In this document: positions 1-64,000 of the stretch, in pieces
How positions within the stretch are numbered: the stretch's first letter is position 1
How the letters are laid out: every line of letters starts with the position of its first letter
Source: Lates calcarifer
Lineage: Eukaryota > Chordata > Actinopteri > Centropomidae
NCBI RefSeq assembly: GCF_001640805.2
Contig: NC_066833.1
Span: 976,757-1,040,756, forward strand
Reading direction: 5' to 3'
Length of the DNA: 64,000 bases
Program-made: the position numbers and the translations under genes
The notes under the pieces: generated by a model
Database searches by the model: none
What the model was told of the DNA's origin: nothing
The model's input: the letters and a program-made list of their open reading frames with translations, nothing else

Positions 1-172
1 TATATACCAGTGCTAGAGCCAGGGCTGTGTAGAAACAGTAGATTCTTTTTTAGCGCACAAATATAAGGGGCAGCTAGAGGACAATGAGGAGATATTCCCT
101 GAATTTGAACAAGTGCATTAGATTGTAATTGCTAACCCTTCCTTTAACATCTGGAACTTTGTGTCATCACAG

Positions 173-1372
173 TGAATGTCCGTCTTGTGCCTGGGAAATC
201 ACGAGGGCGAGTGGAGGTGAGGTACAATGGGGTCTGGGGCACCGTGTGTGATGATAGCTTTGACACTGTTGATGGCAAGGTCATCTGTAAGATGCTGGGT
301 TTCCAATCCGCCATTGCCACCTTCACTGCCAGCCCAGGTAAGTCTACTGCCACTATAATGTCATGTTCTTTTCACTGTATGGTATCCTCTAATGCTTAAA
401 AAAAAACATTAAGTTTGTTTTTCCCCTGCACTTCAAGGAGCTTTATTGTCATTCCAACACATGTGAACATGAGGTGAAACGAAATAGGATACTCTGGTCC
501 CGGTGCAAGCCAATTACAGAATAAATAAATAACTAAGTATAAAATAGAATATGCAAATATAAGCTAAGAAGTAATGCAGGGGCTACAGGGGTCCTCCAGA
601 ATTCAGCAGTCTCACAGCTTCCGGGAAGAAGCTGTTCCTCAGTCTGGTGGTCCTGCTCTTAATGCTCCATAGCCTCCTGCCTGAGGGGAGAGGGGAAAAC
701 GGAGCGGGTGTGTTACTCAGCATGTGATTCTGATCTTTCCTCTACTACACCTGTCTTTTGTTGTGTTGAATTTTGGTTTTCATGGTGAAAACAGCAAATT
801 GTGCACCAATGGTGCAAGAAGCCATCTTGCTGAGTTTTTGATGGCACTAAAGGGATACTTTTTGTTAATCACAATTTGGATCCTATTTTTTGTCATTTTG
901 GCCATTTTGTAGCCCCCAAAATAATAGCTAATATGTCAGAACATGCAAAAATTAGTCTGACACTGCATGAACACAATCATTTATAAGATTATACAGGTTG
1001 TTAACAAACCATCAGTCCATCTAGACTACATAAACCACTTTATTTAAATGTAAAAATGACAAAGGTGAGTGCACCCAAAATGTTGGTTATAATCTCTTAT
1101 TGCACAGGAACACTGTGCACACAACTATCACAAGTATGATGAGTAAAAGTTGGCCGTCTATGTGATGGAAAACAGCAACAACAAAAAACTCAGCAGTATA
1201 ACTGTTTATATGTCTATTCTAACATCGCTGTCCCTCTGCAGGGTCTGGTAAGATCTGGCTGGATGAGCTACGATGCTTGGGAACAGAGTCTGATATCTTT
1301 AACTGTCCACACAGTGGAGTTGGTGTCAATAACTGCCAACACAATGAAGATGCTGGAGTGCACTGTATCTAA
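173..1372 (+). CDS. marco: Last two coding exons of a MARCO-like scavenger receptor (partial; 5' part outside window)
   Basis: Seen: two exons, 173-337 and 1242-1372, joined by a GT/AG intron (acceptor AG at 171-172, donor gtaagt at 338, acceptor tctgcag ending at 1241). The acceptor phase needs one base from an upstream exon off the window. The product ends at TAA 1370-1372. It encodes one SRCR domain with starting block VNVRLV, core WGTVCDDSF, then [22 protein letters not shown] and a terminal DAGVHCI. Six cysteines and two encoding exons are the hallmarks of a group A SRCR domain, as in the C-terminal domain of MARCO and MSR1. Known: MARCO is a trimeric type II membrane receptor on macrophages that binds polyanions and bacteria through this domain. 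Inferred: MARCO rather than MSR1, because c1ql2 lies downstream as in mammals and the protein ends just after the last cysteine. The collagenous stalk and membrane segment would lie to the left. Confidence 0.85.
424..716 (-). mobile_element. 3' end of a Rex1-like LINE inside the last marco intron
   Basis: Read on the minus strand, about 600-700 encodes the reverse-transcriptase tail motif [16 protein letters not shown] followed by a stop. The 3' UTR ends with TTGGAATGACAATAAAG and CTCCTTGAA. This combination of tail motif plus AATAAA-bearing terminus is typical of 5'-truncated Rex1/Babar-type LINEs in fish. The rest of the element is absent. Confidence 0.65.
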
Positions 1373-1394
1373 ACTGACCCCACACTGAAGAGGA

Positions 1395-1400
1395 AATAAA
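1395..1400 (+). terminator. Candidate polyadenylation signal of marco
   Basis: An AATAAA hexamer begins 22 bases after the marco stop codon. It is very close to the stop and would give a short 3' UTR; other AATAAA-like sites exist further on, so use of this one is inferred. Confidence 0.4.
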
Positions 1401-2490
1401 ATGGTGTTTCAGCTGTTCTTAATAGTTAGCTTATATGCAGTGAAAAGTTAACTGGCAGGAACTGCACAGTACTTTACAAACACACATCATAAACACTATT
1501 CACTAGGATTATAGACAGAGAAAAGAACAGCACTGCTACTAATGATGTTCACAGCTGGGTGTCATTACATATTCATAAAACACAGCATATAAAATTTAAT
1601 TCGGCTGACTTTCACTTTATTACTAAACACATTTGCTTAAATTACAGTGTACTGTAAACAAAAGATCATGCTAATAAAACTTTCCTGGAAAATGTTTCTT
1701 GTCTCTCTACTTTGTATTCTGTTGGTTAGTCTGCCTCATCAATCCACATCTTCCCCCACTTGGCCTCCCCTGCCTTTGGCTACATGCTTGCCATCACCTT
1801 CTGCCCATCATACATTTCTACAGATGACTTTGTAGAGGTCAGCAAAGATTAGGTCATATTCAAGGACATGAGTTGTGCTGAGGAATAGTTTCTGACACAG
1901 CTGGCTCAGTCACATTTTCCCAGAAGCCACAGGGAACATACTGTAAATACACATGTTGAGTTCACATAAAGTGGTATCATAGTCCTTAGACTTAAGTGGA
2001 TTACCTTTCATGTCCTAATTCACTTTTATACTGCTTTCCTTAACATATGTTTAGCTCTACTGGTTTGGAGATGGATCTGCTGCTATCAGTGTAATTTCTA
2101 TTAGACAGCAGTTTTTGTGAAAAAGTATTAAAAGCTACAGTACACCTCCTGCCTAGCACTAAACAGATGACAGACTAAGTTAGCGACTAGCTGGGTAACA
2201 TAGTGGTGTATTTAGCAGCTAAATACAAGTAGGTAGAGACCAAAAACAGAGCTAAAAGTGGAGTGAATATTGGACATTCATCAGATGATCAAAAACGTGC
2301 ATTTAGAATGAATGCTGATGTTGCTCTGTGTTTGCTGGGTGTGTTCATAGCCCACTGTTATTGAACAAGTTTGACTCAACAACTTTACATGGTGATGATA
2401 TGTCACTGTTGTGTACACTACTACTACTAGCCTGAGTCCATAATAGTCCATGGACCTAAGCGTTTCATCTTCATAACTGCTGGATGAATG
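1401..2490. other. Intergenic, no feature recognised
   Basis: AT-rich DNA downstream of marco. No long open frame, repeat end or inverted repeat was recognised. It may contain distal 3' UTR if the early polyadenylation signal is bypassed. Confidence 0.5.
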
Positions 2491-2494
2491 GTGT

Positions 2495-2528
<34 letters not shown>

Positions 2529-2536
2529 CTGTGTGT
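2491..2536. repeat. TG/CA microsatellite
   Basis: Mostly uninterrupted TG dinucleotides with one TA and one TC variant. The long CA-rich minus-strand frame here is an artefact of this repeat. Confidence 0.9.
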
Positions 2537-2619
2537 ATACACCTTTTGGCTAATAAGGACTGCAAAATTAAATAATGTTTGTCCTGTACCATTGTTCACC
2601 TCACATTTACATACTGTTT

Positions 2620-2720
2620 GATCACTGCCCTGTACCCACAGTATAGTTGGCCCCCTGCCCTTCAGTCTGGGTCAGTTTGCTGTCTTATACCCGCTCTGTG
2701 TGGTGTGTCAGCATCCTCAA
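2620..2720 (+). repeat. Partial copy of the putative LTR at 7265-7676
   Basis: About 100 bases (CCTGTACCCACAGTATA ... GGTCAGTTTGCTGTCT ... GTGTGTCAGCA) closely match 7511-7605. Homology stops abruptly after that, so this is a fragment lacking the polyadenylation segment seen in the other copy. Confidence 0.6.
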
Positions 2721-3290
2721 TTTCATGTGAGTTTGTTGTGTGGTTGAAAAGGGGGTTATTGTTTAGGTTTTCTCTGTGCATGTTACTCTGTGTATGTTTA
2801 GGAATGCTTCCACTTTCATGACATAGTTAATTGAGGTTGTTTGCCTCTTCCTTGCCTTAGAATTGACTCACTCTCCTAATGGTTTGACATCTCAGGGTAA
2901 CATACGGATAGATAAATTGGCCAAATGGAGCAGAAAAGACCAGGTAGTTGAATCCTGTGATTTGATTAGAAAATACCAGGTATATATGAGTCCTGTGATT
3001 CTGTGTAAAGACTAGGTAGAATCCTGTAATTCTTTACAGACCGGTCCACAGTGTCTGGAACACAGAAATAAAAAAAGATAATAATAATAAAAATGAGGAG
3101 AAATAGGCTTATACAGGATTGGTAGGAAGAACCAGGAATGAGTTGATCAAGCCAGTAAAATAAATGTATGATTATTGGTACCAAGAACAAAAAAATGTTG
3201 CAACACACAAAAAATTAGAAAACGTGGTTAAAAAAAAAAAGATGGAAAAAGAAATTTGCAAGACAATATATGTTGAGGAGATCACATTTA
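2721..3290. other. Intergenic, no feature recognised
   Basis: AT-rich sequence with an A-rich tract near 3229-3240. Open frames here have no recognisable protein motif. Confidence 0.5.
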
Positions 3291-4337
3291 CAGTGGTGGT
3301 CAAAAATTTTAAGAACACCTGACAGATCTGAAAATATTTACCTTTTTTGCTTCCAAAACATGATTTCATTTCATGATGTTCATGAAATATGCAGATGGTT
3401 GCTCTGAGCACAACAAATATCAGATGAAGTGAGTCATACTGTTTATATCCACTTTTAAGTTTAATATTTGGTATGTCCACCTTTTTCAGAAATTATAGCA
3501 GCACATCTCTCTGTCAATATATTTCCTGAGAACTTCAACACTAATGTTATCCCATGCCTTTTGCAACTCAAGCCAAAGGCTTTCCTTTGAATGTACAATA
3601 GATCTGTCCAGTTTATTTTCCAATGTGCCCCAAATTTGCTTGATGGGGTTGAGGTCCAGACTTTGAGGGGGGCAGATTCCTTCTGTCGAAGGTAGTTCCA
3701 ATAGTTAGAAGAATGTTTAGGGTCATTGTCCTCTCTACTACCCCGTCTGTGTTTAACTGTTGGCAAGAGACACTCATTTTTATATCTCTCCCCCTCCCTC
3801 TGTCGAATATACACTCTTTGCCTGTTGCCAAACTGTTCAAACTTGGACTCATCAGTGCACAACACTTAATACCAATCTTCCTTTGTCCATTCCTTGTGTT
3901 CTTTTGCAAATTTCAGGCGTTTCACTTTGTTTTTCCCTTACATTAATGGTTTCTTTGCTGCTATTCTGCCAACAAGTCCTTCTTCTCCCAGTTTCACACA
4001 GTTCTTGAAATCACTGTTGCACCATTAGTCATTGTGGAACCTGTTGCTCACTCGTTAGCTCCTTCTTCACCTTAGCCATGTTCAAAGAAGAGCAATTTGG
4101 CTTCTTCTGTGAATGACATGATTGTGTGACATTGACAGTGACATAGGCCTAGCTTGTTTTTTGTAGGGAAAATGACCTAAATCTTCTTATGATGGCTGTA
4201 TTCTATGGTTTACAGAGCATAAAAATCACTTTGTAGATATTTCATTTGTTTTATGGGTATTTTAATGCCCAATTCAACAAAAACAACTGAAACCTCTTAA
4301 AATATGCTAAGTGTTCTAATAATTTTGGCCACCACTG
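3291..4337 (-). mobile_element. Tc1-like DNA transposon with both terminal inverted repeats and TA target duplication
   Basis: Left end CAGTGGTGGTCAAAA pairs with the inverse of the right end (CAGTGGTGGCCAAAA). A TA dinucleotide flanks both ends (3289-3290 and 4338-4339), the Tc1/mariner signature. The minus strand holds a decayed transposase between about 3480 and 4080. Its C-terminal block PPQSLDLNPIKQIWGTLE is the family's PQSPDLNPIE-type motif. At 1047 bp the element is shorter than the usual roughly 1.6 kb. The transposase lies in several frames and is inactive. Confidence 0.88.
3480..4080 (-). pseudogene. Decayed Tc1-like transposase
   Basis: Transposase fragments occur in at least two minus-strand frames: 3486-3701 with the DLNPI block, and 3461-3909 with a TDESKFEQFG-type catalytic strand and a DNDPKHSS block. 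Frame changes between these blocks and the missing N-terminal DNA-binding region show the gene is dead. In the family, the enzyme cuts at the terminal repeats and pastes into TA sites. Confidence 0.75.
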
Positions 4338-4339
4338 TA

Positions 4340-5934
4340 TGTGATGCCTCAAAGGCATTTATGTCATTTATCTTTTGTTTGCTTTAAAATAATTCATTTA
4401 TATGTATTTAAGTTATAAAGAACGCTAAAAAGAAAAAAAAAATGTTAAATGAGAGGATTTTATTTTGAAGGTCAACTTGCTGATGACCTCACGTCCTACT
4501 GAATTACCTATCCTGTTTGCTGTTGCTCTGAGAGGGAGAGTGACATGTTGTTCAGGTTCTGAGGCTTATCCACAGCCATCCACTTGGAAACATTGTTCAG
4601 GCAACACTGTAAGTGTTTATATTTCATGATAAAGATGTTAAGAAGCATAAATAGCGGTAATTGTTAAAAACTATATTTTATTTGTAGTTCATAAAGGTTG
4701 ATTTATACATGTTAAAAGAGGTATTTGTTTTCATGATCATCAAGTCAATACAAAGATGTAAATTCATATTTTGGGTTATTTTTGTATTTCTTTTCAACTA
4801 CAGTTTTCACCGCTTGTCAAATGAAAATGCTGAGAGTAAAAGGTCAACGCTACTCAGACTCCTGTACTCATTGACAAAGGTTTAGCTTGGTGTTTAATCA
4901 GAGTTGCTACACTCTGCAACAGAACACTACACTGTACAATAAAAGAATTTGCCTCTCCAAACTTTGGAGAGTTGGTGAGACAAAGAATGATATGGTGATC
5001 TGTGTAAAATTGGATATTGAATCAGAATGATAACAGTTTTTCTAAGTATCTCACTATAAAGGCGGAGCAAAAGAGAAAGTGGTAGAGGAGTTTAGTGAGA
5101 CTTCACACCAGACAAAGCATCCTCCTGGGACAAAGGCAATCACTTTCCATTGTGGTAAGAAATAGCTCATTTGCAGCAACCAAAATCAAAAAACCCACCC
5201 TGTCTATGGTATATCCATTATTGTACAGGAAAAGGATTAAATGTTTGAATTACAAATGGAGTTGTCATGTCAACATATGTTGACATGGACTCATGCACTA
5301 ACTTTGCCTCTCAGGCCCCACTTACCTACAGACTAGCAATGTTCTCAGTACTGTCTCTCAGCTGTGCTGTGAGTCAAAACCTCAGAGAAGCATAGATTCT
5401 AAATATGAAACTGCTTTATTTATTGTTTTTACTGATTTTAATCACTTAGTCCCTTTGTTTTGGAGAAAATGGGGCCTCTGTAGGTAATTCATGTCCCAGT
5501 AAAAACCTCCTAAATGATGAACACTGAAGGAATCCTAACCCAAAAACAAGCTAAGCATCTAGAAACAACCTGGACTAACATTTGCAGCAGCTTGGTTAAC
5601 AGCCCACATAATGCCATACTTAGCTGCTTCTTATTGCCGACATCTGTTCCAGTCTTCTGCTTGCACCATACAGAGTGAGATGCAGTTAAGATGCAGCACT
5701 CGGGCAGAAACAGTAACATAAATATTAGTTCTACATCTCTATGGAGTAAAAGACGAATCTCCTCCCACTCCCACCCAAATAAAAATTAGTCAAATGAAAA
5801 TTAGTTCATTCTTAAAAAGATGTTGACTATGATTATCGCTTCAACTAACTGACTATTGGTGTACACCCCTAGTTGGAATAAGTGCAAGTGAAACTGACCA
5901 AGAGTAGGTATCTGTGATTTGCAACGCAATGCAG
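4340..5934. other. Intergenic, no feature recognised
   Basis: About 1.6 kb of AT-rich DNA. No gene, repeat terminus or strong secondary structure was recognised. Confidence 0.5.
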
Positions 5935-6440
5935 ATGCTACATGCGTGTGAAAGCAAGGACAACCAGACTAAAAAACAGTTTCTATCCACAGGCCATCAG
6001 ACTACTGAATCACTGACTATTGAACTGTGATTATCTGAATCAATACCTTTCGATAACTTGAACTGCACATTTGCAATTTTGAACACTTAAACATATATCA
6101 TCTCAATGCTGAATCTGCACATACTGACACTGTGACATTTGCACATATCTTTTGCATGTTTATACAATATAAACAATATTTGCACATTCTGAATGTCTTA
6201 CCACTGTGACAGTATTGCACAACTAATTGCACCTTATATCTTGACTACATGCCACCTTTTTGTACATAGTACTCGCTTTATTTTATATATTTAGATTTAT
6301 TTATTTATTCCTTTATTTTAATTTAGTTTAGTTGTTTATTTTGGTTGTGTGAAGGGAACTTGTAAGGTGAGAATTTCAATACTCCCACTGTGTTTTTGCT
6401 GTGTACATGACAATAAACTTCTTGAATCTTGAATGAATGA
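5935..6440 (+). mobile_element. 3' end of a Rex1-like LINE
   Basis: Around 5953-6018 the plus strand encodes the reverse-transcriptase tail RLKNSFYPQAIRLLNH followed by a stop. A long AT-rich 3' UTR follows, ending in ACAATAAACTTCTTGAATC and short GAATGAATGAA repeats, as in 5'-truncated Rex1-type LINEs. Confidence 0.7.
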
Positions 6441-6812
6441 ACCCCAGGACAGCACAGTGGTTCACTGGTTAGTACTGTTGCCTCGCAGTTAGAAGGTTCC
6501 ATGCTCTAACCTCAGTCTGGCCAAGGTTTTGTGTGTGAAGTTTGTATGTTCTCCTGTTCTCCCTGTGTCTGTGTGGGTTCTCTACAGGTACTCTGGCCTA
6601 CACACAATCTGAAGACATGCAGGTTAGGTTAATTGATCACTCTAAATTGATGGTAGGTCTAAATGTGAGCGTGAATGATTATTGTCTCCATACATAGACA
6701 GATGACCTGTCCTGGGTGTTCCCTGGCTCTCACCCCTAGTCAGCTGGGAATAATTCCAGCCCCCTGCAATCCTAAAAGGGTAAGCAACATAGGTAATAGA
6801 TGAATGAATGGG
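6441..6812 (+). mobile_element. tRNA-derived SINE (plus orientation)
   Basis: The head GTGGTTCACTGGTTAGTACTG is an A-box-like tRNA start, and the diagnostic body CATGCAGGTTAGGTTAATTG and CCTGTCCTGGGTGT follows. It ends in a GATGAATGAATGG tail. The same family lies inverted at 53985-54305. It abuts a LINE end with a similar GAATGAATG tail, consistent with shared retrotransposition machinery. Confidence 0.7.
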
Positions 6813-7264
6813 CCTCCTTCTTTAGTAATGATGAAGTAAACATCACTTGCAACAGAGATGGGAATACTATCAACCTGTACTCACCCCATCCTGACTGTAA
6901 CAAAGCTTTCAAATTAATTTACCTGTCTGTTCTCACCCAGCAACACTGTTCTTATAGAATGGTGGCTTATTTTAACTTCAGACTGAGCCCTGCTTAGATA
7001 ACTGCATAGATGTCATCTCTAAGCATTGTCCTGACCTTTTCTTCCAAAAAGTCTTCTTTTCGACTTTAATCTTGTTTCCTTCACCATTGACTGTTCATAG
7101 AGAAAATGTTGTCACCCTCAAGTTCTGCCCAAGTAGTTGAGTTACGTGCACTGATGAAGGTCTTCTATCAAAAAGTATAACTGTTATCATTAACACTGAT
7201 TTCAGAAATGCATTTGGATGTTTATCTGATTTGTTACACTGGGTATTCCTGTTCATGTCCTTGA
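6813..7264. other. Intergenic, no feature recognised
   Basis: Between the SINE and the putative LTR. One short open frame (6800-6997) overlaps the SINE tail and has no motif. Confidence 0.4.
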
Positions 7265-7676
7265 TGATGATGATCATGTCACACCTTACAGCGGCAAGTT
7301 GATCAAGGCCAGTGTTGATTATGTCACCTTACAATGGCAAGTTTATCAAGGCCAATGTTAATGGGGTCACACCTTACAATGGCATGTTGATCAAGTCTGG
7401 GGGCCCTTCTTGCTCCCCACTGCGTCAACAAAAGGTCTTGTCTGTGTCACTGTAAGGTCTGTGAACATACTGTAAATACCCATTCCTTTCATGAGCCTAT
7501 TCCTTTCGTGAGCCTATCCTGTACCCACAGTATAACTGGCCCCCTGCCCTTCACTCTTGGTCAGTTTGCTGTCTCAGACTTGATCTGTGTGTCAGCAGAC
7601 TCACCATATTCTGGAATACTAATAAATACCACCACTACAGCAAACTTTGAATTAAGGACTTGAAATTTTCTTCAAC
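7265..7676 (+). mobile_element. Putative solo LTR with tandem repeats in its upstream half
   Basis: The 5' half contains about three tandem copies of a roughly 45-base unit. Next come a TATA-like TAAATACCC, a duplicated 17-base TATTCCTTTCATGAGCC unit, the segment repeated at 2620-2720, an AATAAA polyadenylation signal near 7620, and an end at TTCTTCAACA. This U3-R-U5-like order suggests a retroviral LTR. No target duplication was found, so the limits are approximate. Confidence 0.45.
7277..7405 (+). repeat. About 45-bp tandem repeat, three copies
   Basis: Three degenerate copies of a unit containing GTCACACCTTACAATGGCA, AGTTGATCAAGGCCA and GTGTT. Copies differ by a few substitutions and a 2-base deletion. 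Confidence 0.85.
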
Positions 7677-7989
7677 AGTAGCCAGAGGATGTACACACAC
7701 ATGAACATTAGCAGTGTTTTTAGATGGCTTAGAGATAGAAATAAGAATCATGGCTCTTAGCTTTCTCTGTTCATACCTCTCCAACTGATCCCTCTTCCTC
7801 AACAGCCCACTTGAGGTTTGGTGTCCTTAAAATTCTGTTCTTGGCCCCCTTCTGTTTTCTATTTACATGCCGCCTCTTGGCCAAGTTGTCTTTACTATTA
7901 TTATGCTGAGCACTCTCATATATATATATGCTGTTAAAACCCACAGATCCCAGCAGTCTAGCTAAACTCTCATCTTGTGTCTTTAATTT

Positions 7990-7991
<2 letters not shown>

Positions 7992-8028
<37 letters not shown>
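7992..8028. repeat. Poly(T) tract of 37
   Basis: An uninterrupted run of 37 T. It sits just upstream of the L2-type LINE fragment. Confidence 0.95.
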
Positions 8029-8030
<2 letters not shown>

Positions 8031-8039
8031 TTCCCCTTA

Positions 8040-9930
8040 ACTCCATGAGCTCTGTCATAGCTAACCTTGGCAATGTGTCAAATAATGTTAAACATTCTAC
8101 AAGGAATCTTGGGGTAACCTCCAATGCAAACTTCTGTTTTGAAGACCAAGTCAAGAATTTGGTTCAGTCTCGTTTCTTACAGCTCAAACTAATCTCTAAA
8201 ATAATGTCTTTTTTATCAGCTGCTGATCTGCAAAATGTTGTACGTGCTTTTATCGATTCTCTGTTCACTTTACTCAAGTATCAGAAAGGGCTCCCTCCTC
8301 TGTCCACAACTTGTGTGAAATTCTGCCATTAATTTTATTACTGGAACAAAGAGGAACAACCATATCACTGCCATACTTGCCTCTTTACACTGGCTCCCTG
8401 TTGGATTTTGTATTGGATACCTCACTCCTAAAGACCTCTTCTACCACTGATATCTGCTGGCAGAAGTGGAAAGTAACGAATTACATTTACTCATGTTACT
8501 GTAATTGAGTAGTTTTTTTGTGCACTTGTACTTTTTAAAATAATTTTTAAAACCTGTAATTTTAGTTTTAGTATGTTTTTTTGGAAGTATTGTACTTTTC
8601 TTATCTACATTTTAAATCATATCCGTTTCTGAATAAAAAAATGTTGACCTGAATTTTTAAAAAAGCAAAGTTGAAAATCTGTGCACCAGAAACTACAGCA
8701 GTGAATGATGAGCTCAAAGGAAATGAAGTGCACCCTTGGCCATAATTAAGTGACCACTTCGGCTTCAAGGCAAGGCAACAACTTTATTATGCAGTGTAAG
8801 CTGTGTTTGCTCAGAGGGACTGAACTGTAAATAAATAATGTCCCATTAAAATTACCACCTGTTTAGATGTAAATAGGGATACAACTTCATATACAGTCTT
8901 AAAAATTAACAATGATGTTAATGTTAAAGTGACTGTTGTTTCAAAGTGGTATTGTTTAGGTAGGCTACTTATCTAGTCACTGTAGTAGTGAATGAATGAG
9001 TAGTGAACTATCCATTTAATAGGAATGATGTTTACTATAGTATAGGTATGCCTTCCACTGTTTTAATATTTATGATTATATCTTCAGGCATCTCTGAGAG
9101 ATGTAATGATGACATGTAAAAGATGTGATGTGTGTAGACAACCTTTTATCTGTGAATGTAAATATTTGAAATTAATTGGGTTTAATGTTTAATGAACATC
9201 ACATTGATTTACTGATGAAAACATTTTGTTTACAAAGGAAACACCCATCAAAGCTAAAGGCCTTCAGTGACTTTGTGGCAACATGGAAGCGAACCATGGA
9301 ACTACCTGAAACTTCAAGCAAGCAAGCAAAAATAAGCGATATGATGTCTATGGGTGCAGATATGCAATTTTTTTTTTTAAAAAAAAGGTTTTGTAGCAGC
9401 TGCCATACAGTTCATTTGACATGTTTTGTCATTTGAACATAGTCTGATATCAAAAAATGATAAAGTTTTGTCTCAAAAACATCTTGAAGGTCCCTGAGAG
9501 ATACATTATTGATACATTATTATGTGTCTATGTATTTTATTTTATCAGAGCTTTAATTTGTGAAGGTTTGCCTTTAACTAAAAAAAATTAGTTTGAGATT
9601 TGTGTCCTCTTGTCCTTTTTGCACTACACAAGAAAGAACCCCAATCCTGTTGAAAAGTATCTAAGTAACTTTTACTCTGAGTAAATTTTAAACAAGTTAC
9701 TTTTTGCTTTCACTTGAGTGCATTCTCAGACCAGTACTTTTACTTCAGTAAAATTTTATCAAAGTAGTGGTACTTTTACTTGAGTAGAATATTTCAGTAC
9801 TCTTTCCACCTCTGTCTGCTGGTTACTCCCAGGTCACACCTTGTAACAAAAGGTGACCAGGCATTCATCATTAGAGTCTCCATCCTATGGAACTGCTTGC
9901 CTGCTGAACTCAGTCTGAGTTGAGTACACC
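8040..9930 (+). mobile_element. L2-type LINE reverse-transcriptase fragment, split by a hAT-type insertion
   Basis: Before the insertion, 8040-8460 encodes degraded C-terminal reverse-transcriptase motifs in shifted frames: RNLGVTSNANFCFEDQV, then LSAADLQNVVRAFIDS, then ILASLHWLP-like text. After the insertion, 9823-9925 continues with GDQAFIIRVSILWNCLP, matching the family's terminal LWNSLP-type motif. The coding order is interrupted exactly at the 8-bp target duplication of the element at 8461-9814. Confidence 0.75.
8461..9814. mobile_element. Non-autonomous hAT-type transposon with perfect 8-bp target duplication
   Basis: Ends are CAGAAGTGGAAAGTA on the left and the inverse of CAGAGGTGGAAAGAGTA on the right, both followed by ACTTTTACTC/AGTAAAAGT-type text. 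TCTGCTGG flanks both sides (8453-8460 and 9815-9822), an exact 8-bp duplication as made by hAT transposases. The 1354-bp interior shows no transposase. It lies inside an L2-type LINE, so it is younger than that LINE. Confidence 0.85.
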
Positions 9931-11476
9931 AGAGGCCTATCCTGCAAAGTAGAATTTGGGGTTAGCAAGGTAATTTCAGGTTTAACTCTGGGTTTTCAGG
10001 GTTACAACGATGTATTGTACAATTCTTGTTTTTTAGGTGACATTACATGTTATTCCATGAGGCTGCTGCACTGTAGCAGTGAGGGTAGTTTCCTGGATCA
10101 GCTCTGCTTCAGGGCTCCTGGAGCATCAGTAAATCAATGGACTGAGTTAAGTCTGGGTCAGAGTGCCAAAACAGCAAGGATGACAATTTACCAACAAGGG
10201 CTTTGTAGATGAACATGTACCACTGGTTATAACATCACAGAAGACTGACTTTTTTTATTGATAAGAAATGTTTTCACATATTTATCTCAAGTAATGAATA
10301 CCTTTTAAAGACCAAGTAATAGAATGAATGGGTGTTATATTATTACTATATTTTATGTTATGATAAATGACCTCTTTATTCCTCATTTCATAGTCTGTCT
10401 GCTCTAATTAGCCATCTTATCACTTCTTTAGTGAAAGCTGGACTTGGAAAATATTCATACTTGGTATTAATCATCACCAGCTAAGCTGACTGATGAGCAA
10501 GTACAAATAGAAATGCAGAGTGAGACATTAAATTTCAGAACAGAGCTCCTGTAAATGGATTGGCCACCATGAGAGTCTAAAGTTTCATTATAGCACAACT
10601 GTAACGCTCACTTTCAGGCTGGGCAAGGAAGGACTTGATTCATGGCCTATCTGTCTGCCTGCTTTTCCCTTCAGGGGACAGCAGCCTGAGTCATACTGTC
10701 ATCATGTCTCCCTGTAAGTGATATGCCATTCTTTCTTTCCTCTGTCCTTCTATCCTTATGCAGAGGGATGGTTGGAAAATGGGTGCAGGTGAGGTGAATT
10801 AAGTGCTGATTATAATTCAGCAGCCTTGTTCCTACGTTTCTCCCAGGGTCCCTGCTCTGGTGAAAGCTGGAAATAAACATTGGGGTTGGGGTTGGGGTCT
10901 TGCTGCATTGTTCATTAGCAAGAGCAACCCCAGGTTACCCAGACCTGCTCCCTGGCCCCCAGACCACTGCCTGTAATTGAGGGCTGACGTGGATAAATAA
11001 ATGATAGGAGTGAAGGAGGGGGACGGGACGAGAAGGAGTAGGTGACGGAGTGGGTAATCGGTAATGAGGGTGCCCTCACTGTCCTCCTCACCTGTGTGAA
11101 CCACCTCAGTACTGCTGCAGACTCTCTGAGCAGCTAAGATGTTTAGGAAGATATTCATGAGGCATTACTGCACAGTACTGGGTCCTCTGAGTCACCACAA
11201 AGACTCAACTCTGTCTATGTAACTGGCTCAGTCCTGGCTCTGTATTGTGTTGAGTTGTGTAGAGGAATGATGGATGGGAGACTTCCTCCTGTTTTTGTCT
11301 TTATGTTAAATGTTTTGTTTTTCTCATGTCACATGAACTGCCAAACTTACACAGCATAAACAATATAACACATATATTAAGTAGAATGACATGAAAATAT
11401 GTATCTGAACAGGAGAAGACTATACAATATGTATAGCTCAGTCCAGTACACTGGATTTAAGCAAGGTGGCTGGCTA
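9931..11476. other. Intergenic, no gene recognised
   Basis: 9935-9995 (GGCCTATCCTGCAAAG, then GGGGTTAGCAAGGTAA) resembles the end of a common fish DNA-transposon family, but no partner end was found. The rest, including a GC-richer stretch at 10860-11060, shows no supported feature. Confidence 0.4.
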
Positions 11477-11479
11477 CAT

Positions 11480-11520
11480 ACTACTACTACTACTACTAAT
11501 AATAATAATAATAATAATAA
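11480..11520. repeat. ACT/AAT trinucleotide microsatellite
   Basis: Six to seven ACT units pass directly into eight AAT units. Confidence 0.9.
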
Positions 11521-11532
11521 GGTTCCCAGGGG

Positions 11533-12085
11533 GAGTTACATCAACTTCCTGGTTAATGGGGAAACATCAAAATTTGCCACGACGCCACAGACATGCCTTT
11601 CAACAGAACATCAGAATTTTCACAAAAAGACATCATGAAGTCCTTAAGGCTTTCCTGACCAAATTTAAAGTGGATCACATCAACGTGCTTAGTAACAGGA
11701 CGTCAAAGTCTAAAACATGTAATTTCCTGTTGCCAGTAGGTGGCACTATAATGTTTTGTGAATATTGACCAGTGGGTGTGTTCATGCCGGGACCCTTATC
11801 ACAACTGTGAAATCTGGGGCTGATTGAACAAAGTATGGCTGAGTTACAACAACTTAAACGCAACTTCCTGTTTCATGGCGAGGCATGGAAATTTGAGTTG
11901 CCGCCACGGCCACCCCCCTCGACATCAACAAAATCTTTTAATAACTTTTAATTACAAAGGCTTAAAGAGTATCCTGACCAAGTTTGTCAGGAAAGCCTTA
12001 AGGCCTTCATGATGCCTTATTGTGAAATTGTGAATTTCAATGTTTTGCCATTAACCAGGAACTTGATGTAACTCATGCATACATC
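11533..12085. repeat. Large imperfect inverted repeat
   Basis: The arm at 11533-11670 (GAGTTACATCAACTTCCTGG, then CATCATGAAGTCCTTAAGG and CTTTCCTGACC) matches the inverse of 11976-12085. Arms are about 110-140 bases with about 300 bases between. The centre holds GTAGGTGGCACTATAATG, whose inverse recurs in the flanking tandem units as GTGCCACCTATTGG. It looks like a decayed member of a fish interspersed repeat; no coding capacity. Confidence 0.7.
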
Positions 12086-12832
12086 GTCTGATCTGCCCTA
12101 AATTTCACAGGTTTGACAACAGACCTGTCCTGAACACATCTACATTCTAGTATACAGATATAATCATAGTGCCACCTATTGGCATTGACTGTGAGTCTTC
12201 ATGGGACGCCCTTGTTGTGTAGCCAACGGGAACTTGTTGTAACAATTGGTAATAAGTGTCATGGCCCGAACACATCTGCATGCCAAAACTCAGGTATAGT
12301 CATAGTGTCACCTATTGGCAACAGGAAATGATGTGTTTCATCCAAGTGGGTTGATCTGATTCACTTCAATGTGGTCAGACAAGCATTAAGATCATAATGG
12401 TGACTGTGAGTCTTCATTGAATGCCCTTGCTGTGTCACCGTGGTGAGTTTCGATGCTTCGCCATTAAACAGGAACTTATTGTAACTCCCGCATGCCCCAT
12501 CCAATCTGCCTCGAACTTCACATGTATGCTAACTGTCATGGCCTGAACACATCTACATGCCAATATTCAGGTATAGTCATAGCGCCACCTATAGGCGACA
12601 GGAGATGATGTGTTTCATCCAAGTGGGTTGATCTCATTCATCTCAAATGTGGTCAGACAAGCATTAAGATCATAATGGTGCTTAATTGGGATGAGTGGGA
12701 GTCTTCATGGGACGCCCTTGCTGTGTCACCATGGCAAATTTCGATGCTTCACCATTAAACAGAAAGTTGTTGCATGCTCTCACATGCACTGTCCAATCTG
12801 CCCCAATCTTCACATGTTGGCTAACTGTCATT
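12035..12832 (+). repeat. Degenerate tandem repeat, unit about 278 bp
   Basis: Landmarks recur in order: CCATTAAACAGGAACTT, CTGAACACATCTACATGCCA, AGGTATAGTCATAG, CACCTATTGGCAACAGGA, GTGTTTCATCCAAGTGGG. The AGGTATAGTCATAG marker lies at about 12292 and 12570, giving a 278-base period. Some copies carry internal deletions. Confidence 0.8.
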
Positions 12833-14999
12833 TTTTGAAAAGGTTAAGGACATGGGAGACTGAGTTCAATTACTCTCCTTTGTCTGTGAAACAAAGGAAG
12901 CCATTGGGTCTTATCCTCCATTTGGAATGGGCTGAGTCCGAACAATAAATAATAATAAAATTTTTAAAAATTTAAATCTCCATTTTATGATGGCTTGCAA
13001 AGGCAAAAACTGTGGTCCAAAACAAAAGTCTAGCGCTACTGCCTCAGAGGGAAACTTTGAGATAGTATTTAAAAATAAATAGATGAGGCCAGGAATAAAC
13101 ATATGAAAGTTCATATGTTTGTTGCTATATGTCTGCTACAACTACCACGTATATCAGCCACAATCGGATACATCTTTGAGAGTCTATTTTTGATTTAATA
13201 CAACATGGAATCCTAAACTGAATAAGACTAGAGCAAGCACAAGAGCTACTTCCATTCACTCTGTTTAAAGGCATTAACCCAAGTTTCATACATCCAGTTT
13301 GTCCTCCCAGTCAGCTTTAATCCTTTCAAAGCGTTTTATTACAAGATAACATAAGGTTATAGCTCAGAAAAATAAGGCCTCTCTGATCCTGAAAGGTCTC
13401 AATAATAGCCTCAAATCCTAAGGCTGGTCTTAAATTAGTAAAGAGGGGATCTGAAAATAACAATTATTTCTGGTTATTACTGACACACACTGTTTTTTGG
13501 TCTGTCTGATTCAGTGTCTGAAACAGGTGAAGGAAAGTTATCACTGATGCTGTAAGTAACTTTTGGTGACAGCTCTTGCTGTGTATTCAGTATTGTGATT
13601 TTTGTCTTGCCAGCACTGCACTTTGTTCCTTGCTGTTGCCTGAAGGAGCCTCATAATTAATAATTGGTATGATTTTTTTTTTTTTTTTTTTTTTTACCTC
13701 ACAACATATTTCCCCCTCTTGTTTTTTGGATAGCTGTTTTGTCTGTCAGTTTGTTTCATGCCCATTATACAGTTTGTTGTACATTACCAAGCAGTTTTCA
13801 ACCTCTTTTTCTCCACTGAGTTCTCCTCTTATATAATTATATAATATAATACTTATATAATTAAACTAAGGCAGCAAGCCCAGCATTGACTATGATTTTT
13901 ATTTTGATCTTTCTTGAAGGGCATATCACTGTATTCATAACTGTATATACTTCATAGCTGTTTTTGGAAAGAAGAATTCATTACAATATAGGCTACAAAA
14001 CAGCCCTGAGGTGGGAGCTGAGGTATCAGCTTAGCAGTGCATCCATGACAAAGCAGTGTCCATGGGAGTGAAGCCAGCTGGATGGTCCTGCCGTGTCGCA
14101 GCATCATCCCAATGACAAATCATCGATCATCCTCCATCTCCAGCTGAGGGCCTGCTAGTGGAAGACAGGGTCAGGCTCACACACAAAGACTCATCAAAAG
14201 CTGACAGTACCTATGGGCAGTCCCAAGGCATGCCAAGAGTATCAGGGTTAGCCATGCTCCTTTGTTGGTTATCTTCTTCCTTTTTAAGAAGAAACACTGA
14301 TTGGACGACTCTCCTGCAGAAGAGATTTTTCTCAGACCATTGAAATCCATGCGGTGAATGGGATGAATAAAGAGGACATTAGTCGGTCTGTCAGTCTATA
14401 TTTTAGTTGGTTAACTGGTTTATGAAACTGCTTTTATAACTCTAACTCTTGCCTGTTGTTGTCATCCATGAGCCAGATGATAACAGGTATACAAAAGTTT
14501 TCCTTCCTGTCCACCTCTCTGTTTCAGCTGATTCTGTAGGTGCCCTGTTGTTGGTGCCCTGTTGTTGGTTTGGAAGGTGGATGTGTGCAGCTGTTTTCCT
14601 CAATCAAAATAAATGTACAGATTAATTTGTTTTTGCCCCCAACAACATTGTCTATAATCTCTATCAAAGACACTAAACATGATTTTAAGCATTGTTACTG
14701 CATTAACATTACAGATGAAGTTAACATAGAATTTCTATTTGCCATATTTTATGTAGTGCCCTGCTACAAATGATAATATTTTGTTTCTTTAAACATGTTT
14801 GGTTAACAAGTATGCAGTATATTCTGAAATATTGTTTGTCAAGTTACTGCTGTTGTGAAATAAGTTTGTATTAATATGGAGAAATTTATAATTGTACTTT
14901 ATTTGGGAAGGTACGAAAATGTCCCATGTTCTTAACGGTCTGTGAATGTCTCATGATGTTTCCTCTGTTTAATTGAGTAACCAGGTGTCAATCTGTTAT
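12833..14999. other. Intergenic, no gene recognised; poly(T) of 23 at 13673-13695
   Basis: AT-rich DNA with a 23-base T run and TATAAT-rich stretches near 13835-13860. Open frames are short and without motif. Confidence 0.5.
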
Positions 15000-15660
15000 T
15001 AGCCAATCCGTGCCTGTCAAAGATGAGCGTCAACTACCTACCGGATTCTGTGAACAGGGTGGGACTAAAAAAAGAAAGGAGACGAGGCTCGGGCTAGTAA
15101 GGGGAGAAACGAGGAAAAGAATAACGACACAACGAAAGAGCTAGTTGTAAGGTATTTGAAAGTGTTTAAAGTTACTATTGTTACGGAAACTTAAAACCGG
15201 AGGTTTTCTGTTGTGTATTAATGCTAGTTGTAAGCCTCGTCCCCGCTACTGGGAGAAGAAGGAGACGGTGTGTGTGTGAGGGAGAATAATTTTACGCCGA
15301 GGTTTCTGAGTGAGTATGGACATTATGTGAATTGGTGACAATATGAATAGTGTATGGGGATGAGTGTGAATTTCTGCGTAGTGTGCCCCAAGCCTACATG
15401 CTGCCGCCTGCCTGCCGCCACGCATGCTACTGCTGCTGCTGTAGAAGGTGCTCGGGATTTCGCTACTGCCAGAGGACCTGCGGTTGCACATGGACATGTC
15501 TTCAGGACTGGTTTCTCCATCTCATATCACCTTTCTTCGCTGAACAGAGGGTTTGAGGAAACTGCTGTTAACCGTTTCTGAATTTCCAAGGATTAGTGAG
15601 TATTGAGAAACACTTTAGAGGATTCAAATGAGCTCCAACATGCGCGCCAACGACATGGTA
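15000..15660. other. CpG-richer block of unknown nature
   Basis: CpG dinucleotides and GC content rise sharply against the AT-rich surroundings (for example GAGACGAGGCTCGGG near 15082, and clusters at 15230-15510). Overlapping frames at 15246-15581 encode cysteine- and alanine-rich text without a recognisable domain. It could be a promoter or first exon of an unannotated transcript, or the 5' end of a mobile element. Confidence 0.35.
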
Positions 15661-15840
15661 CCATAACTGAGTTTTATAAAACTCCGGGTATTATTATTTT
15701 ATTTTATTGACTTAAAGAGTCACCAGGTCATTTAAAAGGGTGATTGTTTTTCTGTTAATAAACATTTTATGTTGTTGCAATGTATATTTGCAGTCACATT
15801 GTTTATTTGTGTTTGAATGTGGTATTGGTAGGGCTATGGT

Positions 15841-16014
15841 GTGTTAAAGGTATGCATGGGAGGTTGTAAGCTCACATAGACAGTATAGCTATAAAATCAG
15901 CTAACCAGGCCTCTCTGCATCCTAAGCAGAGTCGCATGCTCTAGTTAACATATATCCCAAAGTTAATATTTTAGTAGACTCCCTCCAATTCGCCTCCCAT
16001 GCTTAAGGTGTTAA
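15841..16014. repeat. Short inverted-repeat pair
   Basis: GTGTTAAAGGTATGCATGGG at the left pairs imperfectly with the inverse of CCTCCCATGCTTAAGGTGTT at 15992-16011. About 130 bases lie between. It may be a very small inverted-repeat element; no target duplication seen. Confidence 0.4.
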
Positions 16015-16194
16015 CAGGTGTAAAGGGTTTTGCCATGACAATTCTGTAGCAAATGAGAGTTGAGTGGAAGGGCTACATTTATATAAAAATAACATGAGAA
16101 AACATACAAATCAATTTCATTATTATTTCTTAAGCTTAGACTGATTCTTAAGTGGAACTCAAGTGGAAACATACAGGTTAAATAATGAATGTAT

Positions 16195-18915
16195 TAGGGA
16201 TGCACCGATACCGGTATCGGGTCCGATACCCGATACTGGTGTTTTCCGATTGTAGCCCAGATGTTAAAAAAAAAGCGATTAGATGAGAGAAAGAAGAGAG
16301 AATATTTATTTTCTTATTTTTATTTGTTTACATCGGCAAAGTCTAAAATCTCCCATTGCATTTGAATGCACCGCTCAGTTCACATGATCCCACGTGAAGC
16401 CCTCAACAGCCAATCAGAGGCTACCTTCACCACGTTCAGCTCGTGAGGTGAAGTGCCGGCGCATCGTTCTCCCGGTCTTTTTCTTATCTCAGCCACGGGA
16501 GTGAGGGCAGCTTCTTGCTTAACAGACCGAGAAAAGGAGAGAAAGCCGAGTTAAACTGTGGAAAGAGGAAAAAGAAAGCCAGCGCACTTACCCACTGGAA
16601 GTCCGGAGCCGAGTGACTACACGAAGGAGACGAGTCGCGTCGGCTAACCACTTAGCTTCCATCCGAAGAGCCGCTGCAGCTCCGACATCAACGTGCTTGG
16701 CTTTGAAATACAGAGCAACGGTGAGAAACGTGTCTATTTAGCTGCTCTGATGCTATTTCTCAGTGTGCTGAAGGAGAGCAGTGGTGGTATTAAAGGTTAT
16801 GAGAGTAAAATGATATTTTATTTTGTATTATGCAAACTACTGAACGAATTTATTTCATTTCAATGTGAGTCTAAAGTTATTTAGAGGGTAATTTTTGGTG
16901 CAGGTTCTCTCGCATTAGTAGGCCTATAGTGTTGGAGTAATTAAGCACACTTCTTTGATACCTCTAAAACAAACTCAATATGCGTATTATGTTATTTGTA
17001 CATGATTTTGACATGGTTATGATATATATTTTGAATGTAAATGGTTACTTACCATAAATATTATTGAAATACTGTTCACATGAACATGTAAATATGTGAG
17101 CACTTGAATGGTTAGTTCTCATATTTGATACACTTGATTGTTGAATGTTGTACAACTAAACTAAAAACTGAAGCTTTGAGATTTGATAAGATTGAAGATT
17201 AACATATGAGGTTTGATGCAATATATTGATTTTTGGCATCTAAACCTTTAGTGATGCATCTGAGAATAGAATGTAAATTATATGACCTTGTCTATAGGTC
17301 AGGTTTTTTCGAGGACGAAAATCCGAGGACCAGGACGAGATTCCGGTCGTGACAGATGGCGAGCCAACCAATTTGAGGAAGAATCACCACAAAGGAGATA
17401 CACAGGCACACACTCACCCACATACACTCACATTACACTCCATGGACCATTAAGATCAGGTGCACCTGCAACAACTTTTATTTCATAAGTGCACACTATT
17501 CTTTTAATCTTGATAATTGGGGTCATTCATGTATGGTTTTGTACAAATTGAACATTTTTCTTTGTTCATTGTAAAAATACAAGAGTGGCTACTCAACAGT
17601 TATTTCAGTGCCTGACTCATTGCTGCTCAACACATTGGCTCCTTACGAATTTGGTGTCTTGTGATTCTGGCCAAGGTCTAATTATTAGTCCAAGTTGTTG
17701 TTATACTGTAATTCACTTTTATATCACTAAAATTGGTTACGCGATACCACAGCCCGATACCACTTTATGGCAGCGTGATGTTCACTTGGGCGATCAGGTG
17801 CTAATGGAGAGCTAGGAGGAGCAATGTCGGTGGTATGGAGGTATTTCAAAGTGGATGATGGTGACTAAAGTAAAGCAGACTGCAAATTATGCTCTGCAAA
17901 GCTGTCAAGAAGAGGGACGAAAGCGATTACTTTTAACACAAGCAATCTGATAAAACATCCAAAAAACCAACACGACGCCGAGTTCAAAGCGTTTGCTAAT
18001 AATGGCAAACAGCAACAACCAACTTTGCAGCAAACTCTGGAGAAGAGGGAGAAGATTTTAAGAGACAACCCATGCACAGTGAAAATAACAGAGGCTCTGA
18101 CCCAGTACATTGCTCTTGATGACCAGCCATTGTTGGTTGTTGATAATATGGGATTTAGACATCTTCTCAACATACTAGAGCTGAGGTATGAGATCCCTAG
18201 CCGACACCACATCACTGACACAGTGTTGCCAAAGTTACACGACTTTGTGAAGAGGCACATCTGCAGCCTGTTGCAAGACATTTCGGCCCTCAGCTTCACC
18301 ACTGATATTTGGACGAGCAGCGTTAGCCCAGTGTCCCTCATCAGTTTAACTGCACAGCAGATTGACGAGGATTTTACTTCGCGAAGAGTAGTCCTGCATG
18401 CAAAACCATTTAGGGGTTCGCACACCAGCCAAGCCATTGCAGGTGTGTTTGATGACATGCTTCAGGCATGGGGGGGTCCCTAAAAGTTCTGTTCATGTTG
18501 TGCTACGTGATAATGCGAAAAAACATGATCAAAGCCATGAGTGACGCTGGACTCCCGAGCCTGCCATGTGTTGCACACACCCTCCAGCTGGCTGTTAATG
18601 AGGGGCTTTTAGCACAGAGGAGCGTGGCTGATGCGGAAAATAGTTGGACATTTTAAACATTCCGCCTTAGCCTACTCCTGCCTTGAAGATATTCTGTTTG
18701 TTAAAAAAAGATGCAGTTGAATGCTAAAATGTCATTAACAGTACTTTAACAGTACTTCTATTTGAGTAAAATGTGTGAAATGTCAGTCACAGCAATTTCT
18801 TACAGCCAGAGAATTAAACAATATTTGATGAAAATAAAACACATTTCCAAGTAAATGTACGAAGTGTAATGGCATTAATAAGTACTCGTATCAGTACTCG
18901 GTATCGGCAAGTACT
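16195..18915 (+). mobile_element. ZBED-type hAT transposon, 3' end lost
   Basis: The left end TAGGGATGCACCGATACC, followed by GGTATCGGGTCCGATACCCG, is a terminal repeat of a known vertebrate hAT lineage. A GC-rich leader (16380-16730) and a decayed transposase (17824-18660) follow. The subterminal right-hand motif AGTACTCGGTATCGGCAAGT lies at 18894-18913. The expected closing end (inverse of TAGGGATGCACCGAT) is absent, so the right end is truncated. Confidence 0.8.
17824..18660 (+). pseudogene. hAT transposase with BED zinc finger, inactivated
   Basis: ATG at 17824 opens with MSVVWRYFKVDDGD. A TAA follows at 17866-17868 and the same frame continues to 18483. The BED finger shows CKLC and a downstream HPKNQH, the C-x2-C and H-x4-H pattern. 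DNA-binding and catalytic-core text follows (SFTTDIWTS, FRGSHT). In a run of G at 18470-18475 the frame shifts. The next frame carries DAGLPSLPCVAHTLQLAVN, a strongly conserved hAT core block, before coding ends near 18655. The large helical insertion and C-terminal dimerisation region are missing. One stop, one frameshift and a 3' deletion make it non-functional. Confidence 0.85.
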
Positions 18916-19739
18916 CAGATCCAAGTAGAGACCACTGAGACATCCTAAGTCCACAGAAGAAATAAGGCAAATTCTCAGATGGTTGTAACAATCTCCCTGC
19001 CAATAACCTTGGAAAATTGTGTGCAAATAGGATTAGTATGAGAATTACTAAAGGCAAAAAATGGTCAAATCAAATATTAATTTGATTTATTTTTGTTCTA
19101 TTCACTGCACTTTGTATGAAGTTAACTGATAAGCACTGTTTGTCACATAGGGCAGTGTCAGCAGTCAGCATTAAATTGTCAAATGCCAGCCTGTAACTCT
19201 AACATTTTCTGGGCCAATTAGAAGAAAAGTGTCCGATTTTATTCCAAATTCACTGCTCTTTTTGGTGACCTGTGACTCCTAGGTTGGCACAGACCTAATT
19301 CAGGGTCTAATTCAGCCAACTAATCAAATGGGTTTCGTTGCTCATTAAAACCCCTCATTTGCCATGCAGTGTGCAGCTGCTAACCTTTTAGACTGGCCCT
19401 TGCTGAAGAGGCGTGCTCTCATTTGTATACAATGCATGTCAGTGACAATGTTAAAGGGTACCAGCAGCACTTGGGTGGTAGTGACTGGAGGAGTGGGGAG
19501 GGGATTAGAAACAAGAAGTGTCATTACCCATAAGTGTTTTTCCTCCCTGGGCAAATGAACCTCCAAATGTACTTGTCTCAGACATTTAAGTCCCATCAAG
19601 TACAGGTTAACAATGCTGGCAAGTTCCTGTTCAGTTCTCTACAAGGCACCAGATGAACATTTCAAAGATTTTTTACTGCCTTCTATTAATCTCCAATATA
19701 CCTAAATGTTTGTTTAAAATTATACCAGGAAAATATGAT
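18916..19739. other. Intergenic, no feature recognised
   Basis: No repeat end or gene seen. Opposed open frames at 19345-19599 have no motif. Confidence 0.45.
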
Positions 19740-20220
19740 GGTGTAAAAAATATACTGTCTTTATCTAGAGGTGCAATGTATATATATGATATATGGGTCA
19801 GGAGTTTCTACACTTAAAAAAGAGATCCATTACATCTTGGGGAGCAAAATTAGCTAATTATCAAGTCAGTCCATCTTGTAGACAATATTTTGCTTAAGGA
19901 GTGAAAACTTTGACCGACTCTTCGTGTTAGAAGAAAAGTCAGTGAAACACCAAAGTATTTACAATTGAAACATGGATATTTGGACCAAATTTCATGCCAA
20001 TCCACCTGATAGCTGAGGCATTTCATTAAAAACAAAAAATGTCAACAAAAAATGTCAACCACATGGTAGTGCTAGAGGAAAAGTCAGGGGTTCACCTAAG
20101 TCAGTGGAATTCTTCATCAGGAAACCATGAACATCTGCACCATATTTCATGACAATACCTCTGATAGTTGATATGTTTGACCCTGGATGAAAGTGGTGGG
20201 CTGACTGAAAGAACAACATT
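19740..20220 (+). repeat. Degraded fish interspersed repeat with two related units
   Basis: Two roughly parallel units share AAGTCAG, CACCAAAG/CACCTAAG, CATGG or CATGAAC, a ATTTCATGCCAATCCACCTG-like segment and GATAGCTGA or GATAGTTGA; the second ends GAAAGTGGTGGGCTGACTG. I recall this text as a common teleost repeat of unclear class. No coding capacity. Confidence 0.5.
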
Positions 20221-21779
20221 GCCATTCATAGATCTAGGTTGCTAGCATGACTGCAATGGGATCACACCTGCTGTGATGCCTGTCAACATGTTGATGTTAT
20301 GACCTATGAATCCTCAGTAGTCATTACTACATTATTACATGAGTATCAGTCAGTCAGGGCTCATGGATCTGACCACACCCATCTTTGAGCATGGCCTTCA
20401 TTTTGATCTCAACTATACAACTGTAGCAATTTTGTTACTGTATCTTGAGCCACACCAGTGACCCTATTGTTGTGGCAACATCTGTCTACAGGCAGACAAA
20501 TGTACAATTACATATGAATATGAATTTGCTGAATGTCAAACACGCCCTAAATAGAAACTGAAGGCTGTCTAGAAGGGACTACTACTCAACAACCCTGTCT
20601 GTTCTGTCTTGGAGAATAGTCAGCAGTAGCCTGTATGGCTATTGCAAGTTACTGAACTTACAATTATTCATTACTCACTTTAATTAACATTGTTGTCCTA
20701 AATAGTCAGTGGTAGCTTTAACGAGTTACATTTTTCTTTTACATTTTACATTTACATTTTTTAGCCAAGGTTCATCAAAAAAATTAAATCCCAGAAAAGC
20801 CACCACACTTCACATTTCATACATAGCACGTGTGGAAAAAGAAAACAAAAGGTCAATATGCAGCCAGGCTATGGTCTTGGGGTATTTATTGAACAGCTAG
20901 GTTAGGCTTGCTACTTTTACCAGTCTAGGTTAGAATACTCTCTCTTCATTCTCTCTCCTACAGAATCTGATTGTCTGTCTAAATGTTGAATGGATAGCAG
21001 AGGTTTGTCTGCGAGGATATGTGGTGACATTAAAGTTGGTCACTGTCAGAGAGTGACAGCACCTTATAGGAGCCGCCCAGCATAGTGATTAGCTGGTGTC
21101 ATCATGTGGCAGCGGCTAAGCCACCCACTCCTGGAAAATAATGGTGAACTCCTGGTATGAACAGCACACTGTCCACAGTCCACTCCAAACTCTTCCCCTC
21201 AGGCCAGCCATACTGCATGATAGATTCTCAGGTCTCCGCTACTGTCTCATTACGAATCACTTCCATGAATAGAGATGTGACACATCTGAGAGACAGTGGC
21301 TGTGCATTACAGCTGATTCGCAGGACCAGGCGTTTAAATCAGCCTGAAGGAAGCAGGAAACAGGGACATAACTCAGCCACAATGTCTCCCTCAGCCTAGA
21401 TATTTGACATCCATTGAGAGGTCAGCAAGGAAGTAAAGAGGATAAAGGAGAAGATATTGTATATAGAGCACAGAATGGAAATGTCCCTTTTATACACTGG
21501 CTAAATCAGAATTCCTTATCTTCTATGGCTACCATGCATAGTGGTGAGCGCAGGATGTGAGGGTTAATCATCAAAATGAAGGCTTTCCAAGCAGGGCCAC
21601 AGCCATTGTTGGGGCCCAGGCAAAATTGTATCCCATTTTAATTTAGTGAAAATAATGATCAGCACTGGCTAAAAATGAGAAGCTGCTGACTGAATGTTGT
21701 GTACAATAAGCTTTGTTAACAGTGACAGAACTACGGAGTGTGGTCATTTGATCAATTATGTAACGTTGTGGGGAATGTT
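20221..21779. other. Intergenic, no gene recognised
   Basis: A hint of a LINE tail near 21170-21230 (CTCTTCCCCTCAGGCCAGCC) is too weak to call. No other feature was recognised. Confidence 0.4.
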
Positions 21780-22190
21780 TTCCTGGCACACTTTTGGCCC
21801 TTAATACCAGTCAATCATGGTTTAAATGCCATAGCCAATATAGGTATTATTCCTGACCACATTCATCCATTTAAAACCACAGTTCACCATCTTAAATGGT
21901 TACTTTTAGCATGATAATGCTCCATCTCATAAAGCAAAAGTTGCCTCAAACTGGCTTCAAGACCATGACAATCAGTTACAATCTAGTGTACTTCACCAGA
22001 TATGAATCCTTTGGGATGACAGCATGAATGTTCATCTGACAAATCTGCAGAAATTATATCATGCAATCATATCAACAGCAGAATCATCTGGATGTACATG
22101 CTTATGCAATTTCAGTAGCTTGGATATTGTAATAAGCTCCGGTCATGGCAGGATTTTATGAGATAATCAACCAGGACTTAATAATGATTA
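21780..22190 (+). mobile_element. Tc1/mariner transposase remnant
   Basis: The plus strand near 21911-21975 encodes HDNAPSHKAKVASNWLQDHD, carrying the DNAP.H.A block of Tc1-type DDE transposases around the second catalytic Asp. Degraded downstream text (for example LTNLQKLYHAII) fits the C-terminal helices. There are stops between blocks and no terminal repeats, so this is a fossil fragment. Confidence 0.7.
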
Positions 22191-22604
22191 AGAACTGGTT
22201 TGTGAATTGGCTCAAGCAGTTTCTATTACATCACCATGGGGCCGTTTTCAGGCAGTGTCTCTAACTTAGTGTCTTTTTCTCTTGTGTTTTCCTCACACAG
22301 GAACACCTTAGTTAACTGCACACAGTTGACATAGGTAAGTATGAGCCTCCAGTTTTCTTTCTGAGTTAACATTTTAGGCTTTCATGTGTCTTTCTCACAG
22401 GATCTCTGGAGCTCAGCCAGAGTGACTGTTGGATTCTTGGTCACCTTTCTTACCAAGGCCCTTCTCCCCTGACTACTCAGTTTGGCCATGCAGCCAGCTG
22501 TAGGAAGAGTACTGATTGTTCAAAACCTCTTTGGGGATTATGCCTTACTTGTCACACCATAGGGGAAAAAAATATACTGAAAGCATTATAAAAAAAACTG
22601 GGTA

Positions 22605-23880
22605 GGGGAGACCGGGGCTTGTCGTCACATGCGTTAGTTGTCACACTGTCAATATTTTTGAAGCCTGATCGCGCTACTTAAAAGTGAAATACTAGTTTTG
22701 TACCTCCATGTGGTCTGATGTCACATTTTGTCTGGGAAAAGCAAAGCACATGGTAAACATCAGGAAGGATACTTCACACCCTGGACACTCCCTGTTCACC
22801 ACCCTCCCCTCAGGCAGACTAAGAACCCCCAGCACATGCACAAACAGACTTCGGAACAGCTTCTTTCCTAGAGCTGTGGACATATTAGAAAAATCATAAC
22901 ACGTTCTGCAAAACCATAACACATACACACATGCCTCCCCTCCCCAGTGCAATATCGTACTCGTACGTGTGCAATAACTGCTGTGTTCTTCTGTTTTTAC
23001 CTCTTCTTTAGTTATTTATTATTGAGAGCATGGAATGAATGTGTATGTGAGAGATGTGCTGGTGTGAGTATGTGTTGGCTTATGTGTTGGTTTGTTAAGT
23101 TTGTTTGAAATGATTTTTCAGTTTCAGATGTAACTGATTGTTTCATGGCCTCATTTCAGGATCGTTTCAAGTTAACTGATTAATGAATTTTTTTTCCTGT
23201 AGTTGAACTTATTTCTGAATTTGAAGTAACAAAGTAAAGGAAGATGAAGGAGGCCCTTAAGACCGAAAGGGAGTCACAAGGTAAAAATATTTTTTCCCAG
23301 AGAACCTAATCTAAAACAGTAAAGAAAGTTCCTTTTATTTAAAAGTAGTTCCTCTAGAAAGTCTAGATACCTTTTCATTAGATGAGAATGAGTACCTGTG
23401 CCTTGTTTTTGTTCAGTAGAGTTATTCCACTGAGAAAGACTTGAATCCAGTGCATGTTTGACATGTTTTATTTGTTTGAAAAGAATTTCCAGTTGTAGTT
23501 GGGACTGATTAATTGAAAGTTGATGAATTTATTAAAGGTCAGTGATTAATTTAATGTTTTTTGTTGCTAAATTTAATTTTGAAGTTAAAGTAAAAAACAC
23601 TACAATAAATTGTTTCATGCTTTAATTTGCTGTAAAATCAGTGTGTGGTCTCGGCCCACATAGTGTGACAACTTACTCACTGATGGGGTAATGTGTCACA
23701 TGTTCACACTCACTATTCATATGCTTATAATTGAAACAAGATATGAAAATGAAGTGAATGCAAAATATGTGCCTGAGATTTTGTTCTTTCATTTCGTATG
23801 CAATTTCTAACAATATGATATATTGATTCCAAGATTTAGAAAAGAGTGTGAAAAGTGTGACAACATGCCACGGTCTCCCC
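22605..23880. mobile_element. DNA transposon with GGGGAGACC terminal repeats and TA duplications
   Basis: Left end GGGGAGACCGGGGCTTGTCG pairs with the inverse of the right end (GGGGAGACCGTGGCATGTTG). TA lies at 22603-22604 and 23881-23882. The interior contains a LINE fragment at about 22740-23000 and no recognisable transposase. TA duplication suggests the Tc1/mariner/pogo group, but the superfamily is not proven. Confidence 0.8.
22740..23010 (+). mobile_element. Rex1-like LINE fragment nested in the TA-flanked element
   Basis: Encodes HPGHSLFTTLPSGRLRTPS and then [18 protein letters not shown] plus stop, the reverse-transcriptase C-terminus also seen at 424-716, 5935-6440 and 51080-52110. 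The 3' limit is approximate because no tail was identified. Confidence 0.65.
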
Positions 23881-23980
23881 TACATTCCAGAAGAGTGGTA
23901 TAATGGTAAATAACATATCCATGGCCAAAAATAAACAGAACTCCTGTTCAACATAAAGTGCCATTTCTACCATCTAAAAT

Positions 23981-23981
<1 letters not shown>

Positions 23982-24015
<34 letters not shown>

Positions 24016-24431
24016 CATTGAGGTGACACCAGAGACTTGAATTGCTTTGGTGATATGCAATTCTTTGTTGCATTATTTACACACAACCGTGTTCTTATTA
24101 ACGCTTCCACCCGACAGTTGTTTAAACTGAAACTTTCCATCCACCGGGCCAAACAACACAGTCTCATCTGTTTCATCCATCACCTTTGTCGTTAGCCTGC
24201 TACTGTGCTTTGTTGCTTTCCACGTGGGGCTTTGTTGCCTGACATCACTCTGTCGCATCGGTATGATCGGTATGCCAGGACTGAAAGGAACTTTCTCAGG
24301 TGCACTGAGAAATGTTTCTGTGTTGTCTGGAGTGCAAAAATAAAGTACAGTTAAATGCGTTAATTTTTTTTAACGCGTTATTTTTTCTGTAATTAATTAA
24401 TCGAAATTAACGTGTTACAGTCCCAGCCCTG
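23982..24431 (-). mobile_element. 5' end of a second hAT-type transposon (minus orientation)
   Basis: On the minus strand the end CAGGGCTGGGACTG is followed by text rich in TTAACGCGTTAA, a mark of a vertebrate hAT family. A frame from about 24258 then encodes DGKFQFKQLSGG and VVCK-CNKEL, the start of a BED-type zinc finger. The element stops at a 30-base T run (23982-24011 on the plus strand), so only the first roughly 450 bases survive. Confidence 0.65.
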
Positions 24432-26407
24432 ATAATAAGACATTGTAATCAATAAAAATTATGAAAGGACCTAAAAGCCAGGCTGTGGTAAACCAGAATT
24501 CTCATTAAAATGTGAACCTTTAGGAACCGCTGATGTGCTTAAAAACAAATTCCACTAATATTTAAACTCATCACTCATTTCACATCCTCTAACCCAATTT
24601 ATAAGCAGTGATATTACTTAACCAGTGAACAATGACAGAGAGATAGGAAACTGAATACTGTAACTTTCATCATAGTCCCCTCTCTGAAGTGAGTGAGTAT
24701 GACAGTTGCTGGGTGTTTGGTGATTCAGAATATGTCTTCTCTAAAATTGGCAGAGATAACGTGTCTCTTTGTTGCAGGTTATCACTGGAAACTTTGGATA
24801 GCCTGTTTAGCCATAAAAAAAACAACCGCAATAGTTAATAAAACTTACACGAGCTGACTTTGAATAGTAATAAATGTCAGCACTACAAAAGCTGGTGACA
24901 CTGCCCTGTGCTTACCTTTGTGTCCTGCTGAAAGAGACAGTTGCTGCTGGACGGAGATGCATTTGCACTGAAGGTATAGTGTGTTTATATACTATGTTTA
25001 CATATTTATTTCTATTTATGTATAAAATAAACAGATTTTTTAAAAAGAGGAGATCACTGTAACCTGTATTTTATGTGACAAGATGACACTGATCGCCCCA
25101 GGGAACAAGGTCCTATTTTTACAGGGAGGGATAACAAAATGCCTCTGGTAATAATAACAGAAAAGTGTAGACAAAACACAAATGAGCTGCTGAATGCACA
25201 CCCAGTCTCTGACCTTTTATGACAACACATCCCATCAAGTCACTCAGGTGACTGACCAGTTACCTCTGGTTGTCCCAAATGAGGACAGAGGCACAAACAT
25301 TCAAACTTTGAGTTAACTCAAACCACTGAACTCTAATAAGGACCAGCTGGTTACCCAGTTTCAGACACAACAGAGCACCTGCTTAATGTTGTGAATAATG
25401 CAAAACTTCTGAAAATCCTTCCACCCTCTAAAAAAGTAATTTTCTCTACTTAATAAACATGAAAAAGCACCTATAACAGTAAACCATACATTTCTGTCGG
25501 AATTTGAGTTACTCTGGACCTGTTGCACAATTCCTTTTTTGTCCATCAAGGTCAAGGAAAATTGGTAAGGAAAGGAGAATATTTTGACTACTGGACAGCA
25601 GCCATGATTTCACAGGCCTATGTGGTACAACATCAATGTAACATGACTGGCTGTGTTTAAATGAGCTGTTTACCTACCAGTTTGGAAGAAATGTTGAAAC
25701 TTAATTTTACACTCACATTAAATGCAAAATATTGTCTAGCAGTGGAGAACACTGACAATGTTTTGCTTCTAATTCACATCACTTCTCTTACTGAAGTTTG
25801 CATGCTAAGCAGCTAGCCCTGGGCCAGACTGGCTTGAAGAATTAACTGTGCTCAGAGGGCATATTGTAACCACTTATATTATAAATGCAGCAACAGCTGA
25901 TGGTCCCTGTAGGCGACTACCACCAACTCCTGGTAAGAAACCACCTTTGGCAGCACAGAAAACTTTTTAACATGAACACTGCATTTATAATAAAGAAAAG
26001 TATTATTATTTTACACATTTACTGTGAGACGAAGATTTAAGCCAAATAAAGACAATGCTTATAATTTTTGTAATATAGATAAGGGAATCACATCACATGT
26101 TTGTTTTGTTTTTTTTACTTTACGTACCATTTATTTTGGATGGATATGCACTGTCTATGTACACTGATACATTCAGTGTGATGTATTTTATGGTCAGTGG
26201 GGTTGAATTTATTGTACAACTTACTTATAAACTTTTTTACTACTGCTGTCAATAGATTATTGTCTTTTTCATGGATTGTCTCTAGTTGTGATCCTGATAT
26301 AATCATTGTCTGTCTTTCATTGAAGTAACACTATATCTTCCAAATATCAATTTAAATTTTCCCGGTTTTACTGCAGCTGTGATGTTTCAAGCATAAAACT
26401 CATCAAA
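24432..26407. other. Intergenic, no feature recognised
   Basis: About 2 kb of AT-rich DNA without recognisable genes, repeat ends or unusual structure. Confidence 0.5.
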
Positions 26408-27675
26408 CCACACTGTCCAAATTATTATGCATATACTGTTTTTGTTCATTCAACAATTATATTGTAATATGGATTTTAGTAAACAAAATTACCAATGATG
26501 ACAATGGCATTTTTTTTCAAGTTTCAAAACACTCAACAATTTCTAAAGGACTGAAACAGAAATCTTATAAATTTTTTTGCATTAGGAGTAATGTTTTTCA
26601 AATCAAAGCTATTTCAATCAAAAACATCTTTACAGATCAAGTTACATATTAACATAGGAGCCCTTTGATATCACCTTAATAACTCTCTCATCCATTGAAG
26701 TTGTAAGTCCATGTATAGTTTCTGCCTGTATTTCCTTTGAGGATGCCAGAATTGTCTCCCAAAGTAGCTGTTTTGAGATAAACTGCCGTCCTCAATGGTA
26801 CTTTTTGCAGCATGGGATGGTGCATTGTCTTGCATGAAAATGATTTCACCTTCAGGCACCTTAAAGGGGCCTACCAACTCACTCCCTATGATTCCAGCCC
26901 AAAACATCACTCCACCACCTCCTTGCTCACATTGCAGCCTTATTGGGACATGGTGGCCATCCACCAACCATCTAGAACTCCATCCATCTGGACCATCCAG
27001 TGTAGCACAGCATTCATCAGTGAATAAAACTGTTTGAAAATTAGTCTTTATATATTTCTGAGCCCACTGCAATCGTTTGTGGGCATTGGTTAAGGGTGGC
27101 TGAAATGCAGCTTTACACACATCAGCAAGCCTCTGGAGGATCCTGCATCGAGAGGCTCTTGGGACTCCAGAGGCACCAGCAGCTTCAAATACCTGTTTGC
27201 TACTCATCAGTGGATTTTTCACAGCTGCCCTCATAATACAATGAATTTGCCTTACAAAAACTTTCCTTAATATGCTTTTATCTGAATGAACCCGTCTGGG
27301 CTCTGAATCACACACACTACACTCACAGTACAATGATCTTTCTTAATTTTTTGTGAAATATAAATATATATATAATAAATAAATTACCTTTTGCAAGGTA
27401 CTGCACTACTTCACGCTTTTCATCTGCAGAAAGATCTTTCTTTTTCTCCATATTGCATGAAACCTGTGACTTGCTTAATAATGTGGAACAACCTCCTAGT
27501 TATCCCTTTAATTAGGCTCACACGGCAATCTAATTACCAAACCTGTCTGAGATTGATGTCAGTGATGTAAACTGACAGAAGATGCAGCACAACTGCTAAC
27601 TTTAATTGAACAACAAAAAATCTAATATTTGTTTGATTGAAATCGTATTTGCATAATATTTTAACTAACTGGGGT
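26408..27675 (-). mobile_element. Tc1/mariner-like transposon carrying a decayed transposase
   Basis: Left end near 26410 reads CACTGTCCAAATTATTATGC. The inverse of the right end near 27651-27675 reads CAGTTAGTTAAAATATTATG, a plausible but diverged terminal repeat pair. The transposase lies between on the minus strand. Boundaries are approximate and target TA bases are not clear. Confidence 0.75.
26671..27452 (-). pseudogene. Mariner/Tc1-like transposase, long but inactivated
   Basis: An ATG at 27452 starts MEKKKDLSADEKREVVQYLA. After an AT-rich break at about 27345-27395, a 220-codon frame runs from 27333. It contains KQVFEAAGASGVPRASRCRI (second helix-turn-helix region), TVLFTDECCATLDGPDGW (first catalytic Asp), GGGGVMFWAGI and IIFMQDNAPSHAAK (second catalytic Asp). 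The third catalytic acidic residue and the C-terminus are lost; the frame ends in unrelated text. The AT-rich break begins GTAATTT and ends TTAAG, so it could be a mini-intron or simply an insertion. Confidence 0.85.
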
Positions 27676-28329
27676 GTGTTCTCTGTCTTTCATTGTTTAC
27701 TGACCCAGAGCTTGATTTGTAAGGTAATCAGTTTATTATTCTTACTTGTCTTGAATATGGCCCACCTGGCTTTCCACACTAAAAATAAATATGGGACATA
27801 TTTCTATAGCATGATTCATGAAAGGCATAGTCAGATATTGGCTTTACTCTGCAGAGGAGAGCCTATTTTCTATCATCACATTACCAGATGGATGAAGATT
27901 GTATATGCATTTTTTCGCCATAGTACTATTTGACCTTATTTGATTGATGGGAATGTTACAGGATATGTGGAGAGGAAAGAGAGGTTATGGCAGGGCATTG
28001 TGATGAGTGACAGCATTAGGAGTACCAAGCAGATTGGTTTGTGATGAACACTGAAGAATTTCTAGCTTAGTCGCGGTGCATCTGTTGCTACAGCCAGAAG
28101 TAAGAATAATTTTAAAAAGTTTTAGGAAAAAGGATGAGAATGAGGTAAAGTGGGTGTGTATGCTCAAGTGGCTTTCTTTTCCCTTTCTATATTTTTCTTA
28201 TTTAGCCTGATGCTTCAGCACAGAGCCTCATGAAGTAAAACAATGAGTAGTACCAAGTAAGTGTATTTGAGTGTGTTTACATCAGTGTAGATAGAACTGC
28301 ATCTGAGATCTGAGACACAGCATTTTTAA
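27676..28329. other. Intergenic, no feature recognised
   Basis: No gene or repeat end recognised. Confidence 0.5.
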
Positions 28330-28560
28330 CATATAGTTCCCAAAGTTTAGGGGTTCAAAAGTAGTAGGACATACACATGAAATAAAATCATACTTAATAT
28401 TTTGTGGAAAACTGCAGTTAATGAAATGTTGGACCCATAGACATCACCAACACTTTTTATTTTCCTTGGTGACACTCTCCCAGGCCTTCACTGCAGCCTT
28501 CAGGTCTTGCTAAAGATGGCAGTGGTGGTGGTGGAGTGGGGTTGTCCACCTTAACTCTGG
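28330..28560 (-). mobile_element. Probable DNA-transposon remnant (Tc1/mariner-like, tentative)
   Basis: Minus-strand text includes AVKAWESVTKEN followed by TTGGTGATGTCTATGGGTCC. The outer text is AGTAGGACATACACATG and GGGGTTCAAAAGTAGTAGG. I recall this arrangement from a widespread fish element whose coding region ends just before its terminal repeat. No second end was found. Confidence 0.4.
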
Positions 28561-31389
28561 TCTTCAGTAAGTGGAATGCAGCTCAATCAGACTCAGTTGA
28601 GCCGAGGGTATTCCATTTCTTCATTGTGAAAAGCTCTTTGGTTGCTTGAATGATGAAATGTCATCCACTGACTTTTGATGCATTTGGCTGAATCTGCGCT
28701 CACATAATGCTCCTTTATACCTCTGTATTAATCCTGTTCAGTCAGCAGTGAAATCATCAGTAAATGCCAATGCCAGTTCCATTGGCAGCCTTACACCCTC
28801 ACCCCCCGCCCCACTACACTTTCCTTTTCCATCATTTTGATATAGGTTGATTTTTGTTTAATTGGTCTGTCAAGGTGGGGTAGATATTTTTAAGCTTGGT
28901 TCCTTTTAAAATCAGATTTTAGTTTGGGGTTTATTGTTTAAATCTATTTGGTTGCTGCGTTTTTATTATACATGATTTTAGTGTGGTTATTGCATGCTGT
29001 ATTATTTTATTGTGTGATTTTCTTATGGAATTTTATTATATGTGTGTTTGACATATTGCATGGACTGAGGACTAGATTGATGAGGGACAGCTCTACTAAT
29101 TACCCACCACACAGGTTAACAGCAAAAAAAAATGGAAACAGAAAGGACAGACTGGATGGAGGAAGAGGAGTAGCGGCGCGCACATTCAGAGGACTTGAAC
29201 AGTAATTGAGGTAGGAGCACAAGGAATCCGCCGAGGAAACTGCACAGCGAGGCAGGATTTTTACATGAATCATTTATTCATATCACTTATCTCTGAGTCT
29301 GACCAAAAGTGAAAAACAGAATTTAGCTGCCTATAATGGCCATTATGCTATTTTATAGGTGCATTTGGGACAACCTGCATATTCATCAGGCCAAATGCTT
29401 TTCATGGTGAAGCGATGGAATACCCTTGACTGTCTGATTGTACTGCATTCCTCTTATTGAAGACCAGACTAAGATCTGATCTACTGATCAGAGGCTCATT
29501 CAAGTAACTCAGATTTACAATCCAGTCTCCATCTGTTATAAATAAGACTGTACCTCAAGTTTCAACCTGATCATTGCTTACTAAGTAGCATTGTGATAGT
29601 AGGAAAAATGGCATCAGAACTAAGTGAAAGTGTCAGAAGCTAAGTTGTTATTTTAAGCTAAAAGTGGTTTTCTCGGCGGCAAATCATGGCTAAACTAAAT
29701 GTAAGGGGGAGTAGTGCGTGAGATAAACATGGTAAGAGGTTTAAGTCCTCTCCTTGTTTAGATAAACAGACAAAGATACCTAAGCTTTTATTTCATGCGG
29801 ATTGACAGAGTCTGTTTAATAACAGTGGAATTCTCGTAAGTACCTATATTTATTTTTAGATAGCCGAGGCATTTTACTGAGTAGTTAATAATTTCATTCT
29901 GAAGAGCAGGAGCAGAGGGCCAATCTAAATATGTATTCAGGATGAGAGGGTCAAATGATAAAAGCTTTTTTCTCTCCTTTACTCTGACTGCAATCTACAT
30001 TTGTCATAAGGACTTATTGCCTTAACTGGAGCATGCATCATTTCAAACATATCTTCATGTGCAGCTGTGTTCAGCACTGCTGCAGCAGGACAACAGGACT
30101 GCTCCTATAGCTACAATATCTTTTAATCTAAAAGTTTGTCTTTTATGCACTGAGAAAGGTTCAAGGTCTTCAGAGCTTGCACAACACAAAATAATAATTT
30201 GATTATATATAATTGTGTTCATGGTTATAGAAACAACTTTCTAATTCTTGATAATCTGTGAAATACAGCCCATAGCAAACAAATTAATCTGGAATTGCAA
30301 GAGAAGTGCAGCTGCTAAAAATAATATGTGACTGAACATGATTCATCCTTATGCCATCTACCAATTTATTTATTTATTTTATTCTGTTCATATCTGAGGA
30401 TTTATGTGGGAAGAAATCTACCAGAATGAACAATTGCTGTGTTTAGCTTGAAGGTTCATTCTTTACCTGGGCAATAATAAAAAAAAAAATTTAGGCCTAC
30501 TTACTACTTTTGATTTCTAGGAGAGTGCCTAGCCACATCTAAAAGCCTTAAAAAAAACATGTAAGTGGACCTTGAGTTAAGGGTGTTATTTTTTTCAAAC
30601 TATTGATAATTGTAACATTTTGTTTTCAGACTAAGCCTCTTCAAATGGTTCAAGCATCTAGAAGTTTAATTAAATCCAGAAAATATTAACACATCACACC
30701 GATTTTAGTTTCCTTTCACTGTATAAAATAGCTTGTCATGGACTGTATGAAGTGTACTGGTATTGAGGTGGTTACCAGGGATGTGATCAACACTACAGTT
30801 GTGCAGTCAGACACAATGAGACACCTTGAGGGTTGCTTCAGTTGTGATTTATTGCTGCTTAGGATAGCTCAGGTAGCATTGTCATTAAATTAAATGCATA
30901 GACTATTCTCTTTTACAATAATCAACATAATCATCATCATTTGGATTTAAACAGAAGTAACTAAATCCGTATACTACAAAAAGAACTCAAATGTCACTCA
31001 GACAAACAATGGCGGAGAGAGCCCAGTGTTCTGCTGCAGGGACTTCAAAAGGCCTCACACCTGCACAGGCTCCTATTTCCTGCTTTCCTCAGACCTCTCC
31101 TCCTACAGGCCTGTTCTTCACAACACATTTGATTCCTATCCATGTCAGATCAGACTTTCTTTGCTTCTAATAACATACAAACTGAAAACTACTGCATCCT
31201 CTCTCTCTCTCCGACCATCCCGGGACTTCTGGCTGTTGGTCATTCCAGATTCTTGTAGACATAAGAATGATGTGATTAATTTTGCCTGTTGTGTGTTTGT
31301 CTATCTTCTTTCCAGGTTTTCATAGTGAAAAGGAGGTCATGTAGCTCAGGTCCTATTTGTTGGCAGCATCTGGAGGTTGCAAGATGTCC
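28561..31389. other. Intergenic, no gene recognised
   Basis: About 2.8 kb, AT-rich, with low-complexity TTTA tracts near 30366. Parts of 31020-31260 resemble degraded LINE coding text, but no motif is certain. Confidence 0.4.
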
Positions 31390-31710
31390 TCCCAGATCAT
31401 ATTCTTCATTAATGTTACTATCTATAATGCTGCCATCCCGATTGTCTCTACTATAAATGTTGCTATATTCTGTATACATGACATCAATTTCATGTCTGTC
31501 CATCCTGGAAGAAGAATCCCTCCTCTGTTGCTTTTTCTCAGGTTTCTTCCATTTTTTTCCCAATTAAATGTTAAATTGTGGAGGGAGTTTTTTCTTTGAT
31601 GGTCTTGGGACAGAGTATAGTAATGGTGTACAAATTGTTAAGTTCCTTAAGACAAATTTGTGATATGAGATAACTGTATTATGTAAATAAATTTTGACTT
31701 GACATGACTC
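31390..31710 (+). mobile_element. 3' UTR of an L2-type LINE
   Basis: Diagnostic text in order: CTGTCCATCCTGGAAGAAG, ATCCCTCCTCTGTTGC, TCAGGTTTCTTCCATTTTTT, GGAGTTTTTTCTTTG, then a tail TGTAAATAAATTTTGACTTG. This is the conserved 3' region of fish L2-type LINEs, also borrowed by SINEs. No reverse-transcriptase text was recognised immediately upstream. Confidence 0.65.
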
Positions 31711-32673
31711 TTTAAATTTAGTGTTAATTAACAAATGTTAGCACTATAAGAAGCTAAATTAAGATGGTGAAGGTGGTAAACATATTCATCAGCAAATTAG
31801 CATTGTCATTGTAAGCATTTATCATTTCCCTCAAAGCACCACCCTCTGGGATTTGATAGCAGTAGAAAAAAGTGCCTGTGGCATAGAAGAGTAAAACTTG
31901 TAAAATGAAAAAAAGTTTTACAACTTCAAACAGAATTATGTGTACCTGTTGAACTCAGTGACAGTACCAATGTTAGGTTTGTCCCTACATTCAGCAAGAC
32001 TGCTAATTAGTACATTCTGTTTAAGAATGTGGATCTGGCAGTTGGTGAAATGATCAGCATGCTGATCCTTACCTCAGGATGTGTTGGCATGCAGGACTGG
32101 CAGAGTAAACCAAGTTTAATCAGTCAAATGTGACCAGCAAGCCAAGAGGGAAGGAGACAGCACCTTACACAGGGACAGGGTGGACATCATTTCTGTTATT
32201 TTTCAAGAGGCTGCTATACCAGAAGAGTGTCAAGACAGCTCAATTAGTCTCTCTCTCCACCATCAGTGTATTTGACGCAGATCTGATCAAAAGAAGATTT
32301 TGAGCTGCTATTTAAGCTGAAATTAGAATTACATCAGTGTTTTTGGTCAGATCCTAGCAAATTTAAATAGCATGCACTATTTTTATTGCCTTTAATGAGA
32401 ATCTATTTATTGTGTTTTCATCAATTGTTTTCTTTGACAGTATGTACTGTGCATGGATGCAAGTATCAGTAGTGCAGTAGAGTAGTAACCAACATCTATA
32501 CGTATGGAAGCAAGTTATAGCTGTGATATTTTCTGATATTTTAGAAGCAACTGAGTACTCCTTGTAAAAAAAAAAAATCAGTCTTAAAAACTGTGAAATT
32601 CTAGCATGAGGATGCCAGAAAAAAACATGTTAATATGCGGTAGGATACTGTCATTTTCAAAAATTATAAAATA
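31711..32673. other. Intergenic, no feature recognised
   Basis: No gene or repeat end recognised before the Tc1 left end. Confidence 0.5.
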
Positions 32674-32838
32674 ACAGTTACTGGTTGCAAAGTATATGAA
32701 CCCTTTAGAATTTTCTTTCATTCTTCATATATATCACATAAAACATCATCAGATTTTCTTGCAAGTCCTAAAAGTAGATTAAGAGAATCCAATTAACAAA
32801 AGAGCCAAAAATATTACACTTGATCATTATTTATGTAT
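32674..32838 (+). mobile_element. Left end of a Tc1-like transposon, cut by endogenous retrovirus 1
   Basis: Text such as TATGAACCCTTTAGAATTTT, ACATCATCAGATTTTCTTGC and AAGTCCTAAAAGTAGATTAA is the long terminal repeat of a common fish Tc1-like family. It stops where the retroviral LTR begins and resumes after the provirus at 39648 with TTTATTTATTGAGGAAAATG, which is the expected continuation. Confidence 0.8.
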
Positions 32839-33203
32839 TGGAAATTCTCAAATGATTCATGATAATTGTGATTTATTAATGATCTGTATTAATAATCTGT
32901 ACTTGTACAATTGTGCCTTATAAAATATCATATGCTCAGTACTTTTCCACATCAAAAAGCTCACAGGGCACCTCGCCCCATCAAGGACGGGGCCTGATAC
33001 AGGGTTGCATAGCTGTGTAATCTCTGACGCCTTTCTCTCAGAGCTGCACTGTTGTGTAGTCTTCAGAAGATGTTCTCCTTTTCATCTCCGGACATAACCT
33101 TGTTTCTTTTCCATTTAACCTGTAATCTATTGTACTCGGTACTCATTGTGTATCTCATGCTTGAGGAGTACAGTAGGTCCGTTTGCAAATGTAAGAATTA
33201 AAC
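32839..33203 (+). repeat. 5' LTR of endogenous retrovirus 1, truncated in U5
   Basis: Begins TGGAAATTCTC and matches the 3' LTR up to ATTAAAC at 33203, then diverges. Contains a TATAAAA-like box near 32920. The last roughly 54 bases present in the 3' LTR, and any tRNA primer-binding site, are missing. Confidence 0.9.
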
Positions 33204-33434
33204 AAACAAAAAATTGAGAGAGTGTAAAAGAGTAAAATTGAATTGAAAACTGAATGATGAAATCCAAGGTCCCTACAACCACCTCAGAAATAATAAATTC
33301 TAAAATTCTTAAAATAAAAAATAAAAAAATTAGTTAAAAAAACAAATTCTTAAATAATAATAATAATCGAGTAAGAGAAGAAAATAATAATACAAAAATA
33401 ATAGTAGTACTAAAGGTGCAATATTAAAGATCGA

Positions 33435-34574
33435 TTGGGTTCCAGAAGATTCAAGTCTATGATCATCAAATATGGAAAATCAAGTGTTGGCCAACTTAAG
33501 GTATGGGTTGAAGAGTGTGGTTTCCCATGTACAGGAAGTTTTAGCCTAAATCAGCTACAGTTATTAAGAACCAAATTAGAAGAAAAAGAAAAATTCAGTA
33601 AAGCTACACAAAAGGGGAAAAGAAAAGTGTTTAAAGCAGACTGGGAAGCATTTGCATGTTGGTTTAAGGAAGCACAAATCAGGGACAGAAAACAAAAGGC
33701 AGGGACAGAATCACTAATCCCTATGTCTCAGTGCCTCAGTCCCTGATCTGGACTCGGCTCCACCCAGAAGATGGCCAGCCATGGAGGCCAGTGCTCCCGA
33801 CCTGAAGGTGAAGAACGACCCCGACATGGATGCAGCTGCTGCAGCTTCAGCAGCCGCCACAGCCCCAGCTACAACACCACCTCAGCCTGAACAACGACCA
33901 CAGGTGCCAGCAGGGGACAGGACCTCCCAGTTAGTTTATAAACCATGGACATTCAACAACATGAAGGAAGCCGCTTCTCAACTCCCCGTAGTCGAAAACG
34001 GGGGAGCAGAATATGTGAAACAGCTCCTGATTTTTTGCCAACAGTTCAGACCCACAACCACTGAACTGCGATGTCTACTCCTGGCCCAGATGGGGAACAA
34101 GTGGTCCAAGGTAGCTGGAGACTTTACAGCAGGAGAACTCAGACTGGCTGACGCAGCCTGGGAAAATGATGAGAATGCTGCGTACAGACAGGCAGTGGCT
34201 GAGCTCTGTGACAGGATCAGGGCAGCTTTCCCTCTGAGTTTGGACATGGGCAAAATCTCAGCCTGTAGATTTGAGAAATTGAGACTGTATTTGATTATCT
34301 CACCAGACTCACAGAGGTCCACACAACACACAGTGGCCCCCAAAGATCAGTTCACATGGGGGGTGGGGGGGCACCCAATAACCCCCTGGGGAGCGCACCT
34401 GCGAGACCGTTATGTCATCAAACCAGAGAAAGGTTCCTGGATGAGAGAGGACATGGGGGCAGAGGAAGAGGAAGGGGCTGTGGGAGATCAGATGCCTGCT
34501 TCAGGTGTGGCAAGACAGGTCACTGGGCCAAAGAGTGTCCTGTCAACGAGGACAACGAGGACAAGGCAGATTGA
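33435..34574 (+). pseudogene. gag remnant of endogenous retrovirus 1
   Basis: A matrix-like frame (33435-33746; its first codon is TTG, so the true start is uncertain) is charged and ends in a stop. A second frame opens at ATG 33781 and carries alanine/proline-rich text, then capsid-like text (LVYKPWTFNNMKEAASQLP, AAYRQAVAELCDRIRAAFP). A frameshift near 34285 moves the reading to a third frame. That frame has an arginine/glycine-rich stretch and one CCHC zinc knuckle, CFRCGKTGHWAKEC, ending at 34574. Gag normally builds the virion core and binds genomic RNA; here three frames are needed, so no full product is possible. Confidence 0.85.
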
Positions 34575-34869
34575 CTACCGGTGGAGCCGGGGCCAGTGAG
34601 GGATGCATCTGGTTCTGACGCAGAGACCAAGAGACCAAAATCACCAAACAACAGATAAGTGAAAATCCACACACACAAACACACACACACACACACGAGA
34701 ATTAGAGTTAGAGACATACAACGCACAACAGCTCCTTTTGCAAGCCATGCAACATCTTGAGTCCACACAAAAAACAAATGAAGGGAAAATTTCTGAGTTT
34801 TACACAAAATACACACACGATGCATTCAGAAAAATGCCAAAACATACAATCCCAGCCCAAGGCCAAAAC

Positions 34870-37110
34870 ATCTTCTTTTTTTTTTTTTTTTTGGTAGATT
34901 CTGGAATCTAAATCTAAATGGTACAGGCAAGGCTAGGATAAACAGGAATTTCAACTTTGACTGGTTATAATGGTTTGTTGATCACTCTGCTGTATCAGTT
35001 ACTCTGTCTAACCCATCATGTCAAATTTTATTCAAGGTGCCACACTCCGATGCCGATCTGATCCCGATCCGATCCCCATATTTCATTGGTCAAACCCAAA
35101 AAACAGGAGGTGGGAGGATTTAGGACCTTGGATAAAAACATGTGACGAGGCCTCAGGGTGGAACGCAACATCAGACCCTGGTATTGACTTCTATTCACAT
35201 TTAAAGGTGCACCAGAAAAGGTTTTCTACTGTAGTGACTGCGGTAAGAACTGTTGAGCTCATTCAAAAAAAAAGGATCCATTTGATTTGTATCACAAATG
35301 TTACAGTTTTGTAAACAACATTTCGAAACTCCTGAGTTAAATCAGGTGCCATCTTGTTTGTGGGTGAAACACAAATATGATGTAGGATTGATCAAAGGTG
35401 CCAAACCAATTGTGATCACACCAAAATTCTTGTACAGACCATGCAAAAATCAGTATCGATTGAAAAGAAAGAAGCAGTTGATGGCATTAAACCAGTGTTT
35501 GAATCTCTCTTTAAAGCTGGAGTGATTATCCCATGTGGAAAATCTCGAACACCAAATTTTCCTGTGAAAAAAAAATCTAGATATTCTGGACAGCCTGATG
35601 AATGGAGATTTGTTCAGGTTCTGCAAGCAGTAAATGCAGCAGTCCACACGAACACTCCAAATGTTCCAAATTCACACTTGCCTTGCTAAATCATTTAGCT
35701 AATAATGGTCACAAAGCCAGTGTGTCTAAATTACAATTTGTCTTGGGGAAAGAAAAAGCATATTTTGTTGGGTCATGTGATCACAGCAGAGGGCAAACCC
35801 TCTCACCCAAACATAGTGAAGCCATCCAAAACATTCCACAACCAGATACAATAAAACAGGTTATGAGTTTTTAGGCAATGACGTCATACTGCAGACAGTG
35901 GATCCCTAACTACGCTGAAATCAAGGCACCATTGGCTGCAATTGCTCATGGGAAAGGCCTCACAGCCAGAGATAAGGTAACATGGACACCGGAAACAGAG
36001 AAAGCTTTCGTTAACTTGAAATTGGCTTTGCAATCTCCTGCCACTCTGAATGATTGCACAACTTCATCCACACAGACTATTGACAAATGGGGGGAGGAAT
36101 ACATGACTTACACAAGAACATGGGGGACGACAGAGACCTGTAGTTTACTTTTCAACTTTTTAACTGCCTCAGAGAGAGAGAGCATTAATAGCATCACGTG
36201 ACATTGTGGGGTATGCTGACCTCACCTTGCTGGTTCCTCATGCAGGTTTAAATGATTTTGCTCGAACAGAAAACCTCTCATCTGTTAGTAATAGCAAGGC
36301 TGCTCAGATACAACACAGTTTTGCTTGGAATGTGTAACATCACTGTCAAAAGATGTAATGTTTTAACATTGCTACTCTTCTCCCAACACCAGATGATGGA
36401 CAACCACATGACTGTGTGGCAGTGATAACGGAAACCTGCTGTCCCAGATCTGACCTGTGGGACACACCTTTGCAGAACGCTGACCTGGAACTGTTTGTGG
36501 ACGGTTCAGCCTCAGGAGACCCAGCAACTGGTAAAAACCAAGCGGGCTATGTTGTAACAACACAACATTGACACTATTTTGGCTGAATCACTCCCCTCAA
36601 ATTACTCTAAACTTGGCAAAACAGTCAATATCTACACAGACAGTAGATATGTATGGAGAGTGGTGCATGATTTTGGCCGCCTTTGGGCCAGTAACAATTT
36701 CTTAACATCCATTGGGAAAACCCATTGCCCACCATACTTTGGTTGCTGATCTCCTTGATGCTGTCTTCCTTCCCACACAGGTTGCTATCTACAAATGTGA
36801 AGTATACACTAACCATCATGATTTTGTTTCACAGGTGAATGCCAGAGCGGATCCTATGGCAAAAGCAGTGCAAACAAAAACTGACTTTTCATTGCTTTAC
36901 CGCTTTCTAACTCATCTTCAATACTCACAGCTGATTTTCAGAAATTGCAGGCCAGAAACACCCAGGAAGATAGACTCGCTTGGAAGAAAGCAGGCTGCTC
37001 TTTCACCGACAAAGTCAAAGGAAACCTTGTTTACCCAAATACCTGTTTCATCATTATGTGAAGTTGACACATGGCAAGAACCATGTGTCAAAAGGAGGTA
37101 TGATGACTGA
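34870..37110 (+). pseudogene. Protease/pol remnant of endogenous retrovirus 1
   Basis: Blocks in order: protease start LVDSG near 34890; a spacer block with RRWEDLGPWI at 35018-35270; reverse transcriptase fingers (GVIIPCGKS, EWRFVQ) at 35441-35650. A junction then skips the palm with its catalytic aspartates. The remainder has thumb/connection text (SYCRQWIPNYAEIKAPLAAI, VTWTPETEKAF) at 35700-36060, RNase H blocks (ELFVDGSASG near 36490, IYTDSRYVW near 36635), and short uncertain text to 37110. Nearly all of the integrase is missing. Frequent frame changes and stops show long-standing decay. Confidence 0.85.
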
Positions 37111-38069
37111 AAGTCAAAGGAATTCTCTAACTTCTCTAAAAATTTCATTTAAAATTAACAGAAACCAATGGAAAAAGAGAAAACAAGAACACCCTTAGTC
37201 CTTTTAAGATCCTCTTTGCACAGAGACAAATAATAAATAAACTCTGGCAAGCCATTGCTTCATCTGGCTGCACTTGTACATGCCCTTCCTCCTATTAGGA
37301 CAGAGAAAGACAGAGACAGAGAGACAGAAACATTTGACCCCAAACTTTACATCGATAAATGGATTTGGGATGATTTGTTTTTAGCTTTAGAAGATGTATC
37401 CAAAGGTAGATGAGAGAAATTTGGGATTAAAAGTTAATTCCAATCAGTCCTTATAGGTTAAAAACAAAAAATGAACATCTGCAATTGCAAGATAACTGGG
37501 CTCTAGTCAAGGAAGATTGTGTGGTAAGCTTCAGAACAACTTCTTAGGACTAACACAGGGCACAGGAACATACTCTATGCACATTATGTACATGAATTAA
37601 AGTATTACAAATATAAACAAGAAATACCATAAATTAGCCAAAAATACACTCACCAGAGTATATATAATGAACAGCATGTGCAAAGATACTCTTAGTGCTG
37701 TGTCTCAGCTTTTTTTCACAGTGTTAAGCAGTGTTTTTTGCCATGTTAACCAGTATTCACATTTAGTATTTCTTTTCCTGCTTCCTTGCAGTCTGCTGTT
37801 AGCATACATGAAACTACTCAGCATAAAACGAGATTGTGTAAAACATAACATATTTCTCATTTCATTCTCATATTTCTCTCACTGGAAACGAGTCCCTGAG
37901 CCCAGAGAGAGAGAACACCTCATCAAGCGTGCATTAGCATCAGTAAGTGAGCCAACACCTTCCCCCGCGTTGTGTTTGCGAGGAAGAGAGGGGTGTGGAT
38001 TGTCAATAGGGCCATACGTTTCTCAAACTCACGAAGAGGCAGCACACTGATTACGGGGGTGGGTTTAGG

Positions 38070-39009
38070 TCACGCTGCTGATGCAATGACGCCTATCCAG
38101 TGGCGCTGGAGGGGTGGAAGATGCAGAGGAATGAAGAGTACATTCCTGCTCGCTGTCATCATCGTCCTGCCACTGCTTCTGTCTGAAGTTACAGAACAGG
38201 GTCACAGCGATTCCAACAGCAGCCACACTGAGAAACCATCATGTAGATTAAAGAGGGAACTGTTACCTGAGTTCACTCGGAACCCAACAAAGCCTGAAGA
38301 AAACTCATGGTATGCAGTAGTCATGGCTACAGCCAGGAAGATTACCAATGAGAGCTGCTACGTCTGCACACAACTTCCTCAAGGGGTTGGTGCTTCAATA
38401 CCTGTGACACTATGGCCACTGAATGTTTCAGAGGTCCAAGGGGTAATGGTAGCCTTCATCCTGAGTGCTCCCTATGCAGAGAGAGTTGTGGGAGACCTGA
38501 CTGAGAACTTGAAGAAGTGCAACATCAGCATTGTGAACTATAGAAGGTCAACTGCTAGATTCTGGAACATGACACATGTTATTTGGGAAAGTTTGTACTC
38601 TCTATCACCATACCCTCCACACTCACCCATTTTCATGCTAATAGTGTTCATTATGTTCTCTACACAGAGAAAAATGAGACACTGAAAGAATTCCATGTTG
38701 TTTCACATCTTAATGATTTGCAGCATGAAGAGAGAAGCCAAGACTCTGACTTCAACCACCAAGGGAGAATGAGAAAGTGACACTAATGAAACTTTTTGAT
38801 ACCTATGTTTGTATTCTTGGTAGTTATTTCTGCTTTTACTTCTTGTGCTTATCTGTGCAAGCTTTCATCAAGCTTTGATTGCTTCTGCAGTTAGAAACTT
38901 CGTGGGACAGTTCCTAGATCTGTCTCAGAGTGACCTCTCTCACAGGTCTCTGGACTGGGTCCCACCATTTCAGTTTGATGACACTGAAGTTGTTTGGAAG
39001 AAACAATGA
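38070..39009 (+). pseudogene. env remnant of endogenous retrovirus 1
   Basis: A frame ending at 38685 carries a hydrophobic leader near 38133-38180, several N-glycosylation sequons and a surface-subunit motif NESCYVCTQLP, then loses similarity. After a large deletion, a different frame at about 38820-39009 has a leucine-rich membrane-spanning stretch followed by a tail of about 40 residues and a stop. The receptor-binding remainder, cleavage site, fusion peptide and heptad region are absent. Env normally mediates entry; this copy cannot. Confidence 0.75.
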
Positions 39010-39228
39010 TGCATTTAATGAGAAAAAGAAAATCAACTCTGATTTACTATATTTTTCATAATGATTTGAGCTAATGATTAGAATAAAAGAGAATGTTATG
39101 ATTTGATATTCTTCAATAGTAATTTTCATACTAATTTTGAATAATTTGCATACAAAAATTTTCTTCAATGCTATTTTTAATCAACTTGGTAATGTACTCT
39201 TGTTTGAATCATCCTAAGTAAATCTTAA

Positions 39229-39647
39229 TGGAAATTCTCAAATGATTCATGATAATTGTGATTTATTAATGATCTGTATTAATAATCTGTACTTGTACAA
39301 TTGTGCCTTATAAAATATCATATGCTTAGTACTTTTCCACATCAATAAGCTCACAGGGCACCTCGCCCCATCAAGGACGGGGCCTGATACAGGGTTGCAT
39401 AGCTGTGTAATCTCTGACGCCTTTCTCTCAGAGCTGCACTGTTGTGTAGTCTTCAGAAGATGTTTTTCTTTTCGTCTCCGGACATAACCTTGTTTCTTTT
39501 CCATTTAATCTGTAATCTATTGTACTCGGTACTCATTGTGCGTCTCATGCTTGAGGAGTACAGTGGATCCGTTTGCAAATGTAAAAATTAAACCTACAGA
39601 AAGACAACCATTGACTGTGCTTTACTGAACAGAAGATTCCCATGACA
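39229..39647 (+). repeat. 3' LTR of endogenous retrovirus 1
   Basis: 419 bases from TGGAAATTC to CCCATGACA, giving the usual TG...CA ends. No convincing polypurine tract precedes it, consistent with decay of the upstream region. Confidence 0.85.
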
Positions 39648-39796
39648 TTTATTTATTGAGGAAAATGAAGCAGTATTACATATCTGTAAGTGGCAAAAGT
39701 ATGTGAATGTCTAGGTTTAGCAGTTAAATTGAAGGTGCAAATAGAGTCAGGTGTTCTCAGTCAATTGGATAACAATCAGGTGTGACTGGATGCCCT

Positions 39797-40231
39797 GTGT
39801 AGGAGCCAGTAATAAAAGTAATTGAGTTGGTTTTTTTTTTTGTTTTTTTTTTTTTTTGCTAATGCTAAAATTTTGTTTGCCATTTATGTTTGTTGTTGTT
39901 TGCCATTTATGTTTGTTATGAAGTTATTGAAGATTATTGTATTTGTTGTTTGAGAACTCTAAATTACTGCTTCTTTTTTTTTGCTGCGCTTGAACCAACG
40001 GGCATGCTCACTTGTGTGTTTAGGGTATAAAGTGTGTAGCTCGGAAGACGGTGTGTCTAGATCGCCAGCGATAGGAGAGTCTACAGAGAGATGAGGTTTG
40101 TTGACCGTAACTTGCAAATTAGAGAAATATAACGACCAAGTAAGATATTTTCAACCTGGATCCTGTCTGAGAGAAGCTCTGGGAATTGTTTTGATGGAAA
40201 TAGAAGACTTGGACGTACAGGAAAGTTTGCA
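39797..40231. mobile_element. Unidentified insertion inside the Tc1-like element
   Basis: About 430 bases break the Tc1 text between GATGCCCTGT and AGTTTGGACTCCACC. It contains long T runs (39831-39857), a duplicated 22-23-base unit TTTGCCATTTATGTTTGTT (39878-39922), and a TATAAAG box at 40025 followed by a CpG-bearing segment. Limits are approximate; it resembles a promoter-bearing piece of a retroelement but is not recognised. Confidence 0.5.
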
Positions 40232-40960
40232 GTTTGGACTCCACCAATCCATAGTCAGACAGACATTGAATACAAATGGAGGAAGTTCAGTACCATTGTT
40301 ACCCTCCCTAGGAGTAGTTGACCAACAAAGATCATGACAAGAGCAATGCGTTTAATACTGTAGTTGATGAGGTCACAAAGGGACCTAAGGTAACTTCTTA
40401 GCAACTAAAGGCCTCTCTCACATTGGCTAATGTTAATGATCATAAGTCCACCATCAGGAGTAGACTGAACAACAGTGGTGGGTATGGCAGGGTTGCAAAG
40501 AGAAAGGCATTGCTCTCCAAAAAGAACATTGCTGCCTGTCTGCACTTTGGTAAAGATCACATGGACAAGCCAGAAGGCTATTGGAAAAATGTTTTGTGTA
40601 TGGATTAAACTAAAATATAACTTTTTGGTTAAATGAGAAGCATTATGTCTGGAGAAAGGAAAACACTACATTCCAACATAAGAGCCTTATCCCATCTGTG
40701 AAACATAGTGGTGGGCCAGGACATCTGGGCCAGGACTGCTTGCTATCATTGATGGAACAATTAATTCTGAATTATACCAGTGGATTATAGAGGAAAGTGT
40801 CAGGACATCTGTTCTTGAACTGCTTCTCAAGTGAGACAAGGACCCTAAGCACACAAGTTGTTCTACCAAAGTATGGAAGAATAAAGTTAATGTTTTAGAA
40901 TGGCCAAGTTGAAGTCCAGACCTGAATCCAATGTTGTGGAAGAACCTGAGGTGAGCAGTT
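40232..40960 (+). pseudogene. Decayed Tc1-like transposase
   Basis: Blocks in several frames: DNA-binding region text near 40232-40330, ALLSKKNIAACLHFGKDHMD at 40510-40570, EGYWKNVLCMD near 40575-40605 (where the family has a catalytic D-E strand), DPKHTS-like text near 40840, and the PDLNPM block near 40918-40935. Stops interrupt nearly every block. Confidence 0.75.
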
Positions 40961-41183
40961 CATGTGAAGAAACCCACCAGTTACTGGAAAAGTTTGGTTG
41001 CAGTTATTGCTGCACAAGGGGGTCATGTCAGATATTCAAAGCAAAGGTTACTTATGCCACTCACAGATATGTAATATTGGATCATTTTCCTCAAAGAATA
41101 AATGATCAAGTATACTATTTTTATCTTATTTGAATGGATTCTCTTTATTTACTCATAGAACTTATGAAGAAATATAGAAAATA

Positions 41184-41320
41184 AATGAATGATTATTCAG
41201 CATGCATTTTGTCTTTCGTGATTTAATAGAGGTTGGATCAAATGATAGAGTACAATGATGGGACATAAGAGAGTCAATCAGTATCAGTGCTGAGAGGACA
41301 AGCTCATGGACCATGCATTA
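41184..41320 (-). repeat. Probable 3' LTR remnant of endogenous retrovirus 2
   Basis: Lies directly after the polypurine tract on the minus strand and contains ATTAAA, a weak polyadenylation signal. Only about 135 bases, so truncated if it is an LTR. No matching 5' copy was recognised. Confidence 0.35.
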
Positions 41321-41332
41321 TCTCCCCCTTTG
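41321..41332 (-). promoter_or_regulatory. Polypurine tract of endogenous retrovirus 2
   Basis: The minus strand reads CAAAGGGGGAGA just beyond env. Purine runs of this type prime plus-strand synthesis and mark the start of the 3' LTR in retroviruses. Confidence 0.65.
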
Positions 41333-41616
41333 ACCATTCCAACAAACCAAAAGGAGGAAAGTAAAAAGGATTTAAGCCTCAAATTATCAAATATCAAAAG
41401 GTTACCAAAAATGTCATAGGTGTATCATCATCTGAATCAAAGTCAGGGTGGAATCCATCCAGTGTTGTTGGGAATAAATGTACAGCATGTTCACCAAACA
41501 TCACACAAACACCACCTTTCTCAGCAAACAGCCAGTCTAGTGCCAGCCTGTTTTGCCATGTCATTTTTTAAGTGGCATGCACTTACCTCACCTCACCTAA
41601 GGCTTGAAGGGCATCT

Positions 41617-43483
41617 TTACTGAAATTGGCTAATCGCTACTGATGGTAGTACACATTTTTGTTGATCGTACACCACCAATAGATAGTCGATTCGAAACCA
41701 CCTGCTATGTGATTTCAGGCTTTGAATTCTGCTCTGTACCCCAATAGCATCTATGTATACACCTGGGTCGTGCAGGATGTCTCGTTTGCTTCGATGTCCT
41801 GAGTCTTGGGATATTGGGCCTAAGAAATTTCCGCTGTGGTCTGCGGATATTATCATAAGAGGGGTGTTCAACACAGCCATACCACAGAGCCCTGTGGCCC
41901 ATGGTGGTAACTGTGCATATGCTGTTTCACCACAGATGTAATAAATACCAGGTATCAATTTGTCAATTTGGTGGTTGGTTTCCGCATTCCTGCAAGTATA
42001 GTTTTACTTTGTGAGGGAACCAGCATCCCCATCCCCTTATTAGTCATTAACCTGACACATGAAGGAAAAGTGAAATTAGATGATGGTACATCAGGGAGTC
42101 ATTTGCTGCGTGTATGCCTGTGTTTTGAACTTCCTCAACCAATCTACGACAGTCTGCCCCATCAGTAGTGTTCCATGGCAGATAAGACCCGCTATCAATC
42201 TTCCAAAGAACTGTCCACCCCGTCTGGAGGTAGACATGCCATGCACCTGTTCCATTTAATGGCTGTGGAATTATATGAGGCTGGCCCCCACCCATGCCCT
42301 GGCACAACCAGAGCAACTGTGATTTGTGTGTTGCCTGTGACGGAGCGGCTCCGTCACTGACGGCGGGGAGCGCACACACGTGTACTGGCATACATACACG
42401 CACACACTTAAAACTTCTGATCCATCCCGTTTTCCCCAGTTAACAAACTTTCCAATCAGTCAGTCATGTTCCCATGGAAGTAGAGCGACCAGGGGTGCAC
42501 ACTTGGTAGTTCTATGTCTCTTTAAACATACATTTAAACATGTTACTCACCGGCGGCATATCAGTCGTTCCGGTTGCGGAGCATGAGGCGGCAAAACGGG
42601 GGCATAGCATTTGCCGCTATTATATGCCATGTTCTCGCGGGGTTTCGGGGTCATGTGACCAATCTGATATATATATTTCTGGTCTTCGTTTATTTTATCA
42701 TGAAATTTTCCAGTCCTGCATTGTGGATGAAAGGAACTGCATTTATAAAAACACAGTTAATTTTTGTTTAATTTATATTTGTGTTGTGGAGCCTTTAGAG
42801 GCATTGTTAGGGGGAAAAAATGTGTTTTTCTATTAATTCTGGAGCCTGGAAGGAGGGGCTATGGGTTTATAAGGGGGAAGGGAGTGCTGGTTTGGTTACA
42901 GAGGAGGTAACAACTAGTGGCTCATGCTTACTGAGTTACTGAAGAACTCTATTCAGCTTAATTTTTTCTTGATGTTTTTTTTGCATTGTTTCTTTGGTTG
43001 TTACTAATTTTCGCACTGTAAAAAAGTTATCACTATTTGCACTTTGGGAGGCCGGCAAAATAAAGCAAATAAGAACACCATATTATCTTCTGACTACGCC
43101 TGTGAGTTTTTCCTGGGATTTTTCTTTTTTTTCTTTCCCTTAACTCCACCATCTGTGGATTTTGGGGAGGTTTAAGAAAGAACCCCGTGACATTGCCATG
43201 CAGCTCCTCGAATGTATTTTCATCAAGCATTGTTCTGTTGGAAGTCATGCCTAAATCTAGTTGTGTTGTGTGTCTTTGTATTGTGCATCTCAGAATGGTG
43301 TCTAAAGATGATGGGAAAAACTACAACTATTGCAATGAAGAATAAGACAAGTAGCGAGCCCCTGAGGCCACACCATCCCAGCATACGGAATGGGTGCCAT
43401 GGTCTTGTGAATCTTGGTTCCATCACTGATCCTCGGTGGTGACACAGTTGTCTACTGCCATCACTTAGGTGGTAGCTTGACAC
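41617..43483 (-). pseudogene. env remnant of endogenous retrovirus 2, split by a solo LTR
   Basis: The first part (43483 down to 43193) has a hydrophobic leader GSLLVLFFIAIVVVFPIIF and frame breaks. After the 857-bp LTR insertion, 42335-42047 continues surface-subunit-like text with sequons. 41958-41617 has GIYYICGETAYAQLPPWATG, resembling the end of a fish retroviral surface subunit, then a basic RSKR that looks like a furin cleavage site. The fusion and membrane-anchor regions are not seen. Stops and frameshifts throughout. Confidence 0.75.
42336..43192 (+). mobile_element. Solo LTR (857 bp) with 5-bp target duplication, inside env of endogenous retrovirus 2
   Basis: Starts TGTGACGGAGCGG and ends CCCCGTGACA, giving near-inverse TG...CA ends. 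TTGCC flanks both sides (42331-42335 and 43193-43197). The plus strand has a TATA box (GTTTATAAGG near 42866) and an AATAAA near 43061. A solo LTR forms when the two LTRs of an element recombine and delete the interior. The 5-bp duplication fits Ty3-like or retroviral elements; the family was not identified. Confidence 0.9.
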
Positions 43484-44714
43484 GCTACTTGTTGGATGAG
43501 GGCACTATTTTCACGCCTTGCTCGTTGTGTGGGGTTGTTTCTTCAGACAGTATGCCAATACTGTCACCCTCTTCTTCTCGTACTGGTGGTCAAAACCCAA
43601 GTAGTGTGAAACCTCAGTCAATGCTTGATTTACAAGCCCTGGTCTGTTATCACTGCTGATAACGGCTGGAATTCCCCATCTGGGAATGATTTCAGTAAGC
43701 AGTGCTTTTGCCACAGCACTGGTGTCTTGCTTAGCAGAAGGAGAAGGTCATTGGCATTCAAATAGCCCCTGCTTTGTTGTTTGCTGTACAAATCATACAT
43801 TTTTTTTGCAAACCTCCTGTGCAAAGACTGAAAACCCCTGTGTATACCATGCAGAGTTGACAGCAGCACACATTCCCCCTTTGCCCACATGGTCTCTTCT
43901 GTGAGCCAGTTTGGCATAACGGTGGAAGAAAGCATGTGGCAAACCAGGTTTACCATCAGGACCAATCCACAGTGAATCAGCATATGCAGCACCAGATGCA
44001 ACACCAAATGCATAACATGAGTAACGTGTATATGTTGACAGTTTTCCCCTTAGCCAGCTTACAGGGCTCTGTCAGGGTGATTGTTCAGCTGCCTGTGCAG
44101 AGTAGTGTGAAGGTAATTTACCACTGAGCAAAGTTTCATGTTGTGTGACATGAACAGCAACAGCAAAGCCCACCATACCTTCACCAGTGTCTGGTGAATG
44201 GGAAGCTGATCGATCCACAAAAAGTTCCGGCTCAGCATTTTCGAGAGTGTCAGCAAGGTCAGGCCTGGGAGTGCATACCTGATTTATTGAAGCAACACAA
44301 TTATGAGGATCACCATCTGCTGGGGTAGGAAACAAAGTAGATGGGTTAAGAACTGTACATCTCTTCACTCTAATATTGGGCATGTCCAAGAGTGTTGTGT
44401 GATACTAGATACCATCCATGAGTGTGAGATCACTGTATCCCGCTATGTCACATGATGCAAGCACAGCTTTCTCTTTCTCTAGCTACAGCACAGAGACACA
44501 GGGGGAGACCAGCAGCAACAGGCTCAGGTTTGGCAGAAAAATAAGCAGCAGGTTTTAGTTTTTCCCCATGTTTCTGAGTCAGAACAGATGTCATGAAACT
44601 GAAAATGAGTCTTTTAGGTCAGTAAAGGCTTTGTCAGCGTCAGGAGTCCAGGTCAGTTTGTCATGTGCATATTTTTACCATGGACCATGGAAGAGAAGGG
44701 TGCTTCTCTCTCTA

Positions 44715-45012
44715 AATAGTTTGGCTCAGGAGATAGAGCACAAGGTCGCCCACCAATCAGAAGGTCGGTGGTTCCATTCCCGGCTCCTCCAGTCCGCATG
44801 CCGAAGTATCCCTGGGCAAGATACTGAACCCCAAATTGCCTTCGATGTGTGTCATTGGTGCGCAAATGTGCGTGTCTGTGTTAGAAAGCACATTGTAGAG
44901 AACAAGTGCTGTATGAATGTGTGTGCAAATGGGTCAATGTGATCTGTAGTGTGAAGCGCTTTGAGTGGTTGAAAAGACTAGAAAAGCGCTATATAAGTAC
45001 AGGCCATTTACA
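44715..45012 (+). mobile_element. tRNA-derived SINE inserted in pol of endogenous retrovirus 2
   Basis: The tRNA-like head has an A box (TTGGCTCAGGAGATAGAGC) and a B box (GGTGGTTCCATTCCC). It is followed by CCTGGGCAAGATACTGAACC and the tail AAAAGCGCTATATAAGTA, typical of a widespread percomorph SINE family. It breaks the pol text between thumb and connection regions. Target duplication was not clear. Confidence 0.8.
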
Positions 45013-45212
45013 TTTGCTTACAGTATGACCTCATACCCAAGAAACTTAACATCTGTTTCTTGGTTGATGGCTTTGTCACAGATAGTATGGCTTGTACACA
45101 ACTGGGAGAGAGGGATTTGCCCTCAGCTGTGATCACATGTCCCAGATATGTTACACATGTTTGAGAAAAATGCAACTTAGCCAGACTCACATTGTGACCA
45201 TGATGATAGGGG

Positions 45213-45222
45213 TATATATAGC

Positions 45223-45250
<28 letters not shown>
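45213..45250. repeat. TA microsatellite
   Basis: A TA run with one GC interruption, followed by AGAGAGAG. It falls inside the decayed pol of endogenous retrovirus 2. Confidence 0.9.
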
Positions 45251-45253
<3 letters not shown>

Positions 45254-46934
45254 GAGAGATATTTTAGCAACTCAATGGTATCAGATTTACATGCTTTCTG
45301 TGGTGGGCAGCAGATCATGAGGTCATTACATACAGTAACAAAACAGAGCCATTGGGGAGATGCAGGTTTAACAAATCATTGCTCAAAGCTCTGTGGAAAA
45401 CCCCTGGCGATTCTGAGTAATCCACTGGGCAGCAGGTAAATGTATGGCTTTTACCATTAAATGAAAAGCCAAACCAGTACTGGCTGTCTTTGTACACTGG
45501 AATGGAGAAAAATGCATTGGCCAAATCTACAAATGTATGGCACTGGGTGGAATCAAGGACAAAATGGTGTGTGGGGTAAACTCTGGTGCTTGTGGGTGCA
45601 CTGCTGCATTTACTGCTTGGAGGTCTTGAACAAAACGCCATTCTGTCGGCTGGCCAGGATCACAAACCTTTTTGACAGGAAAAATTGGAGTGTGCATAGG
45701 AGAGTCATCACAGGGAATGACAACTCCAGCCTGTAACAACAAATCAAACAGAGGTTTAATGCCTTCAGTGGCCTTGTGTTGCAACGGGTATTGTTTCAAA
45801 CACAGGCGGAAATCAGATTTTGGGTGAATTACCAGAGGTGTAGTGTTTTTTTATTATGCCGACATCATATGTGTGTTAAGCCTATAGGTCAGATGGCACC
45901 TTAAATAATTCAGCCATGTCGATAGTTGTTCGTTGAACCATGGTGTGTTAATCCTTCAGAGGGAATGAGCTCAACTGTTCTCCTAACCAAAGCTGTAGAT
46001 GTAAATGTTGTTTTATATACATCACCCTTTCTGCTGTACAGTGTTCTGGGATCCACATATATGGTCACAAAGTCAGTCAGCTGCATCTGGGCATGCACCC
46101 ACACTCCCAAATCCTCCCACTGCCATCCATCTGGCTTGGCAAGCGAAACATGTGGACATGGACCATCATACAGCTCATGTTGGGCATGGGAGAGAGACAC
46201 AGAAGCAGGAGCAGAAAATATGTTGCAATGTTAATCTTTCCACTTTCTCAACCTGTCTGTACCATACTTCCTCAAAAGCTTTATCAGGACCTTCTGACAC
46301 ATATTCAGTACAGTGTAATGAATCTGTGTGCATGTAACTGGATGCCTGAGTGCTGTGTGTGTGCAAAGTGAGTGAGCTGTGACGCCAAAGATGGAACAGC
46401 AGACGGCACCAATGACCACTCATAGGCATACAGTGGTGTGTCCGGGCTATATTTCACTATTTGTGTGTTTACAGGCAGTGTAGCTATCTTTACTCTGTGT
46501 GGATGTGAAGTGAGGACAATGCCAAAATGACACATCAAATCTCTCCCCATTAAATTAACAGGGCAATGTTATGATAGGAGGAAATAATGCCTGTTTGTGG
46601 CGTTATCCAGTATGCGTGATAGAGGTGTGGTGTATGGTTCATTTACAGGTATGCCACCAGCACCTATTATCTGCCACTCAATTTCTGTGTTTTGGGTAAC
46701 ACTGATGATTTTAGGACTGACAATGTGGCCCCTGAGTCTACTAAAAAGACAACAGGGGTGCCTGCTACAATTAAGAGTGAGCTCAGGCAGTTTCCTAAAT
46801 TCTTCATGATTATCACTATACATTGCAAATGTAGGTTGTAAAACTTTGTCAGCGTTAACTTTAGCCTCAACATACTTTATGGCTGTTATTACTGTACCTT
46901 TTCATAGTCAGATTGACATGGTGACTGTGTGTAA

Positions 46935-46956
46935 GTGTGTGTGTGTGTGTGTGTGT
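46935..46956. repeat. GT/CA microsatellite
   Basis: Eleven GT units between the protease and gag remnants of endogenous retrovirus 2. Confidence 0.9.
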
Positions 46957-47047
46957 AGCTGGCTGGTCCTCTCTCGGGGTCCTGCTTTCAGTCAGACTTG
47001 TGACGTGGCTGGCTGTCACTTTTGCCTCTGTTTGGACAGACTTTGCA

Positions 47048-47870
47048 TCAGTGTCCTATTTGGCTGCAGTTGTGGCAAACATCTGGGTCATAGGCGTGTC
47101 TGTGGTCCTCCTCACTATCCCTGCTGCACCCTTTTCCACCTCTGCCCCAGCCTCTGCCTCGGTGACTGTTACATTTGTTGTCATGTCTCCTTAGTGCCCT
47201 GTCTTGGTACCTGCTTAACTGAACCTGCTTGATCTTCTTCTGGTGGCTGTTCTTCTTGGCTTGCTCTGCGGCTCTCAGGTGGTCCACCGCATGCTTAGCA
47301 TGTTGCAATATAGTGTTCAGGTTATCTGTTTTCCACGCAATACAGATTTTCCTCACTATTTCAGCAATGAAATGAATGAGTCCCAGAAAATGCTGATTTC
47401 AGTTTTGTATGGCCCCCGGGGTGAGGCCCCCATGACACCTCTGTGTGGGCCACTGTGGAGGTCGAACGCCGCTGTGAGCCTGTGTCAGAAAAGCACTGCA
47501 GGTCTCATCTGCTCCCTGCAGGCATGTCCATCCTTACCAGGAAGGCCAGTTGGCAGGTGCTAAGTAGTTCAGCGACAGCGGCTCTGTAGAAAGCGTTGTT
47601 ATCATGGTCATAATCAGGATGTATGAGCCTGCACCCGACAATAGTGGGAGTAAAGAACACAGATATCTTGAGGAAGTCATGTTTGAGCAATTTGCCCGTT
47701 AGTCATCTCGTCTCCACCGTTGTGGGCCCGTATTCTCTGACGAACTGCTCAAATTGCGTCTGGAACAGGTCCAGATTGTCGACTGGGCTGGTCACATGGG
47801 CTATGGCCTCTAGGATGTCTTGCTCCAACCATGGCCTGAACACCAGCATTCTATTCTATTCTATTTCACA
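47048..47870 (-). pseudogene. gag remnant of endogenous retrovirus 2
   Basis: Minus strand: capsid-like text in 47840-47505 includes PDYDHDNNAFYRAAVAELL, parallel to ENDENAAYRQAVAEL in retrovirus 1. Further down, 47356-47048 carries a basic region, an RGRGWGRGGKG stretch and the first half of a CCHC zinc knuckle, CHNCSQIGH. The frames do not join, and the matrix region is missing or unrecognisable. Confidence 0.8.
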
Positions 47871-48185
47871 TTTAAGGTAGGATAGCTACATGGAAAAAAC
47901 TGAATGTACTTCCTCCCTGGTCTTGAGCGCAGTCAGACCTAACAGGAAGAGATAAAAGTAACAAGGATGGCATCTTTGCCAGGCACACTAATTATGACGC
48001 ATATAAAGTATCAGAATAAGCCATGACAATGGGAGTTAAGATGGACTACCTGGCTACCTAACAGTCAGCAAGAGTTACATAGAGTCATAAACACATCTGC
48101 AACAAGAGATAGGAAACAATTATTCAGCTCTTACACTGTGGTATTAGCCTACCTTAATCATGAGAATGGTAAATTTAGCTCCTAC

Positions 48186-48211
48186 ATTCACAAACTTTCA
48201 AGCACCACTGT
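48186..48211 (+). mobile_element. Terminal fragment of a Tc1-like transposon
   Basis: TTCACAAACTTTCAAGCACC followed by ACTG is the outermost part of the terminal repeat of the Tc1-like family seen at 32674 and 39653. It is probably the missing right end of that element, displaced by endogenous retrovirus 2. Confidence 0.6.
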
Positions 48212-49214
48212 CGCTGTTATTTTACAGTTCCAGTTCTTCTCTACTAAGGAAATTGTTGTCATTTAATGAAAAATTGAATTTAAATATTACATAAAATATA
48301 ATACTACTTATAAAATAGTAACCACCTTTAAATGACAGACATATGATGTTAAGATTATCACCTAAAGAATAATGCAAAAACATCATATCATGATTTGTAT
48401 TTTTTTTTTTTAAAAACATGATACCCTAGTATGATAAAATAGTTCCTGTACAGACATTATTAGCGATTTAAAGCAACCATTTATGTATAACAAGAAAATG
48501 TATTGATGTATGTTCTTTCTTTTCATTTCTGAGTAAGTAGAGGAGAATTGGCAATATGATTTAGATCAATGATGTGTTTTGTAAAAGATGAGAGAGAGTA
48601 AGTAAGGGTGAGGGTGAGAGTGACACTGGTGTGGTGTCAGTTGGTGCAGCATTTGAGGTGTTTAAAAATAAACTTGTCCTGAGGCCTACAAACAGGCGTT
48701 GTGGGCTCAGCTGCAGTGCTCTGGGGACAAAATGCCTTTATCTGTGACAGACCACTTTAACAACAATAGACTGGCTGCTAACACCATCTCTTGCACGAAT
48801 ATTCCACTTACTCTGACAAATTGTTGTCAGCAAGGCACAACACAGGTTTGAATCAATGATGTTTGATTTTTACTGCAGATAAGTGAAATGTGGTGTCATA
48901 TCCAGAAGTAAAGAACAATGGCATTTCATGGAGATTATGTTTAAAATGGTAATCGTTGCTGATACAGTAAGGGAGTGTTTCTGGTGATGACCCATGCCAT
49001 GGGCTCAGTTTGCCCCTGACTCTACCATAGGGCTGGCACAACAGGTCAGTGCCAGATGCTAACTAGGGAACACAAGATGTGTGTGTGTTTTCCCATCAAT
49101 CTAATGTGAAACATTTAAAGCTTTTGGAAATCCAAGAGATTGAGCATCTTGTTGCCAAATTTATCAACCTAGACCAAAATTCAGAAATCCTTAATACTCC
49201 TTCTCTGTGTCACA
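48212..49214. other. Intergenic, no feature recognised
   Basis: AT-rich, no gene or repeat end recognised. Confidence 0.5.
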
Positions 49215-50050
49215 CACACATTTCATTCAATTCAATTAAATTCTATTTTATTTATATAGCACCACTAGAACCAGACTCAGGGTGGGTGTAGCACCCTAGT
49301 AGGGTGTCTGGTTCCACAGTAGGGAGCCTGATAACTGAAAGCTCTGCCTCCCATTCTGCTCCTGGAAACTCTTGAAACCAACAGTAAACCAGCATTCTGG
49401 GAGTGCACTGTTCTAGTGGGATTGTAGGGAATTGTAAGCTCTTTAAGATAGGATGGTGTCTGACCATTAAGGGCTTTGAATGTGAGGAGAATTTTAAATT
49501 CTATTATTATACTATTCTATTCTATTAAATTGACTGGACTAACTAACTAACTAACTAACACAGGAGAAATCTGCCTCTTTTTCTAGTTCCTGTCAGTAAT
49601 CGTGCTGCTGCATTTTGGATCAGTTGAAGAGTCTTTAGAGACTTGTTGGGGCACCCTGATAATAATGAATTACAATATTACAATAGTCCAGCCTGGGAGC
49701 AATAAAATGCATGGACTAGTTTTTCTACAACCTTTTTGTCTGATTTTGGCAATATTGCACAGGTGAAAGAAGGCTGTCCTAGATGTTTGTTTTATGTGGG
49801 AGTTACAGTACATATCCTGATCTCAAGATAAGTCCTGGAGTCTTTACAGTGGAACTGGAGGCCAGGGCAATGCCATCTAGCAAAAGTACACCATTAGAAA
49901 ATGCATTTCTGAGGTGTTCCACACCAAGTACAATAACTTTAGGTTGGCATGCCTGAAGTTTAGTTAACTGTCTGGTCTCATCAGGCTTCATTGATAAATA
50001 CAGTTGAAACAAACCCAGAGAACTATAGAGAACATATTGGAGCATTTATC
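49215..50050 (-). mobile_element. L2-type LINE fragment (minus orientation)
   Basis: The 3' tail, inverse of TTCAATTAAATTCTATTTTA, ends with the ATATAAATAAAATAGAATT motif of fish L2-type LINEs. Upstream, minus-strand frames encode QLYLSMKPDETRQLTKLQAC and PKVIVLGVEHLRNAF (reverse-transcriptase C-terminal region) at 50045-49803, and degraded text with SQNAGLL/VSRSRMGG-like blocks at 49467-49252. An ACTA repeat at 49540 is a small local change. Truncated at the 5' end. Confidence 0.8.
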
Positions 50051-51079
50051 AGCTAAAGAGTCAGGAGTGGGTGGAGACCAAAACAGAACACAGAACACAG
50101 TTATATCAACATTATTACGTGATAATATACCAAGGCATTGTGTTTACAGGTTTTTGCATTGCCCCCAAAGTGGCCAAAAAATAACATATTCTGATTTTAA
50201 AGAACTAGTGTTTTCACTTCAGAACTTTACTTTAAAGCAGTTATAATCTATATTATATTAATAACAATTATCAAATGGTGGTGATGAACCTACAAGAATG
50301 TGCAACTCCTCTCAGCTTTATGGAGCTTTATAGTGAGTTTCAGCTCATTATTTAGCTGTCCAGCCTGAAATTTTACTGTTGTGTTTCACTCGCTACTAAA
50401 AATACTGACTGCCCTGCAGTACTAGACAGAAGACAGATATAGTTAAAGTTAAGCTAGTGAATATGATGGAGCTTTTAGCAGCTAAGGTGTGACACCAAAA
50501 ACAGAACTAAAAGACAGCAAATATTGTATTTAGATTTATCATGTGGAATTCCAAATTGTGGAAAAACTCTGGCTGTAAATACTACTTGACATAGAACATG
50601 ATATTTCACATCTCATCTCCTACCAATGGTCACCACTGGTTTCTTTTAACAATGATAATCTTTTCATATCCATGACCATGACTATGATTGTACTCCCACT
50701 GTTTACTTAAGCAATTTCAGCTGTTAACTCAACTAGTGTTTAATTGCCTCAGCTTCAGCCTCAGCCACACCAGCAGCCAAAAGTGCTGGGTAATATCACT
50801 TCCACTCACGCTCACTTATACCATAATTTATTATTTTCCCACACACTTCAATATTTAATTTACACCATTGTCTCTGCAGGGTGCTAATCAGAGGGATGTT
50901 TTTCCTTCTCTTAGGACACTATGACACAAATCTGTGTGTTTTGCTGAAGGCAAAATCAACCCCTGTCCTGTGTGATGCAGGTGCAGAAGGAGGTTTGGGC
51001 TTGTTCCCACAATGGTCCATTTTTTCCATAGAAACTCTTGGCCAAGGGCATATCTAGTCCAAAGTCATGGACTAGATAT
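50051..51079. other. Intergenic, no feature recognised
   Basis: No gene or repeat end recognised. Confidence 0.5.
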
Positions 51080-52110
51080 GTGTGATCGGCTGTAACCTGC
51101 CTTCTCTCCAGGACCCTGAGGCGGGCAGGAAAGATCATGGTCGATCCTCCCCACCCCAGTCACAATCTTTTCAAGACACTCCCTTCTGGCAGGAAGTTGC
51201 AGTTCATCACAACTAAGACCTCTCACCACAAGAACAGTTTCTTCCCATCTGCAACTGGGCTCCTCAACAAGATCTAAGTCCCCAACCCACCCACCCAGAC
51301 TGTCACAGACTCTAATCCTGCCCCCCCAAACCCCCACCCATTACACGTTACATTAACGTTAAACACACATTTATGCATTACATTAATGCAAATCTCTGCA
51401 GACAATCACTGCTATCCTCATACATTTGCACTCTACAGTTAACATTTAAATTATAAGTATACTTATAAATATAGCATTTGTATTTTGCTTTTACTCTTAC
51501 TTCTGTTAAGGATTATCTATGTGTTGAACCCCAACGCTGAGTCGGATTACAGGACACCAAGAGAGTTGAGAAGGAAGTAGATTTATTGCGTCAGCAATAG
51601 AGAATAACAGGTGAGCAAAAAGGGGGTTGAGGGAAAAGTCCAGGACCGGGAGTCAGGTAGGAGAGCCAGGTGTGGGGGAAGAGTCCGGGGGGAAGAAAGC
51701 CAGGAGGTCTGCTGGGACAAGTGAAAGTGACACACACAGAAAGAGTTACCAAAATACTTTTCTCAAAAAACAGATTCAGCAAAGCAAGACAGCTAGACTG
51801 AGGGACCAGTAATTACCAAATGGGTGGACGGAACAAACTGGCGTCGAGTGGAGGTAAGACCAGGGATGATAAGCAGTAGATGATGAATGATAGGTTGCAG
51901 CTGTGCCAGTGCCACGCCATGCCCCTGTAGGAAAGCAAACACAAACACAGAGGGAGAGGGAAAGACGGGACAGACACAAAAACTGGACCGCAACTGGGGA
52001 AGAGGATAGGGACCATGACAACTTCTACTTTCTGTCTTTGTTTACTATCTCTGTTTTTCTATACTAAGACAAATTCTTTGTATGTGCAAACTTACCTAGA
52101 ATATAATTGT
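51080..52110 (+). mobile_element. Rex1-like LINE 3' end, split by a solo LTR
   Basis: 51110-51280 encodes DPPHPSHNLFKTLPSGRK and KNSFFPSATGLLNKI plus stop, the reverse-transcriptase tail. The 3' UTR runs to 51503, is interrupted by the LTR at 51504-52020, and continues to about 52110 with ACAAATTCTTTGTATGTGCA, the usual end region of this LINE group. Confidence 0.75.
51504..52020 (-). mobile_element. Solo LTR (517 bp) with ACTTC target duplication
   Basis: Minus strand starts TGTCATGGTCCC and ends ATAATCCTTAACA. ACTTC flanks both sides (51499-51503 and 52021-52025). A minus-strand AATAAA (51592-51597) in a GACGCAATAAATC context sits near the 3' end, supporting minus orientation. It has the features of a Ty3-like LTR and lies within a LINE 3' UTR, so it is younger than that LINE. 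Confidence 0.88.
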
Positions 52111-53879
52111 TTCCATTGTGTCAGTGTTGTGACTGTAAGGATAACAAGATTCCATTATTACTTTCCCACTATTTTATCATTATAATATCTTGGCTGGAGG
52201 GTGTGGTCCTACAGGGGGTTCTCAGCAACAAGGGAGTGAGGTCTGTGTGTGTATGTGTGGGTGCGTGGCTGTGCCTTTATTGGTATAAGCTGGGAATCAA
52301 ACAATGAATGGTGCATTTGTGTTATGTACCATTACCCAATAATTTATTTTAAGCTGGAAAAATTTTAAAAAGTCAGATAATAATCAGCTTATAGCTATGT
52401 TTAAACATAAATGCATGACATAAACAACAATCCTGAGCTGTGAAGAGTCATTGATCTTCCCTTTGTCCCTTTATTGACTGTCATGCTACAGAGACAGGCT
52501 ATGCCTTAGTAAGCTCATAGCTTTATTTGCAGATATACAGTATGTGCAACATACATGTAGATTTTGCAGGATGTGTGAGATGCAAGATGTTTTTATGAGA
52601 TATAATAGTAGCTTGTTGTCCATGTGGTGAAATTATGATGATGGTTTCACATCAAGCAGCTCATCAGGCTGCAGATGGGTGAACCTTCTTGTCACAGAAA
52701 TCCCTCACTCCCACTCTTCCTGAAAAAAGCCAATAAGGAGTTAAGGGCAAGAGGGTCAGCACTCATTGGTTGGATGTCTCACTAACACTGAGCAGACTTT
52801 CTAGGTCTGTGTGGTACTGTTGATTAGCATGGCCTCCTTTTCCTCCTTGAAGAAATTCAGAGAGACAAAAAATTACAAAAACTCCAGGTTTCCAGGTTTC
52901 CCCTAAGTGCTCTTTTCGCCTCTGCTCTCTAAGAGACAAACCTATTTTAAATTGTTGCCTCTTGTCAGAAAAAGTTAGCATGTGATGCCCAACGCTCGCC
53001 AGCAGCACCATCCAGCTCCCCTGTTTGTTTCTAGAAGTGACAGGGAGCGTCTTGTTGTTTTATTAGTGCTGGTGCAGAGAGAAACTAGCATCTCTGACAG
53101 ACCCCTGGCTCAGGTGTCAATCAGACGCATAAAGCATGCACCCACCTGTCTGGGGCCCCTGAAAGCAGGCTAAATGAGAAAGGTAGGAAAGCAACAAATA
53201 GTGTGTTTTATCCCAGTCACTGTGGTGTTCCTCCGTTGGCACATTTTTTGTGTAGTGCCATAAAAACCAGTTGCTTTTCATTTAGCAGAGAGGCTTGTGG
53301 GACAGAGAAGGGGTGACAGTAAACGAGCATGTCTGATGTAGTCTGACAGCTGCCAACAGTGATGAAGATTTCTGCCACAGTGGCTCACAAAGGTTTTACC
53401 TCTGATTCAGAGCTCTGATTTGTATGTTCTGTGAAGTGTGACACATTTAAAAGGCATTTAATTCACAAGGTGAAATGCCTTTTAGAGCGATAACATCTCT
53501 CATATTAAATCTAGTGTGTGTTTTTCCTAGTCTGGTTTTCTAGATATTTACATCTGTTGATAGTCCAATGTTTGCCCTGTTGTAAGGTTTTTAATAAATC
53601 AATGAGCACAGAAAAAAGAGGGCTGGTTCTGTGACACTTTGTTGTGTCAAATCTGAAATTCAGATAAATTTGCATCAAAGAGACAAACTGTGACTGTGGG
53701 TGGCTGTGGAGACTCTTTCTCTCTATTTACAAGTCAATGTACACTCCAAACCTCAGCTGTAGGCCTTGAGCTCTGGGTAGTGACTGAGGAGAATAACATC
53801 ATAGATATGGGCAACCAGCATGAATGACAGAGATTCCTCCCTAAGGATGTTCTACTGTGAGGAGATCCTGGCCACACTT
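52111..53879. other. Intergenic, no gene recognised
   Basis: Open frames at 52763-53173 are opposed and motif-free. The segment 52980-53170 is slightly GC-richer. No supported feature. Confidence 0.45.
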
Positions 53880-53935
53880 ACAGTACTGTGCAGAAGTTTT
53901 AGGCACTCTAGATGTTTTTACTCTTATTCTTCATC
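53880..53935. mobile_element. Isolated Tc1/mariner-type terminal repeat
   Basis: ACAGTACTGTGCAGAAGTTT followed by TAGGCACTCTAGA matches the end of a common fish DNA transposon. No partner end was found. Confidence 0.45.
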
Positions 53936-53984
53936 AGCACCATCAGGGAGGTGAAGAACAAGGAGTCCTGCAACAGATGATCTG

Positions 53985-54305
53985 ACCCCATAGACTCTCA
54001 TTATCTATACTGCTTATCTGTGAAGGATCAGGGGTGGGGGATGGGGGTGGGGTGGAGCCAGCTATCACTGGGCTAGAGCCAGGGTACACCCTGTAACACA
54101 TATGGACAAGCAAACACCAATTAGAGTCACCAATTAACCTAACATGCATGTCTTTGGACTGTGGGAGGTAGCCAGAAGACCCGGAGAGAACGCAGGCACA
54201 GAGAGAACATGCAAACTCCACACAGAAAAGCTCCGGGCAAACCGGGGCTTGAACCCAGAACCTTCTTGCTGTGAGGCAACAGTGCTAAGCACAGCACCAT
54301 TGTTA
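53985..54305 (-). mobile_element. tRNA-derived SINE (minus orientation)
   Basis: Inverse copy of the family at 6441-6812: ATGCATGTCTTTGGACTGTG, GAGAACATGCAAACTCCACA, and a tRNA-like head whose B box is the inverse of GGCTTGAACCC. The tail end (near 53990) reads as TATCTATACTGCTTATCTG. Confidence 0.8.
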
Positions 54306-56269
54306 TTTATAACAACCAATTGCCAAAATATTTTGCAATTAGTTGACAGTATTTTTTGATTATGTATGCTTATGACTGATATACCTCTCTTCTGCCATTT
54401 CTGGTTGAAGGGCAATATGCTTAGTTATCTTTTTTATATGATTATTGTTATGTTAGTAGCAGAGTAGCAGCCTGACTGATTTGGATGAAGGAGGGCTTTT
54501 GGAGGACAAAGGAGAGAAATTCTGAGACCTTTATGAGAACCACTGGAACTGAAACTGGCCAATAGTGCTTGACTTGAGCAGGGTTGAGTGAAAGCTTTTT
54601 GAGCAGAAGTGTTTCCTGAGCCTTTTTGAACATAGTTAGAAATGTTCCCAATGCAAGTGAAGCATTTATCACATGTGTGATTTCTGGCACAGTGGTGTAC
54701 AATATGACTTGGAGAGGTTGGTGGGAATGAGGTCCAAGGCATTTGTAGCAGGGCAGCTATTTTGAAACATTGTTTTCAGTGAGAAGGCTGAATGAGAGAA
54801 GTGATGCGCTTCTACTTGCAGGCTCCACCCCTCGCAAAAACTAGACAGAACATTTCCAGTAGGTGAGAATGCGTTTCACACAGACATTCTCCATCTTTGC
54901 ACTGCATGTATTCAAGCACAACACAGGAGAATGTCCACACCTACTCAAAATATTCCCCAGAGTTCATATGTGAAAAGGAATTAAACTAAATGCTGTGATA
55001 GCATGGACATGCATGAGCCCTGAAGGGTTATGGAATTATTAAAACATGAGCAAATAAAAGTTTGACTGAAATGCACATAGTTAGGAAGTAACATTTTTAC
55101 AACAACAACAAAGGAATATCCAGGAATATCCAGCCAACTACTACTAGCCAAGAAACTATCTAATATCAAGGCTTTCCACGAAAAAGTGTAGACTCATAGA
55201 TTTGATCATAGATAAAGGAAAGCAATTCTGAAAGTAATTCTTGAGATACCAATCAGGATTAAGTCCAACTGTGGTGTTTAGCCTGTATGATGGGGAAAAT
55301 GATATAGTATAAGCTCACAGTGCTTATAGTATAAGTATACTATATCATAGTATACTTACTATATGATAGTAAGTCTATTCAGTCATTCACATCATATGAT
55401 ATCACAAAACATGTAAGCTTGGTTGCCTCAATAGTTGTACTTCTAGGAATACCCAAGACTAAAATGGGAATACACAATGACAACCAGAGATCATAGGAGA
55501 TCCTGAAACAAGTACTAAATGACTAAATGCAAAAGCACACAGCCACTGATTTCTATAGCAGATGTATGACTACTTATAACAGACACTAACATTCAATATC
55601 CACTGTGGTTCAAGGTCAAACAAAAATAAGCAAGCCAGTTCAAGACTTCACATGGCAGGATATCAAGAACAAGGAGGACCAGAACCAGCCCAGGATGTTA
55701 AACCAGCTTCTATTACAGTATATTTAAAAATAAAAAGAATAAAACTGGACAGGAGGACAATCCTGCATGATAATAAGTGAAAGTGACATTTTCATTGTCA
55801 GCACTTCTCAGCAGAACATGAGCCCATGGTGAGTGAAAAGGCTGATCTTAAGATGGGCCTGGAGACTCACGGTACCAGCTAGCTGGATGACCAACACATT
55901 TACACAACATGTTTATGTGACACTACATGTCTTAAGGATCTTAAGTGCACACTTAGCATGCTGCTGTGTCCACAGCTGCGAAGTCCAGCACATCTTATTG
56001 AGGACATACATCTGGAGTGTATACTGAATTGTTGACTTATTTGATGGACACTCATAAAGCAGGAGATGCTGAGAGAAAATGTCATCTAACATTTATCAGA
56101 GCAGGCTGGATGCTATCAACCACAAGTATGCATGCAGAGCTGTGTGACCACAGATATCCATGTCACACACCCACACACAAGGTCAAACGTTCATGCAAGC
56201 TCTGTCTCACACGCACAGTATACCGTCCATTTCTCTCTCTCTGTGTTTTTTTTTTTTTAATGTCTCTAG
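54306..56269. other. Intergenic, no gene recognised; perfect palindrome at 55333-55357
   Basis: The only structure noted is AAGTATACTAT facing ATAGTATACTT across a 3-base loop, within a TATA-rich stretch. Open frames are short and motif-free. Confidence 0.45.
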
Positions 56270-56410
56270 TGGGGAGAGAAGTATTCAGGTACTTCACTTA
56301 CTATTACTAGTACAACATACTCATGTTAACATGACAGTCATGACAGAAGTATTGAAAGTAAAAGTACTTGAAAGTAAAAGTAAAAGTACCCATAACTGAT
56401 ATATTATTAT
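56270..56410. repeat. Degraded hAT-type end related to the element at 8461-9814
   Basis: GGGGAGAGAAGTATTCAGGT and the GTAAAAGTACTTGAAAGTAA cluster resemble the ends of the CAGAGGTGGAAAG element. Another weak trace lies at 56860-56920. Neither has paired ends or a target duplication. Confidence 0.4.
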
Positions 56411-57369
56411 ATATGACATTTTAGATTGTTAATACTGATGCACCACTGCATTAATAACAGTTTACTGTAGCTACTTCATGTACAGTTACATAGTGTTGTT
56501 CAGTGGTACCCAACTGGAGGGGCCCCCTTCAAAAGGTTGAAATGTTATGTTGGTTGAGAGATGATCAACAGGCGAGGAAAGAAGAAAAGACAAATATCTG
56601 CTACACAAATCTGTGGTCTTTATTTAACCACTTTTTTTTTTTAACTTTTTGCTATTTTTTTACTTTTATTCTTGAAAAAAAATGATAATTTTATTATAAT
56701 CATAATCTCTGGATCTCAAACAGGTATAGAAATGAAACTGTGAGAGACATTTAGAGAGGAAATGTTTGATTTGTGAAGCTGCTCTCACTCATAGACAGAA
56801 ACATATCAAAAGCCCCTATCTAGAAGGTGATAAGGTTTTGTTTTTTGTTTTTTTCACAGTGGGAACCACTTGTTTAGAAGTAGCTACAAGTACTCAAAAA
56901 CAAGTAATTGTAGTAATGTCACACACATGTATTCAGACACAAAGTGGATTCTGAGATCAGATATGGCTAATTATAAAAGTTTGTTGTCAGAGGTAAAATC
57001 ACTGTGAAATTGTATTTTTGCGGATTGATCCTATCTTCTGAAAAAATGCTCTGCCTATTAATTCATCAACTCAACTCATTCCTGCTGTATAATCAGATTT
57101 TTTTCAGATCACATGGAACATCTGGCCTCAGTTCTACTAAGACTGCACCTTAGGGGTCTTACTGACAGCAACAAAATCCCACACCAACTTAGAAAACATG
57201 TTAATTTATTGAAATAACTGACCAACATTTATAATGGAATACAAAGACATATAGAAACATTTTTGCAACACTGGATAAACAGATAATTGTAGCCTACAGC
57301 TTATGTGGTTTTGTTGATTTCCATTTCTAAATATATACGTAAGTGCATACATAAGATATGAGTAGTGTG

Positions 57370-57410
<41 letters not shown>

Positions 57411-57429
57411 ATATATATACATATATATA

Positions 57430-57464
<35 letters not shown>

Positions 57465-58025
57465 TTCTGAGACACACATTCAAGCAAAAATTGCATCACA
57501 TCACACAGCAATGACCTCTGTATACAGGAGTCGTCTTCAAGGTCTTTTCAGTTCAGTTTCAGTACACCCCTACATAGGGCAATGAATAACCTCAACTCCA
57601 CAAAATGCACATAAAACGCAACAACACCAGCACTGAAAATATAGACTATGAATTCTTATAAAGGCAGTTCATCTGTAACAGAGTCTCAATGGGGTGAAAT
57701 AACTCTGACGTTATTATTTTAATATGTAATTTCTGTAATTTGTTATAATAATTTCACTTATATCCAAAGCAGAACAAACCATTTGAGGAACTGCTTTTTT
57801 GCTTGTTGCCAGTGACAATCAGCAAGGCAGCTAAAACTATTGTGCAAATAAGTGGAATTATGTGAGCCCTGCCGGCAAAAATTGTAATCAGAGAAATTAG
57901 ATATTAAGACAGACTACGAGAGAGTGCTTGGTTGCAGGGTGGCATCTTCTTCTTGGCGGTCTGTATCACCTTTGCTGATTGAATTAAACGGAACATTTCT
58001 GGGATTGAGTGGTGATTATCCCATA
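56411..58025. other. Intergenic, partly likely 3' UTR of c1ql2; contains a microsatellite
   Basis: Downstream of c1ql2 on its strand. Some of 57500-58025 may be 3' UTR. No clear polyadenylation signal was assigned. Apart from the microsatellite at 57373-57464, nothing else was recognised. Confidence 0.45.
57373..57464. repeat. Compound CA / TA / GT microsatellite
   Basis: About 16 CA units pass into TA, then GT, then TA again. Confidence 0.92.
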
Positions 58026-59480
<1,455 letters not shown>

Positions 59481-60304
59481 ATTGCAATTTGGATTAAGAC
59501 TGCAACAATAATCATGTCATCTTTATGTATGAATTATAAATCTCTCTCATAGCTACAAGGGAATAGGATCAGGACGCATTCACTTACACTTTGAATTTCT
59601 AGCAGGCTGTGAGACATTTCCTCTTTTACTCCCTCATTTACAGAAAAATCATCTTAATGCAGGATATGTCTCTTAGAGGAGGGGCTGAACAAATTAATTC
59701 AAATGGAGCTGTTCAATCGTGCAACTTGCATGAAAAGGTGTGTCCAAGTAAAGTAACAAAAATTAAGAACAGAAAACTGGTCCACCCCAAGCCAGACTAG
59801 TCAGATAACTAATTTAACTAATAGCTAATTTTCATTCTTTTTATTGTTTTTATCTGTGATACTATATATTTTGCTTCTTTTAAGGGACACCTTATAACAT
59901 CTGGCAAGAGACTACAGATAAATATATCCTTTGTCTAACTAATACCTTTACCAAAATGTTTTTTAAAGTACACTGTCCCTGTTTATGAATAAACAAATAA
60001 AAAAAACCACTGCCCATACAGATAGATTACTTTTAAAATAGTTGCACAATGTTTTCTGTGGCTCTAGTTGCCAGTTCTGGGAAAAGGGGTTCATAAAGAC
60101 TATATTTTTGATTTATTTTATTGATTTTGATAAATTGCGAGTTATTTTCTTCAATATGTCTCATGTGAGTCCCCTGACGCTATAAGTTACAACACTAAAT
60201 CACAGATCAGGTCATAGGACACACCTAGGATCAGTTGCAAAGGAACAATTTCTCATAGGGTCAGAACTTCCAACTAGATAATATGCATTTCCTGCAGAAA
60301 ATGC
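59481..60304. other. Intergenic, no feature recognised
   Basis: AT-rich upstream flank of c1ql2. May contain regulatory sequence, but nothing specific was recognised. Confidence 0.5.
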
Positions 60305-60583
60305 GTGTGAATGCTTCAAGCATTCACACTATTGCTCTTCTATTTCATTATTATTATTAGTCATACTATTCTTTAAAAAGCTATAACCACTGCTAAGCTT
60401 GAACCGGCAGTCTCACGATTCATAGGCGACTGCTTTACCCATTGCACCACAGAAGGCCACAGGGAACTGTGTGGTGCTACAATGAATTGTAGTGGTAGTA
60501 AAATTGCAAAAAGCATAACATATTCATATGGAAAAATAATAATAATAATAAAAAATAGAAGAACAATAGTGTGAATGCTTGAA
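60305..60583. mobile_element. Inverted-repeat element with tRNA-like core
   Basis: Left arm TTCAAGCATTCACACTATTG, then CTCTTCTATTT and ATTATTATTA, pairs with the inverse of 60537-60583 (about 45 bases per arm, few mismatches). The left tip is also a perfect 25-base palindrome (60305-60329). Between the arms, the minus strand at about 60455-60383 reads GTGGTGCAATGGGTAAAGC ... CCGGTTCAAGCTT, like tRNA A and B boxes, but the acceptor ends do not pair. It resembles a short fish repeat often ending in ATTATT runs; class unknown. Confidence 0.65.
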
Positions 60584-60590
60584 ACATAAG

Positions 60591-63500
60591 GGTTGGTTTG
60601 CTCAAATTGTTAAAACACATAGCTATAGTGGTATCTAACCAGTCAAATATATTTGGTTTTATATGCCCTTTTGGAGAAATCTGCCTCCACCCCTTCCATT
60701 GTAATGTAAGGTCCGACCCTAACAACATGAGAAGTCTCACCTCATGTGTAAAACACCTGCAACTGCTGAAAAGTTTGCTCTTTTTAGTCTGATGTGAAAG
60801 CTGCAGCTCTTGCACTTCATCAGTGGCCAAATGCACGCTGGGAGCTGGCCTACATTAGAATGAAATTTCTTGGTGTGTTTGCCATGTATTCATTTGACTC
60901 CTCATCCAGCCTCTGATTTTAAATTAAGTAATGCTCAGAGGTTCCTCTCTAGAGGACACAACAGGCCCTTGGAAGCTTCTCCCTGCCCTGTACCACCACC
61001 TTTAGCTTCTGGGTGAGAGAGCGTTCCTACAGTTGGAGCCATCTAAAAGTTGGTTGGTGTCAATTTTCTCTTTCCTAATCTGCTACAGAGACATGACTTG
61101 CCTTCTGTTGTCAGGAGCAGCTAATCCTTATCTCCACATATCTGGGATTTAACTTCTCATATCCCCTTGTCTCAGTAGACTAAGCTAGCAGCTAACAAAG
61201 CATCCATGTCAATTCCCTGAAGCTCCCTCTCTCTGCTGATGAGTGCCAGACACACACACAGACACATAAACACACACAAAAGGACAGACACAAACATTGC
61301 TGCATAACACAAGCAGGCCCATGAACACAATCTATGCAGACAAGTGCACTGACACACAAACAGGAAGCTAAAGATCCTCCACACTGTTACCACACTCCCT
61401 ACAAGTGAAATTGTTTTATGTTGATGATTAGCATACTTGTGGATCTGAGAAAAAAGTTTAAATAAAACAGATTCATTTTCAGCTTGATTTTTAAAAACTC
61501 AATAATGCATATTCAGTGTGTGTGTGAATGTACACATTTAGTCCACAGTATTCCACATACACGACATCATAACTTGAAACCAAAGTACCTTAATTTTGCC
61601 TCTGTGCAGTATCTTTTACATTACAATATATTACATAATTTTTTGTTGTAAAGACACAAACCAGACACTGCCTCTGTACCTTCCTTTATAGCTGGCATTA
61701 AATGAAAGGGGCAGATTTTAGTCTATGTTAGTACAGCTCATATGCCATATTTAGATATTGATGCCTGTAATCATTTACCTGTTTGTACTGGCTATAAAGT
61801 GATCCCTTTCAATTGAGACTACATTGTAGAAGACAGTGGAGTACAGTCCTTGTGCAAAAATGCACTCTTAAGTTAAGCTGGAGGTATAATTTGAGGGATG
61901 TGCTTATAAGATCATCCAATGGCATTTCAGCTTCTTTTTGAGTGCAACATCTGTCCATCACATCCACCCCTGTATATCACATGTCATCCCTCTTTACGAG
62001 GGAAAACTATTCGCCAGATCTTCAAGTATGGCAATTAAGAAGAGCTGCAAAATTTGACAATGATGATAATATGGTAAACAGAATACTAATTTAGCTTTAA
62101 GTTAGTCTTTTAAAAAAAAAATTTAAGTCATTTAACTTAAACTTGAAATAGATTTACGTTCAGGCTTTACGATTTCACCTCAAATTAGTGTTTGATATGA
62201 ACATCCTCCATGTAAGAACAAGTCTGTATGAGTGGATCTTGCAGAATGGCCACAGTGTAACAAAGTAAGTAGGCTACATATTATTTTAATGTTCCATATC
62301 ACATACACATTTAATCAACATTTTAAATGCTACTGATGTAATTTTCAGGTTGTTGGTCTAGACTGTTAATATTAATTAGAAAAAGCTGTAATTTCTGTAA
62401 ATTCAGCAACTTAATTTTTAAGTTTCTGTTATTTTTACCATACAGTACACAACAAAATTGAGCGCAGCAATACTAACTACTACAGCAATATCACAAAAAT
62501 GTTAAATGATTTGATTGGTGAGGTGTAGGGTATTTGATCTTATGTATAATCAAAACAAACTGGGTTACATAGACTACATTGAAAATACAGGTCCCAAGTC
62601 CAACTTCATGATTTCCATTGAAGGCTAACTGCATGATCAAGATTATAAAAGAACCCATGAACACCACAAATTTTCAGTTGTGGTCTGAGTTACGTTTGAT
62701 GCAACATGGCTGCACATGGTAAGGAACTGCCTGAAAAAGTACACACCTAGATTGTGAGACTTTGTAATGATTTTTCAAATTAGTTTCATTCCTCTTGGGC
62801 TTTGGCTAAAAACAAATTAAAACCGTATTAAATGCACAGGATTTGTAATTACTAAACATTTTAGAGATAGAGATAGAGATAGAGAAGTTAAACCTGAATA
62901 CATTTGAAGAGGGAGCTAAGATTCAGATTCAATACGTGGATTCAACACTGTCTGTTGGGACCATCAATATGGCTGCCAGAAAGTGTTATTATCACCTGAT
63001 GTCCCCATTTAGGTAATGAGAACTTATTTCACCTTCTGTGCATGATGTATGCATCTGTACTGTCTGTGCCTGAGTCCCTCTCTGCCTGCATGACTGTACT
63101 CTATATATAGTGAACTGTGCCTTGGGTCAAAGAGCCAAAGTGACACGCTTGTTTATCGAGTGGTCTGTTCATTAGATTCATATACCTTCAAAAGGCAAAT
63201 CTGTTGTATGCCCCCAGGACCAAAGCTGTTGTTATATATAGTGGCAGATTACATAATCATCTTGTTACATTTCACTGGGTAACATTTATATTATTTACTC
63301 ATTAACATGGATGCATGGGCTTTATAAAATTTTATGTAATTGTAGATGAGTACTGTATAATTTGTACTTAAAATAAACAGGGTAGGACTAATCTCAATGA
63401 ACATACTGAATATCAGGTTGACTGTGACCTTTTCTTGCTGATAATGCTTGAGGGTTTTCCAAATCAAGGCTACATAGAAATCAGTATTTTGGTACTATCC

Positions 63501-64000
63501 TGGAGCTGCTTGCTACCTTTATGAATTTATTGGTTTTATTAGTTTAATCTTAAGTTAAGTTTAATCTTACTTAAAGCAACATTACACAACTATTTTACCT
63601 CAAAATAACAGCTTCAAAATCATTTTAATGGTACACTGACTTGTTCCCACTCTGCAATATGTGAATGAATGAACCCGGTTGGGGTGTGCTTGTTGTTCAG
63701 TGCTTTGTGAGTTTTGAAGTGAGCTTCTTGTCAGCAGTGCTGGGAATGAGCTTAAGTGTTTTTCTAAAGTTTTTTCTAAAGAGTAACAGACTTCAGTAAT
63801 TTCAAATGAATGTCAAAGCCTGCACCATCATTGAGTGGGTGGGTACTTATTTTGCAATATTGATATTATGTTTTTAAATATATTTTGTCTTTTAAATATT
63901 TATCCATGTGAGCAGCACACCTTCTCAGAGCCATTTGCATAATCACAAACCATTACAAATTGTAATCCATGAGGACACAGGCTGATCCTCGACCCAAATT
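60591..64000. other. Intergenic, no gene recognised
   Basis: About 3.4 kb of AT-rich DNA. Minor items are a CA-rich stretch near 61250-61280, a GAGATA microsatellite at 62862-62885 and an A run at 62111-62120. Open frames are short and motif-free. Confidence 0.5.

Follow-up and report, generated by a model that had tools for sequence, protein, structure and literature searches.

Organisation of the locus

A cluster of transposable elements was found at 32674-48212 of a 64,000-nucleotide stretch of Lates calcarifer DNA, referred to here as the window, within which all positions are given. The outermost element is a Tc1-like transposon, present in the window as three pieces (32674-32838, about 39648-41199 and 48186-48212) that are consecutive and do not overlap. 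Provirus 1 (P1), on the + strand, separates the first piece from the second, and provirus 2 (P2), on the - strand, separates the second from the third.

A Tc1-like element in three consecutive pieces

The following features were assigned to the Tc1-like element.

32674..32838, + strand: left terminal inverted repeat, outer part, aligned to the right repeat in reverse complement
39648..39712, + strand: left terminal inverted repeat, inner part with the inner repeated word, from an inverted match and word comparison
39800..40223, + strand: ~420 bp stretch at the expected place of the leader and of transposase residues 1 to ~54
40224..41035, + strand: transposase broken by frameshifts and stops, in five tblastn pieces and three frames against the relative P0003, with PF01498
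41035..41199, + strand: right terminal inverted repeat, inner part up to the P2 junction, from the inverted-repeat alignment
48186..48212, + strand: right terminal inverted repeat, outermost end, starting with the ATTCA that also closes the left side

Comparison of the window with itself gave two inverted matches between the arms of the element on either side of the first insert, 32763-32828 with 41101-41163 and 39646-39701 with 41049-41104 (87.5%). When the flanks were joined over both gaps, the arms formed a single continuous inverted-repeat alignment with a score of 79, whereas none of 200 shuffles exceeded 31.5. Terminal inverted repeats were found at both ends: within the limits of the element, the joined arms are identical in 147 and different in 28 of 175 ungapped columns (16% different). 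The left inner and left outer repeats also resemble one another, as an inner and outer repeated word. By eye, one base of the TA target duplication seems changed on either side. Since the arm similarity runs some bases beyond the ends as set, the exact ends of the element are uncertain; the similarity extends into the presumed flanks at 32660-32674 and 48212-48232 as an inverted shared AT-rich word, which may be chance or part of a longer repeat.

A frame at 40402-40605 matched PF01498 at E=2e-9 in Pfam, identifying a Tc1-type transposase. The joined frame pieces had 21 protein relatives, the best with 60% identity across 99% of the query, and this best relative, P0003, is collinear with the locus over its residues 55-366, which occupy 40224-41035. 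For its N-terminal residues 1-54 no significant match was obtained at 39800-40223, and no second copy of that stretch was found within the window. The stretch is a candidate for an "unknown insert" that the first-pass annotation had mentioned; that annotation gave no positions for this insert, nor for a SINE and a solo LTR that it placed in P2, so that the stretches treated here may differ from those it meant. Its proposal of one Tc1-like element in three consecutive pieces is borne out by the joined alignment, the collinear transposase and the PF01498 match, and neither overlapping pieces nor a foreign origin of 48186-48211 emerged from a check that covered the inverted repeats of the element itself and a transposase relative.

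Searches further afield returned little. A transposase piece had no match in the PDB, and P0003 matched nine plasmid records at less than 60% identity (all five listed were IS630) and none among phages. Related-locus scans gave 5 pattern matches with an RT piece, 35 with a transposase piece and 4 and 1 with P0003, none of them confirmed. Exact-word scans had 0 matches for Tc1 words and Tc1-end words in viral contigs and 0 for the Tc1 end in genome contigs, and no paper with the Tc1 end word was found in the literature.

Other traces of Tc1 transposases occur elsewhere in the window. A 223-codon open frame at 26671-27342 (- strand) has a distant match to Tc1 transposase (24% identity) and no Pfam match, and two further fragments lie at 3713-3991 and 22400-22531 (both - strand).

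P1 retains a pair of LTRs

The features of P1 are listed below.

32839..33203, + strand: 5' LTR, until its match to the 3' LTR fades; compared with 39229-39593
33204..33415, + strand: A-rich stretch at the expected U5 end and primer-binding site, by reading
33718..34599, + strand: gag, an open frame running 293 codons from stop to stop, with two Lates japonicus relatives
35286..37110, + strand: pol remnants, from the match to MMLV RT and the comparison with P2
37951..38685, + strand: env-like open frame of 244 codons, called env by eye only
39229..39647, + strand: 3' LTR, 419 bp, with TG...CA ends placed by eye

The LTR pair was recovered in the self-comparison of the window (32836-33212 / 39226-39602, 96%). 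Of 365 aligned bases 11 differ (3.0%), by 10 transitions and 1 transversion, corresponding to a K2P distance of 0.031. The end of the 5' LTR is absent: its match to the 3' LTR stops at 33203 and is followed by the A-rich stretch, which has no second copy in the window. No primer-binding site was recognised by eye after the 5' LTR, which was read as decay. The exact repeat flanking P1 is the low-complexity TTATTTAT, out of register with the TG start; by eye the flanks read TGTAT and TTTAT.

Both gag relatives are from Lates japonicus, at 64% and 58% identity. Among solved structures the RT piece of P1 best matched MMLV RT (E=2.9e-5), indicating a gamma/epsilon-type RT of which the core is missing. 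Pfam gave no match for ten P1 frames, the env-like frame included.

P2 is a retroviral remnant flanked by ATTCA

P2 is a single feature in our list.

41200..48185, - strand: P2, with RT and integrase by profile and remnants of gag, protease and env by eye, in retroviral order and flanked by ATTCA

RT and integrase were both found in P2, with Pfam matches to RVT_1 (E=1.5e-4) and rve (E=5.6e-5) that each lie below the curated cut-off. The best match of the RT among solved structures was again MMLV RT (E=5.2e-14); another frame in the integrase region had no match in the PDB. BLAST gave no LTR pair at E 0.01. The ends of P2 show a weak match, 48024-47879 with 41417-41295, that reaches neither edge of P2. 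Its score of 26.5 was equalled by 6 of 600 dinucleotide shuffles and by 9 of 516 other stretches of the window, and in 300 plain shuffles the 95% level was 22.5 and the maximum 30.5. This match may be at most a hint of an LTR pair, situated away from both edges, and P2 was filed as an ERV remnant and not as a complete provirus. The two proviruses announced in the first-pass annotation are in this respect unequal: P1 has its LTR pair, and a clear pair is lacking in P2.

The word ATTCA stands at 41195-41199 and at the start of 48186-48212, that is, on both sides of P2 and where the Tc1 similarity breaks. It is one of two 5-mers common to both sides in a 46 by 31 scan, and since such a scan gives 5-mers by chance, the repeat taken alone is weak evidence. 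For all that ATTCA flanks 41200-48185, the two ends of P2 resemble each other weakly at best.

P1 and P2 are related members of different families

All three nucleotide matches between P1 and P2 are in inverted order. At the protein level, the best linked set of BLAST consists of 17 tblastx pieces covering 423 residues with 53.2% identity. These are 17 of 39 tblastx rows, the other 22, which belong to other linked sets, being left out; as a linked set presupposes order, the collinearity of the 17 pieces is partly by construction. In their open RT pieces, P1 and P2 are 59% identical over 68 residues, and BLAST showed no LTR match between the two proviruses. The alignments confirm P1 and P2 as related and inverted relative to each other, and the two share one gene order. 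The kinship claimed in the first-pass annotation extends only to about 53% protein identity, which indicates that P1 and P2 represent different families.

At one gap between neighbouring pieces of the chain, 50 bases of P1 stand opposite 381 of P2, the latter including a 37-base TA repeat. Without that repeat, about 300 bases are absent from P1, near 35660-35709. The RVT_1 match in the P2 frame at 45318-45659 (residues 30-98) falls within the stretch that P1 is missing, so that the missing part of P1 is the RT core.

Candidate inserts within P2

Two stretches of P2 are candidates for later insertions.

44725..45013, + strand: SINE-like insert between the RT and RNase H remnants, from a gap in the P1-P2 chain and a box B
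42540..43079, + strand: solo-LTR-like segment in env, with TGTT...AACA ends and TATA- and AATAAA-like words, by eye

At the first of these, neighbouring pieces of the chain are separated by 289 bases in P2 and by 6 in P1, leaving about 283 extra bases in P2, and the P1-P2 alignment reaches both edges of the stretch. A tRNA-type box B lies at 44770-44783; 0.13 such words are expected in the window and 2 were seen, with a pattern picked after the stretch had been read. A box A was noted by eye. Rfam, with nothing at the gathering cut-off and one chance-level row, and ARAGORN, with 0 tRNA, did not recognise the insert. At 42540-43079 none of the TG...CA pairs was flanked by an exact repeat of at least 4 bases; exact repeats of at least 6 bases lie inside the segment and not at its TG...CA ends. 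For want of a flanking target duplication the segment is termed LTR-like only. Exact-word scans of viral contigs with the SINE words and the LTR-like words gave 0 matches each.

Both stretches might instead be diverged sequence of P2 itself. Such a reading would account for the fact that neither has a second copy in the window and that no exact flanking repeat was found for either (for the SINE-like stretch, of at least 6 bases), and it agrees with the Rfam and ARAGORN results. We consider it unlikely; for the SINE-like stretch, the extra bases bounded by alignment on both sides argue against it, as does the box B, even as a pattern chosen after reading. A SINE-like insert of ~285 bases in P2 pol, with its tRNA-type box B, is taken as confirmed with limits, and the segment in env, probably a solo LTR, was not confirmed as one. 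The SINE and solo LTR described in the first-pass annotation fared differently, the former standing as a SINE-like insert within these limits and the latter going without a flanking duplication.

Assembly of the cluster

The whole is very probably best explained by a Tc1-like element that was hit independently by P1 and P2 and received further inserts, as a passive record of them. A Tc1/mariner element would have inserted near c1ql2 in a teleost genome and then decayed. P1 and P2, as class I-type (gamma/epsilon-like) elements of separate families, would have integrated later and independently into it, P1 into the left inverted repeat on the + strand and P2 into the right inverted repeat on the - strand; the ~420 bp stretch would likewise interrupt the leader. 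P2 would afterwards have taken up the SINE-like insert and probably the solo LTR as well. Ordinary integrase, transposase and LINE-driven reactions could have produced these insertions one after another. Every gene examined is broken or partial, and the locus most likely has no function today.

The divergences support an older age for the Tc1-like element than for P1, as 28 of 175 ungapped positions differ between its arms and 11 of 365 between the LTRs of P1; this agrees with the element having come first and gives no date, the arms of a Tc1 element not necessarily being identical at insertion. The order of events that the first-pass annotation read from the locus is upheld as far as the Tc1-like element is concerned. 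P1 and P2 adjoin side by side, so that their order relative to each other is unreadable. At its deepest the nesting has three levels (Tc1, P2, and SINE or LTR within P2), and the "five layers" of that annotation must be given up, five insertions not being equal to five layers.

Rearrangement of neighbouring repeats, by duplication, inversion or an assembly join, could in principle have brought the cluster together in place of separate insertions into one Tc1, and the inverted orientation of P1 relative to P2 and the lack of a clear LTR pair in P2 would suit such an origin. We regard it as very improbable, because at both inserts the Tc1 inverted-repeat similarity breaks off on one edge and is taken up again on the other. 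A recent inverted duplication is ruled out by the low protein identity of P1 and P2 together with the missing LTR match between them.

The claim of a second insert within the Tc1-like element rests on the 27 bases at 48186-48212, which were tested separately for this reason. If P2 had truncated the right repeat, these bases would not be Tc1 and would match by chance, as their shortness allows. Their score against the left outer end was reached by 20 of 2000 dinucleotide shuffles in one test and 4 of 2000 in another and, for the left outer end alone, by 12 of 4981 random 27-mers; in the joined alignment they were equalled by 15 of 1000 random 27-mers from the window. Against the degenerate right inner repeat they scored only 6.0, a comparison that stands outside the joint test given next. 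Against both left repeats at once, outer and inner, none of 4955 random 27-mers scored as high as these bases, a fair test because the two left repeats resemble each other, and the match starts exactly at the ATTCA junction. We likewise regard a chance match as very improbable.

With two independent insertions into one Tc1-like element as the preferred reading, the chance of a second ERV hitting the same 1.7 kb element is about 3% in post hoc arithmetic for two random insertions in ~50 kb of older sequence. Chance suffices as an explanation, and two ERVs in one Tc1 are a mild coincidence. That class I ERVs of this fish are drawn to Tc1 inverted repeats as landing pads, through chromatin state or DNA bending, is hardly credible, even though each provirus sits in an inverted repeat, one per repeat.

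Comparison with known elements

The locus is real and ordinary in kind, a case of transposons nested in transposons. It shares with Tc1-like transposons of fish and amphibians the PF01498 transposase and the long inverted repeats with an inner and an outer repeated word, and relatives of its transposase occur in Erpetoichthys, Polypterus, hagfish, frogs and piranha; it differs in being a dead copy interrupted by two ERVs and the ~420 bp stretch. P1 and P2 resemble the epsilon-like class I ERVs of teleosts, such as ZFERV, in retroviral gene order and in an RT nearest to MMLV among solved structures. Unlike these, they represent two broken families, P2 having no clear LTR pair. Compared with other nested transposable-element clusters, the locus is alike in having elements inside elements, on three levels, and shows no difference in kind.

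Published reports describe epsilon-like ERVs, along with spuma-related ones, as the main type in ray-finned fish (PMC4977317) and Tc1 as a widespread fish transposon, the DNA transposon with the highest representation among bony fishes of fresh water (PMC7599744), and mention Tc1/mariner repeats for a Lates calcarifer scaffold (PMC4110674). No such locus appears in the titles and abstract openings of the matches listed for Tc1/ERV nesting, fish ERVs and Lates repeats, and literature searches on Tc1 repeats and on fish SINEs yielded nothing. The first-pass annotation had called the arrangement unusual, which holds for the local coincidence and not for its kind, both element types being standard in teleosts. 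The locus is of value as a place where the sequence of insertions in a teleost can be read, and possibly as a presence/absence marker near c1ql2. Its importance would grow only with a genome-wide excess of ERVs in Tc1 repeats, for which a single locus is not enough.

Other features of the window

Pfam was run on 50 frames, 48 of them distinct; 6 had a match and 44 had none. The six matches are RVT_1, rve, PF01498, C1q with collagen, a BED finger and viral glycoprotein L, the last of which was below the cut-off and taken as chance. The c1ql2 frame lies at 58450-59196 (- strand), with C1q and collagen domains at 58453-59196. Among the best 120 of its 1042 relatives, it shares 99% identity over 79% with C1q-like protein 2 of Lates japonicus and 91% over 79% with proteins of Genypterus, Semicossyphus and Ophioblennius, and the rows ranked highest by E-value, which include a cichlid, show 86% over 97-98%. 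These identities point to a host close to Lates.

A 204-codon frame at 17869-18480 (+ strand) gave the weak BED zinc-finger match (20.8 bits, cut-off 20.6) and is perhaps a hAT-type remnant. An inverted pair with 72% identity was seen at 6454-6645 and 54121-54303, the latter carrying a tRNA-type box B and perhaps belonging to another SINE family. Diverged direct repeats are clustered at 12030-12831, with up to 82% identity over 302 bases.
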